From Candidatus Sulfopaludibacter sp. SbA3 (GTDB lineage: Bacteria; Acidobacteriota; Vicinamibacteria; Vicinamibacterales; UBA2999): a stretch of DNA of 64,000 nt. The stretch spans positions 124,001 to 188,000 of the forward strand of contig CAMDNQ010000002.1 in assembly GCA_945903265.1 (NCBI GenBank), given 5' to 3'. The notes under the pieces were generated by a model. It was given only the letters and a program-made list of their open reading frames with translations, was not told where the DNA came from and made no database searches. A program made the translations under genes and the position numbers. This document shows positions 1 through 64,000 of the stretch, one piece after another (the first letter of the stretch is position 1; the number at the start of each line of letters is the position of its first letter).

Positions 1-1
1 G

Positions 2-289
2 TACGTACCACCGGGCGCGCTGGCGAGGGGCCAGCAGGCCGCCGTGACATTCCAGTGCGCCACCTGCCACGGCGCATCTCTGAACGGCATGACGATGGCG
101 GAGTGGGGCGAGGTCCCCGCGATCGCAGGGCGCTCACCCGCGTACGTCGTGCGTCAGATGTTCGACATGAAGACGGGCTCGCGCCGCGGCACGAACGCGA
201 AGTCGATGAAGGCCATCGTCGATCGGATGACGCCAGAAGACATGATTCACGTCGCCGCATATGTGGCGTCCCAGGCACCTCAGCCCTAA
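2..289 (+). CDS. c-type cytochrome, C-terminal part (5' end outside window)
   Basis: Frame is open to the window edge (YVPPGALARGQQAAVTFQCATCHGASLNG...); CxxCH haem motif CATCH. Confidence 0.75.
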   Translation, partial: YVPPGALARGQQAAVTFQCATCHGASLNGMTMAEWGEVPAIAGRSPAYVVRQMFDMKTGSRRGTNAKSMKAIVDRMTPEDMIHVAAYVASQAPQP

Positions 290-332
290 GCACCGGGCAC
301 CATCATTGCGTCATCCGCCCGTGGAGGTTGAG

Positions 333-656
333 ATGACCCACAACATAGGAACCGTCGAGCGCTACGCACGACTCGCCGCGGGGATTGCGGCGGCGTACGC
401 GGCGACGAGGACGACGGGCTGGAAGCGCTCGGCGCTCAGCAGCATGGCTTTTTCCGGTATTGGCACCGGCCTGACCGGCTATTGCCCGATCAACGAAGCG
501 ATCGGCCGCCACCCGGAGTCAATCGACGAGCAAGGCGAGCGGGATACGGAGCTGCGGCGGCAGATGGCCATGGCGAGCGCGCTCGGCACCAAACCGTCGA
601 GCTATGCGCCGATGCCGGCGGTCACCCGGCAGAACGACTCGTTCGGCGGAGCGTAG
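333..656 (+). CDS. small membrane protein, YgaP/DUF2892-like
   Basis: MTHNIGTVERYARLAAGIAAAY...GLTGYCPINEAIG; matches the DUF2892 pattern (N-x-G-x-x-ERxxR ... GxCPxxxxxG). Confidence 0.6.
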   Translation: MTHNIGTVERYARLAAGIAAAYAATRTTGWKRSALSSMAFSGIGTGLTGYCPINEAIGRHPESIDEQGERDTELRRQMAMASALGTKPSSYAPMPAVTRQNDSFGGA

Positions 657-680
657 TCCACACCTGATATAAACGGCGGC

Positions 681-1781
681 GTGCGAACAGCCATCTGGCT
701 CGTCGCCGCCTGTTCAGCAGCGATGCTTGCTGCGCCCGCCGCGCCTCTGGGCGCTGCGGGCGGTCCCCCCGGCTCAGCTCGGGGCAGGCAGCAGGCCGCG
801 TTGCCCTCGGCGCTACCGTCGGTCCGGCTGGTCAGCGCCCCTCCGCTCGTCATGCCTGGAGCGGTGGACTCGAACATTCCGATGGCGTGGAGTCTCGTCG
901 AGGGACGCTGGGAGCTCTCTGCGCTCGCGTCGTGGGGCGGTATCCCCGCGCTTCTGACCGGACCTTCAGTCGACCAGATGCACAGCGTCGGCAATGTGAC
1001 CATCGAGCCGCATCCCGGAGACGGCATCTGGATCGAGAGCGTGATTCCCGACGAGAGCGGCACGTGGTACGGCTACTACCATCACGAGCGTTCGGCGGAC
1101 GAGTGCGGGCGCCCGGACCGGTTTATCCCCCGAATCGGCGCCGCCCGGTCGACCGACCGTGGAGCGACGTGGGAGGACCTCGGCATCATTCTCGAGGGGC
1201 CGCCGGGCGGCATCGCGTGTGCGTCGACGAACCGCTACGTCCTTGGCGGCGTCGGCGACGTCAGCGCGATCCTGAGCGCCGACCACTCCGACCTGTTCCT
1301 GTACTTCACGCAATATCCGCGGTCGGCATCGGCCCAGGGGGTTGCCGTCGCGCGGCTGGCGTGGGCGGACCGCGATGCACCGGCCGGGCGCCTCACGATC
1401 TGGAACGAGGGTGCGTGGCTGCCGGGTGTGGAAGGGACGCCGCTGGTCGCTCCGGGGCGCCCGTGGCACGACGGCAACGCCGCCGCCGACGCGTTCTGGG
1501 GACCATCGATCCACTGGAACGCGTACCTGGACCGCTACGTCATGCTGATCAACCGGGCGCGCGACGAATCGTTCAACAACGAAGGGATCTACGTGTCGTT
1601 CGCGGGCCGGCTCGACGATCCGCGCGGGTGGAGCGCGCCGCGAAAGTTCATGAATGGCGGCGGATGGTATCCGCAGGTGGCTGGACTCGAGATCGGCAGC
1701 GGTACGGACAAAGAAACGGGCCAGCGGGCCCGCTTCTTCCTGACCGGACGTTCAGAGCACTACATCGAGTTCACGAAGTAA
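681..1781 (+). CDS. secreted beta-propeller (sialidase/arabinanase-like) hypothetical protein
   Basis: N-terminal signal-like segment; repeats such as AARSTDRGATWEDLG (BNR/Asp-box-like). Confidence 0.55.
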   Translation: MRTAIWLVAACSAAMLAAPAAPLGAAGGPPGSARGRQQAALPSALPSVRLVSAPPLVMPGAVDSNIPMAWSLVEGRWELSALASWGGIPALLTGPSVDQMHSVGNVTIEPHPGDGIWIESVIPDESGTWYGYYHHERSADECGRPDRFIPRIGAARSTDRGATWEDLGIILEGPPGGIACASTNRYVLGGVGDVSAILSADHSDLFLYFTQYPRSASAQGVAVARLAWADRDAPAGRLTIWNEGAWLPGVEGTPLVAPGRPWHDGNAAADAFWGPSIHWNAYLDRYVMLINRARDESFNNEGIYVSFAGRLDDPRGWSAPRKFMNGGGWYPQVAGLEIGSGTDKETGQRARFFLTGRSEHYIEFTK

Positions 1782-2492
1782 CTACCTGGTGCCCGGCGCG
1801 AACAGCCGGACCCACGGTCCGTTCAGAATCACCTGTTCCCCGGTGTTGTCGCGACCCTTGAACCGCGTCTGGGCGTAGTGGAAGGTCGGCACGCCGCTGC
1901 ACCAACGCGTATGCAGGATGACCGTGTCGTACTTGCCGATGTTGATCCGCTCGGTGTTCCTGCTGGTGAACCGTCCGTCAAAGAAATTCTCCCGCTCCAT
2001 CAACTCGACGGTGACGTCGGTTTCATTGTGGAGCAGCTGGTCGTAGTACCAGGTGTACGGGTTGCTGCGGCATCCCGCCAGATCGATCGGCTTTCCGTCG
2101 TGCAGGACCGGGTCTGGCACCTTCAGCGTGATCCGCCAGTACGAATTCGGCGGGGACGGAATCGGCGCACCAGGGGCGCCTGCCGGCGGCGGTCCAGGCG
2201 GCCACGTCCCCATGTTGCCTCCCGGGCCCGGTGTGCCGGGTGCGGGGGCGGGCGCAGGTGAGGGCGCGGGTTCGGGCACCGGCGCCCCAGGTTCGGGAGC
2301 CGGCCCGGGCGCGGGCGTCTCGTCCGCGATGGTCACCCAGTATTCCGTCACGACATTGTTGATTCCGGCGAGTTGCGACAGCCCTGTAGGGGATGTCGGC
2401 GAGCGCTGTTCGCTGGCGCACGACGCGGCAACCAGGGCGATCAGCGACAAACACATAGCGGGCGCGAGGGTCTTACGGGTCTTCAACGACAT
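1782..2492 (-). CDS. Pro/Ala-rich putative lipoprotein
   Basis: MSLKTRKTLAPAMCLSLIALVAASC lipobox-like start; PAPGPAPEPGAPVPEPAPSPAPAPAPG low-complexity linker. Confidence 0.55.
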   Translation of the reverse strand: MSLKTRKTLAPAMCLSLIALVAASCASEQRSPTSPTGLSQLAGINNVVTEYWVTIADETPAPGPAPEPGAPVPEPAPSPAPAPAPGTPGPGGNMGTWPPGPPPAGAPGAPIPSPPNSYWRITLKVPDPVLHDGKPIDLAGCRSNPYTWYYDQLLHNETDVTVELMERENFFDGRFTSRNTERINIGKYDTVILHTRWCSGVPTFHYAQTRFKGRDNTGEQVILNGPWVRLFAPGTR

Positions 2493-2685
2493 ATCTGCTC
2501 CTGCAGGTGGCTCTGTGACACGGTCTGCCATCCGGTTGAGCACTACGCAAAACTCGAACCCAGCCAAAAGGCCCCTGTTTCGACCGGAAAGTGGAGTCGT
2601 GGGGGAAAACGAGGGAGCCGCGGGGTGGATCGCGGTAAATCCTTAGCCTTGAACGACTAGAGGAATTCAGCTAGCATCCGGGCGC

Positions 2686-3576
2686 ATGTCGACTCAGGCC
2701 ATCTTCCTCACTCTCCTTCTTCTTATAACGACGCTGTCGGTCCGGCCGCTCGCCCAGGGCCAGGGCACCCAGGGGATGCCGGCCCCGGAGCCCGCCAAGG
2801 ACGCTGAATCAGCCCTGTATAAGGCAGCCGATGCCATCGGGATGCTGCGCGGTCCCCAGGAGCGCGACGGCATCGTGACCTTCGAATACTGGGCGACCGG
2901 TACCGTCGACGCAGGCGGTAAACCCTGTCAGCTCAAGGAGTACCGGGCGAGCGTGCGGTATCCGGCGCCCGATCGGCGCGAGACGCCGATCACCCCTGTA
3001 CCCGGGATGCGGGTCGACTACACCTGCGAGGGCGGCCCGCGGCAGATTGAAGTCGTGGCGGGCGAGTTTGCGTGGAATGAGAAGACGCCCGGCATGGGGG
3101 CGACCCCGGCGCAGCAGGCGGTCCAGGAGCGGCTGATCCGGGTCTGGTCGCTGCCCCAGGGTCTGATCAAGGCGGCACGGCTGGCGGGCGCCAGCGCCAA
3201 GTTCGCGATGGAAGGCGGCAAGCCGACCGTGACCTTCCCGCTGCCGGCGCCGGTGCAGGCTGCCACCGCCAAGATTACCCTCGACCCGGCCAACTTCCTC
3301 TACCACACGATGCCGACCGGTGTGCGCCGCTACTTCAGCCACCGGATCGAGCGTGCGGAAGTCCAGTTCAACGGCGCAAAGACGGTCACCACCTACGCGG
3401 ACTACTCGGACTGGAACGACTCCGACTACAAGAGCGACGCCCTGACGCCGAAAAGGATCACGCAGGAGCGGAATGGCGCCAGGGTGGCGGACCTCACAAT
3501 AAGCCGCACCCAGACCTATAATCCATATGTCGTGATGCCGGTTCCGGAGAACGTCCGGAAGACGGCCGCGCGCTAG
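2686..3576 (+). CDS. secreted hypothetical protein
   Basis: ORF of 296 aa with N-terminal hydrophobic signal segment. Confidence 0.6.
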   Translation: MSTQAIFLTLLLLITTLSVRPLAQGQGTQGMPAPEPAKDAESALYKAADAIGMLRGPQERDGIVTFEYWATGTVDAGGKPCQLKEYRASVRYPAPDRRETPITPVPGMRVDYTCEGGPRQIEVVAGEFAWNEKTPGMGATPAQQAVQERLIRVWSLPQGLIKAARLAGASAKFAMEGGKPTVTFPLPAPVQAATAKITLDPANFLYHTMPTGVRRYFSHRIERAEVQFNGAKTVTTYADYSDWNDSDYKSDALTPKRITQERNGARVADLTISRTQTYNPYVVMPVPENVRKTAAR

Positions 3577-3594
3577 CGCGGGCTTCAGCCCGCG
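3577..3594. repeat. intergenic GC hairpin (CGCGGGCT-TC-AGCCCGCG)
   Basis: 8-bp perfect inverted repeat directly downstream of the 2686-3576 stop codon. Confidence 0.5.
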
Positions 3595-3619
3595 TCCGCT
3601 TTTATTCAGGAGGTCTGCA

Positions 3620-4042
3620 ATGGGTGTTCGATTTGCCGGTGCGTTGATTCTTGGCGTTGTCCTGTGTGCCGCTGGCTCCGACGTCCGCGCGCACCATGCG
3701 GTCCAGGCCGCCTTCGACCAGGACGATCACGCGACGCTCACCGGGGTGCTCACCAAGGTGCTCTGGATCAACCCGCACGTCCGCTGGTTCATGGACGTGA
3801 AGGATGAAACGGGCAAGGTGACGACCTGGACGATCTCCGGCGCCGGCCCCGGCGGATTCCGCGACATCGGGATCAGCGGACGCGACGTGTTCCAGACCGG
3901 AAAGACGTACACCGCGATCGTGGCCCGCGCGCGCGACAAGTCGCCGAACGGCTACGTGCTGACATTCATCCTGCCGGACGGCCGCAAGATCGACCTCTGG
4001 CAGCAGTACAAGTCGGAGGGCGGCGGCACCGCCGCCCAGTAA
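3620..4042 (+). CDS. DUF6152-like secreted protein
   Basis: Signal peptide then HHAVQAAFDQDDHATLTGVLTKVLWINPHVRWFMDVKDETG. Confidence 0.65.
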   Translation: MGVRFAGALILGVVLCAAGSDVRAHHAVQAAFDQDDHATLTGVLTKVLWINPHVRWFMDVKDETGKVTTWTISGAGPGGFRDIGISGRDVFQTGKTYTAIVARARDKSPNGYVLTFILPDGRKIDLWQQYKSEGGGTAAQ

Positions 4043-4052
4043 GGAGCCTGCC

Positions 4053-4967
4053 ATGACACGCGTCATCATCGCGCTCTCGCTTATCGGATTCCTCTCGGCG
4101 AGCGCCGGCATTGCGGCGCAGACAAACGCGGCGCAGACGAACGGCAAACCCGTTCCGACTCCGCGACTGGCGGACGGCAAGCCGGATCTCAACGGCCGCT
4201 GGGGCGGGGGGGGCGGCGCCGGCGGCGGTGCCGGTGTGTCGGCCGTCGAGCCGAACGGCGAGGTCAAGCAGTTCGAGCACTATGCCGACTACTCGGCGGC
4301 GCTCGCGGCGGGGCGCGTGAGCCCGCAGGCGAAGATCATCGGCCGCGTGCCGAACTATCGCCACGGCAACAACGTGTATTCGGAGCGCGACGCCGGCTTC
4401 AACCAGCGCGCCTTCGGCAACCCCCCGCTCTACAAGCCCGAACACTGGGAGCGCGTGAATTACCTGGACGAGAACGGCAACAAGGAAGACACGACGTTCT
4501 CCTGCTTCCCGAACGGCGTGCCGCGGCTCGGCCCGCCGATGCGGATCGTCCAGACCCCGAAGGACGTCATCCTCATGTACCAGAACCGGAACATGTGGCG
4601 CGTCATTCCGACCGACGGACGTCCGCATGACGTGGTGGCCTCGCAGGACCAGCAGTTCAACGGCGACGCCGTGGGCCGCTGGGACGGCGACACGCTGGTG
4701 ATCGACGTCGTTGGCTTCAATGACGTGAGCTGGCTCGGCTGGCCGGGCTGGTTCCACAGCAACAACATGCGGGTCGAAGAGCGGATCAGCCGCCAGGGCA
4801 ACACGCTCACCTACCAGGCCACCGTGTTTGATCCGGAAGTCCTGATGGAGCCGTGGAAGATGGATCCGAGGGCGCTGCCGCTGAACACCACCGACAACCC
4901 CTATAACGAGGATCCCCCCTGTCTTGACTTCGATCTGGACCACATGCTCACCAAAGAACGTGGGTAA
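4053..4967 (+). CDS. secreted hypothetical protein of the WxGxTLVxDV family
   Basis: PTDGRPHD...WDGDTLVIDVVGFNDVSWLGWPGWFHSNNMRVEER. Confidence 0.6.
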   Translation: MTRVIIALSLIGFLSASAGIAAQTNAAQTNGKPVPTPRLADGKPDLNGRWGGGGGAGGGAGVSAVEPNGEVKQFEHYADYSAALAAGRVSPQAKIIGRVPNYRHGNNVYSERDAGFNQRAFGNPPLYKPEHWERVNYLDENGNKEDTTFSCFPNGVPRLGPPMRIVQTPKDVILMYQNRNMWRVIPTDGRPHDVVASQDQQFNGDAVGRWDGDTLVIDVVGFNDVSWLGWPGWFHSNNMRVEERISRQGNTLTYQATVFDPEVLMEPWKMDPRALPLNTTDNPYNEDPPCLDFDLDHMLTKERG

Positions 4968-6138
4968 ACCCGTTCGCCGGAACAGGTTCTTCGCCGCGTT
5001 CGCGATTCTCATAGCGGGCCTCGGGTGGCTGACGTCGGTCGCCACCCAGGCCTCGCCGCAGCAGCCGGGCCCGTCGGCGGCCGCGGTCGCCGCCGCCGTC
5101 ACGGGCGCTCCCGCTGAACAGGTCTTCAAGGACATCCGCGTCCTCAAGGGGATCCCGGCCGACGAATTCCTCGACACGATGGGGATGTTCGCCTCGGCAC
5201 TGCTTTTTGACTGCGTGAGCTGTCACGCGAAGGAAATCATCACGGACGAGAACGCGTTCGCGATCGAGACGCCGAAAATCCAGCGCGCGCGTCAGATGGT
5301 CGTGATGACGAACGCCATCAACCGGCTCTACTTCGGCGCGCAGAACCGCGTCACCTGCTTCACGTGCCACGGCGGCGGCAACCTCCCGAGGTCGGAGCCG
5401 AACCTCGACGTCCAGTACGGCGAGCCGATCGAGGATCCGTACCGCATGGCATTCGTGCAGAGCGTGGCCACGCCGCCGGCGACCGAAATCTTCGCCAAGT
5501 ATCTGAAGGCGATTGGCGGGGCCGAGGCCGCGGCCAGGCTCACCAGCTTCGTGGGCGTCGGCACCTATACGGGGTTCGATTCCAATGACGTGCCGGTGCC
5601 CGCGGAAGTCTTCGTGCGCGCGCCGAACCAGATGACGACGATTGCGCAGGCGCAGGCGGGCACCAACGCCAAGGTGTTCGACGGCAAGCAGGGCTGGCGG
5701 ATGCAGCAGGACACGCCGATCCCACTCTTCGCGATGACCGGGGACAACCTGACGGGCGCGGCGGCCGAGGCGATGGTCTGGTTCCCCGCGTCGCTGCAGA
5801 AGTCATTCAGCCAGTGGCAGACCAACGTCGCCGAGATCAACGGCACGAACGTGCTGGCGGTGCAGGGCTCAAACCCAGGCGGCCAGCCGATCCGCCTCTA
5901 TTTCGACGAGGAGTCGGGCATGCTCGTGCGGATGGTCCACTGGCGTCGCACCGCCGTGGGTGCCATTCCGACGCGCGTCGACTTCGAGGATTTCCGGCCC
6001 GTGGCCGGCGTCCAGATGCCGTTCCTGTGGACACGCACCTGGACGAACAACCAGGTCGTCATGCAGATGAAAGAGATCCGCCCGAACGCACCGGTCGAGG
6101 CGTCGCGCTTTGCGCGGCCTCAGGCCACCACCCGCTAG
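4960..6138 (+). CDS. two-haem PRC-cytochrome-like N-domain fused to LolA-like C-domain
   Basis: CVSCH and CFTCH haem motifs; C-terminal AIGGAEAAARLTSFVGVGTYTGF...VDFEDFRPVAGVQMPF. The ORF track starts at TTG 4924; GTG 4960 is more likely. Confidence 0.6.
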   Translation: MGKPVRRNRFFAAFAILIAGLGWLTSVATQASPQQPGPSAAAVAAAVTGAPAEQVFKDIRVLKGIPADEFLDTMGMFASALLFDCVSCHAKEIITDENAFAIETPKIQRARQMVVMTNAINRLYFGAQNRVTCFTCHGGGNLPRSEPNLDVQYGEPIEDPYRMAFVQSVATPPATEIFAKYLKAIGGAEAAARLTSFVGVGTYTGFDSNDVPVPAEVFVRAPNQMTTIAQAQAGTNAKVFDGKQGWRMQQDTPIPLFAMTGDNLTGAAAEAMVWFPASLQKSFSQWQTNVAEINGTNVLAVQGSNPGGQPIRLYFDEESGMLVRMVHWRRTAVGAIPTRVDFEDFRPVAGVQMPFLWTRTWTNNQVVMQMKEIRPNAPVEASRFARPQATTR

Positions 6139-6177
6139 CACCACCACTCGTGTCGTTGTAGAAGAGGGAGATTCGAT

Positions 6178-9096
6178 ATGAAGCACCCGAACGCTCGGCG
6201 CCTATTCCGAGGGCTCGCGCTGATCGCGATGTTGATCACGCTGCTGCCCGCAATCGGCTACGCCCAGGAAGCCACACTGACCGGAACCGTGCGTGACACG
6301 ACCGGCGGCGTGCTGCCTGGAGTAACAGTCACAGCCACTCATGAGGCCACCGGCAACACGTTCCAGGCCGTGAGCGACGGCATCGGCGGGTTCCGGCTTC
6401 TGATGCGCACGGGCGCCTACCGGCTCGCGGTGGAGCTCCCCGGGTTCGCGACCGTCAACCGCACCCTGAACCTCCTGCTGGGGCAGGTGGCGAATATCGA
6501 GCTCGAACTGTCGCCGTCAACGGTGCAGGAGTCAGTGACGGTCACCGGCGAGGCGCCGCTGATTGAAACGACCTCGTCGAGCCTGGGCGGCAACATCGAC
6601 CCCGTGCAGATGCAGGAGCTGCCGCTCAACGGCCGCAACTGGATGGACCTGGCGATGCTCGCGCCAGGCAGCCGGCAGAACGCCTCGGGCGGTGCGCCGC
6701 TGATGCGCCAGGGCATGTCGCAGATCAACATCGACGGCCAGCAGGTCACCGCCAACTACATCGGCCTGGGCGACGACCAGCCGCGGTTCAGCCGCGACTC
6801 GATCGCCGAGTTCGAGCTGCTCACGAACCGATTCGACGCAACGCAGGGCCGGTCGGCCGGCATGATCGCCAACGCGATCACCAAGTCGGGCACCAATCAG
6901 TACTCCGGCAGCGTCGCCGGCTACTTCCGCGATGACAAGTTCAACGCGGCGGACCACGTGCAGAAAGTGGTGCTCCCCTATTCCAACAAGCAGATCAGCA
7001 CGACGTTCGGGGGCCCGATCAGGCGCGATCGTCTGCACTTCTTCGTGAACTATGAGCTGGAGCGCGAGCCGCAGGTGCTCGTCTACTCGGCGACGGGCGC
7101 GCTCTCGGTGTTCAACATGAACATCCCGGCGCCGCGCAAGCAGTATGCGTGGGGCGCCAAGGGCGACCTGCAGGTCTCGACGAACTTGCGCCTGTCGGCC
7201 CGCAGCAACGGCTACGAGCAGAACTACTTCAGCGGCGGCGGTGCGACCTCGCACCCGTCCACGGCGTCGTGGCAGCAGCGGTTTACGAAGCAGACCTTCG
7301 GAACGATGACGTGGGTCGTGAACAATCGAATGGTGAACGTGGTCCGCGGCGGCTACAGCACCTTCCACCGCAACAACGGGCCGCTGACGCTCACCAACGG
7401 CGGCAAGAACCCGCATATGAGCACGCTGCACGACGGCGCGCCGATGCGAGTCACGTTCCGGGGCTACGCCGTGGGTGCCGTCGCGCAGCACCACAACCAG
7501 GACCTGATGTCGGTTCGTGACGATCTCAGCCTGTCGTTCGCGAAGGGCGGCCGCCACGACATCCGGCTGGGCGGGGAATACATCTACAACCTGGCGAACC
7601 TGATTGGCTGCGGCAGCATCTGCTCGCCGCGCATCATCGCGCAGAACGGCGCGCCGACCAGCATCAACCTCCAGGCCGCATTCCCCGTGTGGGACAACGC
7701 GGCGACCTGGAACCTGAACCTCATCGCGCCGCTCGCGCAGCGTTACGAGACGACGCTCACGAACAGCCCCGGGTTCAACCGCGACAACCCGCAGCACAAC
7801 TTCGCGGGCTGGCTCCAGGACGACTGGATGATGTCGTCGAGGCTGACGCTCAATCTCGGCGTCCGGTACGACATGATGACCGGCATCGGCACCGACCTCG
7901 ACCTGCCGCCCTTCCTCCCGGGCGAGCGCGCGAACGACACCAACAACATCGCGCCGCGGCTCGGATTCGCCTACATGCTGTCGGACCGGACGGTGCTCCG
8001 CGGCGGGTACGGACGGTTCTATGCGCAGGGCAACGCCGACGAAGTGCACCAGACGAAGCTGTTCATCATCGGCGTCGCGCCGACCAACAGCTACGACGGC
8101 CGGCCCGACTGGCCGACCAACCCGTGGAACGGCCCCGAGCCGACGTTCGACCAGGTGATGGCCAACGCCTGCGACCTGACAAACAATCGCCCCGGGTGCC
8201 TCCGCCGCCAGTTCCTTCCGGAAATCAACGCGCCGTTCTTCGAGATGTCCTACAGCCACCAGGGCTCCATCGGCATGCAGCGGCAGGTGGGCACCGCCAT
8301 GGCGTTCGAGTCGAACGTCGTCTTTACCGGCGGGCGGATGGAGGAATACTCCGAGAACATCAACCTGACGTACAACCCCGCGACCGGGGCGAACTATCCG
8401 AGCACCGACCTCGCGCGGCGGGCGTTCCCGTTGTTCGGACCGGTACAGATGGCGATGCGCGGCGGCCGCTCCAATTACGTGGGCTGGGAGAACAGCCTGA
8501 CGAAGCGGTTAAGCGATCGCTGGCAGGCCACGGTCACCTACACCCTGGGGCAGTTGAAAGACTCGAAAGGCGCGCCACACCATTGGTCAGTGGCCAGCGG
8601 CAAGCTCACGCGTGAAGAAATCAGCTTCCCGCTGGCGGCGGATATCGGCGACGAATACGGCCTGGCGGCAACGGACCAGCGCCATCGCGCCGTGTTCAGC
8701 GGCATCTATGAGGCGCCGTTGGGAATCCAGTTGAGCGGCGTCTATTTCTACGGCTCGGGCCAGCGGTTCTCGACCACCTACGGCGGCGATCTGCGCGACC
8801 AGGTGGCCGGCTCCGAAACGGGCCGCCTCCGTCCCGACGGGACGATCGTGCCGCGCAACAACCTGGTCGGCAGTCCGATCCACCGCGTCGACATGCGGCT
8901 CCAGAAGCGTTTCCGCCTGTTCGATCGCGTGAACGCTGACGGCATGCTCGAACTGTTCAACGCGCTCAACCACGCGAACTACGGCAGCTACACGACGCAG
9001 GAGAGCGCGGGCGCCAGCTACGGCCAGCCGGTGTTCAGCAGCAACATCTCCTATCAGCCGCGCGTGCTGCAGCTGGGCTTCCGGCTCCAGTTCTAG
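6178..9096 (+). CDS. TonB-dependent receptor with N-terminal carboxypeptidase-regulatory-like domain
   Basis: EATLTGTVRDTTGGVLPGVTVTATHEATG; VTGEAPLIETTSSSLGGNID; C-terminal beta-barrel ending in F (LGFRLQF). Confidence 0.85.
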   Translation: MKHPNARRLFRGLALIAMLITLLPAIGYAQEATLTGTVRDTTGGVLPGVTVTATHEATGNTFQAVSDGIGGFRLLMRTGAYRLAVELPGFATVNRTLNLLLGQVANIELELSPSTVQESVTVTGEAPLIETTSSSLGGNIDPVQMQELPLNGRNWMDLAMLAPGSRQNASGGAPLMRQGMSQINIDGQQVTANYIGLGDDQPRFSRDSIAEFELLTNRFDATQGRSAGMIANAITKSGTNQYSGSVAGYFRDDKFNAADHVQKVVLPYSNKQISTTFGGPIRRDRLHFFVNYELEREPQVLVYSATGALSVFNMNIPAPRKQYAWGAKGDLQVSTNLRLSARSNGYEQNYFSGGGATSHPSTASWQQRFTKQTFGTMTWVVNNRMVNVVRGGYSTFHRNNGPLTLTNGGKNPHMSTLHDGAPMRVTFRGYAVGAVAQHHNQDLMSVRDDLSLSFAKGGRHDIRLGGEYIYNLANLIGCGSICSPRIIAQNGAPTSINLQAAFPVWDNAATWNLNLIAPLAQRYETTLTNSPGFNRDNPQHNFAGWLQDDWMMSSRLTLNLGVRYDMMTGIGTDLDLPPFLPGERANDTNNIAPRLGFAYMLSDRTVLRGGYGRFYAQGNADEVHQTKLFIIGVAPTNSYDGRPDWPTNPWNGPEPTFDQVMANACDLTNNRPGCLRRQFLPEINAPFFEMSYSHQGSIGMQRQVGTAMAFESNVVFTGGRMEEYSENINLTYNPATGANYPSTDLARRAFPLFGPVQMAMRGGRSNYVGWENSLTKRLSDRWQATVTYTLGQLKDSKGAPHHWSVASGKLTREEISFPLAADIGDEYGLAATDQRHRAVFSGIYEAPLGIQLSGVYFYGSGQRFSTTYGGDLRDQVAGSETGRLRPDGTIVPRNNLVGSPIHRVDMRLQKRFRLFDRVNADGMLELFNALNHANYGSYTTQESAGASYGQPVFSSNISYQPRVLQLGFRLQF

Positions 9097-9188
9097 TCCT
9101 TCGACGGCCCGTCGCCCCGCTGGACTTCCGGCGGGGCGGCGGTGCAACGGTTCCGCTTTCGCCGCCGTATAAGAGGTCGAGAGCACCC

Positions 9189-10364
9189 ATGACAAAGAGT
9201 TCCGCGATGGTCGCCGGGGTAGGTCTTGCCTGCGCCGCGGCTCTGTATTTTGCGACCGACGTCCGCAGCCAGGACATCCGGACGCCCCTTCCCCGGACCG
9301 CGAAGTCGCCCGCCGCCAATCCGAGCACCCCGCAGAAGGTCGCCCTCGGACGGCTGTTGTTCTGGGATCCGGTGCTCTCGGGGCCCAAGGACGTCGCGTG
9401 CGGGACCTGCCATCACCCCGATTTCGGCTACGCCGAGAACCGCGACCTCTCGATTGGCGTCACCGGCGCGGGCCTCGGGCACCGGCGCAGGTTCTCGGCT
9501 GGCAGCTCGATTCCGCTCGTCAAGCGCAACAGCCAGACGATTCTGAACGTCGCCTTCGTCGGAAGCGACGAACAGGGGAATTACGATCCCGCCACCGCGC
9601 CGATGTTCTGGGATGTTCGGGCGAAAGGGCTCGAGGCGCAGGCGATGGAGCCATTGAAAGCGCTGGAAGAAATGCGCGGCCGCACCTACGCCGACGACAA
9701 GGCGATCGACGTCGTCGTTGCTCGACTCACTGAGATTGCGGAATACCGCCGGCTGTTCGCGGAGGCGTTCGGCGGAACGCGCCCCATCACGGCCACGAAT
9801 CTCGGATATGCGCTGGCGGCGTTCCAGCGGTCGATCGTCGCGAACAATGCGCCGTTCGACCGGTACATGCGAGGCGACCGGACGGCGATGAACGCCACAC
9901 AGCTGGCGGGGATGCGCCGCTTCGAGCGTGTCGGCTGCGCGAATTGCCACAACGGCCCGATGTTCTCCGACTACAAGCTGCACGTGCTCGGCGTTCCGGA
10001 CAACGCGGCGCTGCCGACCGACCCGGGCGCTGAAGGCCGATACGCATTCAGGACCGCATCGCTGCGGAACCTGCGTTTCACCGCCCCGTACATGCATAGC
10101 GGCATCTTCAATACGCTCGAGGACGTGCTCGAGTTCTACGACGACGTGGACAATGGCGGCGGCCGCCGCGGCGGACGCAATAACGACCGCAACGTGAACG
10201 TGAGCCGTGAGGAGCTCGATCCGCTGCTCCGCCAGCTGCGCGGCGTCGATGACGACGACTTCGAGCTGCTGGCGTTCCTCGACGCCCTGAGCGACGAGAA
10301 ATTTGACCGGAATATCCCCAAAACCGTGCCCAGCGGCCTGCCGGTCGGCGGAACCATCAATTAA
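9189..10364 (+). CDS. cytochrome c peroxidase / MauG family di-haem protein
   Basis: CGTCHHPDFGY and CANCHNGPMFSDYKLH, with LGRLLFWDPVLSG. Confidence 0.85.
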   Translation: MTKSSAMVAGVGLACAAALYFATDVRSQDIRTPLPRTAKSPAANPSTPQKVALGRLLFWDPVLSGPKDVACGTCHHPDFGYAENRDLSIGVTGAGLGHRRRFSAGSSIPLVKRNSQTILNVAFVGSDEQGNYDPATAPMFWDVRAKGLEAQAMEPLKALEEMRGRTYADDKAIDVVVARLTEIAEYRRLFAEAFGGTRPITATNLGYALAAFQRSIVANNAPFDRYMRGDRTAMNATQLAGMRRFERVGCANCHNGPMFSDYKLHVLGVPDNAALPTDPGAEGRYAFRTASLRNLRFTAPYMHSGIFNTLEDVLEFYDDVDNGGGRRGGRNNDRNVNVSREELDPLLRQLRGVDDDDFELLAFLDALSDEKFDRNIPKTVPSGLPVGGTIN

Positions 10365-10384
10365 ATCAGGCCCTAATTGGGCAC

Positions 10385-11323
10385 ATGAGTTGCTCGGTGA
10401 CTGTAATGGTCGCCGGCCTCAAGTGGTGCGCGTTTGAATTGTCGGGTCGATCCGGCCTGACCCGGCGGCTTGCGGCGAGCCGCTGGCGGCAGCGGCGCCT
10501 CCTCATCCTCTGCTACCACGGGGTGTCCCTTGCGGATGAGCATGAGTGGAACCCCGAGCTCTACATTTCTCCCCGCACCCTGGAGAAGCGCCTCGATGCC
10601 CTCGCACGAATGGGGTGCACGGTTCTGCCTTTGGACGAGGCCGTTAGGCGGCTCTACGACGGAACGCTGCCCGACCGGGCGGTCGCGTTGACGTTTGACG
10701 ACGGGTTCTACGATTTCAAGGCGCGGGCGCTTCCTCTGCTCCAGGCGCGTGGGCTGCCGGCGACGGTGTACGTCACGACGCAGCGTGCGCATCGCAACCC
10801 GACGGTGGCGCATCTCCTGACGTCGTACATGTTGTGGAAACTTGGGCGCGTGAAGGGCGCGGTCGGGCACGAGGCCATGGAGCGATTGAGCGTTGAATCG
10901 GATGGCATGCTCCACGCGCGGCTGCTGTCGGTGATGACGCCCGAGGAGCTCGCGGGGATATCCGCGGCGGGCGTCGCCATCGAGATGCATACGCATCGGC
11001 ACGTGGCGCCGATCGACCCGGACGAATTCATGGACGACGTGCGCACCAATCGCGAGGCGATTGCGGGGATGACCGGCCGGCAGCCGCGGCATCTCTGCTA
11101 CCCGAGCGGCATCTATCGCCCCGGCTATCTGTCGCGGCTCGCCGCGGACGCCGTCGAGACGGCGACGACCTGCGATCCCGGCCTCGCGTCCGCCGCGTCG
11201 CATCCCCTGATGTTGCCCCGCTTCGTCGACAGCGAAGCATGCCACCAGCTCACATTCGAGGCGTGGGTGTCCGGCGTGGCCACATGGCTGCCCCGCCGCA
11301 CCCGCACAGCCAATGCGGCTTGA
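10385..11323 (+). CDS. polysaccharide deacetylase family protein
   Basis: ILCYHGVS, ALTFDDGFYDF, EMHTHRHV NodB-type motifs. Confidence 0.85.
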   Translation: MSCSVTVMVAGLKWCAFELSGRSGLTRRLAASRWRQRRLLILCYHGVSLADEHEWNPELYISPRTLEKRLDALARMGCTVLPLDEAVRRLYDGTLPDRAVALTFDDGFYDFKARALPLLQARGLPATVYVTTQRAHRNPTVAHLLTSYMLWKLGRVKGAVGHEAMERLSVESDGMLHARLLSVMTPEELAGISAAGVAIEMHTHRHVAPIDPDEFMDDVRTNREAIAGMTGRQPRHLCYPSGIYRPGYLSRLAADAVETATTCDPGLASAASHPLMLPRFVDSEACHQLTFEAWVSGVATWLPRRTRTANAA

Positions 11324-12242
11324 GGAGACGCGGAGCCGGCTTGCGGCGTGGCTCGATTCAGCGCCGGCGTCCGCGGCGCGCAGACTCATCGAGTCGGGCA
11401 CGTCGAGCCCGGAGTGGCTCGCCTCACGGCTCACCACGGTGACGGAGGATCCCGAGTCGTCCGCCGGCATCGTCCCGGCGATCGAAGAGGCTCGTCGTCG
11501 CGCTGGAGGCGCACCGGAAGACGGCAGCATCGAGCGATGGCTGCTGGTTCACCAGGCCGCGCAGCTGCTCGACACTCCAGGCTTCGCGCGGTTGGGCGGC
11601 GCCTGCTGCCGGCTGACCTGCGGCGAGCTTGCCTCGCTCCTCGAGGATGACGACGCCACCCGCCGCATGCTGGCCGTGTCAGGTATCCGTTTTCGCGAGT
11701 TCGCGAAGATGGCGACGGGGCGCCGCTTCAGCGCGGGACTGTTTCACTGGGATATCTGCGGCGTCAGTCGCACGTGGCTCGCCAGGGTGCCGCCGCGCGA
11801 CCTGCTCGGATTCACGCATGCCGTGGCGCGCATGGGCGGGATCAAGCCGGTGATGTTTCCGCATATCAACCCGCGGCGGGCATCTCCGCACCTCACCGAA
11901 CCCGCCATCAGCGCCTCTCTGGCGGCCATGGCCGAAACGCTGGACCGGTGGGCGGAATTGCGTGGATTCGCCGCCGCGTCATGGCTTCGCTCGCCAGACA
12001 CGCATCGAGTCTCACCTCACCTGGCAGCGGTGAATGCGCCGATCGTGGCGGGAGGGGGGTTCGTGACGACCGTCGGACCGGCGGCCCCCGACTGCGGCGT
12101 GCTCGAGCGCAGCACGACGCGCACGCAGTCGTATCGCAGCGGATCGTTCACGCCGACGATCGGCCTTGTGCTGTGGCCCAGGCGCGACATGCTTCGATGG
12201 TGGCGAAGCCACCCCGAGCTGATGCCCGCCGAAGCGGCCTGA
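11313..12242 (+). CDS. uncharacterised protein coupled to the deacetylase
   Basis: 309 aa ORF overlapping the preceding stop by 11 nt; no family recognised. Confidence 0.55.
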   Translation: MRLEETRSRLAAWLDSAPASAARRLIESGTSSPEWLASRLTTVTEDPESSAGIVPAIEEARRRAGGAPEDGSIERWLLVHQAAQLLDTPGFARLGGACCRLTCGELASLLEDDDATRRMLAVSGIRFREFAKMATGRRFSAGLFHWDICGVSRTWLARVPPRDLLGFTHAVARMGGIKPVMFPHINPRRASPHLTEPAISASLAAMAETLDRWAELRGFAAASWLRSPDTHRVSPHLAAVNAPIVAGGGFVTTVGPAAPDCGVLERSTTRTQSYRSGSFTPTIGLVLWPRRDMLRWWRSHPELMPAEAA

Positions 12243-12330
12243 CCTTCATCATCCTTGATGATCAGCGCGCGATACCCGTCGAGCTTGACCTCGTAGAACC
12301 ACGCGTCACCTTCGGGAAGCGCCTGCACGA
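12240..12330 (-). pseudogene. relic of ATP-dependent DNA ligase (LigD-type) nucleotidyltransferase domain
   Basis: Minus strand reads VQALPEGDAWFYEVKLDGYRALIIKDDEG, containing the ligase motif I KxDGxR; sequence ends there with no further ligase. Confidence 0.55.
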
Positions 12331-12358
12331 TGGAGTTGAAGTTGCACCGCCGGGGAGC

Positions 12359-12532
12359 ATGTCACCTGACGATCAGCCGGACAAGGACCGCCCCACGAGA
12401 AAAGACGATCCCGAGCCGCGGGACGTTCCTGACACGCCGCCAACCGAGCCGCCCCCCGTCCCGATTCGCGATCCGAGGCCGGAGGGGCAACCGCCGGGCC
12501 CTTACATCGCGGCGGGTCCGCGCCGCGATTAA
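12359..12532 (+). CDS. small Pro-rich hypothetical protein (57 aa)
   Basis: MSPDDQPDKDRPTRKDDPEPRDVPDTPPTEPPPVPIRDPRPEGQPPGPYIAAGPRRD. Confidence 0.35.
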   Translation: MSPDDQPDKDRPTRKDDPEPRDVPDTPPTEPPPVPIRDPRPEGQPPGPYIAAGPRRD

Positions 12533-12556
12533 CCAGCGACTCGGAGCGGAGCCGCC

Positions 12557-13210
12557 CTACGTACCCTTCGCATCTTCCGGACATCTGACGTTCGAATAGC
12601 CGGATCGGAACGCGGTCACCGTTCCGGCGTCGGGATCGTATTTGTGACGCCAGATACAGGCCGTGTCATTGGCGAGTAGATGAATCGACACGGAGGGCAT
12701 GTCGGAGACGGTCTTCACGTAGTGGATGTCGCCGTCGGGCGGCAGCAGCGTGTAGAAGCTGCCCGCCTGCACGGTCTGCTGCGACGCGACTTCCAGCGAC
12801 GCGCGCGCGTCATCATGGCCGTCGTCGGTGCGCGCGTACGTGGTGTCAAGCTGCACGCCTCGATACACGCCCACGATTCCCCACGCGAGGTGGTCGTGCA
12901 CCGGCGTCGATGCGCCGGCCGGGACAACCAGCGAGAACAGCGACAGCGATCCGTCTTCGGCGCGGTACAGCGCGTACTGACCGATGCCCCCTCCCATGCC
13001 GCTCGTGTGATCGGGTTGCGCGAACTCGTCGGGGAGCCAGCCATCGGATGCCAGCAGCTTCGCGAACGCCGGACGAAGCGCCTCCACACGGGCGGAGTTG
13101 CGCGGAATTTCCCTGGTCACGCGCGCCGTTTCGGCCACGAGGTCGCGGATCTGCGGAACGTCGACGATAAAGCCGAAATCAGTGGTGTAATCGTGGGACA
13201 GGTCACACAT
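12557..13210 (-). CDS. cysteine-dioxygenase-like cupin protein
   Basis: SLFSLVVPAGASTPVHDHLAWGIVGVYRGVQ cupin/CDO-like motif; DGDIHYVKTVSDMPSVSIHLLAND. Confidence 0.7.
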   Translation of the reverse strand: MCDLSHDYTTDFGFIVDVPQIRDLVAETARVTREIPRNSARVEALRPAFAKLLASDGWLPDEFAQPDHTSGMGGGIGQYALYRAEDGSLSLFSLVVPAGASTPVHDHLAWGIVGVYRGVQLDTTYARTDDGHDDARASLEVASQQTVQAGSFYTLLPPDGDIHYVKTVSDMPSVSIHLLANDTACIWRHKYDPDAGTVTAFRSGYSNVRCPEDAKGT

Positions 13211-14266
13211 ATGAGTTCACCTCGCCTTGGGGCGATTGTAATCGCGCTCCTGCTGGCGCCGGCATTGGTGCTGGCATCGGCAGCGCCGCAGCAGATGCCG
13301 CCTCCGCCGACAGGTCCGCCGACGGGTCCGCCATCAGGGCCACCGTCGGGGCCACCAACGGGGCCACCGCAGGGTCCGCCGTCAGGTCCACCGTCCGGCG
13401 CCGCCGGCGCGTGCACGATCGTCGGTCCGCTGCTGGCGCCGACCGATTTCGGCATCGCTGCGGGGCAGGTGCTCGCGGATACGTCGGCGACGCTGCTGCC
13501 GGACGGCCGCGTGCGCATGTACATCTTCGGCCAGGGCCGCGGCGTCGTCAGCGCCGTCTCGGTCGCGGCTGATGGGGCGGCATTCGTCGCCGAGGCGGGC
13601 AGCAGGCTGCCGGACGGATCCGGAATGCCGCGCGTCGTGGTCAACCCTGCTGGCGGCTGGCGGCTGTACTTCACGAGCGGCGGCGGCATCCGATCGGCGG
13701 TCTCCACCAACGGTCTGAATTTCACCGTCGAAGAGGGCTTCCGGATCACGGCGGAGGCCGCCGGGTTCACAGGCACGACCGCAGGCGCCGCCAGCGGCGC
13801 GACGGTAATCCGGCTGGCTGACGGCCGGTATCGGATGTATTTCAGCGACCTGCCGCGGCCCGGCGATCCGCCGGGCGGCCACTACATCAAGAGCGCCGTG
13901 TCGACGGACCAGCTGCGGTGGACGATGGAGGCGGGCGTGAGGGTTGGTCCTGGAGCGCCCACGCTGACCGAGTCGGCGGAACATCCGTTCGCGCTCGCGA
14001 ACGCGGACGGATCGATCACGCTCTATTACGGAAAGTTCGCGGGCCCGGGCGGGACCGCAACGGAAGGCTTGTATCACTCGACGTCGGCCGACGGCCTCAC
14101 GTTCGCGGCGGAAACCTACGACGTCTTCTTCGGCAACGACCCCGACGCGATTCGCCTCAGCGACGGCACGCTCGTGATGTACTACGGACAGTTCGACGCA
14201 CAGGTCGGCGGCACGATCAATCTCGCCCGTTGTCCGGAGCCCGCCGCAGCGGCCGGACATCGCTGA
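13211..14266 (+). CDS. secreted five-bladed beta-propeller-like protein with (T/S/Q)GPP repeat linker
   Basis: Signal peptide MSSPRLGAIVIALLLAPALVLASA; TGPPTGPPSGPPSGPPTGPPQGPPSGPPSG; repeated LPDGRVRMYIFG / LADGRYRMYFSD / LSDGTLVMYYG blades. Confidence 0.65.
   Translation: MSSPRLGAIVIALLLAPALVLASAAPQQMPPPPTGPPTGPPSGPPSGPPTGPPQGPPSGPPSGAAGACTIVGPLLAPTDFGIAAGQVLADTSATLLPDGRVRMYIFGQGRGVVSAVSVAADGAAFVAEAGSRLPDGSGMPRVVVNPAGGWRLYFTSGGGIRSAVSTNGLNFTVEEGFRITAEAAGFTGTTAGAASGATVIRLADGRYRMYFSDLPRPGDPPGGHYIKSAVSTDQLRWTMEAGVRVGPGAPTLTESAEHPFALANADGSITLYYGKFAGPGGTATEGLYHSTSADGLTFAAETYDVFFGNDPDAIRLSDGTLVMYYGQFDAQVGGTINLARCPEPAAAAGHR
13310..13397 (+). repeat. in-frame tandem 12-nt repeats coding [TSQ]GPP
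   Basis: About seven consecutive xGPP units in the nucleotide sequence. Confidence 0.8.
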
Positions 14267-14275
14267 GCCGCGCGC

Positions 14276-15154
14276 TTACTGCACGATATCGAAGCCGTCG
14301 ATCCAGACCCAGCTCCCCTTCGCGCTCTGGTTGTGGATGCCGGTCGCCTCGATGGTGAGGATGTGCTGGCCTTCTGAGAGTCCGATGATGGTGTACGGCA
14401 CCGTCGCGGCTTTCCCCGGAGCGAGATACGTGTCGATCTCGGTCTTGAACTGTCCGTCGACGTAGATCCGCGCCACGCCGGACCATTCATCGCGGTTCGC
14501 CACCCAGCTGACGCCGGTGCCGACGAACCCGACGTTCGCGCGGGAACCGGCATCCATCGCGAGCACGGCATGGCCGCCGCTGTGCCCCGCGTTCCCATTC
14601 GCGTACCAGCGTCCTGAGAACACCAGCGCGGGGTGGTTTTCTTCGACGCGCCCGAAGGGCGCGGCGACGCCACCAGGCAGCGCCTCGCCGTTTTCAATGT
14701 CGAACGCGTCGATCCAGACCCACGAGCCTTCCGTGCCCGGGCCGCGTTCGTGCGTGATCTCGATCGACAGCGTATGCGGGCCGCGCACCAGGCCGGTCGC
14801 CGAGAACAGCGCGTGCTGCTGCAGTGGGGTCCTGCTGAAACTGTCGATAATCGTCAGGTTGCCATCGAGGTGCAGCGTGGCGAGCCCCGACCAGCCGTCT
14901 TTCACGCCTATCCAGGTAATGCCGGTCCCGATGAAACTGAGAGTGACCCTCGCGCCGCCCGTGTTGGTCAGGGCCGCCCGGCTCCCGCTATGCGACGCGT
15001 TGTCGTTGCGGTACCAGTTGCCGCTGTAATGGACGCTCGGGTCGTCCTGCTCGACGCGGGTGTGCTGCGCCGCCGATGCCTCCGGCAGGCCGATTCCCGC
15101 CGTCAGGAAGGTGGCCAGGAGGGCGTGCAGACACCACGGGCTTTTGAGGTTCAC
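14276..15154 (-). CDS. secreted protein with two tandem homologous beta-sandwich (CBM-like) domains
   Basis: Repeat 1 VEQDDPSVHYSGNWYRNDNASHSGSRA...GSWVWIDAFDIENG; repeat 2 VEENHPALVFSGRWYANGNAGHSGGHA...GSWVWIDGFDIVQ. Confidence 0.65.
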   Translation of the reverse strand: MNLKSPWCLHALLATFLTAGIGLPEASAAQHTRVEQDDPSVHYSGNWYRNDNASHSGSRAALTNTGGARVTLSFIGTGITWIGVKDGWSGLATLHLDGNLTIIDSFSRTPLQQHALFSATGLVRGPHTLSIEITHERGPGTEGSWVWIDAFDIENGEALPGGVAAPFGRVEENHPALVFSGRWYANGNAGHSGGHAVLAMDAGSRANVGFVGTGVSWVANRDEWSGVARIYVDGQFKTEIDTYLAPGKAATVPYTIIGLSEGQHILTIEATGIHNQSAKGSWVWIDGFDIVQ

Positions 15155-15202
15155 GCCCAGGTAAGAGCAACACCTGAGCCACCTTCGGAGCCGGCCGGCG
15201 GG

Positions 15203-16819
15203 CTAATTCGTCTTGGCGGCCGTCCCCATGGCGTCCACGAAGGCACTCCAGGGCACCGGCTTACCGTGAATAGGCGCCACGGTGCCGACATCGAGCTTCA
15301 TCCGCTGCACCTGGTTCATCAGGCTGCGCATCGCCGGTATCTGCGCGGCGCGGGGCGGTTCGTGGGTGTCGAATAAATCGGCCTCGAACGCGATCCGCTC
15401 CGCCGGCAGGTACGCCATCAACATGCCCGATACGTGGTTCAGCGGCTGGACGTAGTAAACGCGCAGGATCCGGCTGTTATCGGTGATGACGAAGTTCTCC
15501 TGGATCGCCTCGTAGTTGTAGCCCTCGGCAACTTCTGTCGGCGGCCAGAGCGAGAGAATGTCCGGCTTCACCGTCCGCGCCTTGTACGTCAGCACGTCGC
15601 GGTTGATGAACGGCAGGTTGATCATGTGCGTCACGAGCGTGGCGCCGATGTGGTTGTAGGTGCGGATACCGCCGATGTGATCGAAATGCGGATGCGACAT
15701 GATGAGCCACCGGATCGCCTTGCCGGGCGCCAGCTTCGCAATCGTGTCGATCACCGCGAGGCTGCGCGCCTCGCCGAGCGGCGCTTCGAACACCGCCACG
15801 AAATCGCGGAACTCCACCATGTAGCTGTTCGCCGGTCCACCGCCAAGCAGGTACACACCCTCCGCCATCTTCTCGACGTTCACCTGCGCCGGATTTGGCG
15901 CCGGCGTCTGGCGTACGGCGTCCGGCACCGGGACAGGGTCCTCACAGACGTTGGCCTTGATGTCCGGAAACTTGCCGCCGTAGGCGTTGTGGCCGGTGCT
16001 CTCGGAGTAGAACTTCCAGTTGTCGTCCCAGCCCTGGTGCGAGTGCCATGCGATCGGCCAGCGCGACTCGCCAGCCGGCATGAAGTTGGTCGACTCCTGC
16101 TCGATGTTGAAGTCGCCGAGCGTGTTCTCGTTCACGGTGGTCTTGATGCGCGTGATGATGTTCTGGCTGTTGATGGTCGCGTCCACGCGGTACTTCCCCA
16201 GGACGGTGATGCCAACGACGTGCACCTTTTCCGGCGACACGACGTTCCCGTCGCGCCCCTTCTCGAGCTGCTCCCAGCGCCAGAGCGCGACCGGATTCGC
16301 ACCCGGCTTCCGCGCGGCCTTCAGGAATCCGTGCGGCGTCAGCCAGATATCGAGCTGGTAGATTTCCGCCATCTCGGGCGGAACGGCCACCGGCGCGGTA
16401 TCGCCGTCGGTATACCAGGCGTTCATGCCGTTCACGATGTGGGTCTGGCGCACGTTCTTCTGCGTCGGCATTCCGCCGACGAAGCCGAGGCCATATTTCC
16501 AGGAGGCAGGGCTCTCGCCCGGCTTGCGATCGAACGTCTCCTTGCTGGTGCCGGTCTCCCAGTTGATCGTGCGCGTGTAGTTGGCCATCTCGGCGCGGCG
16601 CCAGTCGATATTCACCGCGTTCTCGAACGTCTGGCCAACGGCGCCGCTGTAGCCGGTACCGGAGAACGTCACGCACCGGAGACTCTGCTCGTTGATCGCC
16701 TTCGACGCGGCGGCGAGTACCGGACCTGGATCGACGTATCCCGGCGGCAGTTGCTGCGCGGGCAGCACGATGACGCTGGCTACGAGTACGGCACACAGCA
16801 CATACAGTCTTCTGGCCAT
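15203..16819 (-). CDS. MBL-fold metallo-hydrolase, secreted
   Basis: MSHPHFDHIGGIRTYNHIGA metallo-beta-lactamase HxHxDH-like motif; signal peptide MARRLYVLCAVLVASVIVLPAQ. Confidence 0.75.
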   Translation of the reverse strand: MARRLYVLCAVLVASVIVLPAQQLPPGYVDPGPVLAAASKAINEQSLRCVTFSGTGYSGAVGQTFENAVNIDWRRAEMANYTRTINWETGTSKETFDRKPGESPASWKYGLGFVGGMPTQKNVRQTHIVNGMNAWYTDGDTAPVAVPPEMAEIYQLDIWLTPHGFLKAARKPGANPVALWRWEQLEKGRDGNVVSPEKVHVVGITVLGKYRVDATINSQNIITRIKTTVNENTLGDFNIEQESTNFMPAGESRWPIAWHSHQGWDDNWKFYSESTGHNAYGGKFPDIKANVCEDPVPVPDAVRQTPAPNPAQVNVEKMAEGVYLLGGGPANSYMVEFRDFVAVFEAPLGEARSLAVIDTIAKLAPGKAIRWLIMSHPHFDHIGGIRTYNHIGATLVTHMINLPFINRDVLTYKARTVKPDILSLWPPTEVAEGYNYEAIQENFVITDNSRILRVYYVQPLNHVSGMLMAYLPAERIAFEADLFDTHEPPRAAQIPAMRSLMNQVQRMKLDVGTVAPIHGKPVPWSAFVDAMGTAAKTN

Positions 16820-16851
16820 CGGTCCTCCTGAGACGTGAACGCGGGCGTATC

Positions 16852-17760
16852 TTACTTCGGGAAGGCGCCCGGATACGGTTTCAGCGCCGGGTTCGTGAGC
16901 TCGCGGATGCTCACGCCTTCCCAGCAGGCGTTCTCCCATTGCTCGAACGCGGGGTCCTTCTCCCGGCGCAGTCCGGAGACCAGCGTCCACGGGCGCGTGA
17001 ACACCCGCGGATCGTCGAACGTCGCCTGGTAATGCATCACGTCCGGATGAATCATCGTCCACCGCTCGACGATGTGCACGGTGTCGCTGTGGAAGTTTCC
17101 GACGTGATCGAGCCACATGTGATCACGCAGATTGGTCACGTCAACGACCAGCGTGTTGCCTTCCCAGCGTCCGCGCGAATCGCCCATGAACAGCTTGAGC
17201 GAGCCTGGCACGTGCGGCCGTCCGTCAGTCGGGATCACGCGGTACGTATGCGCGTAATCGCCCTGGATGACGATCGACGTCGCACTCTGGACGATTCGCC
17301 GTACGCCCGCACTGTACGCGTGCTTTGGCGGCGCATCCGGGAGGCATCGCTGCACGGGATTGAGATAGGTGCCAAAGTGATTCCGAACCTTCGCCGCCGC
17401 CCATGCCTGGTACGGAATCCGTCCATCAGCCGGATCGACGATGAGGCTTTTCCCGCCCGATCCATCCATGCCCTGCGGATGCTCTTCGATGTTCTCCATG
17501 TTGCGCGCGACGATGCGCGTCCAGAATCCCTGGAGGTCCGGCCTGCCGTCGGCGGTTCGCGGCGGACTGAAGGTCCTTGCTTTCCCGAGGGCGCACCGGT
17601 GAAACGCAGCCGGCTCTTCGGGGCAGCCGCCGAATGCGCCGTAGGGCTCCATCGGCGTGGGGCCGCTGCCGGGCGGAGGCGTGGCGAAGTAGGGGCGCTG
17701 CCCCGCCAGGGGCACGTGGAGCGCCAGGACGAACAGGAGGGCGACGAGCGCGTGCTTCAC
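16852..17760 (-). CDS. secreted hypothetical protein of the WxGxTLVxDV family (GTG start)
   Basis: PTDGRPHVPGSLKLFMGDSRGRWEGNTLVVDVTNLRDHMWLDHVGNFHSDTVHIVERWTMIHPDVMHYQATFDDPRVFTRPWT. Confidence 0.65.
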   Translation of the reverse strand: MKHALVALLFVLALHVPLAGQRPYFATPPPGSGPTPMEPYGAFGGCPEEPAAFHRCALGKARTFSPPRTADGRPDLQGFWTRIVARNMENIEEHPQGMDGSGGKSLIVDPADGRIPYQAWAAAKVRNHFGTYLNPVQRCLPDAPPKHAYSAGVRRIVQSATSIVIQGDYAHTYRVIPTDGRPHVPGSLKLFMGDSRGRWEGNTLVVDVTNLRDHMWLDHVGNFHSDTVHIVERWTMIHPDVMHYQATFDDPRVFTRPWTLVSGLRREKDPAFEQWENACWEGVSIRELTNPALKPYPGAFPK

Positions 17761-17776
17761 CGCGCCAGAGTCTAGA

Positions 17777-19303
17777 TCAGTCGCGCAGCGCCGGCGCACC
17801 GATTTCGCGCCGGGACGTGAGACCGAGCGCCCGCATGCAGAGGGCGGCGAGGTCGATCGATCGAAGGGTGCGAGGCAGCCGCATCGAAGCGCCGGCGACA
17901 ATCACAGGGCTGAGCGAATCAAGCGTATGGAGGGCGCCGTGCGATCCGGCGCCTACGTGCGGCTGGCCGCCACGGACCTCGAACTCGCACCCGGGCTGCG
18001 CGGTCAGCCACACGTCGCCGGCCGCATCGGCGTCGAGCGCGCCCGCAATCCGTTCAAACGGGTTGGGATAATCCGCGGAATGAACGAGGCCGTCAGATGT
18101 CTCGAGCCGCAGAACGGCGGGATCCCCGTCCCACCGCCAGGCGGTCCCCTGCGCGTCGCGGCCCTCGCGGCCGCCGCCACCGTGCCGCCAGAACGCGAGC
18201 GTCCCGCGCGGGCCTGAGACGTGGTATCGCCGCGTCGCCGGTGTCTCGCCCCCGCGCCAGATGACCAGGTCGATGCGCGGTTCCTTCAGCGCGGTCTGCA
18301 CGACCTGCGCAACAGACGCCGTGCCATGGACATAGAGCTGTGCCGCCCGCATGTTCGGGCAGATCATGATCTGATCGCGCGCGTTCCACGGTTTTCCGAG
18401 CGTTGCCTGCGCGAAATCGCTGTACAGATTGTCGAGGTGAATGACCGCGGCGTCCGCATCCTCGAGAATGTCGCAGTGGCCGTGATCCGACGTGACGATC
18501 ACGCAGGTCTCACTCAGGAATCGCTCGATGCCGCCGGCCGCCTCGAACGTCGCGCCGAGCGCGGCGTCCACACGGTCGAGCACGGGCAGCGCGCCGAACG
18601 GTCCAACCTCGTGGCTTCGATAATCGTTGTCCGCGAAGTACGCCACGGTGAAATCAGGCAGTGTCCCTTCCGCCGCAGCCTGACACAGCATCGAGCCCGT
18701 ACCGGCATCGTCCATTCCGAACCGATGGAGCGCGCCATGCGGCTTTGGCGACGGAGCGTGCCCGCGCCCGTCGGACACGAAGTCGCCAAGACAGAGCGTC
18801 GTCGGTCCGAGGACCGTTTCGGTGAGCGGCGTACCGGGAAGCACCGCCAGCAGCCACGGAATGTTCACGCGATGCGGCTTCAGGCCGCGGTACACGAGAA
18901 AGTTGAAGCACGCCGCTTCGCGCCCGGCGCCCTCCACTGATTCGAAGAGCGTCGGTGCCGTCAGACGATCGCCGTTGAGGTGGACGAGAAAGTCCCGCAG
19001 GAAAGCGCCAAACCCTCTGGCCGCCACGACCCAGAAGTCGTCGCCGTAGTACGCAACTTGATCGGACCGCTCGTCGTACCACGACGCGCCGACGATCCCG
19101 TGCTGCGAGGGATAACAGCCTGTGATGATGGACGAGGTGGCGGCCGGCGTGATCGAGGGGAAGATGGACACCGACTCCTGGTGCATCTCTCCTGCCTCGG
19201 CGAGCAGCTTGAAATTCTTGAGCCGGCCGGTCTGGACCGCGGGACAGAAGACCCGCGGCGACGCCGCGTCAATGACGACGAGTAGAACCTTCACCGCGAC
19301 CAT
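17777..19303 (-). CDS. alkaline phosphatase family / nucleotide phosphodiesterase-type protein
   Basis: VLLVVIDAASPRVF ... PSITPAATSSIITGCYPSQHGIVG ... ETCVIVTSDHGHCD. Confidence 0.8.
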   Translation of the reverse strand: MVAVKVLLVVIDAASPRVFCPAVQTGRLKNFKLLAEAGEMHQESVSIFPSITPAATSSIITGCYPSQHGIVGASWYDERSDQVAYYGDDFWVVAARGFGAFLRDFLVHLNGDRLTAPTLFESVEGAGREAACFNFLVYRGLKPHRVNIPWLLAVLPGTPLTETVLGPTTLCLGDFVSDGRGHAPSPKPHGALHRFGMDDAGTGSMLCQAAAEGTLPDFTVAYFADNDYRSHEVGPFGALPVLDRVDAALGATFEAAGGIERFLSETCVIVTSDHGHCDILEDADAAVIHLDNLYSDFAQATLGKPWNARDQIMICPNMRAAQLYVHGTASVAQVVQTALKEPRIDLVIWRGGETPATRRYHVSGPRGTLAFWRHGGGGREGRDAQGTAWRWDGDPAVLRLETSDGLVHSADYPNPFERIAGALDADAAGDVWLTAQPGCEFEVRGGQPHVGAGSHGALHTLDSLSPVIVAGASMRLPRTLRSIDLAALCMRALGLTSRREIGAPALRD

Positions 19304-19375
19304 TGTCTTGCAAATCGCCGTGCCTCAGCCATATGGCTGAGAGCACGGACGGGCTGGCGACTCTGCGTTAGACAA

Positions 19376-19909
19376 TCAAAAGGGCCACGGAAACCGGCTC
19401 GCGCCGGAGTCACCGTAACGTTCGCCGTCGGCATAGCCTTGTTCGTACCCGGAACGGAAGCCCTCGCGATAGACATTGGCATAGGCGGCACGTGAGCCGT
19501 AGGCCGGGTCATAGCGCCGATCTGCCGATCGGTACCAGTTGTGCCGCGTGGGATTGAACTCGCGCCGTGCGCCGCCATCGTCGAGTCCCTTTTCGTACCC
19601 GTCGGCATAGCCGTTGTCGAACGCGGGGTTGTTCATCCGGTTGTTGACCCCGCGCGTGCCGGACCGATCCGCGCCGACATCACGCTGGCTGCGTGGCAGG
19701 GCCCGGCGGCCGTCGGCGCGGGAGCTCGCGTCGCCCCACCCCTTCTGACGGCACCATTCCCAGCCGTGGACGGGATGTCCCTGGCCGTTGCGGCAGAACG
19801 CCGGACCGTTGCCGTTCTTGACCTTCTCCTTGCCGCGTCCCTGCGCGTCGGCGCTCATCGGCATCACCAGCAGCAAACATGCGGGAATCAGCAGCAGCAT
19901 GCGTGACAT
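19376..19909 (-). CDS. secreted hypothetical protein
   Basis: MSRMLLLIPACLLLVMPMSADAQGRG signal peptide; Tyr/Gly/Arg-rich C-terminus. Confidence 0.5.
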   Translation of the reverse strand: MSRMLLLIPACLLLVMPMSADAQGRGKEKVKNGNGPAFCRNGQGHPVHGWEWCRQKGWGDASSRADGRRALPRSQRDVGADRSGTRGVNNRMNNPAFDNGYADGYEKGLDDGGARREFNPTRHNWYRSADRRYDPAYGSRAAYANVYREGFRSGYEQGYADGERYGDSGASRFPWPF

Positions 19910-20030
19910 GGCCCCTCCAGTGAGCACTCCACGGTGCTCACTGGCAGGTATTCCATTCGGCGTGCCAGCTGAGAACGCCTGAAAATGGAGTGAATACAGC
20001 GGTTGGCGGCGCCGGTGTCCTCGCGGACGG

Positions 20031-20579
20031 TCAGCGGACGATGCAGGTTGCGACGAGGCCGATGACGTCGCCTGGCCGGCAGACTTCGGGGCGATAGAAA
20101 GTGATCAGGCGGCCGCAGACGATCACCACGCACCAGAGCACGAGCGATGCAAGCCCGCTGAATCGTGCGAATACAGGACTGCGGGCGCCGGCGTCGAGCC
20201 GCGTCATGCGCCGGAACATCGTCAGATAGAAGAAGAGCACGTTCACGCCTGCCAGCGCGACGCACAGCATCTTGAAATGAAACGCCGGATTATAGATGTA
20301 CTGATTCGGCGTCGTCATCAGAAAGAACATGCCGCTGGCCGCGTTGATTCCGAAACCCAGGACGGCATACGGCACCAGACGATGGAAGGCGGCGATCGGG
20401 ACGTCTTTCGCGAGACCGAGCAGCCGCAGATCCCAGGCCGCGATCGAGCCGAAGAGCAGTGTGAGTCCGATGAAGTGGATGCATTCGAGGATCGGCCAGC
20501 CCCAGGCCGTTTCCATCAGCGCCGCGATGGCCGGAAAGCCCTGAAAGAAACGCTCGAGGGCCAGCTGCAGCGGGACCAT
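20031..20579 (-). CDS. integral membrane protein, DUF6644-like
   Basis: Multiple hydrophobic helices, ECIHFIGLTLLFGSIAAWDLRLLGLA. Confidence 0.55.
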   Translation of the reverse strand: MVPLQLALERFFQGFPAIAALMETAWGWPILECIHFIGLTLLFGSIAAWDLRLLGLAKDVPIAAFHRLVPYAVLGFGINAASGMFFLMTTPNQYIYNPAFHFKMLCVALAGVNVLFFYLTMFRRMTRLDAGARSPVFARFSGLASLVLWCVVIVCGRLITFYRPEVCRPGDVIGLVATCIVR

Positions 20580-21076
20580 CAGCAGGGCGACCCGACGGTC
20601 AGGCGGTTACACGTGTACGCGAGCAGGCGTCCCGCGGCAATCGCGCCGGCCCACGCGGCGAGCGACGCCGCGGCGAGCAGCCTGGTCGTCACGTCCGCGT
20701 CGAATTTTCCGCTCCTCGCGAATCGCAGAATTGGCCGGAGCATGACCAGCGCGGCCGCAATCAACCCGAGCTTCAGATAGAAGACGGGGTTCGTCAGCGC
20801 TTTGGTCGGGTACGCCATCAGCACCGCAAGGCCGGTGACGATGTTCACCCAGAGGCCAAACCACATGTACGGCAGGAAGCGCGTGAAAGCCATCGGCGGG
20901 ATGCTGCGAGCGACGCCGAGCAGCCGGAGGTCGAGCGCCCCGCTCAATCCGGCGATGAACGCCAGTCCCACCGTGTGCGCCGCGAGAATGCCCGGGAACG
21001 CGAACATCGACGGCGACTCGCGCATCCAGATGCTGAACGCACTCTCCTCGAGCCAGATGTAGAGAGGTTCGAACAC
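20579..21076 (-). CDS. integral membrane protein, DUF6644-like paralogue
   Basis: AAHTVGLAFIAGLSGALDLRLLGVARSIP resembles the adjacent ORF; TGATG overlap. Confidence 0.55.
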   Translation of the reverse strand: MFEPLYIWLEESAFSIWMRESPSMFAFPGILAAHTVGLAFIAGLSGALDLRLLGVARSIPPMAFTRFLPYMWFGLWVNIVTGLAVLMAYPTKALTNPVFYLKLGLIAAALVMLRPILRFARSGKFDADVTTRLLAAASLAAWAGAIAAGRLLAYTCNRLTVGSPC

Positions 21077-21080
21077 CGTG

Positions 21081-22049
21081 CTAGTACGGCACGGGGATCA
21101 GCCGGTCGCTGCTGCGCATGTCGTCGTCGAGCAGACGAAGGAGCGCCGCCGCCACCGGTCCCGGCCTGCCGTCGCCGATGACCTGATCGTCCCACTTGAT
21201 GATCGGCGCGACCTTCACGGAGCTGCCAAGCAGCATCATCTCGCGGGAGGCGCGTGCCTCGGGGACGGTGATGTCACGCACCTCGACGCCGGTAATGAGG
21301 CCGCGATCGCGGAGCGTCGTCGCGAGATCCAGGAGCCGCAGGGACGTGCACCCGGCGAGGATGTGATCGAATTTCGGGTGCGCGAATGCCCCGTCCTTCG
21401 TGACGAACGCCACGTTCATGTTGGAGCTCTCGCCGACATGGCCGTCCTGGTCGATGAACACGCCATTGTCGAACCCGGCTTCTTTCGCTTCCATCTGCAT
21501 GAGAACGTTCGGCAGATAGTTGGTCGCCTTCGTCATGGCATAGAGCGGCGCCTTGATCGGGTAGGTCGTGGTCATCACCTTCAGCCCTTCGGTGTACCAC
21601 TTTTCCGAATACGACAGCCCCGCGAAGATCATCACGAAGAAGCCGGGCTCGGCGCCGGCCGCAGGCGTGAGCTCGAGACTCCCCGGCCCCGACGACAGCC
21701 AGTAGCGGATCGATCCGTCGCGCCGGCCGCTCACCGCGGTCGTCTGGATGATGATGTCGCGAATGTCATCCCGCGACCCTGGCAGCTTGAGCTTCGAACG
21801 CCCGGCCGACAGCAGGAAGCGATCGAGATGCGCTTCGAGGTCGTAGACCTTGCCGTCGACCAGTCCGGCCGTATCGAAGATTCCGTGCCCGCGATGCACG
21901 ATGTGATCGTCGAACGGGATCACCATCAGCGCGGGATCGGTGACGATGCCCCCGAGCTGGCTGGAATAGAAGGCCCAGTACTTCACGGGCTGCCGCGCGC
22001 GAAGCGCGGTGAGCCCTGAGAGGAGGTCCTGTCCGGACAGTACCTTCAT
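21081..22049 (-). CDS. aminotransferase class IV (BCAT/D-amino-acid aminotransferase-like)
   Basis: FDDHIVHRGHGIFDT, KATNYLPNVLMQMEAKEAGFDNGVFIDQDGHVGESSNMNVAFV. Confidence 0.85.
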   Translation of the reverse strand: MKVLSGQDLLSGLTALRARQPVKYWAFYSSQLGGIVTDPALMVIPFDDHIVHRGHGIFDTAGLVDGKVYDLEAHLDRFLLSAGRSKLKLPGSRDDIRDIIIQTTAVSGRRDGSIRYWLSSGPGSLELTPAAGAEPGFFVMIFAGLSYSEKWYTEGLKVMTTTYPIKAPLYAMTKATNYLPNVLMQMEAKEAGFDNGVFIDQDGHVGESSNMNVAFVTKDGAFAHPKFDHILAGCTSLRLLDLATTLRDRGLITGVEVRDITVPEARASREMMLLGSSVKVAPIIKWDDQVIGDGRPGPVAAALLRLLDDDMRSSDRLIPVPY

Positions 22050-22111
22050 GAGTCGGCGGCGATGACCAAACAGGCGACCGCGAATATCAGGATGGACGTA
22101 ATGCGGACCAT
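22046..22111 (-). CDS. 21-aa hydrophobic micro-peptide
   Basis: MVRITSILIFAVACLVIAADS; Shine-Dalgarno-like GGAGGG upstream; ATGA overlap with the aminotransferase start. Confidence 0.4.
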   Translation of the reverse strand: MVRITSILIFAVACLVIAADS

Positions 22112-22125
22112 GGGACCCTCCGGAA

Positions 22126-23010
22126 TCAATAACGCAGTTTGAGATGCGCGAATATCGGCCGCTCGTCGTTGCCGGTGTGGGCTGCGAGCGCCTTGCCAGG
22201 CAGTTGCACGGTGGGAAGCTGTTTCAGGCTCACGACGCCACGTACGTTCCCCCCGACCGCATGGACGCGCCGGGCGGCTTCGTCCACCTTGACGACGATG
22301 TCGCAGTGGCTTCGCGCGCCGACGCCCAGCTGACGCCGCCGGTCGGCGAGGGTGCGATACAGAGGACGGCGCGACGAGCACAACAGATCGCCGGGCTCGA
22401 TCGCCGATTCCCCCACGTCGTACGCGATGAACGCCCCCTGCGATGCCACGCCGTCGCGGTGGCGCAGCGCCTGATCGATGTACGTGTGATGCGCGACCGC
22501 GCGCTGGAACTGCGCCGTGGCGCTTAGCCCCGCTTCGCACATCACCCACGAGATGAACGCCGCCGACCAGGGCGCGTTCCAGCGTGCCGCGATGCCGTCA
22601 GGACCATTCCATCGATCGTTCTGCCGCGCCACGATCCAGGAGCCTTCGGCGGTCACCGCCCAGTACCCGGCGATTGAGGGTGCCACGCGCGCCGCTTCGG
22701 CCGGGGGGAGCCGTGGACGGCGCCGGCCTCCGTCATCCGGCGTATCGTTCGCGCCATCGTCAGCGGGTGCGGCGTCCCTCGATCCGAAGAACTTCCACTC
22801 CTGCAGGGCGAGATCGACAATGCGGCGCCGGATGTCTGGTGGGGATTGCGTCCGGCAGTTGAGTGCCTGCACGCGCATCGCTCCGGGCAGGCCGCGCACG
22901 CGAGCCGACGGTGCCGTGATGTCACTCTGGATCTGGGCGCGCGCCGGTGAGGCGACGCTCAGGACCGTCAGCGCCAGTACAAGGATGACCGCAGCGTAGC
23001 CGGGACGCAT
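22126..23010 (-). CDS. DUF2272 domain protein
   Basis: WSAAFISWVMCEAGL ... YDVGESAIEPGDLLCSSR ... SHCDIVVKVDEAARRVHAVGGNV. Confidence 0.7.
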   Translation of the reverse strand: MRPGYAAVILVLALTVLSVASPARAQIQSDITAPSARVRGLPGAMRVQALNCRTQSPPDIRRRIVDLALQEWKFFGSRDAAPADDGANDTPDDGGRRRPRLPPAEAARVAPSIAGYWAVTAEGSWIVARQNDRWNGPDGIAARWNAPWSAAFISWVMCEAGLSATAQFQRAVAHHTYIDQALRHRDGVASQGAFIAYDVGESAIEPGDLLCSSRRPLYRTLADRRRQLGVGARSHCDIVVKVDEAARRVHAVGGNVRGVVSLKQLPTVQLPGKALAAHTGNDERPIFAHLKLRY

Positions 23011-23037
23011 CTGCTCCCGGAAAGTAGCACAGGTCGA

Positions 23038-23742
23038 CTAATCGCCGAACCGCATGCCCGCGGTGACCTGAACGGTCCAGCCGTGCAAATCGATATCGGG
23101 ATCCCGGACGTGGGCGAAGCTCGGGCCGAAACTGCCGCGGGCGCGCTGATAGCGGCCTTCGAGACCGTAGGCGACTCTCTCACCCGCCACGCGCAAGCCG
23201 AGGAGCATCACCGGACCGAAGGCACTCCCGGCGGCACTGTATTGCTCGTTGCGGAAGACGCGGCCATTCGCGTTGACGAAATCGCCGGATTCGCTGAAGC
23301 TCCAGTTCACCATGGCCAGTCCTGCTCCGACGTAGGGCTGGACGCGATACGCCTGACCGAGCGGCAGGAAACGGGCGGTGAGCGCGATCGGCACCTGGCG
23401 GAGCGCCATTTCCCTGGGCACGCTGCTGCCGTCGGCGTTGACCAGGCGAGCATGAACCGTCTGCACCGTGCGCTGCCAGTACGCCACGCTCACGCCAGCC
23501 TCGACGCGCGGACGAATGGGCATCAGCCATTCGCCGCCAATCGTGCGTCCGCTGAACTCGTTGGCTTCGAAGAGCAGATCGGCGTGTTCGATCAGCAGGA
23601 CATCCGTCTCTGCGCGACCCTCGCTGGGGAACAGCACGTACCCCACCGACAGGTTCAGCGTCTGTTGTGCGTGGGCGGCTGGTGCGGAGACCGCCGCTAT
23701 CGCGCAGGCCAGTGCGAGCACGCGGCCAAGGCGATGCGTCAT
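23038..23742 (-). CDS. outer membrane beta-barrel-like protein
   Basis: Signal peptide; alternating strand pattern, RVQPYVGAGLAMVNWSF. Confidence 0.55.
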   Translation of the reverse strand: MTHRLGRVLALACAIAAVSAPAAHAQQTLNLSVGYVLFPSEGRAETDVLLIEHADLLFEANEFSGRTIGGEWLMPIRPRVEAGVSVAYWQRTVQTVHARLVNADGSSVPREMALRQVPIALTARFLPLGQAYRVQPYVGAGLAMVNWSFSESGDFVNANGRVFRNEQYSAAGSAFGPVMLLGLRVAGERVAYGLEGRYQRARGSFGPSFAHVRDPDIDLHGWTVQVTAGMRFGD

Positions 23743-25406
23743 TCGACGTACCTGAGATACGGAAACAGCGGCGTGATCGCGAGTTCCAGTTTTTCACGCG
23801 CCGAATACAGGGGGACCGCCGGGGCGCGGTTGAGATCCAGACGGCTGCTCCACGGGTCGAGGATCACCCGGGCACCGAGAGGCAGCGCCGCAATCTGATC
23901 GATCTGGCCCGGCGCCAGCTCGGGTGATTTCGCAATCAGCGGCATCAGCGACTCTTCCTGTCCGCGAATGTAGTCGCCGAAATGCGGCTGCACGAGACTC
24001 GGCAGCGCCTTCGCCTGCGCGGTAATCGCGCGGAGGAACAGGCCGGCGGTCGCCAGCTTGTCCTGGTACGGCGACTTCCCGAGCAGATCAAGGAGCCGGG
24101 CGTCGGCCGCGGTTTCCTGTTCCTGCGTGTGGGAAAACCTGAGGGTCGGAATCACGTCCGCATCGGGAATCATGAGCCGATCCGCAAAGGCAAATTTCGT
24201 ATCGATGAGCAGGTGGCCGAGCGTCACATGCGCGAGCTCATGTCCCAACACCATCGCGAGGCTTGCTTCATCCGGCAGCACATCAATGAGCCCGCGGCTC
24301 ACGACGACGGTACGCCCGACCATGAACGACTCGAGGGCCGACGTCAGCAGCACCCGCGCCTTGAGCGGCGGTTCGAACGACAACTCGTTGGTGACCTGCA
24401 GGTTATTGAGGACCGTCTCGAGCACGCCGTCGACGGGACCGGGCGGCGCGAGAAGACCGGCCGCCAGCAGGCGATCGAGGATGTTGTTTTCCGCCTGCAT
24501 CTCCCAGCGGCGCTGGCTGAGGATCGGCGACACCTGACGCGCCTGCTCGCTGGTGTCCTCCACGGCCCCGCCGATCTGAATCGACGTGAAAGCCGTCTGG
24601 CCGGACGGGGCCGTCAGTTCGTAGCCCCACAGGCGCATCTGGCCTTTGAGCTTCGGTGCCTCCGGAGGCGCGCTCCGGTTCTCATTGAAGTCGGTCTCTT
24701 CGAAATAGACATAGGACGGCAGCCACTCGCCCGCCCGTACGTTGACGCGCCAGCTGTCCACGTGAAACGACAGCCTGGTCCGGAAGAAGCTCGAGAACCA
24801 GCCGTCGAGCTCGCGGCTGATCCCGTTGAAGCGCACGATGGTGAAGTCGCGGTCCTCCACCCAGAGACGGCCCGTGAAGCCATCGCGAACGCCCGCCTTC
24901 GGCTGGACGTCGAACACGAGCGTGCGGACTTCATCGAGAAATTCGCGCCGCACGAAGGTGAAGTCGTACCGCGTGCGATCCAGCTGGCGCCGATCGGGGA
25001 CCGTCGTCGCGGCAAATCCTGACGGGACGTAATCGAAGCCGAATGGCCGGTTCATGAGGCCGGCCGGCCGGAACCAGCCGCGGCCGGCGCTCAACGGTGA
25101 GACGCCTGGACTCTCGACGGCGTTGAGCTGTCCGAGGAAGTAATCATCGCGCGTGGGCACCGCGCCCACGACGGGATCGGGTGCGAGATGCTGGATGTAC
25201 ACCTCGACGCGCGGATGGTACGCCGCCATGCGCGATGCCAGCGCCGACTCGGTGGCGATGAACCGATCGATCGCCTGGTCGAGCGTCACCGGGGACGCCG
25301 CGGCGGGCGGCGCCTGCTGGGCGGTTGGCGCGGCGCGCAGCGCTTGCTGGGAGGACGGCGCCAGCAGGCAGAGCAGGACGACGATCACACGGGACACACG
25401 GTGCAT
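23739..25406 (-). CDS. M48-family metallopeptidase
   Basis: MVLGHELAHVTLGHLLIDTKFA (HExxH); signal sequence. Confidence 0.75.
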   Translation of the reverse strand: MHRVSRVIVVLLCLLAPSSQQALRAAPTAQQAPPAAASPVTLDQAIDRFIATESALASRMAAYHPRVEVYIQHLAPDPVVGAVPTRDDYFLGQLNAVESPGVSPLSAGRGWFRPAGLMNRPFGFDYVPSGFAATTVPDRRQLDRTRYDFTFVRREFLDEVRTLVFDVQPKAGVRDGFTGRLWVEDRDFTIVRFNGISRELDGWFSSFFRTRLSFHVDSWRVNVRAGEWLPSYVYFEETDFNENRSAPPEAPKLKGQMRLWGYELTAPSGQTAFTSIQIGGAVEDTSEQARQVSPILSQRRWEMQAENNILDRLLAAGLLAPPGPVDGVLETVLNNLQVTNELSFEPPLKARVLLTSALESFMVGRTVVVSRGLIDVLPDEASLAMVLGHELAHVTLGHLLIDTKFAFADRLMIPDADVIPTLRFSHTQEQETAADARLLDLLGKSPYQDKLATAGLFLRAITAQAKALPSLVQPHFGDYIRGQEESLMPLIAKSPELAPGQIDQIAALPLGARVILDPWSSRLDLNRAPAVPLYSAREKLELAITPLFPYLRYVE

Positions 25407-25416
25407 CAGCGGACTC

Positions 25417-26397
25417 TCAGGCCAGACGGAAGACAATCGTGACCGTCGCGCGCACGGTGACAGCCTCGCCATTACGTCGAGCGGGCTTGAAGCGCATTCC
25501 CTGCACGGCGCGGGTGGCCATCTCGTTGAGGCCGTGACCGAGGCCGCGGACGACGTGATGCACGCGAATCTCGCCGGTCGCGGCAAACTCGACGTCGAGC
25601 GTCACCTCTCCCTCGATCTTCAGCGCACGCGCTTCCGCGGTGTACTCCGGCGTCGGCTTGGACACGATTTCTACCGGGATCTCGATCCGCGCCTCGGCCG
25701 GTGCCTTCGCCGCAGCCGGCGGGGCGCTGGTCGCATCAAAGCCCGCAGTGACGACACGGCCGCGGGCGGCGCTGCCCGGACTCGCCGCGGTGCCCGTTCC
25801 GAATCCGGCATCCGTGACACCCATCGCTTTGCCCGTGCCTGGGGCCGTCCGCGCGGCTGCGGCGGAGTCGAACGCCCCGACCACGGCGCCGGCGCGCGCA
25901 CGTTCTGAAATCCGGCCGTCGGCTCTGTCGAAGCCTGCCTGTTCCACGGTCTTCGCGTCCGTCGTCTGCGTGACCGGAACGGCCGCCGCAAAGCCACCCA
26001 CCTGCACGACGGGCTTCAAGCGCTCGGCGATGGGCGGTGGCGGAAGCGGCTCCGGTTCCGGCAGCACGGGTTCGACGCGAGCTTCATCGATCGGTTCAGG
26101 AGGTGGCAATTCCTCGATGATCGGAACAGGGGCAGGCGCGTCGAGCCTGGCGAGTTCTTTTGGCGGCGGCAGACGAACAGGCTCGGGCACAGGGGGCGGT
26201 GGCCCCGGCGGCGGTACGAACGCCACGAATCTGAGCGGCCCATCTTCATCCGCTGCGGCGGGCCTCATGTTTGTGCTGACGCCTGCGATCAGAACAACCG
26301 TTGCGAGCCCTGCGTGCAGGATCGCGCTCGTCGTGACCATCGTCCAGCGGCGGCGCGGGGACGGGGCGACCGGGTGCGACGAATAAATCGCGTTCAT
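25417..26397 (-). CDS. TonB-like energy transducer
   Basis: N-terminal TM, Pro-rich linker, C-terminal PTPEYTAEARALKIEGEVTLDVEFAATGEIRVHHVVRGLGHGLNEMATRAVQGMRFKPA. Confidence 0.85.
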   Translation of the reverse strand: MNAIYSSHPVAPSPRRRWTMVTTSAILHAGLATVVLIAGVSTNMRPAAADEDGPLRFVAFVPPPGPPPPVPEPVRLPPPKELARLDAPAPVPIIEELPPPEPIDEARVEPVLPEPEPLPPPPIAERLKPVVQVGGFAAAVPVTQTTDAKTVEQAGFDRADGRISERARAGAVVGAFDSAAAARTAPGTGKAMGVTDAGFGTGTAASPGSAARGRVVTAGFDATSAPPAAAKAPAEARIEIPVEIVSKPTPEYTAEARALKIEGEVTLDVEFAATGEIRVHHVVRGLGHGLNEMATRAVQGMRFKPARRNGEAVTVRATVTIVFRLA

Positions 26398-26933
26398 CTG
26401 CTGAGGGCCCAGAGCACAAGCGTCATGGCGCCACCGGCGACCGCAACGGCTCCGACGACGGCAAAGCGCTCGCATGTAGAGGTGCTGTTGCCGGCTTTGC
26501 CTTTACAGGAGGACGACGCCCCGTACGCGATCATGCCGAGCCCGCCCACGACCGCCGCGGCGGAGCCGATACCAATCAGCGTCTTCGATTCATTCGTCGT
26601 CGCGACAACCTGACGCATCAGGCGCGCTTCGTGTGGCACGGCGGCCAGCGCCGACCGCAGGAGTGGACCGTGTGCGACGACGGATGGCGCCGGTACCGCG
26701 TCCGGTCCTGCCGCAAATGCGGCGCGGGACGGCAATCCGATCAGTGCCATCGTAAGAATCGTGACGAATAACAAACGCACTGCTCCACTCACGCGGGGGC
26801 CTCCTGCGGCGTCGGTCGCAATCGTGTTCAGGAATCGTTCGACCAGTTCGGACGCGCTGGGAAGCGGCGACCGATCTTCAACTTCCTGACTATCGGCCGC
26901 ATCGTCCGTTTGGGTAACGGGGCGATGCGCCAA
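26394..26933 (-). CDS. hypothetical membrane protein
   Basis: Two hydrophobic segments; overlaps the TonB-like start by 4 nt. Confidence 0.45.
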   Translation of the reverse strand: MAHRPVTQTDDAADSQEVEDRSPLPSASELVERFLNTIATDAAGGPRVSGAVRLLFVTILTMALIGLPSRAAFAAGPDAVPAPSVVAHGPLLRSALAAVPHEARLMRQVVATTNESKTLIGIGSAAAVVGGLGMIAYGASSSCKGKAGNSTSTCERFAVVGAVAVAGGAMTLVLWALSR

Positions 26934-27032
26934 GGGTTTGGTGTGAGGCCCTAACTATAACTCAACGCTAGGCTTAGTTCAATAGACTGGCTCGGCATTC
27001 ATCACGCGCGATTCAGGCCGTGCTGGCTTCGA

Positions 27033-27434
27033 TTAGCCGCCGCTCGTCTCGCGTCCAGACGTGCGCGGGCGCATGTCTGGGGTCAGGTGGGTCCCGTCCG
27101 TGAGGATGGCTTCCCTCAGCAGTACGGCGCGGTCGCGGCGCCCGGCGGCGCCGATGACCGTGAGGGGATCGCCCACCGTAAAACGATCCATCGGGAATCC
27201 GGCCCGTTTCATCGTGTTCACGGCCCCCATTTCCACGAGCCATTCCTCTACCCGGCCGTCCGCACTCTTCACGCCGAGCCGGAAGCGGGAATGCGGGTTC
27301 ATCCACCGGACCTCGGTAAGCGTGCCCTCAACCGTGATCTCCCGTGAGGAATCGAAGTTCACGACCGTCGAGTGATGCGCGCCAGCGCCGTACGCGGACC
27401 CCACGGCAATGGCGAGCACGAGCCAGAGCGTCAT
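27033..27434 (-). CDS. DUF6152-like secreted protein
   Basis: AHHSTVVNFDSSREITVEGTLTEVRWMNPHSRFRLGVKSADG. Confidence 0.65.
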   Translation of the reverse strand: MTLWLVLAIAVGSAYGAGAHHSTVVNFDSSREITVEGTLTEVRWMNPHSRFRLGVKSADGRVEEWLVEMGAVNTMKRAGFPMDRFTVGDPLTVIGAAGRRDRAVLLREAILTDGTHLTPDMRPRTSGRETSGG

Positions 27435-27460
27435 ACGCGTTCTCCTGGGTTGTCCCGCGC

Positions 27461-28201
27461 TCATCGCGGCGAGACAACGGTTGCTTCGTTCGGATCGCAG
27501 CCGTAATCCATGAGGTCCCAGTCGGTCTTGCGGTAACGGACCGTCGACACCACCGGTGTCCGGTAGTTCGCCGCGTCGAGGTGCGTCGTCTCGATGACGA
27601 GGACGTCGCCGTCGCGACGCAGCCGCTCCACGGTGTGCATGCGGGGACTCTGCGGCATTCCCGCGCGTTCCGCGATGGTGGACACGTAACCTGGAGCAAA
27701 ATCGATCGTGTCGATGACCAATGTGTCCCCTTCGTACCAGGCCGCTGACGCGCCGAGCGCCGGATGCCCCTTGATGCGGACCCTCCGCGGGTTGCTGCCC
27801 GTCGGAGCCGACAGCGGGATCCGGCGATCGATGTCCATCCACTCGTACTGCAGACGTACGAAATCGGTGCCCTGCGTGACGTGAATCAGGACGTTGGGGT
27901 TCAGATAGATACGAGTCCAGCTCGAGCCGACGCACCGGTACGCGGGGTCGTCGACCTTGAAGTCGTAGGCGGCGAACCGCTTCATCCCCTCCGGCGTGTA
28001 CTCATACTCGTTCCACGCCGTCGGTCCGCCACCCGCGATCCAGTTGAACTCCATGAAGTCCGGCTGGCCTCTCGGCGGCTCCGGGCCCTTCCGCCCTGGC
28101 CGGCCGAGGTTCTTCTCGATCGGTTCCTGGCCCGATATCTCGCTGGGTCCGGCGAGCGCCATGCCCGCCGCGAGGAGCACGATAGCCGCACGGCGGTTCA
28201 T
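27461..28201 (-). CDS. secreted hypothetical protein of the WxGxTLVxDV family
   Basis: AAWYEGDTLVIDTIDFAPGYVSTIAERAG ... PQSPRMHTVERLRRDGDVLVIETTHLDAANYRTPV. Confidence 0.55.
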   Translation of the reverse strand: MNRRAAIVLLAAGMALAGPSEISGQEPIEKNLGRPGRKGPEPPRGQPDFMEFNWIAGGGPTAWNEYEYTPEGMKRFAAYDFKVDDPAYRCVGSSWTRIYLNPNVLIHVTQGTDFVRLQYEWMDIDRRIPLSAPTGSNPRRVRIKGHPALGASAAWYEGDTLVIDTIDFAPGYVSTIAERAGMPQSPRMHTVERLRRDGDVLVIETTHLDAANYRTPVVSTVRYRKTDWDLMDYGCDPNEATVVSPR

Positions 28202-28206
28202 GTGAA

Positions 28207-29904
28207 CTAACGCGTGCCCGTGGCCGGGGCTGCTGCGTCATACACCACCCGGCCGCCGACCATCGTCAGTACCGACGTGATGTCCTTGATCTGCTCGGCC
28301 GGCACCGTCAGGTAGTCCCTGTCGATGACCACGAGATCGGCGAAGCGGCCGGGTTGAATCGACCCGAGGTCGTTTTCGCGGAAGAACAAGTACGCGTTGC
28401 TCTTCGTGTGGGCAATCAATGCCGCCTCGCGACTGACGGTGTGGGTGTTGACGACCGTGCCCCCGACCATCTTGCCCGTTACCGCGAAGTACAACATCTG
28501 GAACGGACGAAACTGATTGACCTCGAACGCGTCGGTCCCGAACCCCCACATGATGCCGCTGTCCTGGATCTCCCGCATCGGGGGCATGGCGAATCCCTTG
28601 TCGCCCTGGACCCTGAGGAGCAGTCCGCCGGATACGACCGGTCTCGGGTTCAACGCGATGAACAGGTTGAGCTTCTTCATGCGCTCGATCTGCGGGAGGG
28701 TCACGCCTTCCATGTGCATGAACGCCCAGCGGAGCGGCCTGAGGTTGACCTGCTTGTTGACCTTCTCGAGCTGGTCCAGCTGTGCATCGATGGCCTTTTC
28801 CGTGACGGTATGGAGCTGGACCGGAATGCTCGCTTTCGCGGCGGCGAGCGCGAAGCGGCCCCACGCGTCCCACACCTCCTGCGAGGCGATCGGCTCGGGG
28901 CCTGGGGCGATGACGTCGCCGCCGCCGCCGCCGGGGAACCGTTCTCCATAGTTCGAAAAGTCCATCCACTCGTCGCCATCGTGATACCGGAGTGTGGCGA
29001 GCTCGGCGATCTGCTTGTCCAGCGCGCCCGCGCCCCGTCCGCCGGTCGTCACCGTCCGGAAGCAGAAGAACCGCATACTGGCCGTCCCTTCGCGCTGGAA
29101 CTGCCGATACAGGTCCTCCCACAAACACTGCCCGCCGGACGCGGTGAGGCCCGCCTTGGCGAGGTCCCTGAGCATGACCTTCTGGCTGGCGACGATGACG
29201 TCCATCGGCAGGTTGGCCCTGCCGCCATTCGGGGCGTCGAGGAACTTGGCCGCGTCCACGATCGCATTTCGGCCGGCGACGCCGGTGATGCCGGTTGCGC
29301 GGCCGTTGGTATCGCGTTCGATCCAGGGCTGGTTCATTTTTTCCAGACCGAGCGTCTCGATGGCCTTGCTGTTGAGGTACTGCTGCGAGCGGGTGAACTG
29401 AAGAAAGACCGGGTTATTCGGCGCGACCTTGTCGAGCTCGTCGCGGGTGAACGGTTTCTTGTTGTCGGTGAACTGGTCGGGCGACCAGCCGCCGAGGTTG
29501 TACACCCATTCGCCGGGCTTCTTCCCAGCGGCCTTGGCCCGGACGAGCTCGAGCGCCTGCTTGCGCGTGTCCACGCCGTCGAATCGGAGCTCGAGAGCCC
29601 AGTAGGCCCCCTCTTCCTGGAAGTGCGCGTGGTTATCGATCATCCCTGGAACGACGGTCCGGCCCCGCAGGTCGATGCGACGCGTACCAGGACCGGCCAG
29701 TCGCGTGATGTCCTGGGTGGTGCCGACAGCGACGATACGGTCGCCTCGCACGGCCACGGCCTGCGCAATGGAGAACCGATCATCGACGGTAATAATTTTC
29801 CCGTTGGTCAGGATGATGTCCGGGGCAGCCGCCTGCTGCGCGTCGAGCAGGACCGAAAGCGCTGTGGTCCCCGCGACGAGAACTGCGAGCGTCCAACGTT
29901 TCAT
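28207..29904 (-). CDS. amidohydrolase family protein (TIM-barrel, YtcJ-like)
   Basis: ILTNGKIITVDDRFSIAQAVAVRGDRIVAVGTT ... RTVVPGMIDNHAHFQ ... LGSIQPGRFADLVVIDRDYLTVP. Confidence 0.85.
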   Translation of the reverse strand: MKRWTLAVLVAGTTALSVLLDAQQAAAPDIILTNGKIITVDDRFSIAQAVAVRGDRIVAVGTTQDITRLAGPGTRRIDLRGRTVVPGMIDNHAHFQEEGAYWALELRFDGVDTRKQALELVRAKAAGKKPGEWVYNLGGWSPDQFTDNKKPFTRDELDKVAPNNPVFLQFTRSQQYLNSKAIETLGLEKMNQPWIERDTNGRATGITGVAGRNAIVDAAKFLDAPNGGRANLPMDVIVASQKVMLRDLAKAGLTASGGQCLWEDLYRQFQREGTASMRFFCFRTVTTGGRGAGALDKQIAELATLRYHDGDEWMDFSNYGERFPGGGGGDVIAPGPEPIASQEVWDAWGRFALAAAKASIPVQLHTVTEKAIDAQLDQLEKVNKQVNLRPLRWAFMHMEGVTLPQIERMKKLNLFIALNPRPVVSGGLLLRVQGDKGFAMPPMREIQDSGIMWGFGTDAFEVNQFRPFQMLYFAVTGKMVGGTVVNTHTVSREAALIAHTKSNAYLFFRENDLGSIQPGRFADLVVIDRDYLTVPAEQIKDITSVLTMVGGRVVYDAAAPATGTR

Positions 29905-30041
29905 TGTCATATCTCCGTGGAGTTTCCCGGGACCTACTAGTGGCGACGCGTATATACACCATCCCGCGCCTCACAGCTACTGCGGGCTCGAGCGATGACG
30001 CGTTGTGCGGCCTGGATGGATAGGGGCTGAACGGACTGGAT

Positions 30042-30118
30042 TGGTGCGCCCTGCAGGATTCGAACCTGCGACCTCCTGGTTCGTAGCCAGACGCTCTATC
30101 CAGCTGAGCTAAGGGCGC
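30042..30118 (-). tRNA. tRNA-Arg (anticodon ACG), CCA apparently encoded
   Basis: Reverse complement GCGCCCTTAGCTCAGCTGGATAGAGCGTCTGGCTACGAACCAGGAGGTCGCAGGTTCGAATCCTGCAGGGCGCACCA folds as a cloverleaf; anticodon loop CTACGAA. Confidence 0.95.
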
Positions 30119-30119
30119 G
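30079..30119. repeat. att-like direct repeat, copy within the intact tRNA-Arg
   Basis: gttcgtagccagacgctctatccagctgagctaagggcgcg. Confidence 0.85.
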
Positions 30120-30226
30120 ACGGGAGAGATGGATTTTCAGGCGCTCCTGCGGGCAAAAACCCCGGGCGCACAGTCCCTGACTATACCATCCGGGGACGGG
30201 CTTGGGTCTGAAAGGACCTCTGTCTC

Positions 30227-30335
30227 GTGGAGTCACTGAACACGCTCTTCGCGCATTTTCTGCAGGAACGTCGCTACATCCGGAACATCAGTCCCAAGAC
30301 CGCCATCTGGTATGAGACGGCGTGGAAAGCCTTCC
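30227..30335 (+). pseudogene. tyrosine recombinase/integrase N-terminal fragment
   Basis: MESLNTLFAHFLQERRYIRNISPKTAIWYETAWKAFRAG resembles the SAM-like core-binding domain; no catalytic domain follows, and downstream is antisense to the ATPase. Confidence 0.6.
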
Positions 30336-31087
30336 GCGCCGGTGACCCCACCATCGCGACGTTTATCAACAACCAGCGTGAGCCTGTTTCCCTTCACTTC
30401 CGCCTTCAGAACCACGTCAGCGCGGTCCCGAAGCGATCCGTGGCCGCGATCCATAGTCCCCTCCTTGGTGGCATGGTGGACGAGAAGAACGGTGGCACCG
30501 GGCTCTCGGATCAACCGCATCTGCTCCCCGACACTCTCCATGTGTTGGGAATTGTTCTCGTCGCCCCACCCCGCGAGACAGGCCCCCAGCGTGTCAATCA
30601 CAACAAAAACTTCGGTAGGACTATGGGCGTCTCGGAACCCCTTGATGTCCTCAATCAAGCGATTCACCGATTTGCGATCCAGCAGGAAAACCGGTTGCCC
30701 GAGCAGAAAAAAGTTCCAAGGCAATTCCGTAATCCCCGTATGCACCCTATACGCGCGGAGCCGTGCTCCGATCCCAGGTTGTCCCTCGGCGGCGACGTAA
30801 ATGACGATAGCGCCCCGGATGGAGCGGTCTGCCCAGGACTCCCGCTTGCGAGCAATCGCCAATGCGAGATCAAGAGCAAGGAAGGATTTCATCGTCCCGG
30901 GCTTTCCAAAAAGCATGGCAAAAGCGCGAAGCGGAATCAGCCCGTGAACCAGCCAGTCGATACTGCCGGAGGATTCCTCCAGACTCGCCGCCGTCGTCCA
31001 AGGCAAGTGAGTGTCGACGCTCTTCGCGTCATCGTCGGGCCCCAGATACACGACGTGTTGTTTCGTGTCGTCTTTCTCATTTTCCAT
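30233..31087 (-). CDS. RepA/RecA-superfamily AAA ATPase (AAA_25-like)
   Basis: FAMLFGKPGTMKSFLALDLALAIA Walker A; VFVVIDTLGACLAGWGDEN Walker B; VLLVHHATKEGTMDRGHGSLRDRAD; AAGGAGG upstream of ATG 31087. Confidence 0.75.
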   Translation of the reverse strand: MENEKDDTKQHVVYLGPDDDAKSVDTHLPWTTAASLEESSGSIDWLVHGLIPLRAFAMLFGKPGTMKSFLALDLALAIARKRESWADRSIRGAIVIYVAAEGQPGIGARLRAYRVHTGITELPWNFFLLGQPVFLLDRKSVNRLIEDIKGFRDAHSPTEVFVVIDTLGACLAGWGDENNSQHMESVGEQMRLIREPGATVLLVHHATKEGTMDRGHGSLRDRADVVLKAEVKGNRLTLVVDKRRDGGVTGAEGFPRRLIPDGGLGTDVPDVATFLQKMREERVQ

Positions 31088-31271
31088 TCGGTCCTCCTTC
31101 AATGGATTCGTCCGTCGAAATCCAGAGGCACTGAATGGCGGCAGAAAAGAAGTTACGAGCGGCTCGATCTGTTGGCAAGCGGAACGCGATAACCCCTTCA
31201 CGCCCGAACACTTAGCTTCGCCGTGTTACTCCACGGAGACTGTCCCAAAAGTTTTGTGCGATATTATTTCG

Positions 31272-31727
31272 GTGTCACAGGGAAGACCGAAAGCTCCGCT
31301 CAGCATCGCCCCCGCTCAACTTCGCGAGCTGAAACAAGTCGCCCAAAAGAGTCCGAACACGCGGACGGGTGTTCGGGCGCGAATGGTTCTGCTGAGTCTC
31401 TCTCAATCGATTCGCGAAGTGGCGAGGCAGATCAACGTCGCACCACAGACCATCGCCCGGTGGCGGGAACGCTATCGTTGTTTGGGAGTGCCTGGGCTCG
31501 GAGACCGCCCCAGATCGGGACGGCCATCAATTACGCGCTCGCAGCTGAAGCGGATTCTGAAGCGAAGACGTGTGCCCAACTGGTCGACTCGGTTGGTCGC
31601 AGTCGAGGCACAGGTATCGAAGACGACGGTTGCGCGGAAGTGGCGTGAGACGGGTCGCAGGCCGAAACGAGTGGTGCTATTCACAACGCTAAAACGTCGT
31701 GCCCGCCGTCAACGACGTGAGCGGTAA
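31272..31727 (+). CDS. IS630-like transposase HTH domain, DDE domain missing
   Basis: GVRARMVLLSLSQSIREVARQINVAPQTIARWRERYRCLGVPGLGDRPRSGRPSITRSQLKRIL; stop before any DDE region. Confidence 0.6.
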   Translation: MSQGRPKAPLSIAPAQLRELKQVAQKSPNTRTGVRARMVLLSLSQSIREVARQINVAPQTIARWRERYRCLGVPGLGDRPRSGRPSITRSQLKRILKRRRVPNWSTRLVAVEAQVSKTTVARKWRETGRRPKRVVLFTTLKRRARRQRRER

Positions 31728-31848
31728 TTCGTGCGATGTGGCGTCGTGTTAGGATCGCTCTCGACCCTCTGTCTCCACCACGTTGCCGCGAATCAGCTGG
31801 TTGTTTTATTGATATTTCGCGACGAAGTCGCGCAAGGGCGCTGCCCTT

Positions 31849-31889
31849 GTTCGTAGCCAGACGCTCTATCCAGCTGAGCTAAGGGCGCG
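31849..31889. repeat. att-like direct repeat: orphan 5' half of tRNA-Arg
   Basis: Identical over 41 nt to 30079-30119. Confidence 0.85.
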
Positions 31890-31913
31890 CGTGGGGAGGA
31901 AATTGTCAGAACG

Positions 31914-31943
31914 CGTGCCCTGCGGGTTTCGCCGCAGGACACG
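31914..31943 (-). terminator. putative terminator hairpin after the 31964-33301 gene
   Basis: CGTGcCCTGCGG gtttcg CCGCAGGaCACG, 12-bp stem with one mismatch; no clear U tract. Confidence 0.35.
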
Positions 31944-31963
31944 CAACAACCAATTATATGTTT

Positions 31964-33301
31964 TTACTTCGATGTGCCGCTTGGATTCCCTTTGACAAGG
32001 GTTTGATACGCACGCTCGAAGTAGACATACGCGCCGAAAATATCCTCCGTCTCGGTATCGGGACCGGCCAGCGAGTCATCGCCGCCAGGGATATCCGAGA
32101 GCGTCGTCGCCATCCGCTGTTCTGCCGCCGTCGTCGGACTGGCTGAGACGCGGAAGACGCGCCGGAGGCGGCGCAGGCCCCGATTGAACTCCGCTACGGC
32201 GCGCTTCACGATGCGGTCAGGGCGGAGATTCCCGTTGATCACCTTGTCGATCGAGCCGCGCACGAAGTCGGCGACGCCAAGTATGCCCACCGGGGTCATG
32301 AAGCTCAGAAGGCGCCCCCCGATCGACAACGCCGTGCCGAGCGCGTTGTTCGTGAATTCTTCCTTGACCTTTTCGATCGTGGCGCCCTGCGCGTCGAGCT
32401 TCGGGATAATCTGCTCGGCGATCGACCGCTGGACGTTCTCGAGCGCATCGCCGTTGCCCTTGATCGCCAGGGCGAGCTGGTCGGTCCCGACGCCCAGCTT
32501 GCCGGCGAGAATCGACAGACTCGCGCCCGCCTTGGCATCGACGCCAAGCAGCGTATTCGCCATCGTATCGACCTTGCTGTCGGTGATGCCGAGCGCGTTC
32601 CTCACCGCGGCGAGCGCCGACATCTGCGTCGCTGCGTTCGAGTTGTCGTTGGCAATGATCCGCGCTTCGCTGTTCTGAACCTCGGTGATCACCCCGCTCA
32701 GATCGGTTCCGCCACCACCTCCGCCCCCGCCGCCTCCACCGCCGGGATCTTCACTAACAAGTCCCGCGATGCTGACGCGTGACGAGGTCGTGTCGATCCA
32801 GTAGAAGTAGTAGAGACCGCCCACAGGCGGCATGTTGCCCTGCAACTGGACGCGAAACTTGTACGACGTCCCCGAGCCGATGCCGGAAATGGGTGTCGTG
32901 AGCGGAAAATCGACGATGACAGGGTCAGGGATCGCGTTGCAGTGCGTGATGGTGTTCGGCAGCGGCGCGGTGCCAACCAGCACGTCGTTCAGATAGAACG
33001 CGAGCGTGGGCGCCGGCGCGCCGATCAGCAGACAGCTGTCCTTGAACACGATGCTGAACGCGACGGCGTGCACTTGGGCGATGTGCAGGCTGGACGTTCG
33101 TTCGGCCTCGGCGCCCTGGCCGTCCTGAAACCATCCGAACAGTCCGGGCGGGTCCGGGAGCGGGACCGCCGGACTGCCGAAAATCCGGTCGTGAGTCTGC
33201 GGAAACTGGAACGTCTCTGGGATTGGAGTCTGAGCCGCGGCCGGCGCCGCCAGCATCAACGCAAGGAACACCAGCAGATACAAACGCATAGGGGAGCGCA
33301 T
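31964..33301 (-). CDS. secreted protein with poly-Gly linker
   Basis: Signal peptide MRLYLLVFLALMLAAPAAAQ; SEDPGGGGGGGGGGGGTDLSG; helical C-terminal half. Confidence 0.55.
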   Translation of the reverse strand: MRSPMRLYLLVFLALMLAAPAAAQTPIPETFQFPQTHDRIFGSPAVPLPDPPGLFGWFQDGQGAEAERTSSLHIAQVHAVAFSIVFKDSCLLIGAPAPTLAFYLNDVLVGTAPLPNTITHCNAIPDPVIVDFPLTTPISGIGSGTSYKFRVQLQGNMPPVGGLYYFYWIDTTSSRVSIAGLVSEDPGGGGGGGGGGGGTDLSGVITEVQNSEARIIANDNSNAATQMSALAAVRNALGITDSKVDTMANTLLGVDAKAGASLSILAGKLGVGTDQLALAIKGNGDALENVQRSIAEQIIPKLDAQGATIEKVKEEFTNNALGTALSIGGRLLSFMTPVGILGVADFVRGSIDKVINGNLRPDRIVKRAVAEFNRGLRRLRRVFRVSASPTTAAEQRMATTLSDIPGGDDSLAGPDTETEDIFGAYVYFERAYQTLVKGNPSGTSK

Positions 33302-33489
33302 GTACAGGTCCTTTCGCGAATTCGAGTTGTAGGGGTCCCGGAAAAACGCGCCTACTATACCCGCGGTCGCGCCGATCGGGCACGTCTTTTCCGCTTGGAC
33401 TTCCGGTCCTTTGGGAGTATCAATGCGCCTGTAAACTCCCCTACCCCAATCGGACACCGCGCGGATGCGCAAGGCGCAGGAGACACAGC

Positions 33490-36402
33490 ATGCACCTCTC
33501 GAGCATCGTGAAACGGCTGGCTACCGTCGGGTTTCTCGTCGCGTTGTTGCCCCTCCCGGGATTTGCACAGGATGCGATCGTCAGCGGCAAGGTGACGGAT
33601 ACGACAGGCGGCGTGCTGCCTGGCGTCGTCGTCACCGCCGTGAACGCCGCCTCGGGGAACACGTACCAGTCGGTGACGGACGAGCGCGGGGATTACCGCC
33701 TGCCGATCCGCATCGGCACCTACCGGCTCGCCGCGGAACTGACAGGGTTCGCGGGGCCGGCACGCACGATCGAAATGCAGGTGGGGCAGACCATTGTGGT
33801 CGACCTGCAGCTGCGTCCGTCCGACCTGCAGGAATCGATCACAGTGACTGGCGAGGCGCCGTTGATCAGCACGGTGAGCTCTACGGTCGGCGCCAACATC
33901 GATCGGCGGCAGATGGAATCGATCCCGCTTCTGGGCCGCAACTGGATGGACCTGGCGCTGCTGGCGCCCGGGGTCCGCTCCATCGAATCGTCCGGCGTGC
34001 CGGAAGAACGCCAGGGCTACTCGCAGATCAACGTCGACGGCCAGCAGGTCACGGCGCTCCTCGCCGCGACGGAAACCGAGCAGCCGAAGTACAGCCGCGA
34101 CGCGATCGCCGAATTCGAGATCGTCTCGAACCGCTTCGACGCCAGCCAGGGACGCTCCGCCGGGTTCGCGGTGAACGCGATCACGAAGTCCGGCACCAAC
34201 GCGAACTCGGGCACGCTGTCGGGGTACTTCCGCGACGACCGGCTGAACGCGGCCGACCCCGTCCAGAAACGGGTGATCCCGTACAAGAACCAGCAGATCG
34301 GCGGGACGTTCGGCGGCCCCATCCGACGCGATCGAATCCACTATTTCGGGAACTACGAATACGAGCGGGAACCGAACACGCTGATCTTCCAGGGGCCGTA
34401 TCCGCGCTTCAACATGGACATCCCGGTCACGCGCACGGAGCACAAGGGCATCATGCGGGCTGACGTCCAGTTCACGCCACAGACGCGGCTCTCCGTCCGC
34501 GGACAGGGGTACCACCAGTACTACTACACGGGCGGCGGCGCGACGACGCATCCCGGCAACGCTGCGGAGAACGAGCGCTACGGGAAACAGGCGTGGGCGT
34601 CGCTGACGAAAGTCATCAGCAACAGTGCGGTGCTGTCGGTCGAAGGGGGCTACGCCACCTTCACACGCGGCAACCGGCCGTGGAATCTGAACTGGCAGGG
34701 CGGGTGCAACCCGAACGCGCCGAAGCTGACCGAAGGGCGCTGCGGCGGATCGCCAACCGTCGCCTTTGCCGGGTATTCGATTGGCTCGACGACAGGCCAG
34801 CTTCTCTCGCAGAACGCCACCCAGGCCAAGACCCAGCTGACGACCTCCTACAACTGGAAGGGCCGCCACGACGTGAAGGTCGGCGGCGACGTGATCCTGA
34901 GCCCCATGGAATGGATCTGGTGCACCGGCTGCATGGGCGCGCTGACGGTCACCAACAACACGCGGCCACCGGCGAACGTCGAGGATCTGTTCCCCGTCTG
35001 GAACGACGTCTCGACGTGGAACTTCGGGGCGCTGTCGCCCATGACCCTCCGCGTCTCGCAGACCGTGTCGTCTACCGGATTCGTCTGGTATCCGAGAACC
35101 GACATGGCGGGCGCGTGGTATCAGGACGACTGGCAGATCAGTTCGCGCATGACGCTGAACCTCGGGATGCGCTGGGACGTGCAGGTGGGCGCGTACAACG
35201 AAAAACTCGAGGTCGAACCGTGGTTGCCGGGCGACCTGCCGTACGACCTGAACAACTTCGGACCGCGCATCGGCGGCGTCTTCTCGCTCAACGAGCGCAC
35301 GGTGCTGCGCGGCGGCTACGGTCTGTACTACACGCAGGCCACGACCGACGAGGCGCAGCAGACGCTGGCGATGAAGTACATCACCGGCACCGAAACGCTG
35401 AACGACGGGCGGGCGAATTTCGCGGGCAACTGGTTTAACGGCCCCACCCTCACCTTCGACCAGGCCCTCGCGCGCGCGTGCGATCAGAACGGCGGCGCGG
35501 CCGGCTGTCTGCGGCGCAACGACCCGGCCGGCGAGATCAATCTCAAATGGCAGCCGACGGCCTACTCGCATCAGGCTTCGATCGGGTTCCAGCGGCAGCT
35601 CGGCGCCACGATCGGCGTCGACGCCGACGTCGTCTACACGGGCGGGCGCGGCGAGGAGCGCGTCTACAACATGAACCGCACGTTCAACCCCGCGACGGGC
35701 GATCAGAACAACTTCAACACGATCGCGCTGCGCGCGTTTCCGAACTGGGGCACCATCCGCGGCGCCTTCCGGGAGGGATGGTCGGACTATTACGGTCTCC
35801 AGATGGCGTTCAAGAAACGCATGGCCAACCGGTGGCAGGCATCGGTTTCCTACTCGTTCTCGAAGATGTGGGAGGGCACGCCGGCGCCGGATCAGTTCAG
35901 TTTCGCCGGCGGGGTGGAATCGGCCGATACCCTCACGCGCACGCCGGTGAGCTTCCTGCGCTGGGACGTGGACCGCCAGTACAACCCGACGAGCGCCGCC
36001 CATCACCGTCTCGTGAACAACGCCATCTGGGACATCGGCCGCGGCATGCAGCTCAGTGGCGTCTACCTGTTTACCGACGGCGGGTTCCTCACGACGAACT
36101 GCGGCTGCCAGATCGGCACGGGCCTCAGCAACCGGCTTCGCCTGGACGGCAGCGTCATCGAGATCAATAACTTCAACCGGTCCGAGATCCATCGGCTCGA
36201 CGCGCGGTTCCAGAAACGATTTCAGTTGGGCGGCGCCCGGACGGTCGACGGGATTGTCGAGGTCTTCAACCTGACGAATCACGGGAACTTCGGCTCCTAC
36301 ACGGTCGACGAAAGCAACGCGCTGTTCGGACAACCGGTGTTCAACAGCAACATCGCGTACCAGCCGCGCGTGATCCAGCTCGGCTTCCGCGTCGCGTTCT
36401 AA
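33490..36402 (+). CDS. TonB-dependent receptor with carboxypeptidase-regulatory-like domain
   Basis: DAIVSGKVTDTTGGVLPGVVVTAVNAASG; VTGEAPLISTVSSTVGANIDRRQMESIPLLGRNWMDLALLAPG; C-terminal LGFRVAF. Confidence 0.87.
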   Translation: MHLSSIVKRLATVGFLVALLPLPGFAQDAIVSGKVTDTTGGVLPGVVVTAVNAASGNTYQSVTDERGDYRLPIRIGTYRLAAELTGFAGPARTIEMQVGQTIVVDLQLRPSDLQESITVTGEAPLISTVSSTVGANIDRRQMESIPLLGRNWMDLALLAPGVRSIESSGVPEERQGYSQINVDGQQVTALLAATETEQPKYSRDAIAEFEIVSNRFDASQGRSAGFAVNAITKSGTNANSGTLSGYFRDDRLNAADPVQKRVIPYKNQQIGGTFGGPIRRDRIHYFGNYEYEREPNTLIFQGPYPRFNMDIPVTRTEHKGIMRADVQFTPQTRLSVRGQGYHQYYYTGGGATTHPGNAAENERYGKQAWASLTKVISNSAVLSVEGGYATFTRGNRPWNLNWQGGCNPNAPKLTEGRCGGSPTVAFAGYSIGSTTGQLLSQNATQAKTQLTTSYNWKGRHDVKVGGDVILSPMEWIWCTGCMGALTVTNNTRPPANVEDLFPVWNDVSTWNFGALSPMTLRVSQTVSSTGFVWYPRTDMAGAWYQDDWQISSRMTLNLGMRWDVQVGAYNEKLEVEPWLPGDLPYDLNNFGPRIGGVFSLNERTVLRGGYGLYYTQATTDEAQQTLAMKYITGTETLNDGRANFAGNWFNGPTLTFDQALARACDQNGGAAGCLRRNDPAGEINLKWQPTAYSHQASIGFQRQLGATIGVDADVVYTGGRGEERVYNMNRTFNPATGDQNNFNTIALRAFPNWGTIRGAFREGWSDYYGLQMAFKKRMANRWQASVSYSFSKMWEGTPAPDQFSFAGGVESADTLTRTPVSFLRWDVDRQYNPTSAAHHRLVNNAIWDIGRGMQLSGVYLFTDGGFLTTNCGCQIGTGLSNRLRLDGSVIEINNFNRSEIHRLDARFQKRFQLGGARTVDGIVEVFNLTNHGNFGSYTVDESNALFGQPVFNSNIAYQPRVIQLGFRVAF

Positions 36403-36415
36403 CCGCGCCCATTCA

Positions 36416-36443
36416 CCCGGCACCAGAATCATCTGGTGCCGGG
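36416..36443. terminator. 12-bp perfect hairpin after the TonB receptor gene
   Basis: CCCGGCACCAGA-ATCA-TCTGGTGCCGGG, 14 nt after the stop codon; weak U tract. Confidence 0.5.
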
Positions 36444-36468
36444 CCCTTGATTCAGAGCAGACTGGCTC

Positions 36469-36615
36469 ATGACTCTGTTGGCCGGCCCCGTCGGTCCGTC
36501 GCGGTTTGGCCGCGCCCGGGAAGCTCTCTCCGATGTCCTGATCGTCACGGCGCTCGTCTGGGTGCCGGTCCTGATAGCCGGAGGACTGTGGGCCGTCGTC
36601 AGGATGTTCCTGTAA
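36469..36615 (+). CDS. small single-TM protein (48 aa)
   Basis: MTLLAGPVGPSRFGRAREALSDVLIVTALVWVPVLIAGGLWAVVRMFL. Confidence 0.4.
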   Translation: MTLLAGPVGPSRFGRAREALSDVLIVTALVWVPVLIAGGLWAVVRMFL

Positions 36616-36633
36616 CGTCCGTGTAACCGCTCG

Positions 36634-37539
36634 ATGCCGGCTCTTGTCGCCGTCCTGCTCTTCACCGTACTCACCGCATCATCAGGGCACGCCCAGACGC
36701 TCTATTCGCGCGACGCCGCGAAAGAGCCAGGCGCACCGAGCTGGGCGATCGAACGCGCGAAGCTCCCCATGTTCAGTCCATCGCGGATGCCGGATGGCGC
36801 GCCCGATGTGCGCGGGCGCTGGGCGGGAACACCGGGTGGCGACGACGTCGAAGAGCACGGCTACGTGGACGTGAGCAGTCCGCCCGAGGAGACGTTCATC
36901 GACGATCCGCCAGGCGGGAGGCTGCCCTATCAGGCATGGGCGGTCGCCGCGCGCAACGCGCATCGTGCCGGCCTGGCTCGCGGCTGGCCTGGTGAAACGG
37001 GCGCGCGTCTCTACGCCGACCCCCAGACGTATTGCCTGTACTCAGTGCCGCGCGCGACATACCGCGGCGGATTCGACATCCAGCAGGGCCCGGGCTACGT
37101 CCTCATCCTCTACAACTTCAGCCACTACTACCGCTACATCCCGACAGACGGGCGGTCCGGCCGGCCCGGTACCAGTGCGCGATTCTGGATGGGCAGCTCA
37201 CGCGGCTCTTGGGACGGCAACACGCTCGTCGTCGACGTCACGAATCTGAATGGGAAGAACTGGCTCGATCAGGTGGGCAACTTCTTCGGCGCCGGCGCGC
37301 ATGTCGTCGAGCGCTTCACGCTGGCGGCACCGGGCATCATCGACTATCAGGTGACAATCGACGACCGGCAGGTCTTCACCCGGCCGTGGACGATCCGCCT
37401 TCCGATCCGGCGGGCTGCCGTGCCCGCCAACGACCGCTATGCGTCAGAGATGTGGGAGCACGCCTGCCACGAGGGCAACAAGTCAGGCGAGGAGATGCGA
37501 GCGCTCGGGTTCGGGTGGTTCAGGCCACCGTCCCCATGA
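36634..37539 (+). CDS. secreted hypothetical protein of the WxGxTLVxDV family
   Basis: WMGSSRGSWDGNTLVVDVTNLNGKNWLDQVGNFFGAGAHVVERFTLAAPGIIDYQVTIDDRQVFTRPWTI. Confidence 0.65.
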   Translation: MPALVAVLLFTVLTASSGHAQTLYSRDAAKEPGAPSWAIERAKLPMFSPSRMPDGAPDVRGRWAGTPGGDDVEEHGYVDVSSPPEETFIDDPPGGRLPYQAWAVAARNAHRAGLARGWPGETGARLYADPQTYCLYSVPRATYRGGFDIQQGPGYVLILYNFSHYYRYIPTDGRSGRPGTSARFWMGSSRGSWDGNTLVVDVTNLNGKNWLDQVGNFFGAGAHVVERFTLAAPGIIDYQVTIDDRQVFTRPWTIRLPIRRAAVPANDRYASEMWEHACHEGNKSGEEMRALGFGWFRPPSP

Positions 37540-39118
37540 GCTCCTCGTAGGTGCCCTTGAAGTCGACGATGCGTCCCTTCTCGAACTGCCAGACCCTGGT
37601 CCCGACTTCCTCCAGCAGATCCTGATCGTGCGTCACGAGGAGCACCGTCCCCTCGAATTTCTGGAGCGCCACGTTCAACGCGTTGATCGATTCCAGATCG
37701 AGGTGGTTCGTCGGTTCGTCGAGGACGAGCACGTTCGGCTTGAGCAGCATGATCCGGCAGAAGAGGAGCCTCGCGGTCTCGCCGCCTGACAGCGCTTCGG
37801 TCGGCTTGAGGCCTTCCTCCCCGCTGAAGAGCATCTGCCCGAGCAAACCGTGAATGTCCTGACGCGATGCCTCGGGATCGAACTGGTGCAGCCATTCGAC
37901 CGCGGTCATCCCTTTCGTAATCTCGCCCGCGTGATCCTGCGCGAAGTACCCGATCGACACCTCGTGGCCCCAGCGGAATTTTCCCGCGTCGACGTCACCG
38001 GGTGACGGCGGCAGGTCTGGCGCGTCGGCCAGCAACGCCTTCAGGAGCGTGGTCTTGCCGGCGCCGTTGCGCCCGACCAGCACGATCCGGTCGCCGCGAT
38101 TGATGACGCCGCCGAATTTCGAGATGACCTTGTGGTCGCCGTGCGCCTTGCTGAGGCCCTCGAACTCGACGACCACCTTCCCCGACGGCCGCTTCGGCAC
38201 GAATTTGATATACGGGCGCTGGATGTTCGACCGCGCCAGCTCCGTCGTCTGCAGGCGCTCGACTTCCTTGCGGCGCGACGTCACCTGGCTCGCGCGCGTG
38301 CCCGCGCCGAAGCGGGCGATGAAGTCCTGCAGCTGCGCAATCTTCTTCTCGCGCTGCACGTTCCCGGCCTCGATCGTCGTCCGGATCTGCGTCTTGGCGA
38401 CGACCATGTCGTCGTAGCCGCCCGTGTAGGTGATGATCGTCTCGTAGTCGATGTCGGCGATGTGCGTGCAGATGCCGTTCAGGAAGTGCCGGTCGTGCGA
38501 AATGACGATCAGCGTGCCTTCGTAGCGGCTGAGGAACTGCTGCAGCCAGTGAATCGAGTCGAGGTCCAGGTGGTTCGTCGGTTCGTCGAGAAGCAGCGCA
38601 TCGGGACGGCCGTAGAGCGCCTGCGCGAGGAGCACGCGCACCTTCTGCCCGCCCTGCAGCTCGGCCATCGTCCGCTCGTGCAGCGCGTCCGCGATGTCCA
38701 GTCCCTGCAGAAGGACGGCGGCGTCACTTTCCGCTGAGTAGCCGTCCTCTTCCCCGACGATGCCTTCCAGTTCGCCAAGGCGCATGCCGTCCTCGTTGGA
38801 CATGTCGGCTTTCGCGTAGAGCGCGTCCCGTTCCGCCAGCGCCTTCCACAGTCGCTGGTTGCCCATGATGACGGTGTCGATCACGCGGTACTGGTCGAAC
38901 GCGTAATGGTCCTGACGCAGGACGCCGAGCTTTGCGGGACGGTTCACGTTGCCGCGCTGCGGCTCGAGCTCACCCGTCAGCAGCTTCATGAAGGTGGACT
39001 TGCCTGCGCCGTTCGGGCCGGTCAGGCCATAGCGGCGGCCCCGGGCAAACGTCGTCGTGACGTCCTCGAAGAGAACCTTCGACCCGTACCGCATTGACAC
39101 ACCAGTGACAGCAATCAT
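37520..39118 (-). CDS. ABC-F family ATP-binding protein
   Basis: Two Walker A (GPNGAGKST, GRNGAGKTT) and two signature motifs (LQGGQKVRVLLAQAL, LSGGETARLLFCRIM), no TM domain. Confidence 0.92.
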   Translation of the reverse strand: MIAVTGVSMRYGSKVLFEDVTTTFARGRRYGLTGPNGAGKSTFMKLLTGELEPQRGNVNRPAKLGVLRQDHYAFDQYRVIDTVIMGNQRLWKALAERDALYAKADMSNEDGMRLGELEGIVGEEDGYSAESDAAVLLQGLDIADALHERTMAELQGGQKVRVLLAQALYGRPDALLLDEPTNHLDLDSIHWLQQFLSRYEGTLIVISHDRHFLNGICTHIADIDYETIITYTGGYDDMVVAKTQIRTTIEAGNVQREKKIAQLQDFIARFGAGTRASQVTSRRKEVERLQTTELARSNIQRPYIKFVPKRPSGKVVVEFEGLSKAHGDHKVISKFGGVINRGDRIVLVGRNGAGKTTLLKALLADAPDLPPSPGDVDAGKFRWGHEVSIGYFAQDHAGEITKGMTAVEWLHQFDPEASRQDIHGLLGQMLFSGEEGLKPTEALSGGETARLLFCRIMLLKPNVLVLDEPTNHLDLESINALNVALQKFEGTVLLVTHDQDLLEEVGTRVWQFEKGRIVDFKGTYEELMGTVA

Positions 39119-39141
39119 GAAAGAGAACCCTCGAACGCGAC

Positions 39142-39162
39142 GCGCAGGCTGAAAGCCTGCGC
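39142..39162. repeat. intergenic hairpin GCGCAGGCT-GAA-AGCCTGCGC
   Basis: 9-bp perfect inverted repeat upstream of the ABC-F gene. Confidence 0.5.
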
Positions 39163-39212
39163 TCTACCGAAACTCTTGGAGCCCGGTGAACTGTTAATTG
39201 TAGCAGGCGCGT

Positions 39213-41078
39213 TTAGCCGCTGTGGCTGCGGATGGCGGAGAGGAAGATCTCCCCCAGGTCGTCGGCCTTCCGGGCCCCGACCCCCTTGACGGAGAGCAGC
39301 GCGTCGAGGGAGGTGGGCCGAAGCCGAGCCATTTCACGCAGTGTCGCGTCATGGAAGATGACATAGGGCGGGACGCCGCGTTCCCGGGCGGTTTCGAGCC
39401 GCACGGCGCGGAGCCGTTCGAAGAGATCGCGATCGACGTCCTGCCACGATTCGGTCTCTGCGCGCGACCGGACACGCGCCGCATCCTTTCGGACAGGCTT
39501 CTGACGGGCCAGCGTCAGGCCCGGAACACTATGTTCGTCCTTCAACAGCGCGAGGCCGCGGGCGGTCAGCACGACGATCGAGTAGGCATCGTCTGTGAGA
39601 CGCAGCAGGCCCGACGCCACGAGCTGCTGGATGTAGCCCCGAACCTCGGCGACGGATGCGTGCGGGAGCAGCCCGAAGGTGCTCAGCTTGTCGTGCGCCC
39701 TCGCGAGGACCTGCTCGGAGGCATGCCCCCGGAGCACGCTCGCCACGTGGACGGCGCCGAAGCGCTGCCCCACGCGCGCCACGCATGACAGGATCTGCCT
39801 GGCCAGCCTGATCGGCTCGGCGGTGGTCTCGAGCTCGCCAAGGCAGAAGTCGCACGCGCCGCAGCTGTCGCCCTCGAAGCGGTCGCCGAAGTACTCCGCG
39901 AGGTGCCGATGCCGGCATCCGATGCCAGCGGCGTACTGTTCCATCTGCCGCAGGAGCGTGCGGGCGGCGTCGGTCAGCTCGCCGTTGGCTTCGAGCATGA
40001 CCCGCCATTTCATGACGTCGGCCGAGGAATAAATCAGCAGGCACTCGGCTTCCAGGCCGTCGCGCCCCGCCCTCCCGGATTCCTGCTGGTAATGCTCGAT
40101 CGATCGCGGCGCGCCGGCGTGAACTACAAAGCGGACGTTGGACCGATCGATGCCCATGCCGAACGCCACGGTGGCGACGATGACATCGACGCGTTCGCTC
40201 AGGAACGCATCCTGATTGCGGCTCCGCTCGGCCTCGGCAAGGCCCGCATGATACGGAAGCGCCGGCGTGCCCTCGGCGGTGAGCCAGGCGGCCAGGGCGT
40301 CCACTTCGCGCCGCGACGTGCAGTAGATGATGCCGGCTTCGCCGCGATGGCGCGCGAGGAGGTCGAGCAGCTGGCGCTTCAGCACCCCTCTCGGCAGCAC
40401 GCGATACACCAGATTCGGCCGGTCGAACGACCCGACCAGCTCCACCGGATCGCGCAGGCCGAGCTGTGTGGTGATGTCGCGTCTGACACGTGCCGTGGCT
40501 GTGGCCGTGAACGCGTGGATGCTGATACCTGGCAGGGCGTCGCGCAGCCGCGCGAGCTGCCGGTACTCCGGCCTGAAGTCGTGTCCCCACTGGCTGATGC
40601 AGTGCGCTTCGTCCACGGCGACGAAGCTGACGCCGCACGACGCCAGCAGCGAAAGAAACCCCTCGCCGCCTTCCCCGACCAGCCGCTCCGGAGAAACATA
40701 GAGGAGGCGGTACCGCCCCTCGCGGAGACCCGCGACGACGGCGCGCTTTTCTTCCGACGTCAGCGAGCTGTTGTACAGAACGGCGGGGACACCGTTGCCA
40801 ACGAGCGTATCGACCTGGTCCTTCATCAGGGAGATGAGCGGAGAGATGACAAGGGCGAGGCCGGGGCGCACGACCGCGGGTGCCTGGAAGCAGAGTGACT
40901 TGCCGCCGCCGGTCGGCAGCACCACGAGGGAGTCCCGTCCTGCGAGGACGGCGTCAATGGCCTCGCGCTGGAGCGGGCGGAACGTGGAGTAGCCCCAGTA
41001 GCGCGTCAGGGCATCGTGCAGCTCGGGGATAGACAAGGCGCCCATGATCCCACGCCGCGATGCACCTCTTGCGCTCAT
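39213..41078 (-). CDS. recQ: ATP-dependent DNA helicase RecQ
   Basis: YSTFRPLQREAIDAVLAGRDSLVVLPTGGGKSLCFQAPA, VDEAHCISQWGHDFRPEY, zinc Cys cluster CGACDFC, HRDC-like C-terminus. Confidence 0.93.
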   Translation of the reverse strand: MSARGASRRGIMGALSIPELHDALTRYWGYSTFRPLQREAIDAVLAGRDSLVVLPTGGGKSLCFQAPAVVRPGLALVISPLISLMKDQVDTLVGNGVPAVLYNSSLTSEEKRAVVAGLREGRYRLLYVSPERLVGEGGEGFLSLLASCGVSFVAVDEAHCISQWGHDFRPEYRQLARLRDALPGISIHAFTATATARVRRDITTQLGLRDPVELVGSFDRPNLVYRVLPRGVLKRQLLDLLARHRGEAGIIYCTSRREVDALAAWLTAEGTPALPYHAGLAEAERSRNQDAFLSERVDVIVATVAFGMGIDRSNVRFVVHAGAPRSIEHYQQESGRAGRDGLEAECLLIYSSADVMKWRVMLEANGELTDAARTLLRQMEQYAAGIGCRHRHLAEYFGDRFEGDSCGACDFCLGELETTAEPIRLARQILSCVARVGQRFGAVHVASVLRGHASEQVLARAHDKLSTFGLLPHASVAEVRGYIQQLVASGLLRLTDDAYSIVVLTARGLALLKDEHSVPGLTLARQKPVRKDAARVRSRAETESWQDVDRDLFERLRAVRLETARERGVPPYVIFHDATLREMARLRPTSLDALLSVKGVGARKADDLGEIFLSAIRSHSG

Positions 41079-41148
41079 CCGTTTTTTCCGCCAAAATTCG
41101 GGGTTCTCTTAACACGCCCGGGTCGCCATCCGGGACGCTCAACTCACC

Positions 41149-44010
41149 GTGAGGAAAGGTATTTCGCTGATGATGCACCGTACTTGGTTGAGGACTGCCC
41201 TTCTGGCTGTGGCCGTCCTCGCATTGCCGTCGCTCGCCCGAGCGCAGGCGTCTATTACCGGAGTCGTGACCGACGAGAGTGGCGGCGCCCTTCCCGGCGT
41301 CACCGTCGAAGCGACGAGTCCCGCGCTCATCGAGAAAACCCGTACCGTCGTCACCGACGGCGAGGGCCTCTTCCGCCTGGTCGATCTGCGGCCCGGCGCG
41401 TATTCCGTGACGTTTACACTCCCCGGGTTCGCCACCCTCGTGCGCGATCAGATCACCGTGTCGGGCACGGGCACGATGACGGTCAACGGCCAGCTCAAGG
41501 TCGGCACCCTGGCAGAAACCCTGACAGTGACCGGCGAAGCGCCGATGGTGGATACGAGCAGCGCCGCGCGGGAACAGGTCGTGGATCGTGAGCTCCTCGA
41601 CGCACTCCCGACGGGCCGCCAGATGTGGACCGTGGCGGTCACGCTGCCAGGCGTCACGCTCAACGGCCAGGACGTCGGCGGCGCCGGCGGTCTGCAGCAG
41701 ACGCGGATGCGCGCGTTCGGTGCGGTGGAACAGGAAGTCACGATCGAAGTCGACGGCATCCTGATGAACTCCGTGCACGGCGGCGGCAGCACCCAGCAGT
41801 ACTTCAACGACGGCATGGTCCAGGAAATGTCGGTCGCGACCGGCGCGCTCGATGCGGAAACGCAGACGGGCGGCGTGCGGCTGAACATGATTCCGCAGAC
41901 CGGCGGCAATGTATTCAGCGGCTCCATCATCGCTGTGACCGTACCCAGCCCGAGCTTCCAGAGCGACAACCTGAGCGACGAACTCCGGAATGCCACGTGC
42001 GGTCCGACGAACGCGCCCTGCGGCCTCACCTCGGTGAACGGCGTCAACAAGATCGGCGACTTCAACGCCTCGGCGGGCGGCCCGATCATGCAGGACAAGC
42101 TCTGGTTCTTTGCCTCGTCACGCACGCTGATCGGCGACACGACCTGGCCGAACGTGACGTACCTCGAGAAGAACCGCATCTACGAGCAGTCGGTGCGCCT
42201 CACCAGCCAGCTGAATCCGGTGCACAAGGTGACCGGCTTCTACGAGCGGAACAAGAAGACGAAGAGCGCGCAGTCGCCCGGCGTCGGCACCGACTTCGAA
42301 GCCGCCAACCAGCGCACCGGCCAGCAGCCGTACGAAGTCGCACAGCTGAAATGGACCGGCACGGTGAGCCCGCGCTTCCTCCTCGAGGGCGGCTGGGGCC
42401 TGAGCGCGATCCGCTTCGACCTGGCGTATCAGGACGGCATCGCCGCGCCGCGCGGCACGCCGGAGTGGTTCTCGCGCGTGGCGCGCCGCGATCTGGGGCT
42501 GAACACGCTGCGCGTGGCCGGTGTCCCCTTCACCAACAACATCAACCACCGGAACACGTTCCACTTCACCGGGACCTACGTAACCGGCGCGCACGCGTTC
42601 AAGTTTGGCGGCCAGCAGAGCTCGGGCCCGCTGCAGACGATTTCTGACTCGAACGGCGACCTCGTGCAGCAGTACCGCAACGGCGTTCCGGAGTCCGTCG
42701 TCGTCTACAACACGCCATACGACACGACGGCCGACACCGATGCGGACGGCGGCGTGTTCGCGCAGGACACCTGGCGCCGGGGGAACCTGACGATGAACCT
42801 GGGCGTCCGCTATGACTTCTTCGCGTCGTCGATTCCGGATCAGATCGCGCCCGCGGGCCGATTCGTGCCGGAACGGCGCTTCGCGAAGATCGTGTCGCCG
42901 ACCTTTCACGACATCTCGCCGCGCCTCAACGCGACGTGGGATCCGTTCGGCGACGGCCGGACCGCGATCAAGGGAGGGTTCAGCAAGTTCGTGAACCGCA
43001 TGACGGCGGGCACGCTGGTCAACCCGTACAACCCGCTGGCGTCGACGACCGACACCCGCACGTGGACGGATCTGAATCGCGACGACGTGGCGCAGGACAA
43101 CGAAATCGGTCCGCGCAACAGCGCCGCGTTCGGCACCTCGACGACACGGACGTTCGACCCGGACATGGTCCGGCCGTTCAACCGGTTCTACAACGTCAGC
43201 GTGGAACGGCAGTTCGTCGAGGGCTTCCAGATGGGCCTCGGCTTCTACCGCCGCACCTTCCACGACCTGATCGGCAGCGACAACATTCTCGTGTCGCCGG
43301 CCGACTTCACCGCGCGCACGGTGGCGAACCCGCTCGGGGGCGCGCCGCTCACGGTCTGGAACCTGGATCCGGCGAAGCGCACCGCGCAGCAGATCGTCGA
43401 CACGAACGACCCGAACCAGGAATACGTCTATAACGGCATCGACGTGAACTTCCAGGCACGCCTGGGCGGAGGCCGTCTCCTCGGCGGCGTGACGACCGAG
43501 CGCTGGGTCATCGACAACTGCAGCGTCGACGATCCGAACAACCCGATTCCTGGCGGCTCCTATCCGGGCACGACCGGGGGGGCGTTCTGCAAGCAGAGCG
43601 ACCATGACATTCCGTTCAGGACGCAGGCGAAGTTGAGCGGATTCTATCCGCTGCCCATCTTCGGCCTCGAGTTCAGCGGCGTGTTCATGAGCTTCCCGGG
43701 CGAACGCGCGTTCACCAACTACACGGTGACGCCGGCCATCTCGCCGGGGCTCACGCAGGCGACCATCACGGTGCCGCTCGCGGCGCCGGGTGAGAAGTAC
43801 CTGGATCAGCGCTTCCAGACGGACCTGGGCCTGGCCAAGGCGATCCGTTTCGGCGCCGCGCGCCGGGTGCGCCTGCAGCTGGACCTGTTCAACGTGTTCA
43901 ACGCGAACACCGTGATGTCGCGCTTCGCGACCTTCGGCCCGCGCCTCGACCAGCCCCAGGAAGTCCTGGTCGGCCGGTTGATGCGCCTCGGGGTGCAGTT
44001 CCACTTCTAG
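41149..44010 (+). CDS. TonB-dependent receptor with carboxypeptidase-regulatory-like domain
   Basis: QASITGVVTDESGGALPGVTVEATSPALIEKTRTVVTDGEGLFRLVDLRPGAYSVTFTLPGF; C-terminal LGVQFHF; ATG 41170 is an alternative start. Confidence 0.87.
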   Translation: MRKGISLMMHRTWLRTALLAVAVLALPSLARAQASITGVVTDESGGALPGVTVEATSPALIEKTRTVVTDGEGLFRLVDLRPGAYSVTFTLPGFATLVRDQITVSGTGTMTVNGQLKVGTLAETLTVTGEAPMVDTSSAAREQVVDRELLDALPTGRQMWTVAVTLPGVTLNGQDVGGAGGLQQTRMRAFGAVEQEVTIEVDGILMNSVHGGGSTQQYFNDGMVQEMSVATGALDAETQTGGVRLNMIPQTGGNVFSGSIIAVTVPSPSFQSDNLSDELRNATCGPTNAPCGLTSVNGVNKIGDFNASAGGPIMQDKLWFFASSRTLIGDTTWPNVTYLEKNRIYEQSVRLTSQLNPVHKVTGFYERNKKTKSAQSPGVGTDFEAANQRTGQQPYEVAQLKWTGTVSPRFLLEGGWGLSAIRFDLAYQDGIAAPRGTPEWFSRVARRDLGLNTLRVAGVPFTNNINHRNTFHFTGTYVTGAHAFKFGGQQSSGPLQTISDSNGDLVQQYRNGVPESVVVYNTPYDTTADTDADGGVFAQDTWRRGNLTMNLGVRYDFFASSIPDQIAPAGRFVPERRFAKIVSPTFHDISPRLNATWDPFGDGRTAIKGGFSKFVNRMTAGTLVNPYNPLASTTDTRTWTDLNRDDVAQDNEIGPRNSAAFGTSTTRTFDPDMVRPFNRFYNVSVERQFVEGFQMGLGFYRRTFHDLIGSDNILVSPADFTARTVANPLGGAPLTVWNLDPAKRTAQQIVDTNDPNQEYVYNGIDVNFQARLGGGRLLGGVTTERWVIDNCSVDDPNNPIPGGSYPGTTGGAFCKQSDHDIPFRTQAKLSGFYPLPIFGLEFSGVFMSFPGERAFTNYTVTPAISPGLTQATITVPLAAPGEKYLDQRFQTDLGLAKAIRFGAARRVRLQLDLFNVFNANTVMSRFATFGPRLDQPQEVLVGRLMRLGVQFHF

Positions 44011-44039
44011 TTCGATCGCCGCGCCGATCGGAATCGTCG

Positions 44040-44070
44040 GGGACCGGGCGAAAGCCCGGTCCCTTTTTTA
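44040..44070 (+). terminator. rho-independent terminator
   Basis: GGGACCGGGC-GAAA-GCCCGGTCCC-TTTTTTA. Confidence 0.9.
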
Positions 44071-44104
44071 TTGACAGGCACGCACGCCTGATTACGATCT
44101 CGCC

Positions 44105-44765
44105 ATGCCGAAGCTCAGTCGTGCGATGCTCGCTGTCCCGCTGTTCGCCCTCGCGTGCGCCAGCCCCGTCGACCGCGAGGCGGTGACGGCGACGTCCGCG
44201 GCACCAGCGGCCGGCGAACCCGACCTTGCGGCCGTTCGTGCCGCCACCGAAAAATTTCAGGACGTGAACGTCGCGCTCGCCGCCGGCTACATCCGCGATC
44301 CGTTCGACCTGTGCGACACGGCGCAGATGATGGGACGTCCGGCGGAGCTCGGCGCCATGGGCGTCCACTACTTCCGGCCCGAGCTGCTCGGGATCACGGC
44401 ACCGCCAAATCCGCGCGTGACTGGAACCGGCACCCACACCGATTTCCTGACGCCGTCGATTTCTGATCTACGAGCCGCAGGCCGACGGCTCCCTGGAGCT
44501 CGTGGCCGTCGAGAACCTGGTGTGGGTGGACGCGTGGACGGCCGCGGGACAGAAGGAACTGCCGTCATTCCACGGCGTGCCCTACGACCGCATGCAGGAC
44601 GACCCGGCGACGCCGGCAGACGAGGCCCACCAGTTCCAGCCTCACTACGATCGACACGTCTGGCTGTACCGCGAGAACCCCAGTGGTGTCTTCGCCCCCT
44701 TCAATCCCGCGGTGAGCTGCGCCCATCATCGCGGCGCCACCCATCACACGGGGGCCACCAAATAG
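44105..44765 (+). pseudogene. secreted hypothetical protein interrupted by a frameshift
   Basis: N-terminal part in frame of 44105 up to GTHTDFLTPS; C-terminal part (IYEPQADGSLELVAVENLVWVDAWTAAG...) in the next frame; junction near T-run 44460-44462. Confidence 0.75.
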
Positions 44766-44859
44766 GCCTGAGAGGGATAATCGCTCCGCTGAGCTGATCT
44801 CTAAGTCCTGTCGCAGCAATCGTTTGCAAGCGAACGGTAATAGCTGTATCCTCTCCCGT

Positions 44860-45369
44860 ATGAAATTTTTCACCGTGTCCGCCGCAATTGCCTTGTCAGT
44901 GGCGTTCGCTGCCCCTGCCTCCGCGCAGGTGCGCACGACGCCTCCCGGCAAGCTGTTCTTCGAAGGCGATATCGTCAAGCACAACCTCGAAGGGCAGATT
45001 GGCCCGTTCTGTGTGCTCCAGAGCCGCTACATGCGCGGTGAGGCTGTGGCCTGGCGTATGCGCCTCGCGCTGCCGAGCGGCGCCAATGTCGATGACAAGA
45101 TCGTGAAGAGCCTTGTCGTGCACATGAACAACGGCCAGACGCTGCCGCTTGATTACGGCCCGCATGGCAACCCGCCCACCGATTTCTTCTGGGCGAACTC
45201 GTGGACGATTCCGGCGAACCACCCGACCGGGTCGCTCGGCTACAAGGTCGTCGCCACGATGGTTGATGGAAGCGTCGTGACCTGGGAGCCCTTCACGCGC
45301 CCGGCGTCGCAGCTGTGGGTGATCGAGGGCACGCCGGTGACGAAGACGGCGACGTCCGCCGCTCAGTAA
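44860..45369 (+). CDS. secreted hypothetical protein
   Basis: MKFFTVSAAIALSVAFAAPASAQ signal peptide. Confidence 0.65.
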   Translation: MKFFTVSAAIALSVAFAAPASAQVRTTPPGKLFFEGDIVKHNLEGQIGPFCVLQSRYMRGEAVAWRMRLALPSGANVDDKIVKSLVVHMNNGQTLPLDYGPHGNPPTDFFWANSWTIPANHPTGSLGYKVVATMVDGSVVTWEPFTRPASQLWVIEGTPVTKTATSAAQ

Positions 45370-45386
45370 GATCCGCCGGGACCAGG

Positions 45387-46862
45387 GTGCGCACGTCAGC
45401 CTTCGTCCTGTTTTTCACAGTTTTTCTCACAGAGTCCGTTCTCACCACGCCGGCTTCCGCACAGGAGCCGGCGTCGTCTTTTGGGCCGCAAGTAACCGTC
45501 GGCCAGCCGCGTGACGGCTACGTCGGCACGATGCGCGTCGCGCCGCTGCACGGCAAGGCCGGAGACCCCTTCACGATCACGGCAGCGGATCTGCCGCCCA
45601 ACCAGGACTTTCAGCTGATCTGGCGCACGGTGGACGGACGGTGGAACGTCACCGAATCCGAATACAAGGGGCGCGAGTTCGTCCCCGTGAATTACGAGAT
45701 GGCGCGGGTGCGCAGCGATGCCGCCGGACGCCTCCAGGCGACCTTCAAGACACCCGAGGACTTCGGGTTCAATCACGACATCGTGCTGCAGCAGGGCGAC
45801 CGCGTGATGACGCAGGTCGACTACTCGATCGACATGTCGGTTGAGATGTCTCCGAAGAGTGGGCCGCTCGGCACCCCGATCAACATCGCGGTCAAGGGCA
45901 TCGGCTATCGCAACCTCGAGATGTCCTTCAACCTGCTGTACGACAACCGCTGGACGGGCTGGATCTCCGCGGTGACGACGCACGGGTCCGGGCAGTTGAC
46001 GATTCCGGCGACCGGCCACGTGGGCGACCACGTCATTGAAGTGCTGCACGGCCAGTTCGGATTCCCGTATCGCAACCAGGAGCAGAGTCCCGAGCCTGAC
46101 CGGCCAAGGTTTTCGATTCCGTTCACCGTAACCGCGGGCGCGCCGGTGCTGCCGCCGGCGCCGGCCTCACAGGCACAGACGCACGTGCGCCTGGCAGCTC
46201 CACATGGCGATCTGCATTCGAACCCGCGCTTCTCGGGTGTCGGCGAAACGGTGACCGTAACGGGCGAGAAGTTCACGCCCGGGGAGCGCTACACGCTGAA
46301 CTGGACGCGGGTGATTGGTAACCGCATCGACGGCGGCGGATGGGAAACGCGATCTATTCCTGTTGGTAACGCCGTCGCGGATCGCGATGGGCGTGTGGCC
46401 ATCACCTTCGTCACGCCGGACGATCTCGGCGGAACGCACGGGTTGTTTATCGACGCGGGCGGCACGCGCCGCATGGGCACGCACTTCGTGAAATCGACGG
46501 CGCTCCCGATGAACGTCACGCGCGGGCCCGTCGGCACCAAGATCACGCTGCACCTGAAAGGCGTCGGCTGGACCGAAACGTCGAACATCATGCATCTGGT
46601 CTACGACAACGGGTACATCGGGTACGCGTGCGCGTTCAACAGCCAGGGCGACGTGACGATTTTCATGGAAGCCACCGGCGCGCCAGGCTGGCATTTCATC
46701 GATCTCTATCCGGGCATCTACAAGGGCACGGAGACGCTGCCCATCAACTACCGCATGCCGCAGCTCACCTATGCGGCCGACCATCCCGGCGAAGATCTGC
46801 CGGCATTCCGCTTCGCCTTCGAAGTCACGTCAGCAACGACGACGACCGGCTCTCAGGACTAA
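45387..46862 (+). CDS. secreted multi-domain Ig-like protein (GTG start)
   Basis: Signal peptide VRTSAFVLFFTVFLTESVLTTPASAQ; several G-GxP(F/I)xIxxxG(I/V)GY-type beta modules. Confidence 0.6.
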   Translation: MRTSAFVLFFTVFLTESVLTTPASAQEPASSFGPQVTVGQPRDGYVGTMRVAPLHGKAGDPFTITAADLPPNQDFQLIWRTVDGRWNVTESEYKGREFVPVNYEMARVRSDAAGRLQATFKTPEDFGFNHDIVLQQGDRVMTQVDYSIDMSVEMSPKSGPLGTPINIAVKGIGYRNLEMSFNLLYDNRWTGWISAVTTHGSGQLTIPATGHVGDHVIEVLHGQFGFPYRNQEQSPEPDRPRFSIPFTVTAGAPVLPPAPASQAQTHVRLAAPHGDLHSNPRFSGVGETVTVTGEKFTPGERYTLNWTRVIGNRIDGGGWETRSIPVGNAVADRDGRVAITFVTPDDLGGTHGLFIDAGGTRRMGTHFVKSTALPMNVTRGPVGTKITLHLKGVGWTETSNIMHLVYDNGYIGYACAFNSQGDVTIFMEATGAPGWHFIDLYPGIYKGTETLPINYRMPQLTYAADHPGEDLPAFRFAFEVTSATTTTGSQD

Positions 46863-46872
46863 AGAATCCTCC

Positions 46873-47424
46873 TCAGATATTCAGGCGCGGACGCGTCTTC
46901 AGAAGCCGTTCGATGGCGTCTGCAAGGTGCTCCTCGGTGATGTTGCCGTCGCCGCGCTCGACGCGGAGGTGATGGGCCTGCATCAGGACATCGACGGCGC
47001 GGAAGCCTTCGGGCGGCTCGAACTTGTAGCACGCGAGCTCCACCTTGAGTCCGTTCGGATCGCGGAGATAGATGGAGTCCATGAAGCCGCGATCGCGCTG
47101 GATGAACTCGATGCCACGTTCCTGCAGGCGCGCCGGCGCCTGCAGGAACGTGGCCCGGGACACATTGAAGGCAATGTGCTCGACGCAGCCCACTTCGCGC
47201 GGCGCGTGCCGCCGCGCGTCAGGAAGCAATTCGTTCGTGAACACGGTGAGCAGGCGGCCGTCACCCGGGTCGAAGTAGAGGTGGTTTTCGTCCGGCTTGC
47301 CCAGATTCGGCTGCTCGAAGACGAACGGCATGCCCAGCGCGCCCTGCCAGAAGTCGATGGCGCTCTGCCTCGTCGAGCCGACGAGCGTGATGTGATGAAC
47401 CCCTTGCACCTGGATCTGCTTCAT
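46873..47424 (-). CDS. VOC/glyoxalase-family protein
   Basis: VQGVHHITLVGSTRQSAIDFWQGALGMPFVFEQPN ... GFMDSIYLRDPNGLKVELACYKFE. Confidence 0.88.
   Translation of the reverse strand: MKQIQVQGVHHITLVGSTRQSAIDFWQGALGMPFVFEQPNLGKPDENHLYFDPGDGRLLTVFTNELLPDARRHAPREVGCVEHIAFNVSRATFLQAPARLQERGIEFIQRDRGFMDSIYLRDPNGLKVELACYKFEPPEGFRAVDVLMQAHHLRVERGDGNITEEHLADAIERLLKTRPRLNI
47114..47153. repeat. perfect 18-bp inverted repeat with 4-nt loop inside the VOC gene
   Basis: CCACGTTCCTGCAGGCGC-GCCG-GCGCCTGCAGGAACGTGG. Confidence 0.9.
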
Positions 47425-47507
47425 CTGGACTCCTGCCACAAACTGGCTGGTCTATTCTCGCCCGAACCCGATCCCCCTTTTTGCGTCCGTCGGCGGATAA
47501 TCCAGCT

Positions 47508-48041
47508 ATGAGCCAGGAAGAACACAAGGCGCACGCCCCCGCGTCGGTGGCCTGCTACGTCCTCAGCGTCAGCGACTCCCGCACCGAGCAGACGGATACG
47601 GGCGGCCGCACGATCCGCGAGCTGCTCGAAGGGGCCGGCCACACGGTTGTCGGCCACGCGATCGTCAAGGACGATCCCCACGCGGTGACGCTGCACGTCG
47701 AAGGTCAGCTGCTGACCCCGGACGTGCAGGTCATCATCACCACCGGTGGTACCGGCATCACATCGCGCGACGGAACGTTCGAAGCGATCGACGGCCTGCT
47801 CGAGAAGCGCCTGGAAGGATTTGGCGAGCTGTTCCGGATGCTCAGCTACCAGGAAATTGGCGCGGCGGCGATGATGAGCCGAGCCACCGCCGGGACAGCG
47901 ATGCGATCGCAGGCGATCCCTGGACCCGCGCGCCCCAAGGCGATCTTCGTGTTGCCCGGCGCGCCGGAAGCCGTGCAGCTCGCGATGACGAAGCTGATCC
48001 TCCCCGAGCTGGGACATGTGGTGCAGCAGCTAAACCGGTAA
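47508..48041 (+). CDS. moaB: MoaB/Mog-type molybdopterin biosynthesis protein
   Basis: SVSDSRTEQTDTGGRTIRELLEGAGH ... ITTGGTGITSRDGTFEAI ... LPGAPEAVQLAM. Confidence 0.9.
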   Translation: MSQEEHKAHAPASVACYVLSVSDSRTEQTDTGGRTIRELLEGAGHTVVGHAIVKDDPHAVTLHVEGQLLTPDVQVIITTGGTGITSRDGTFEAIDGLLEKRLEGFGELFRMLSYQEIGAAAMMSRATAGTAMRSQAIPGPARPKAIFVLPGAPEAVQLAMTKLILPELGHVVQQLNR

Positions 48042-48068
48042 CGACCAACCACCAACCACCAACCAGCC

Positions 48069-49289
48069 ATGGCCACCAAGATGCGGCCGATCCGCAGCAC
48101 GATCCCGCTCGAGGAAGCCCGGGCGCTGATCGATGCGGCGATGCGGCCGATCGAACGGACCGAGCGCGTGGGTCTCGCGGACGCCGCCGGCCGCGTGCTG
48201 GCCGAAGACCTCGTCGCCGATGCCGACGTGCCGCCGTTTGCCCGCGCCGCCATGGATGGCTACGCCGTGCGCGCAGCGGATACCGCCGGCGCGACGCGCG
48301 ACCGGCCGCGCGTCCTGAAGCGAATCGGCACCGTGTTCACCGGTGAAGTCTCAGGCCTGGCGGTCGGCAGCGGCCAGTGCCTCGAGATTGCCACCGGGGC
48401 CCCCATGCCAGACGAGGCCGATGCCGTCGTCATCGTCGAGGAAACCGACGGCGAAGCCTCCGGGAGCGTCCAGGTCTTCTCCCCCGTCACTGCCGGCCAG
48501 AACATCGGGCCTCGAGGCGCGGACATCCGTCGCGGCCAGGAGGTGCTGAAGGCGGGGACGCTGCTGACCCCCAGCCGCCTTGGCGCCGTGGCGGCTCTGG
48601 GGCGTGCGGCGGTCACCGGGTACGCCCAGCCTCGTGTCGCTATCCTCTCTACCGGCAATGAGTTACGGGAACCTGGCGACGCGCTTGGCCCCGGCCAGAT
48701 CTACGACATCAACCGGTTCACCATGGCCGCGGCCGTGGCCGGGCATGGCGGGATACCCGTGCCGCATCGGACCGCCTCCGACACGCTCGAGGACCTGTCC
48801 CGCGCCGTGGACGACTGCCTCCAGGACGACCTGCTGGTGTTTTCGGGAGGCAGTTCGGTCGGGGAACGCGACCTGATTCTGGATGTCCTGGCCGCCCGCG
48901 GCGAGCTGATTTTCCACGGCATTGCGGTCAAGCCAGGCAAGCCGACCGCGTTCGGCCGCATAGAGGGGAAGCTCTTTTTCGGGATGCCTGGCTACCCGAC
49001 CTCGTGCCTGTCGAACACCTACATGCTGCTCGTCCCGGCGCTGCGGCGCATGGCCCGCCTGCCGGCGGACACCATCAGGTCCGTGACCCTGCCGCTCGGA
49101 CAACGGGTGACGTCGGCTCCCGGGCGCCATCAGATCTACACGGTCCGGATCGTGGACGGCCTGGCAATGCCGGCGTTCAAGGCGTCGGGCGACATCACGA
49201 GCATGTCGCAGGCTGACGGATACATCGAAATCCCGGCCGCCACCCTCGTCATCGAGGCGGGGACGGTCGTCGACGTGACGTTGTTTTAG
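48069..49289 (+). CDS. moeA: molybdopterin molybdenumtransferase MoeA
   Basis: FARAAMDGYAVRAADT, TGAPMPDEADAVVIVEET, ILSTGNEL, SGGSSVGERDLI, FGMPGYPTSCLSNTYMLL. Confidence 0.93.
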   Translation: MATKMRPIRSTIPLEEARALIDAAMRPIERTERVGLADAAGRVLAEDLVADADVPPFARAAMDGYAVRAADTAGATRDRPRVLKRIGTVFTGEVSGLAVGSGQCLEIATGAPMPDEADAVVIVEETDGEASGSVQVFSPVTAGQNIGPRGADIRRGQEVLKAGTLLTPSRLGAVAALGRAAVTGYAQPRVAILSTGNELREPGDALGPGQIYDINRFTMAAAVAGHGGIPVPHRTASDTLEDLSRAVDDCLQDDLLVFSGGSSVGERDLILDVLAARGELIFHGIAVKPGKPTAFGRIEGKLFFGMPGYPTSCLSNTYMLLVPALRRMARLPADTIRSVTLPLGQRVTSAPGRHQIYTVRIVDGLAMPAFKASGDITSMSQADGYIEIPAATLVIEAGTVVDVTLF

Positions 49290-49646
49290 ATGACCGAATC
49301 ACAGCAGCGCGTCGCCGAAAAGATCGGGATTCCTGTCGCCACGCGCCACATTTTTCTCTGTGCCGACCAGACGACGCCCAAGTGCTGCGACAAGGAGCGC
49401 GGGGTTGCGGCGTGGGACTTCCTGAAACGGCGGCTGAAGGAGCTCGGCCTCTCGGACCAGGGCGGCGTGCTGCGGACCAAGGCCAACTGCCTTCGCATTT
49501 GCGAGGGCGGACCGATCGCTGTGGTCTATCCCGAAGGCGCGTGGTACGGCGAATGCGACCCGCCCGTGCTGGAGCGGATCATCCAGGAACACCTGATAAA
49601 CGGCCGGATTGTGGCCGATCACCTCATCGCCGAACGAAAAATATAG
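49290..49646 (+). CDS. thioredoxin-fold [2Fe-2S] ferredoxin domain protein
   Basis: [19 protein letters not shown] ... [32 protein letters not shown] Cys pattern. Confidence 0.78.
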
Positions 49647-49767
49647 ATATAATTGGCGGGATCCACCTGTAAGGAATCCGACAGTAATTGAAACCGCATC
49701 TCCTCCGCGGCGATGCCCCGGGTCCGAGAAGCCCCGGCCGGCCTGCGAAGCGGAGCAGGGTAGAAAA

Positions 49768-51606
49768 ATGTCAGTAGCCGACGCCGTTCAGGAAGCCCCC
49801 ACCAAGTCGCGCACGGAGCGCATCGTCAACGATTTCGCCATTCAGGTCGCCACCGTCAACGGATCGGGAAGCCAGACCGCCAACCTCGTCCTGCTGCGGT
49901 CCATCTTCCAGATGGGCGTGCCCGTGTCCGGCAAGAACATGTTCCCGTCGAACATTGCCGGCCTGCCGACGTGGTACACGATTCGCGCCAGCGCCAAGGG
50001 CTACATCAGCCGCAAGAAAGAGGTCGATTTCCTCGTCGCGATGAACGTGGAGACGGCCAAGGAAGACGTGCTGACGCTGCCGCCCGGCGCCGCCGCGCTG
50101 TACGACGAACCGCTGAAGCTCAACGAGCTCCGCAACGACGTCGTCTTCTATCCGGTCCCGTTCGACAAGCTGATCAACCCCATCACCACCGACGCCAAGC
50201 TTCGCCGCCTCGTGCGCAACATGATTTACGACGGCGTGCTCTCGAAGCTGCTCTCCATCGACATGGGGCAGATGGAGAAGGCGCTGCGCAAGCAGATGGG
50301 CAAGAAGGAGAAGGCGATCGCGCTCAACATGGGCGCGCTCAAGGCCGGCTACGACTACGCCGAAGCCAACCTGCCGAAGCTCGATCCGTTCGTGGTCGAG
50401 CCGATGAACAAGACGGACGGACTGATCCTGATCGAAGGCAACGCCGCCGCGGCGATCGGCTGCATGATGGCCGGCGTCACCTTCGTCGGCTGGTATCCGA
50501 TTACGCCCTCCTCGTCGCTCTGCGAATCGCTCATCGACTACCTGAAGAAGTACCGCAGGGATCCGGAGACGGGCAAGGCCACCTACGCGGTGATTCAGGC
50601 CGAAGACGAGATCGCGGCGCTCGGCATGGTGCTCGGCGCCGGCTGGATGGGCGCGCGGTCGATGACGTCGACGGCGGGTCCCGGCCTCTCGCTGATGGGC
50701 GAGTTCACGGGTCTCGGCTACTACGTGGAAGTGCCCGCGGTGATCTTCGACGTGCAGCGCGTCGGCCCCTCCACCGGCCTCCCGACCCGAACCGCGCAGC
50801 AGGACATCCTGTCGGCCGCGGTGCTCTCGCACGGCGACACCAAGCACCCGCTGCTGCTGCCCGCGTCGGTCAACGAGTGCTACACGATGGCGATGGACGC
50901 ATTCGACCTCGCCGAGCGGCTGCAGACGCCGATCTTCGTGATGACCGACCTCGACCTCGGCATGAACACCTGGATGTCGCCGACGTTCGAGTACCCGACC
51001 AAGCCGCTCGATCGCGGCAAGCGGCTGGACGCGGCGAAGCTGAAGGAGCTCGAAAACGACTGGGGCCGGTATCGCGACGTCGACGGCGACGGCATCGCGT
51101 ATCGGACGGTTCCGGGCGACGGCATGCCGTCCTATTTCGCGCGCGGCTCGGGCCACAACGAAAAGGCGCAGTACAGCGAGCGCGCCGATGACTACGCCAA
51201 CAATCTCGATCGGCTGGCCCGCAAGTTCGATACGGCGCGCACGCTCGTGCCGAAGCCGGAGATCGAGGTCGTGCGCGGCGCCAAGATTGGGGTCATCGGC
51301 TACGGCACCACGCACTGGGCCATCGTCGAATCGCGCGACGAGCTGAGGAACGAGAGCAAGATCGAGACCTCGTATCTACGGCTGCGCGCGTATCCGTTCA
51401 CCAAGGAAGTCTTCGACTTCATCAACACGCACGACCGGGTGTACCTCATCGAGCAGAACCGCGACGCGCAGATGCTGTCGCTCCTCAAGATGGAGTGCAA
51501 CGTCGAGCAGTTCGCGAAGCTGCGCAGCATCCTTCACTACGTGGGGCTCCCGATCGACGGGCGGTCCGTGACCGAGGAATTGGTCAAGCAGGAGCGGGGT
51601 CAGTAA
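49768..51606 (+). CDS. korA: 2-oxoacid:acceptor oxidoreductase, fused gamma/alpha subunit
   Basis: NGSGSQTANLVLLRSIFQMGVPVSGKNMFPSNI; GWYPITPSSSLCESL pyruvate-binding motif; IQAEDEIAALGMVLGAGWMGARSMTSTAGPGLSLM. Confidence 0.88.
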   Translation: MSVADAVQEAPTKSRTERIVNDFAIQVATVNGSGSQTANLVLLRSIFQMGVPVSGKNMFPSNIAGLPTWYTIRASAKGYISRKKEVDFLVAMNVETAKEDVLTLPPGAAALYDEPLKLNELRNDVVFYPVPFDKLINPITTDAKLRRLVRNMIYDGVLSKLLSIDMGQMEKALRKQMGKKEKAIALNMGALKAGYDYAEANLPKLDPFVVEPMNKTDGLILIEGNAAAAIGCMMAGVTFVGWYPITPSSSLCESLIDYLKKYRRDPETGKATYAVIQAEDEIAALGMVLGAGWMGARSMTSTAGPGLSLMGEFTGLGYYVEVPAVIFDVQRVGPSTGLPTRTAQQDILSAAVLSHGDTKHPLLLPASVNECYTMAMDAFDLAERLQTPIFVMTDLDLGMNTWMSPTFEYPTKPLDRGKRLDAAKLKELENDWGRYRDVDGDGIAYRTVPGDGMPSYFARGSGHNEKAQYSERADDYANNLDRLARKFDTARTLVPKPEIEVVRGAKIGVIGYGTTHWAIVESRDELRNESKIETSYLRLRAYPFTKEVFDFINTHDRVYLIEQNRDAQMLSLLKMECNVEQFAKLRSILHYVGLPIDGRSVTEELVKQERGQ

Positions 51607-52662
51607 ATGGCGACAGAAGCACCGGTTCAACCACCAGCACCAGGCAAGAAGATCAATCGCATCGGCCTCGAGCCGGTGGCGTATCGCGGCTCGAAGACGA
51701 CGCTGTGCGCCGGCTGCGGGCATAACGCCATCACCGAGCGCATCATCGATTCGTTCTATGAGCTGGGCATCGACCCGACGCAGGTCATCAAGCTGTCGGG
51801 CATCGGCTGCTCGAGCAAGGCGCCGGCGTACTTCCTGAACAGCGCGCACGGCTTCAACTCGGTCCACGGCCGCATGCCGTCGGTCGGCACCGGCGCGGTC
51901 GTCGCGAACCGGAAGATGATCGCGATTGGCATCAGCGGCGACGGCGACACCGGCGCGATCGGGATCGGCCAGTTCGTGCACCTGATGCGCCGCAACCTCC
52001 CGATCGTCTACATCATCGAGGACAACGGCTGCTACGGGCTGACCAAGGGCCAGTTCTCGCCCACCGCGGATCTGGGCTCGACGCTCAAGACCGGCGTGAT
52101 CAACGATCTGCCCCCGATCGACACCTGCGCGCTGGCCATCGAGCTGGGCGCGTCGTTCGTCGCGCGTTCGTTCTCGGGCGACCCCAAGCAGCTCAAGGCC
52201 ATCCTCAAGGCGGCGCTCAGCCACAAGGGCACGTCGATGATCGATGTCATCTCGCCCTGCGTGACGTTCAACGACCACGAGGGCTCGACGAAGAGCTACG
52301 CGTACGTGAAGGAACACGACGAACCGCTCTCCGAGGTCAGCTTCGTCCCCTTCTTCGAGGACATCACTGTCGAGTACGAAGCAGGCACCACCAAGGAAGT
52401 CACGCTGCACAACGGCGGTCGCGTCGTCCTCAGCAAGCTCTCCGAGGACTACCAGCCGACCGACAAGATGAGCGCGATCCGCGTGCTGCACGAGACGATG
52501 GCCCGCGGTGAGTACGCGACCGGCGTCATCTACATCGAGCCGGACAAGACGGACTTCGTCGACATGCTCGGCATGGTCGACGAGCCGCTGGCGTCGCTGC
52601 CCCAGTCGAAGACGCGCCCCGGCAAGCAGGCGCTCGACGAGATCATGGAGAGCTTCAGGTAA
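51607..52662 (+). CDS. korB: 2-oxoacid:ferredoxin oxidoreductase beta subunit
   Basis: TTLCAGCGHNAITERIIDSF ... KLSGIGCSSKAPAYF ... GDGDTGAIGIGQFVHLMRRNLPIVYIIEDNGCYGLTKGQFSPT (TPP-binding GDGD...NN-type). Confidence 0.9.
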   Translation: MATEAPVQPPAPGKKINRIGLEPVAYRGSKTTLCAGCGHNAITERIIDSFYELGIDPTQVIKLSGIGCSSKAPAYFLNSAHGFNSVHGRMPSVGTGAVVANRKMIAIGISGDGDTGAIGIGQFVHLMRRNLPIVYIIEDNGCYGLTKGQFSPTADLGSTLKTGVINDLPPIDTCALAIELGASFVARSFSGDPKQLKAILKAALSHKGTSMIDVISPCVTFNDHEGSTKSYAYVKEHDEPLSEVSFVPFFEDITVEYEAGTTKEVTLHNGGRVVLSKLSEDYQPTDKMSAIRVLHETMARGEYATGVIYIEPDKTDFVDMLGMVDEPLASLPQSKTRPGKQALDEIMESFR

Positions 52663-52690
52663 ACTCCCAACTCCCAAGACGCCAACTCCC

Positions 52691-53044
52691 ATGCAGGGCT
52701 ACTATCCCGTCGCCATCTACTTCGGGTTCCTGATTGCGTTTGCCGTGGTCTCACTGGCCGTGGCTCGCTTCCTGAGCCCGTCGCGCCCGTTTGCCGCGAA
52801 GCTTGAAAGCTACGAGTGCGGCGCGGTGCCGGTGGGTGACGCATGGGTCCAGTTTCCGGTGGGCTTCTACCTGGTCGCGCTCCTCTTCATCGTGTTCGAT
52901 GCGCTGGCGGTGTTTCTCTTTCCGTGGGTCCTGGTCGTGCGGACGCTCGGCTTCCCTGGGATTGCGGCGATGTGCGGGTTCCTGGCGATTCTCGGGCTGG
53001 GATGGTTCTACGCGTACCGGGAGCGCATCCTCGAGTGGCAATAA
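52691..53044 (+). CDS. nuoA: NADH-quinone oxidoreductase subunit A
   Basis: [43 protein letters not shown]. Confidence 0.93.
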
Positions 53045-53673
53045 AGGGCCCCGTTCCGCAGATTCCCGTTCCGGTCTGGAGAAACTTCAAGGATCTCCAG
53101 GAGTGGGAAACGCTTCACCAGAAGCGTCCCGAGGGCGACCAGCATTCCAAGGCGTTCGATGCGGTGACCGAGGGCATTCACAGCTTCCCCGGCGGTTTCC
53201 TCGTCACGACCGTCGCGGACAACTTCTTCAACTGGGCGCGCAAGTCGTCGGTCTGGCCGGTCACGTTCGGCCTCGCCTGCTGCGCGATTGAGATGATGGC
53301 GACGTTCGCGTCGCGCTTCGACATCGAGCGGCTCGGCATGGTGCCGTGGGCATCGCCGCGCCACTCGGACCTGATGATCGTGTCGGGCACCGTGACCATC
53401 AAGATGGCGCCGATGCTGAAGCGCATCTACGACCAGATGCCGGATCCGAAGTGGGCCGTATCGATGGGGTCGTGCGCGAATTCCGGCGGTCCCTTCCGGC
53501 ATGGCTATCACGTAGTCAAAGGCGTGGACCGCATCATTCCCGTGGACGTCTACGTCCCGGGGTGTCCGCCGCCGCCCGAATCGCTGCTGAACGGCCTCCT
53601 CCTCCTGCAGGACCAGATCTCCCACTTCCGGCGCACGGGCAAGCGCGCCGATCCCAACCCGAAGGAAGACTGA
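53035..53673 (+). CDS. nuoB: NADH-quinone oxidoreductase subunit B (GTG start)
   Basis: [44 protein letters not shown] ... [11 protein letters not shown] ... [11 protein letters not shown]. Confidence 0.95.
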
Positions 53674-53677
53674 CCCC

Positions 53678-54145
53678 GTGTCGTCTGGCACCGTGACCGC
53701 CGATCAGGCCCGCACGCTCATCGGAGAGCGCTTCAGCGGTTCCACGGTTGAGGGGACGACTGCGCTCACCGTGACCGTCACGCCGGATGCATGGCTGCCG
53801 TTCGCGACCTTTGCCAAAGAGACGCTCGGCTGCCGGTTCTTTTCGTTCCTCTCGGCGAACGACTGGAAGGACGAGGGGCTCGAGGTCGTTGCGAAGGTCG
53901 ACAACACCGACACGAATCTGGCGATCCTCGTGAAGTCGCGCCTCGGGGCCGGCGTCACGACGTGCGCATCGCTCGTCCCGGTCTATCGCGGGGCCAACTG
54001 GATGGAGCGGGAGTGCTACGACATGTTCGGCATCCGCTTCGAGGGACACCCTGATCTGCGCCGCATCCTGCTGCAGGACGACTGGGTGGGACATCCGCTC
54101 CTGAAGTCGTACTCCGTGGACACGCCGTATCCGCCTTACAGATGA
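53678..54145 (+). CDS. nuoC: NADH-quinone oxidoreductase subunit C
   Basis: [43 protein letters not shown]. Confidence 0.93.
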
Positions 54146-55302
54146 CGACCGTCTCGACGACGCGGCAGGAGCTCGATTACGCGGGCAGCGAACGGCTCAC
54201 CATGAACATGGGGCCGCAGCACCCGTCCGCGCACGGCGTGTTTCGCGCCATCCTCCAGCTCGAAGGTGAAACCGTCGTCGGTGTCGACGCGGTCATCGGC
54301 TACCTCCACCGCTGCCACGAGAAACTTGCCGAGACGCTGACCTACGCGCAGTACCCGTCGATCGCCTCGAAGACCGACTACGTCGCGGCCATGACGAGCG
54401 AGTTCGCGTATGTGATGGCGGCCGAGACGATCGGCAAGATCGAAGTTCCGAAGCGCGCGCAGTATCTCCGCGTGATCACGTCGGAGCTGCAGCGTGTCGC
54501 GTCCCATCTGCTCTGGCTGGGCACCTGGTGCCTCGACATGGGCGGCGCGCTCGGCGGCGGCGCGACGATCTTTCTGTACTGCATCCGCGAGCGCGAAGAC
54601 ATCCTCGACCTCTTCGAATCGCTCGTCGGCGCGCGGCTCCTCTACGGCTTCTACCAGGTGGGCGGCGTCCGCTACGACATCCCCGACGGGTGGGCGACGA
54701 AGTGCCGCGAGACCGTCGACCTGATCGACCAGCGCATCAACGAATACCAGCGGATGCTCGAGGAGAACCCGTTCTTCCTGGTGCGCACGCAGGGCGTCGG
54801 CGTGATCTCGCGCGAGCTCGCCGAGGATGTCGGCATCAGCGGCCCGCTGCTGCGGGGCTCCGGCGTGGCGTATGACCTTCGCCGCGCGACCCCGTATTCC
54901 TCGTACGAGGATTTCGAGTTCAACATCCCTGTGGAGACCGCCGGCGACTGCTTCGCGCGGTACCGGGTGCGGATGGTCGAGTTCCGCGAGTCGCTCCGCA
55001 TCGTGCGGCAGGCGCTCGACAAGCTGCCGGAAGGTCCTATTTCTTCCCGCCCGGGGCTGAAATCGGTCGCGCAGACGCGCATCCCGAAGGGTGAAACGTA
55101 CGCGCGCATCGAGGGCGCCCGCGGAGAAGTCGGCTGCTATCTGATTGCCGACGGCAGCGCCAAGCCGTACCGCATGAAATGGCGCGGCGCGTCGTTTTCG
55201 AATCTGGCCGTCCTGCCGCACGTCATCCCTGGCCACAAGGTGGCCGACGTCGTCGCGATCATGGGGTCGGTGGATCCGGTGTTCGGCGAGGTGGATCGAT
55301 GA
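54142..55302 (+). CDS. nuoD: NADH-quinone oxidoreductase subunit D
   Basis: [25 protein letters not shown] ... [13 protein letters not shown]. Confidence 0.95.
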
Positions 55303-56279
55303 TGGAGGCGCTGACGCCGTTCATCGCGCCGTTCATCGTCATGAACGCCGTCCTGGGCATCGTGACGTACGTGACGCTCCTCGAGCGCAAGTTTGCCGCG
55401 CGCATGCAGTCGCGCATCGGCCCATACCGCGTCGGGCCTCACGGGCTGCTGCAGCCGATTGCCGACGCGATCAAGCTGATGATGAAAGAGGATGTGGTGC
55501 CGACCGCGGCCGATCGTCCCATCTACAACCTGGCGCCGATTGTCTTCGTGCTGCCGTGCATGTTCATCTTCGCGACGATCCCCTTCGCACCGGGCCTGGG
55601 CGTCGCGGACCTGAACATCGGCGTGCTCTTCTTCCTCGCCGTCTCGTCGATGGAAATCGTCGGCCTGTTCATGGCGGGCTGGGGATCGAACAACAAGTAC
55701 GCGCTGCTGTCGGCCATGCGCGCGGTGAACCAGGTCATCTCGTACGACCTGCCGTTCATCTTCGCGGCGCTGACGCCGGTGCTGCTGGCCGGGTCGCTGA
55801 AGCTGTCCGACATCGCGGCCGCCCAGGCGGGTGGAGCCTGGTTCATCTTCTATCCCGTCATCGGCCAGCTCGCGTTCATCGCGTTCATCGTCTCGACCGT
55901 CGCCGCCGAGAACCGGGCGCCCTTCGACATTCTCGAAGCCGAATCGGAGCTCGTCGCCGGCTTCCGCGTCGAGTACTCCGGGATGAAGTTCGCGCTCATC
56001 CAGCTTGGCGAATACGCGCACATCATCGGATCGTCCTTCCTGGGCGCGCTGCTCTTTCTCGGCGCGTGGGCGGGGCCGGGACCCGAGTGGCTGGACCCGA
56101 TCTGGTTCCTCACGAAGGCGATGTTCATGTTCCTGGTCGTCACCTGGGTGCGGTGGAGCTTCGTCCGCATCCGCGTCGACCAGATTCTTGCCCTCTCGTG
56201 GAAGGCGCTCCTGCCCTTCACGCTGCTGCTGCTGATTGCGACCGCGATCGTCGTCGTCTGGAGGGGCCCCGGTGTCTGA
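55299..56279 (+). CDS. nuoH: NADH-quinone oxidoreductase subunit H
   Basis: LLERKFAARMQSRIGPYRVGPHGLLQPIADAIKLMMKED; NRAPFDILEAESELVAGFRVEYSGMKFALIQLGEY. Confidence 0.95.
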   Translation: MMEALTPFIAPFIVMNAVLGIVTYVTLLERKFAARMQSRIGPYRVGPHGLLQPIADAIKLMMKEDVVPTAADRPIYNLAPIVFVLPCMFIFATIPFAPGLGVADLNIGVLFFLAVSSMEIVGLFMAGWGSNNKYALLSAMRAVNQVISYDLPFIFAALTPVLLAGSLKLSDIAAAQAGGAWFIFYPVIGQLAFIAFIVSTVAAENRAPFDILEAESELVAGFRVEYSGMKFALIQLGEYAHIIGSSFLGALLFLGAWAGPGPEWLDPIWFLTKAMFMFLVVTWVRWSFVRIRVDQILALSWKALLPFTLLLLIATAIVVVWRGPGV

Positions 56280-56859
56280 GGTTCAGACCGCCGCCGACGT
56301 CCGCGTCCTGCACGACAAGAGCCGCCGGACGGGCACCGAAGTCAGCGTGATCGTGCGCGCGATCCTCGGCGCGATGCGCATCACGTTCAAGAACCTGTTC
56401 CGGAAGCCGGTCACGGTGCACTATCCGGACAAGCCCCGCGTCTATCCAGACCGGTACCGCGGCCTGCTGGCGCTCGTTTACGAAGAGGATACGGGCGAGG
56501 AAGCCTGCATCGGCTGCCGGCTCTGCGAGTTCGTCTGCCCGCCGGCGGTCATCAAAGTCGAAATTCTCAAGGGCGAGAAGCGCAACTACGCCAAGGCCTT
56601 CACCCTCGAGCTCTACGCGTGCGAGTTCTGCGAGCTGTGCGTGCAGGTCTGCCCGACCGACGCCATCGTGATGATGAAGTCGTTCGACATGCCGACGACC
56701 GATCGCCGCGAAATGCTGCTCGACAAGGATCGCCTGCACGCGATCGGGCAGGAATATCCGCGGTCATGGGCCACGGGCAACAAGCTGCGCGACATGCAGG
56801 GCCCGCCGAAGATGGCACGCGCCGAGCCCGCTGCCACACCCGAGGCGCCCAAGGTATGA
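56272..56859 (+). CDS. nuoI: NADH-quinone oxidoreductase subunit I (2x[4Fe-4S]; GTG start)
   Basis: CIGCRLCEFVCP and CEFCELCVQVCP. Confidence 0.94.
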   Translation: MSEVQTAADVRVLHDKSRRTGTEVSVIVRAILGAMRITFKNLFRKPVTVHYPDKPRVYPDRYRGLLALVYEEDTGEEACIGCRLCEFVCPPAVIKVEILKGEKRNYAKAFTLELYACEFCELCVQVCPTDAIVMMKSFDMPTTDRREMLLDKDRLHAIGQEYPRSWATGNKLRDMQGPPKMARAEPAATPEAPKV

Positions 56860-57350
56860 GCCTCGACGCCCTCGCGTTCTGGGTGCTCGCCGTCGTGCTT
56901 GTCGTCTCGGCGCTTGCCGTCGTCCTCTCGAAGAACCTGTTCCACGCCGTCCTCTGGCTTGCGCTGGCGCTTACGGGAACGGCGGGCATCTTCCTCATTC
57001 TGGAAGCCGAGTTCCTGGCGGCCGTGCAGCTCCTGCTCTACGCCGGCGGCATCGTCACGATCATGGTGTTCGCCATCGTCGTGACCGAACGCCTGGTCGG
57101 CGAGAGCATTTCGCAGACGAACCGGCGGATCGTGGCCGGCGCGCTCGCCGTTGCCGCACTCGCCGGCATCATCGTCGCGACGATCTGGCGCCAACCGGCG
57201 ACGGCGGCCGCTGCCGCGCAGACAGGCGACATCACGCGGAATATCGGCCACGCGGTCATGACGCGCTACGTCCTGCCGTTCGAACTCCTCGCCCTGCTGA
57301 TGCTCGCGGGCCTCATGGGCGCGATTTACTTCGCGCGGCCGGACGACTAG
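56856..57350 (+). CDS. nuoJ: NADH-quinone oxidoreductase subunit J
   Basis: NLFHAVLWLALALTGTAGIFLILEAEFLAAVQLLLYAGGIVTIMVFAIV. Confidence 0.92.
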   Translation: MSLDALAFWVLAVVLVVSALAVVLSKNLFHAVLWLALALTGTAGIFLILEAEFLAAVQLLLYAGGIVTIMVFAIVVTERLVGESISQTNRRIVAGALAVAALAGIIVATIWRQPATAAAAAQTGDITRNIGHAVMTRYVLPFELLALLMLAGLMGAIYFARPDD

Positions 57351-57354
57351 CGCG

Positions 57355-57654
57355 ATGGGTCTCGAAGCGTATCTGACGCTCGCCGCAATCGTGTTCTGCA
57401 TCGGGATGTTCGGCGTCATCACCCGGCGCAATACGATTGGCATCCTGCTCGGCATCGAGCTGATGCTGAACGCCGTCAACATCAACCTGGTCGCGTTCTC
57501 GCGCTATCACGGTGACGTGACCGGCATGGTCTTCACCGTCTTCACCATCTGCATTACGGTCACCGAAGCCGCCCTCGGCCTGGCGATCGTCATTCTGCTC
57601 TTCCGGATCCGGCGCACCGTCATGGCCGACCACCTGGACCTGCTCAAGGGATGA
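57355..57654 (+). CDS. nuoK: NADH-quinone oxidoreductase subunit K
   Basis: GMFGVITRRNTIGILLGIELMLNAVNINLVAFSRY ... VTEAALGLAIVILLFR. Confidence 0.93.
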   Translation: MGLEAYLTLAAIVFCIGMFGVITRRNTIGILLGIELMLNAVNINLVAFSRYHGDVTGMVFTVFTICITVTEAALGLAIVILLFRIRRTVMADHLDLLKG

Positions 57655-59498
57655 TGGACGCCGGCTACGTCGCGCTTGCCGCGCCGCTTCTCCACGTCCT
57701 CGCATTCCTGATCCTGGCGATCGTCGCGCCGCTTCGGCGGCTCGGCCGTCCCGCCGCGTACGTCTCCATCCTGTGCGCCGCAGGCGCGCTCGCGGCCGCG
57801 CTCAACGCCTGGCGCGCCCACGCGGGCGATCAGATTTCGCGGATCGTCTGGACGTGGCTGCCGGAGCAGGGACAGTCGCTCGCCACGATCGGCGTGCTGG
57901 CCGATGCCGATTCGACGGTCATGCTCACGCTGGTGGCGCTCGTGTCGCTGCTGGTGCAGGTCTACTCGCTCGGATACCTGAGCGACGAACCGAAACGGGC
58001 GCTCGGCCGCTACTACGCCTACCAGTCGCTGTTCGCGTTCTCGATGATGGGACTGGTCATCGCGCCGAATCTCCTGCAGTTGTTCATCTGCTGGGAGCTG
58101 GTCGGCCTCTGTTCCTACCTCCTGATTGGCTTCTGGTACCAGAAGCCCGCGGCCGCGCGCGCGGCGCTCAAGGCGTTCTGGACGACGAAGGCGGGCGACG
58201 TCGGCCTGCTGATCGGCATCGTGCTGCTGTATCGCCAGGCCGGCACGTTCGATCTGACCGAGCTGCAGGTCCTCGTCGCGAACGGTGCGCTGCCGCTCGC
58301 CGGCCTATCGATCATCACGTTCTGCATCTATCTGGGCGCGGTCGGCAAGTCGGCACAGTTCCCGCTGCATGTCTGGCTGCCGGACGCCATGGAAGGCCCG
58401 ACGCCGGTCTCCGCCCTGATCCATGCCGCGACGATGGTCACCGCGGGCGTGTACCTGCTGATGCGGACCGCGTGGCTGTTCGCACTGACGCCTGACGTGC
58501 TGCTGATCGTGGCGTGGATCGGTGCGATTACCGCGCTCCTGGCCGCCATTCTGGCGTGCATCCAGAACGACGTGAAGCGCGTGCTCGCCTATTCGACGGT
58601 GTCCCAGCTGGGCTACATGATGACCGCCATCGGCGCCGGATTCGCCGGCGCGGGGTTCTTCCACCTGCTGACGCACGGCGTCTTCAAGGCGCTGCTGTTC
58701 CTCGGCGCAGGCGCAATGATCCACGCCGTCCACAGCAACAACCTCTCGGACATGGGCCGGCTCGCGCGCAGCATGCCCCAGACGGCGATCGTCTTCATCA
58801 TCGGCACGCTCTCGCTGGCGGGCATCCCGATGTTCGGCGGCTTCCTCTCGAAGGAAGAGATTCTTGGCGCGGTCTGGGAAGGCGGTCTCGTCGGGCCGTT
58901 CATCATCCTGATGCTCGTCGCGTTCCTGACGGCCTTCTACATGTTCAAGGCGGTCTTTCTCGCCTTCTTCGGCCTCGCACCCTCGCACGCATCGCACGCC
59001 GCACCCTCGCACCCTCATGACCCGCCTGCCTCCATGTCGCTGCCGCTCTGGATCCTCGCGCTTCTCTCGATGGCCATCGGCGTCTACTTCACGTTCACGC
59101 ATCCGGAGCCGGAGTTCGTCAGTCCAGGCTGGCTGATGCCGTCGGCGGTCGGCGTTGCGGTGGCAGGCATCGCGCTCGCGTGGCTCGTGTATCAGCGGCG
59201 CGCCATCAGCGCCGACGGCCTGGCGAGAGCGTTCTCCCCCGTGTATTACGCCGCTGAGAACAAGTTCTGGGTCGATGCGTTTTTCGAGAAGGTGGTCGCG
59301 CGCGGTGCGCTGGCGTTCTCCGGCGCCGTCGGATGGCTCGATCGCTACATCGTTGATGGTGTGCTCAACGTCATCAGCGCCTGGACACTGACGGCCGGCG
59401 ACGACCTGCGCGGTCTGCAGTCCGGCAAGGCGCAGGACTACGTCTACGGCGTCGCGGTCGGCGTCCTCGTGCTTCTGCTCTGGGTTCAGTTCGCGTGA
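57651..59498 (+). CDS. nuoL: NADH-quinone oxidoreductase subunit L
   Basis: FICWELVGLCSYLLIGFW ... SAQFPLHVWLPDAMEGPTPVSALIHAATMVTAGVYLLMR. Confidence 0.95.
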   Translation: MMDAGYVALAAPLLHVLAFLILAIVAPLRRLGRPAAYVSILCAAGALAAALNAWRAHAGDQISRIVWTWLPEQGQSLATIGVLADADSTVMLTLVALVSLLVQVYSLGYLSDEPKRALGRYYAYQSLFAFSMMGLVIAPNLLQLFICWELVGLCSYLLIGFWYQKPAAARAALKAFWTTKAGDVGLLIGIVLLYRQAGTFDLTELQVLVANGALPLAGLSIITFCIYLGAVGKSAQFPLHVWLPDAMEGPTPVSALIHAATMVTAGVYLLMRTAWLFALTPDVLLIVAWIGAITALLAAILACIQNDVKRVLAYSTVSQLGYMMTAIGAGFAGAGFFHLLTHGVFKALLFLGAGAMIHAVHSNNLSDMGRLARSMPQTAIVFIIGTLSLAGIPMFGGFLSKEEILGAVWEGGLVGPFIILMLVAFLTAFYMFKAVFLAFFGLAPSHASHAAPSHPHDPPASMSLPLWILALLSMAIGVYFTFTHPEPEFVSPGWLMPSAVGVAVAGIALAWLVYQRRAISADGLARAFSPVYYAAENKFWVDAFFEKVVARGALAFSGAVGWLDRYIVDGVLNVISAWTLTAGDDLRGLQSGKAQDYVYGVAVGVLVLLLWVQFA

Positions 59499-61033
59499 TG
59501 GCTGAACTGCCGATTCTCTCGATCATGACGTGGTCGCCGTTCGTCGCGGCGCTCATCGTGATGTTCTTCGCCCGCCACCGGCCGCTGCTGGTCCGCTGGG
59601 TGTCGCTCATCGGCGCGACGGTGTCGCTGGTCGCCTCGCTGTGGGTGTACTGCGCGTACGACTACGACGCCGCCGGCTTCCAGTTCCACGAGGAGTTCTC
59701 GCTCGTCCCGTCGCTCGGCATCAGCTATCTCCTCGCGGTGGACGGCATCAGCATCTTGATGTGCCTGCTGACGTCGATCATCATCTTCGCCGGCGTCTTC
59801 GCGTCGTGGACGGTCAAGCAGCGCAGCCAGGAGTTCTACGCGCTGCTGCTGCTCCTCGTCACCGGCGTCTACGGCGTGTTCGTGTCGCTCGACCTGTTCA
59901 TCTTCTTCCTGTTCTACGAGATTGCCGTGCTGCCGATGTACCTCCTCATCGGCATCTGGGGCTCCACCGGCGAGGTGCGGCCGCAGGGCATCTTCGGCTG
60001 GGCGTTCGGACGGACCGGCGTCGGCACGAAGGAGTACGCGGCGATGAAGCTGACGCTGTACCTGCTGTTCGGGTCGGCGTTCATCCTCGTCGGCATTCTG
60101 GCGCTCTACGTCGCGGGCGGCTCGCAGACCTTCTCGTTCCTCGCGTTCGAGCAGATGGAGTTCGACCCGACGCTCCAGTCGTGGGTGTTCCTCGCGTTCT
60201 ACATCGGCTTCGGGATCCTGGCCGCGATCTGGCCGTTCCACACCTGGTCGCCGGATGGCCACGCGGCGGCGCCGACGGCCGTGTCGATGCTGCACGCGGG
60301 CGTGCTGATGAAGCTCGGGGCTTACGGCGTCGTACGCCTCGGCATGGGGCTGCTGCCCGAGGCGACCGTCGAGTGGGTGTGGCTGGTCGGCGCGATCGCC
60401 TGTATCAACATCGTCTACGGCGCGCTGAGCGCGATGGCGCAGACCGACCTCAAATACGTCATCGCGTATTCGTCGGTGTCGCACATGGGCGTCGTGATGC
60501 TCGGCGCGGCCACGCTGACCGCGAGCGGCCTCAACGGGTCCGTCTTCCAGATGTTCGCGCACGGCATCATGACGGGGCTCTTCTTCGCCCTCGTCGGCCT
60601 GGTGTACGAGAAGACGCACTCCCGTGAAATCTACAAGATGGGCGGGTTCGGCACGATGATGCCGGGTATCGCAACCGCGTTCACGATTGGTGGGCTGTCG
60701 TCGCTCGGGCTCCCCGCGACCGCCGGCTTCGTCGCGGAATTCCTGACATTTCTCGGCGCCTGGGAATCGAATTACTCGTGGTGGCTGTTCCCCGCCGTCT
60801 TCGGTGCCTTCCTGACGTCGATCTACGTGCTGCGCGTCGCCGGCCAGATTTTCTGGGGACCGAAGAGCACCGACCCGCACTTCCAGCACCTGCCCGACGC
60901 GCAGGGCACGGAATGGGCGGCGCTCGGCATTCTGGTCTTCGTGCTGGTGCTCTTCGGTGTGGCGCCGTCGATTGCGATCGGGCCGATTGATACGGCCACG
61001 GGACCGCTGCTCCAGAGGTTGCTCGGACAATGA
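59498..61033 (+). CDS. nuoM: NADH-quinone oxidoreductase subunit M
   Basis: FYEIAVLPMYLLIGIWG ... WPFHTWSPDGHAAAPTAVSMLHAGVLMKLGAYGVVR. Confidence 0.95.
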   Translation: MAELPILSIMTWSPFVAALIVMFFARHRPLLVRWVSLIGATVSLVASLWVYCAYDYDAAGFQFHEEFSLVPSLGISYLLAVDGISILMCLLTSIIIFAGVFASWTVKQRSQEFYALLLLLVTGVYGVFVSLDLFIFFLFYEIAVLPMYLLIGIWGSTGEVRPQGIFGWAFGRTGVGTKEYAAMKLTLYLLFGSAFILVGILALYVAGGSQTFSFLAFEQMEFDPTLQSWVFLAFYIGFGILAAIWPFHTWSPDGHAAAPTAVSMLHAGVLMKLGAYGVVRLGMGLLPEATVEWVWLVGAIACINIVYGALSAMAQTDLKYVIAYSSVSHMGVVMLGAATLTASGLNGSVFQMFAHGIMTGLFFALVGLVYEKTHSREIYKMGGFGTMMPGIATAFTIGGLSSLGLPATAGFVAEFLTFLGAWESNYSWWLFPAVFGAFLTSIYVLRVAGQIFWGPKSTDPHFQHLPDAQGTEWAALGILVFVLVLFGVAPSIAIGPIDTATGPLLQRLLGQ

Positions 61034-62448
61034 GCCTCGGGTCGCTGATCCCGGTCGGTCCCGAACTGCTGCTGTTCACGACGGCGGTGGTCGTCATCCT
61101 GCTCGGCGCATTCGGGGCGCGTCGCGCAGCCGGCCCGCTGACGATGGTCGGGTTCGTTGCGGCATTTGCGGCCACGTTCTTCATCCCTGAAGGCGCGTTC
61201 GTCTTCAACGATCAGTACGAGCAGGATGCGCTGGCCATCTTCGCCAAGCAGCTGTTCATCGGGTCGGCCGCCATCAGCCTCCTCGGCTCGATGACGATGA
61301 CCCACCGCGCGTTCCGCGACCGCTCGGCCGAGTATCACTTCGCGCTGGCCGTGTCGGTGCTCGGCATGTCCGTGCTCGTGTCGGCGCGCGAGCTGATCCT
61401 GCTGTTCGTCGGCTTCGAGCTGATGTCGATCCCGCTCTTCCTGCTGACCGGCTTCATCAAGCGCGATCCGGTGGCGCCGGAAGCGGCGCTCAAGTTCTTC
61501 CTGGTCGGCACCGCCTCGTCCGCGATCATCGTGTACGGCATGTCGTTCGTGTACGGCGTCACGGGCACGACGACGATCGATGCGATTCCGCAGGCACTGG
61601 CCGCGGGCCATCCGCTGATGATGCTCGGCATGGCGCTGCTGCTGGCCGGCATCGGCTTCAAGATCGCCGCGTTCCCGTTCCACATGTGGGCGCCGGACAC
61701 ATACGAGGCCGCCACGACGCCGTTCGTCGCCTGGCTGTCGGTGGCGCCGAAGGCCGCCGGCTTCGTGGCGCTCATCCGCCTCTTCGTGGAAGGCGTCGGC
61801 GAGGCCTCGCTCTTCTGGATGCCCGCTGTGTCGGTGCTCGCCGGCATGACGATGGTCATCGGCAACCTGATGGCGATTCCGCAGCAGAACATCAAGCGGA
61901 TGCTGGCCTATTCGGGCATCGCGCACATCGGCTACATGCTGCTCGGACTGGCCGCCTTCTCGACTTCCGGGATCGCGATGATGCTCTTCTACCTCGTGGC
62001 GTACATGTTCGGAAACATGGGTGCGTTTCTCGTGGTCGAGACCATCGCGCAGTCGGAGAAATCCGAGGGGATGGAAGCGTATCGCGGGCTTGCCCAGCGT
62101 TCGCCGCTGCTCGCACTCTCGATGCTGATCTTCCTGCTGTCGCTCGGCGGGATTCCCTTCGTCGCCGGCTTCTGGGCCAAGTTGTATATCTTCTGGGCGG
62201 CGATCGAGCGCGGGATGTACGGCCTGGTCTTCCTCGGAGCCCTGCTGACGGTCGTCGCGCTCTACTACTACCTGCTCGTCGCGCGCCGGATGTACATCGA
62301 GGCCCCGGACAAGCCGGAGCCCGTGCCGGTCTCCGCGCCGCTCCGTTTCGGCATTCTCATATGTCTGGTGGGCGTGGTCGGGATGGGGGCCTACCCGGGC
62401 CCGTGGGTCACGCTGGCGCAGCGCGTCGCTTCGACACTCTTTTCATAG
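61030..62448 (+). CDS. nuoN: NADH-quinone oxidoreductase subunit N
   Basis: FELMSIPLFLLTGF ... KIAAFPFHMWAPDTYEAATTPFVAWLSVAPKAAGFVALIRLF. Confidence 0.94.
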   Translation: MSLGSLIPVGPELLLFTTAVVVILLGAFGARRAAGPLTMVGFVAAFAATFFIPEGAFVFNDQYEQDALAIFAKQLFIGSAAISLLGSMTMTHRAFRDRSAEYHFALAVSVLGMSVLVSARELILLFVGFELMSIPLFLLTGFIKRDPVAPEAALKFFLVGTASSAIIVYGMSFVYGVTGTTTIDAIPQALAAGHPLMMLGMALLLAGIGFKIAAFPFHMWAPDTYEAATTPFVAWLSVAPKAAGFVALIRLFVEGVGEASLFWMPAVSVLAGMTMVIGNLMAIPQQNIKRMLAYSGIAHIGYMLLGLAAFSTSGIAMMLFYLVAYMFGNMGAFLVVETIAQSEKSEGMEAYRGLAQRSPLLALSMLIFLLSLGGIPFVAGFWAKLYIFWAAIERGMYGLVFLGALLTVVALYYYLLVARRMYIEAPDKPEPVPVSAPLRFGILICLVGVVGMGAYPGPWVTLAQRVASTLFS

Positions 62449-62461
62449 CTACAATCCACGC

Positions 62462-63238
62462 GTGCACGCTCTGGAGCTGTTCGACCTTTCCGGGAAGATC
62501 GCGCTCGTGACCGGAGGCTCGCGCGGGCTCGGCCTGGAGATCGCGACCGGACTGGGTGAAGCAGGCGCGACAGTCGCCATCACCGCCAGGCGCGCCAACT
62601 TTCTCGCGTCGGCGGAGGCCGAGCTTCGTTCCAGGGGCATCACGCCCCTCGTCCTCACGTGTGACGTCACCTCTCCCGAACAGATTGCGGACTCGGTCGC
62701 CGCCACGATCGCGGCGTACGGACGCATCGATATTCTGGTGAACAACGCGGGGATTGCGTGGGCCGCGCCGGTAGAGACGATGCCGCTCGACAAGTGGCGG
62801 CAGGTCATGGAGACGAATGCCACTGGCTGCTTTCTCATGACGCAGGCGGTTGGGCGGGAAATGATCCGCGCGGGCGGCGGCGGCGCGATCGTGAACACCG
62901 CGTCGTATGTCGCCGCGATGGGAAGCCCCACGGAGATTATCGATGCGGTGGGCTATACGGCCAGCAAGGGGGCCGTCGTCAGCATGACGCGCGATTTCGC
63001 GGTGAAATGGGCCCGCCATGGGATCCGTGTCAACGCCGTGGCACCGGGGTACTTCGACACGCGCCTCTCATCGGGTGTGCTCAGCCAGGCCAAGGAGCGC
63101 ATCGAAGCCATGACACCCTTGCGTCGCATCGGGAGGCCCGGAGAATTGAAAGGGGCTGTGGTGTTCCTCGCGTCCCCCGCCGCCGCCTACGTGACCGGAC
63201 ACATCCTTGCCGTCGACGGCGGGATGACCGCGCTTTAA
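62462..63238 (+). CDS. SDR-family oxidoreductase (GTG start)
   Basis: GKIALVTGGSRGLGLEIATGLGEAGATVAITAR; ILVNNAGIAW; YTASKGAVVSMTRDFAVKWARHGIRVNAVAPGYFDT. Confidence 0.93.
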   Translation: MHALELFDLSGKIALVTGGSRGLGLEIATGLGEAGATVAITARRANFLASAEAELRSRGITPLVLTCDVTSPEQIADSVAATIAAYGRIDILVNNAGIAWAAPVETMPLDKWRQVMETNATGCFLMTQAVGREMIRAGGGGAIVNTASYVAAMGSPTEIIDAVGYTASKGAVVSMTRDFAVKWARHGIRVNAVAPGYFDTRLSSGVLSQAKERIEAMTPLRRIGRPGELKGAVVFLASPAAAYVTGHILAVDGGMTAL

Positions 63239-63296
63239 CGTCAGGATCGGCGCCGCATACGAGGTGGGCGGCGCGTCCCCCCAAAACCTATAATTC

Positions 63297-64000
63297 GTGA
63301 AGGGTCTCATGCACAACCGTTGCGTCGCAGCTCTGCTCTGGCTGTTCGTCGTCGCCTCGCCGGCCCACGCGCAGTCCGGCGCGGGCATGACGTCGGAGGC
63401 GGCAACCCGCACGGTCACCGCAACGCGCGCGACCGGCCCAATCATCGTTGACGGTCGGCTTGACGAGGACGGGTGGAGCATCTCGTCCGTGGCGCGCGGC
63501 TTCATCCAGACCGAACCGCGTGAAGGACAGCCTGCGACGTTCGATACCGACGTTCGTGTGATCTACGACGACAATGCCGTCTATTTCGGCGTGACCGCGC
63601 ACGATTCGGATCCGTCGAGCATCGTGGTCACGGACCTGAAGAAGGATTACGCCGTCGACGCCAGTGATGCGTTCGTGGTGGTGCTCGACACGTTCGACGA
63701 CGGCCGAAATGGATACCAGTTCGCCACTAATCCGGCTGGCGCCAAGTGGGACGCGCAGATCGGGAACGAAGGGCGCGACTTCAACGTGAACTGGGACGGT
63801 ATCTGGTCGGTCGAAACCACGATCACCGAGACCGGCTGGGTGGCAGAGATCGTCATTCCGTTCCGCACGCTGAAATTCGCCGACCGCGATCCGCAGACCT
63901 GGGGAATGAATTTCCGCCGGAAGATCAGGCGCCTGAATGAAGACAGCTTCTGGTCCCCGCTGCCGCGCATCTACGGGCTCGAGCGCGTGTCGCTGGCGGG
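63297..64000 (+). CDS. DUF5916 / CBM9-like secreted protein (3' end outside window)
   Basis: Open frame to the window edge: VKGLMHNRCVAALLWLFVVASPAHAQ ... GPIIVDGRLDEDGWSISSVARGFIQTEPREGQPATFDTDVRVIYDDNAVYFGVTAHDSDPSSI. Not in the ORF track because no stop is reached; ATG 63309 is an alternative start. Confidence 0.75.
   Translation, partial: MKGLMHNRCVAALLWLFVVASPAHAQSGAGMTSEAATRTVTATRATGPIIVDGRLDEDGWSISSVARGFIQTEPREGQPATFDTDVRVIYDDNAVYFGVTAHDSDPSSIVVTDLKKDYAVDASDAFVVVLDTFDDGRNGYQFATNPAGAKWDAQIGNEGRDFNVNWDGIWSVETTITETGWVAEIVIPFRTLKFADRDPQTWGMNFRRKIRRLNEDSFWSPLPRIYGLERVSLA

Follow-up and report, generated by a model that had tools for sequence, protein, structure and literature searches.

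A decayed mobile element at the tRNA-Arg(ACG) gene of Candidatus Sulfopaludibacter sp. SbA3 and the probable replacement of the 5' half of this gene

In the genome of Candidatus Sulfopaludibacter sp. SbA3, the tRNA-Arg(ACG) gene is accompanied by a second copy of its own 5' half, and 1.73 kb of DNA separates the two. We asked what this intervening DNA is, which of the two 5' halves is native to the chromosome and whether the tRNA may now depend on imported sequence for its expression. For this purpose we considered a stretch of 64,000 nucleotides surrounding the locus (hereafter the window) together with 162 genomes of the same order.

The intact gene (30042 to 30118, minus strand) was recognised by ARAGORN, in agreement with Rfam RF00005, as a tRNA-Arg(ACG); it is the sole tRNA of the window and, according to a pattern search, the only ACG tRNA matched in the genome. 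The second copy (31849 to 31889, minus strand) lies upstream of the tRNA on the same strand and reproduces exactly tRNA positions 1 to 40 plus one upstream base, a C, giving 41 bp; if one mismatch is allowed, the match extends to tRNA position 44, at 31845. The exact match stops one base past the 7-nt anticodon loop CTACGAA (positions 33 to 39), in the 3' strand of the anticodon stem. An exact same-strand repeat of 41 bp is far beyond chance, and no comparable repeat occurs elsewhere in the window. The genome-wide search listed no partial copy other than this half (98% over 44 nt, E 3.4e-15); the remaining tRNA matches that it listed were full-length paralogs of at most 86% identity. An earlier note on this DNA had described the intact gene and the 41-bp copy at these positions, in the same orientation and reaching just past the anticodon, and had considered that a repeat dispersed over the genome would refute an island; both copies and their limits are confirmed, and no further half copy was listed in the genome, which rules out a dispersed repeat as the identity of the copy. 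An intron or another structured RNA was also ruled out, the tRNA model alone having matched at the locus.

The stretch between the two copies has a GC content of 58%, against 65% for the window, and contains three gene remnants. Beginning 109 bp upstream of the tRNA and divergent from it, there is an N-terminal fragment of a tyrosine integrase of about 41 codons (30227 to 30349, plus strand). Pfam gave no match for this fragment, which was recognised, among the 162 genomes, by its similarity to integrase fragments of two genomes, G006 (65%) and G077 (59%), and to the full 298-residue integrase of a third, G114 (40%), itself matched by PF00589. The next gene, on the opposite strand, encodes a RepA-like AAA_25 ATPase that has lost its C-terminus (30350 to 31201, minus strand; PF13481, 1.5e-30). 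Its similarity to an ATPase of G114 ends at residue 284, which corresponds to base 30350, and the similarity of the integrase stops at about the same base, where integrase codon ~41 is joined to RepA-like codon ~284; as both similarities end at this approximate scar (30350), one deletion probably joined the two genes. The third remnant (31374 to 31700, plus strand) is the helix-turn-helix part only of an IS630-family transposase (PF13565 and PF13551; positions 2 to 123 of 299 of NF033545, below the cut-off). Taken with the low GC, the integrase start, the RepA-like ATPase and the IS630 fragment identify this stretch as a foreign, mobile and dead element. The island proposed in the earlier note thus stands as regards foreign mobile DNA between the copies, although what is left is just a 1.7-kb remnant without a working integrase. 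No intact integrase of the G114 clade was found in the genome of the window, whose best match to the G114 integrase (28%) looks like a chromosomal Xer type.

The ATPase resembles phage helicases and primases and plasmid RepA proteins alike, and the element may have been an integrative plasmid, a satellite or a mobilizable island. A phage origin was also considered, and a scan of viral contigs with the G114 integrase gave nothing; in a scan of genome contigs the sole match was the record of G114 itself. The element ends have no useful DNA similarity to the relatives, and the two ends compared with each other share a single 10-bp match. As a separate observation, roughly the first 40 integrase codons alone persist at three loci (30227 to 30349 in the window, 9627 to 9740 in L058 and about 9887 to 9973 in L065); like non-autonomous elements, these loci may have retained the remnants together with attP arm sites, or the agreement may be a coincidence.

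A complete relative of this element is found in G114, an Acidobacteria MAG of the same order as the host of the window, which puts that host in Acidobacteriota. There, an element of 11.3 kb is inserted at an intact tRNA-Phe gene (C3:31437-31512), and a 100% copy of positions 1 to 56 of this tRNA lies upstream on the same strand (C3:20039-20094). The integrase gene is complete, begins 88 bp upstream of the tRNA-Phe and is divergent from it, which matches the fragment of the window in place and orientation. Among the 162 genomes the window ATPase had only two non-self matches. The better of them (37%, 3.6e-26) is encoded within this 11.3-kb element and aligns at 34% up to residue 284; its order and orientation relative to the integrase and the tRNA are identical to those in the window. 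The two loci therefore agree in two genes plus the att layout, including the displaced 5' fragment. They differ in that the G114 element uses another tRNA, has kept a complete integrase and carries cargo, including thermolysin-like and trypsin-like proteases, and in that its shared block, unlike that of the window, extends to tRNA position 56 and includes 12 bp ahead of the gene.

The limits of the repeat suggest where recombination occurred. In the intact tRNA the core reads TCTGG-CTACGAA-CCAGG and in the far copy TCTGG-CTACGAA-CAAGG, so that in both a 7-bp overlap formed by the anticodon loop (tRNA positions 33 to 39; 30080 to 30086, minus strand, in the intact copy) is flanked by near-symmetric arms. 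In the relatives, the 5' pieces end at tRNA positions 39 to 43, apart from one cut at 37 by the end of its contig, and the 3' pieces mostly begin at positions 32 or 33. All these junctions fit a crossover within the anticodon loop, and the limits of the half copies and the symmetry of the core would place the exchange in these 7 bp. The suggestion of the earlier note that the shared block is the 5' half and that crossover probably took place in the anticodon arm agrees well with these data. In another genome, G024, tRNA-Arg(ACG) was found only as pieces on different contigs, positions 1 to 43 (L031, C40:45966-46008) and 33 to 77 (L032, C57:29516-29560), with an integrase-like ORF (PF13102, slightly below the cut-off) 92 bp after the former; no intact ACG tRNA was found in this assembly, as a result either of a contig missing from it or of an element that disrupts the tRNA and brings its own.

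Because the two 5' halves are identical, the native one is not identifiable from its sequence alone, and we turned to the flanking genes. The usual neighbour upstream of tRNA-Arg(ACG) in relatives is moaB, encoded on the opposite strand and often 60 to 500 bp away. The moaB-moeA pair of the window (47481 to 49289, plus strand; ORFs with 70% and 73% identity to G009 proteins) is also upstream of the tRNA, past the displaced half, in the order and orientation of the relatives. Between them, 75 bp from the displaced half, is orf31964 (31964 to 33472, minus strand), a gene of no matched family whose homolog in G022 (59%) sits between tRNA-Arg(ACG) and moaB, adjoining moaB; neither a 5' half nor an integrase fragment nor an ATPase was found at the G022 locus. 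The position of the orf31964 homolog in G022 and that of moaB in relatives, both upstream of the tRNA, show that the native 5' flank is the one at 31.9 kb and, consequently, that the intact tRNA bears the 5' half of the island: the gene at 30042 to 30118 is read as a native 3' half completed by an island-derived 5' half, and the copy at 31849 to 31889 as the displaced native half. The earlier note had expected that an empty site would be a single tRNA joining the 31.9-kb flank to the 30.04-kb flank. The 5' side of this expectation is supported by the G022 homolog and the moaB linkage; on the 3' side, the amidohydrolase gene of the window is not conserved beside tRNA-Arg(ACG) in relatives.

In the window, about 14 kb of ordinary-looking genes (33490 to 47440), encoding two Oar-like outer-membrane proteins, an ABC-F-like ATPase, RecQ and others, separate orf31964 from moaB, which are neighbours in G022; this segment is a separate insertion or rearrangement. 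It could be argued from this rearrangement, and from the identity of the two halves, that the intact tRNA has kept its own 5' half and promoter and that the half at 31.9 kb arrived with the island or a neighbouring segment, with no promoter swap. We consider this very unlikely, since orf31964, separated from the displaced half by only 75 bp, belongs to the native 5' side in G022, since the integrase and the ATPase lie between the orf31964 flank and the intact tRNA, and since in G009 and G011, too, a 5' half is joined to the moaB flank. In these two genomes the displaced halves adjoining moaB (G011, L033, C20:7354-7395; G009, L034, C3:7040-7078) are followed by mobile-looking genes, with a TrwB-like coupling-protein domain and a TOTE primase/helicase, and the matching intact tRNA-Arg(ACG) is absent from both assemblies. 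The neighbourhood of this tRNA has another recurrent feature: at five loci (L040, L055, L057, L058 and L060) a tadA-like deaminase gene, named by eye, lies within 6 kb of tRNA-Arg(ACG), which is the expected TadA substrate, and tRNA-Ser(CGA) is also nearby in four of these five relatives.

The history that we favour, with a probability of roughly 0.87, is that an element carrying the 5' half of the tRNA in its attP inserted at the anticodon loop, restored the tRNA, displaced the native half and then decayed to a remnant. The attP of an integrative element would have held a copy of the 5' half of tRNA-Arg(ACG) and would have recombined with the chromosomal gene at the anticodon loop. The native 5' half would thereby have moved to the far end (31849 to 31889), while the native 3' half and the 5' half of the element would have formed the restored tRNA beside the integrase gene. 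Later, an internal deletion would have fused integrase codon ~41 to RepA-like codon ~284; the IS630 fragment would have persisted in a 1.73-kb remnant unable to move by itself. A different account, in which an ordinary rearrangement partly duplicated the tRNA gene and unrelated mobile debris landed between the copies later, would accommodate the lack of a working integrase and the presence of IS630 debris. It is nevertheless highly improbable in our opinion, as the integrase fragment occupies the position known from complete relatives (its distance to the tRNA is 109 bp, that in G114 88 bp), the order of ATPase and integrase is that of G114 and the repeat stops at the anticodon loop, where an att site would be expected to end. 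A misjoin in what is a draft genome of 45 contigs is scarcely credible, given that the locus is inside a 260-kb contig, that its gene order matches that of an independent genome and that a 41-bp repeat is short for such an error.

If the element restored the tRNA in this way, the joining of the native 3' half to the 5' half of the element implies that the leader of the tRNA is island-derived, and probably its promoter too. A TATAGT motif resembling a -10 box lies on the island side, 67 bp upstream of the intact tRNA (30180 to 30185, minus strand), and a TATAAT motif upstream of the displaced half (31953 to 31958, minus strand) is a candidate for the original tRNA promoter. Of 20 relatives, 13 have a motif of the form TATA[AGC]T in the 110 bp preceding the tRNA, where 0.29 would be expected, and shuffled stretches yield such a motif in 0.3% (island side) and 0.7% (native side) of cases. 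A scan for the sigma-70 consensus found no full promoter, and a scored promoter scan reached significance on neither of the two sides in the window; the -10 motif alone stood out. With the -10 motif of the lineage on the island side and no full consensus promoter, a promoter swap is likely but unproven: the tRNA would now have an island-derived leader and a putative island promoter. The earlier note had the island supply both the 5' half and the promoter; synteny supports the first, and a -10-like motif is what speaks for the second.

The integrases of G114, G121, G207, G429 and G240 group in a single clade (100/100), separate from 52 further matches; these resemble chromosomal Xer types, and their short loci contain no tRNA. 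All five adjoin tRNA genes or tRNA-like sequences. The fragment left by the element is a 5' one in G114 and a 3' one in G240 and in G207, where it neighbours the integrase, the intact gene being 10 kb off. Relative to the tRNA, the integrases of G114, G207, G429 and the window share one direction, and those of G240 and G006 have the opposite one; the clade, to which the integrase of the window also belongs, is Xer-like, tRNA-associated and found in both orientations. In the single-contig genome G429, two whole identical tRNA-Ser(GGA) genes bracket 18.7 kb (L153/L154, C1:2419583-2438410), with the clade integrase beside one of them. In G121, a diverged tRNA-Phe-like gene, read by ARAGORN as Leu(GAG), lies beside the clade integrase (L163, 9009-9084), and a second, more degenerate tRNA-Phe-like piece is found 0.9 kb away (L163, 9986-10034). 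A near-symmetric anticodon arm may, from these few cases, permit switches of the half carried and of orientation.

One could go further and propose that the dead element has been retained because the only tRNA-Arg(ACG) found in the genome now takes its promoter and 5' half from it, and that the Xer-like clade has repeatedly switched the half it carries and its orientation; we regard this as a tentative idea, somewhat more doubtful than probable. Without an integrase the element would not be cleanly removable, so that the host would depend on a fossil, and loss of the remnant would presumably harm the cell. Most tRNA islands leave the tRNA under its host promoter. The island of the window appears to have replaced the promoter of the only ACG tRNA found in its genome and, if this is confirmed, would be a clean case of an island that has become needed through the leader of a tRNA rather than through cargo. 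The related integrases, with both orientations and with 5' halves, 3' halves or a whole tRNA, provide a small natural series on att-site change in tRNA genes.

Several known systems resemble this locus. The Islander collection includes 159 islands with a 5' fragment among 3919, and 2083 that are anticodon-centred (PMC4383910). As in these 5'-fragment islands, an intact tRNA gene and a cognate end fragment, in the same orientation and with the 5' fragment upstream, bound mobile DNA of an integrase-encoding element. Islander also looks for a PF00589 integrase gene, present in G114 and reduced in the window to an N-terminal fragment, and for a length of 2 to 200 kb, where the duplicated blocks of the window span about 1.77 kb, measured from outer end to outer end; with 1.77 kb and 41 integrase codons, the locus would be dropped by the filters, and its length, below the Islander minimum, leads us to file it as a remnant of a tRNA-gene genomic island. 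Archaeal pTN3-like elements also share the 5' half of a tRNA, as a 41-bp block, and separate the restored tRNA from its promoter, a situation described in review as rarely met in bacteria (PMC8371274; PMC5495485). Integration of pTN3 disrupts its own integrase gene, which spans attP and is split, whereas the integrases of the window and of G114 start outside the shared block, 109 bp from the tRNA in the former and whole, 88 bp away, in the latter. In tRNA-dependent lysogeny, a tyrosine integrase likewise acts within an essential tRNA gene of the host, with a core of about 10 bp, but the host tRNA stays broken and the phage supplies a whole one (PMC10865867); in the window, by contrast, the shared block restores the gene and there is one tRNA. 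Islands with a 5' tRNA fragment are therefore uncommon but already known, and the locus described here is a new, decayed case.
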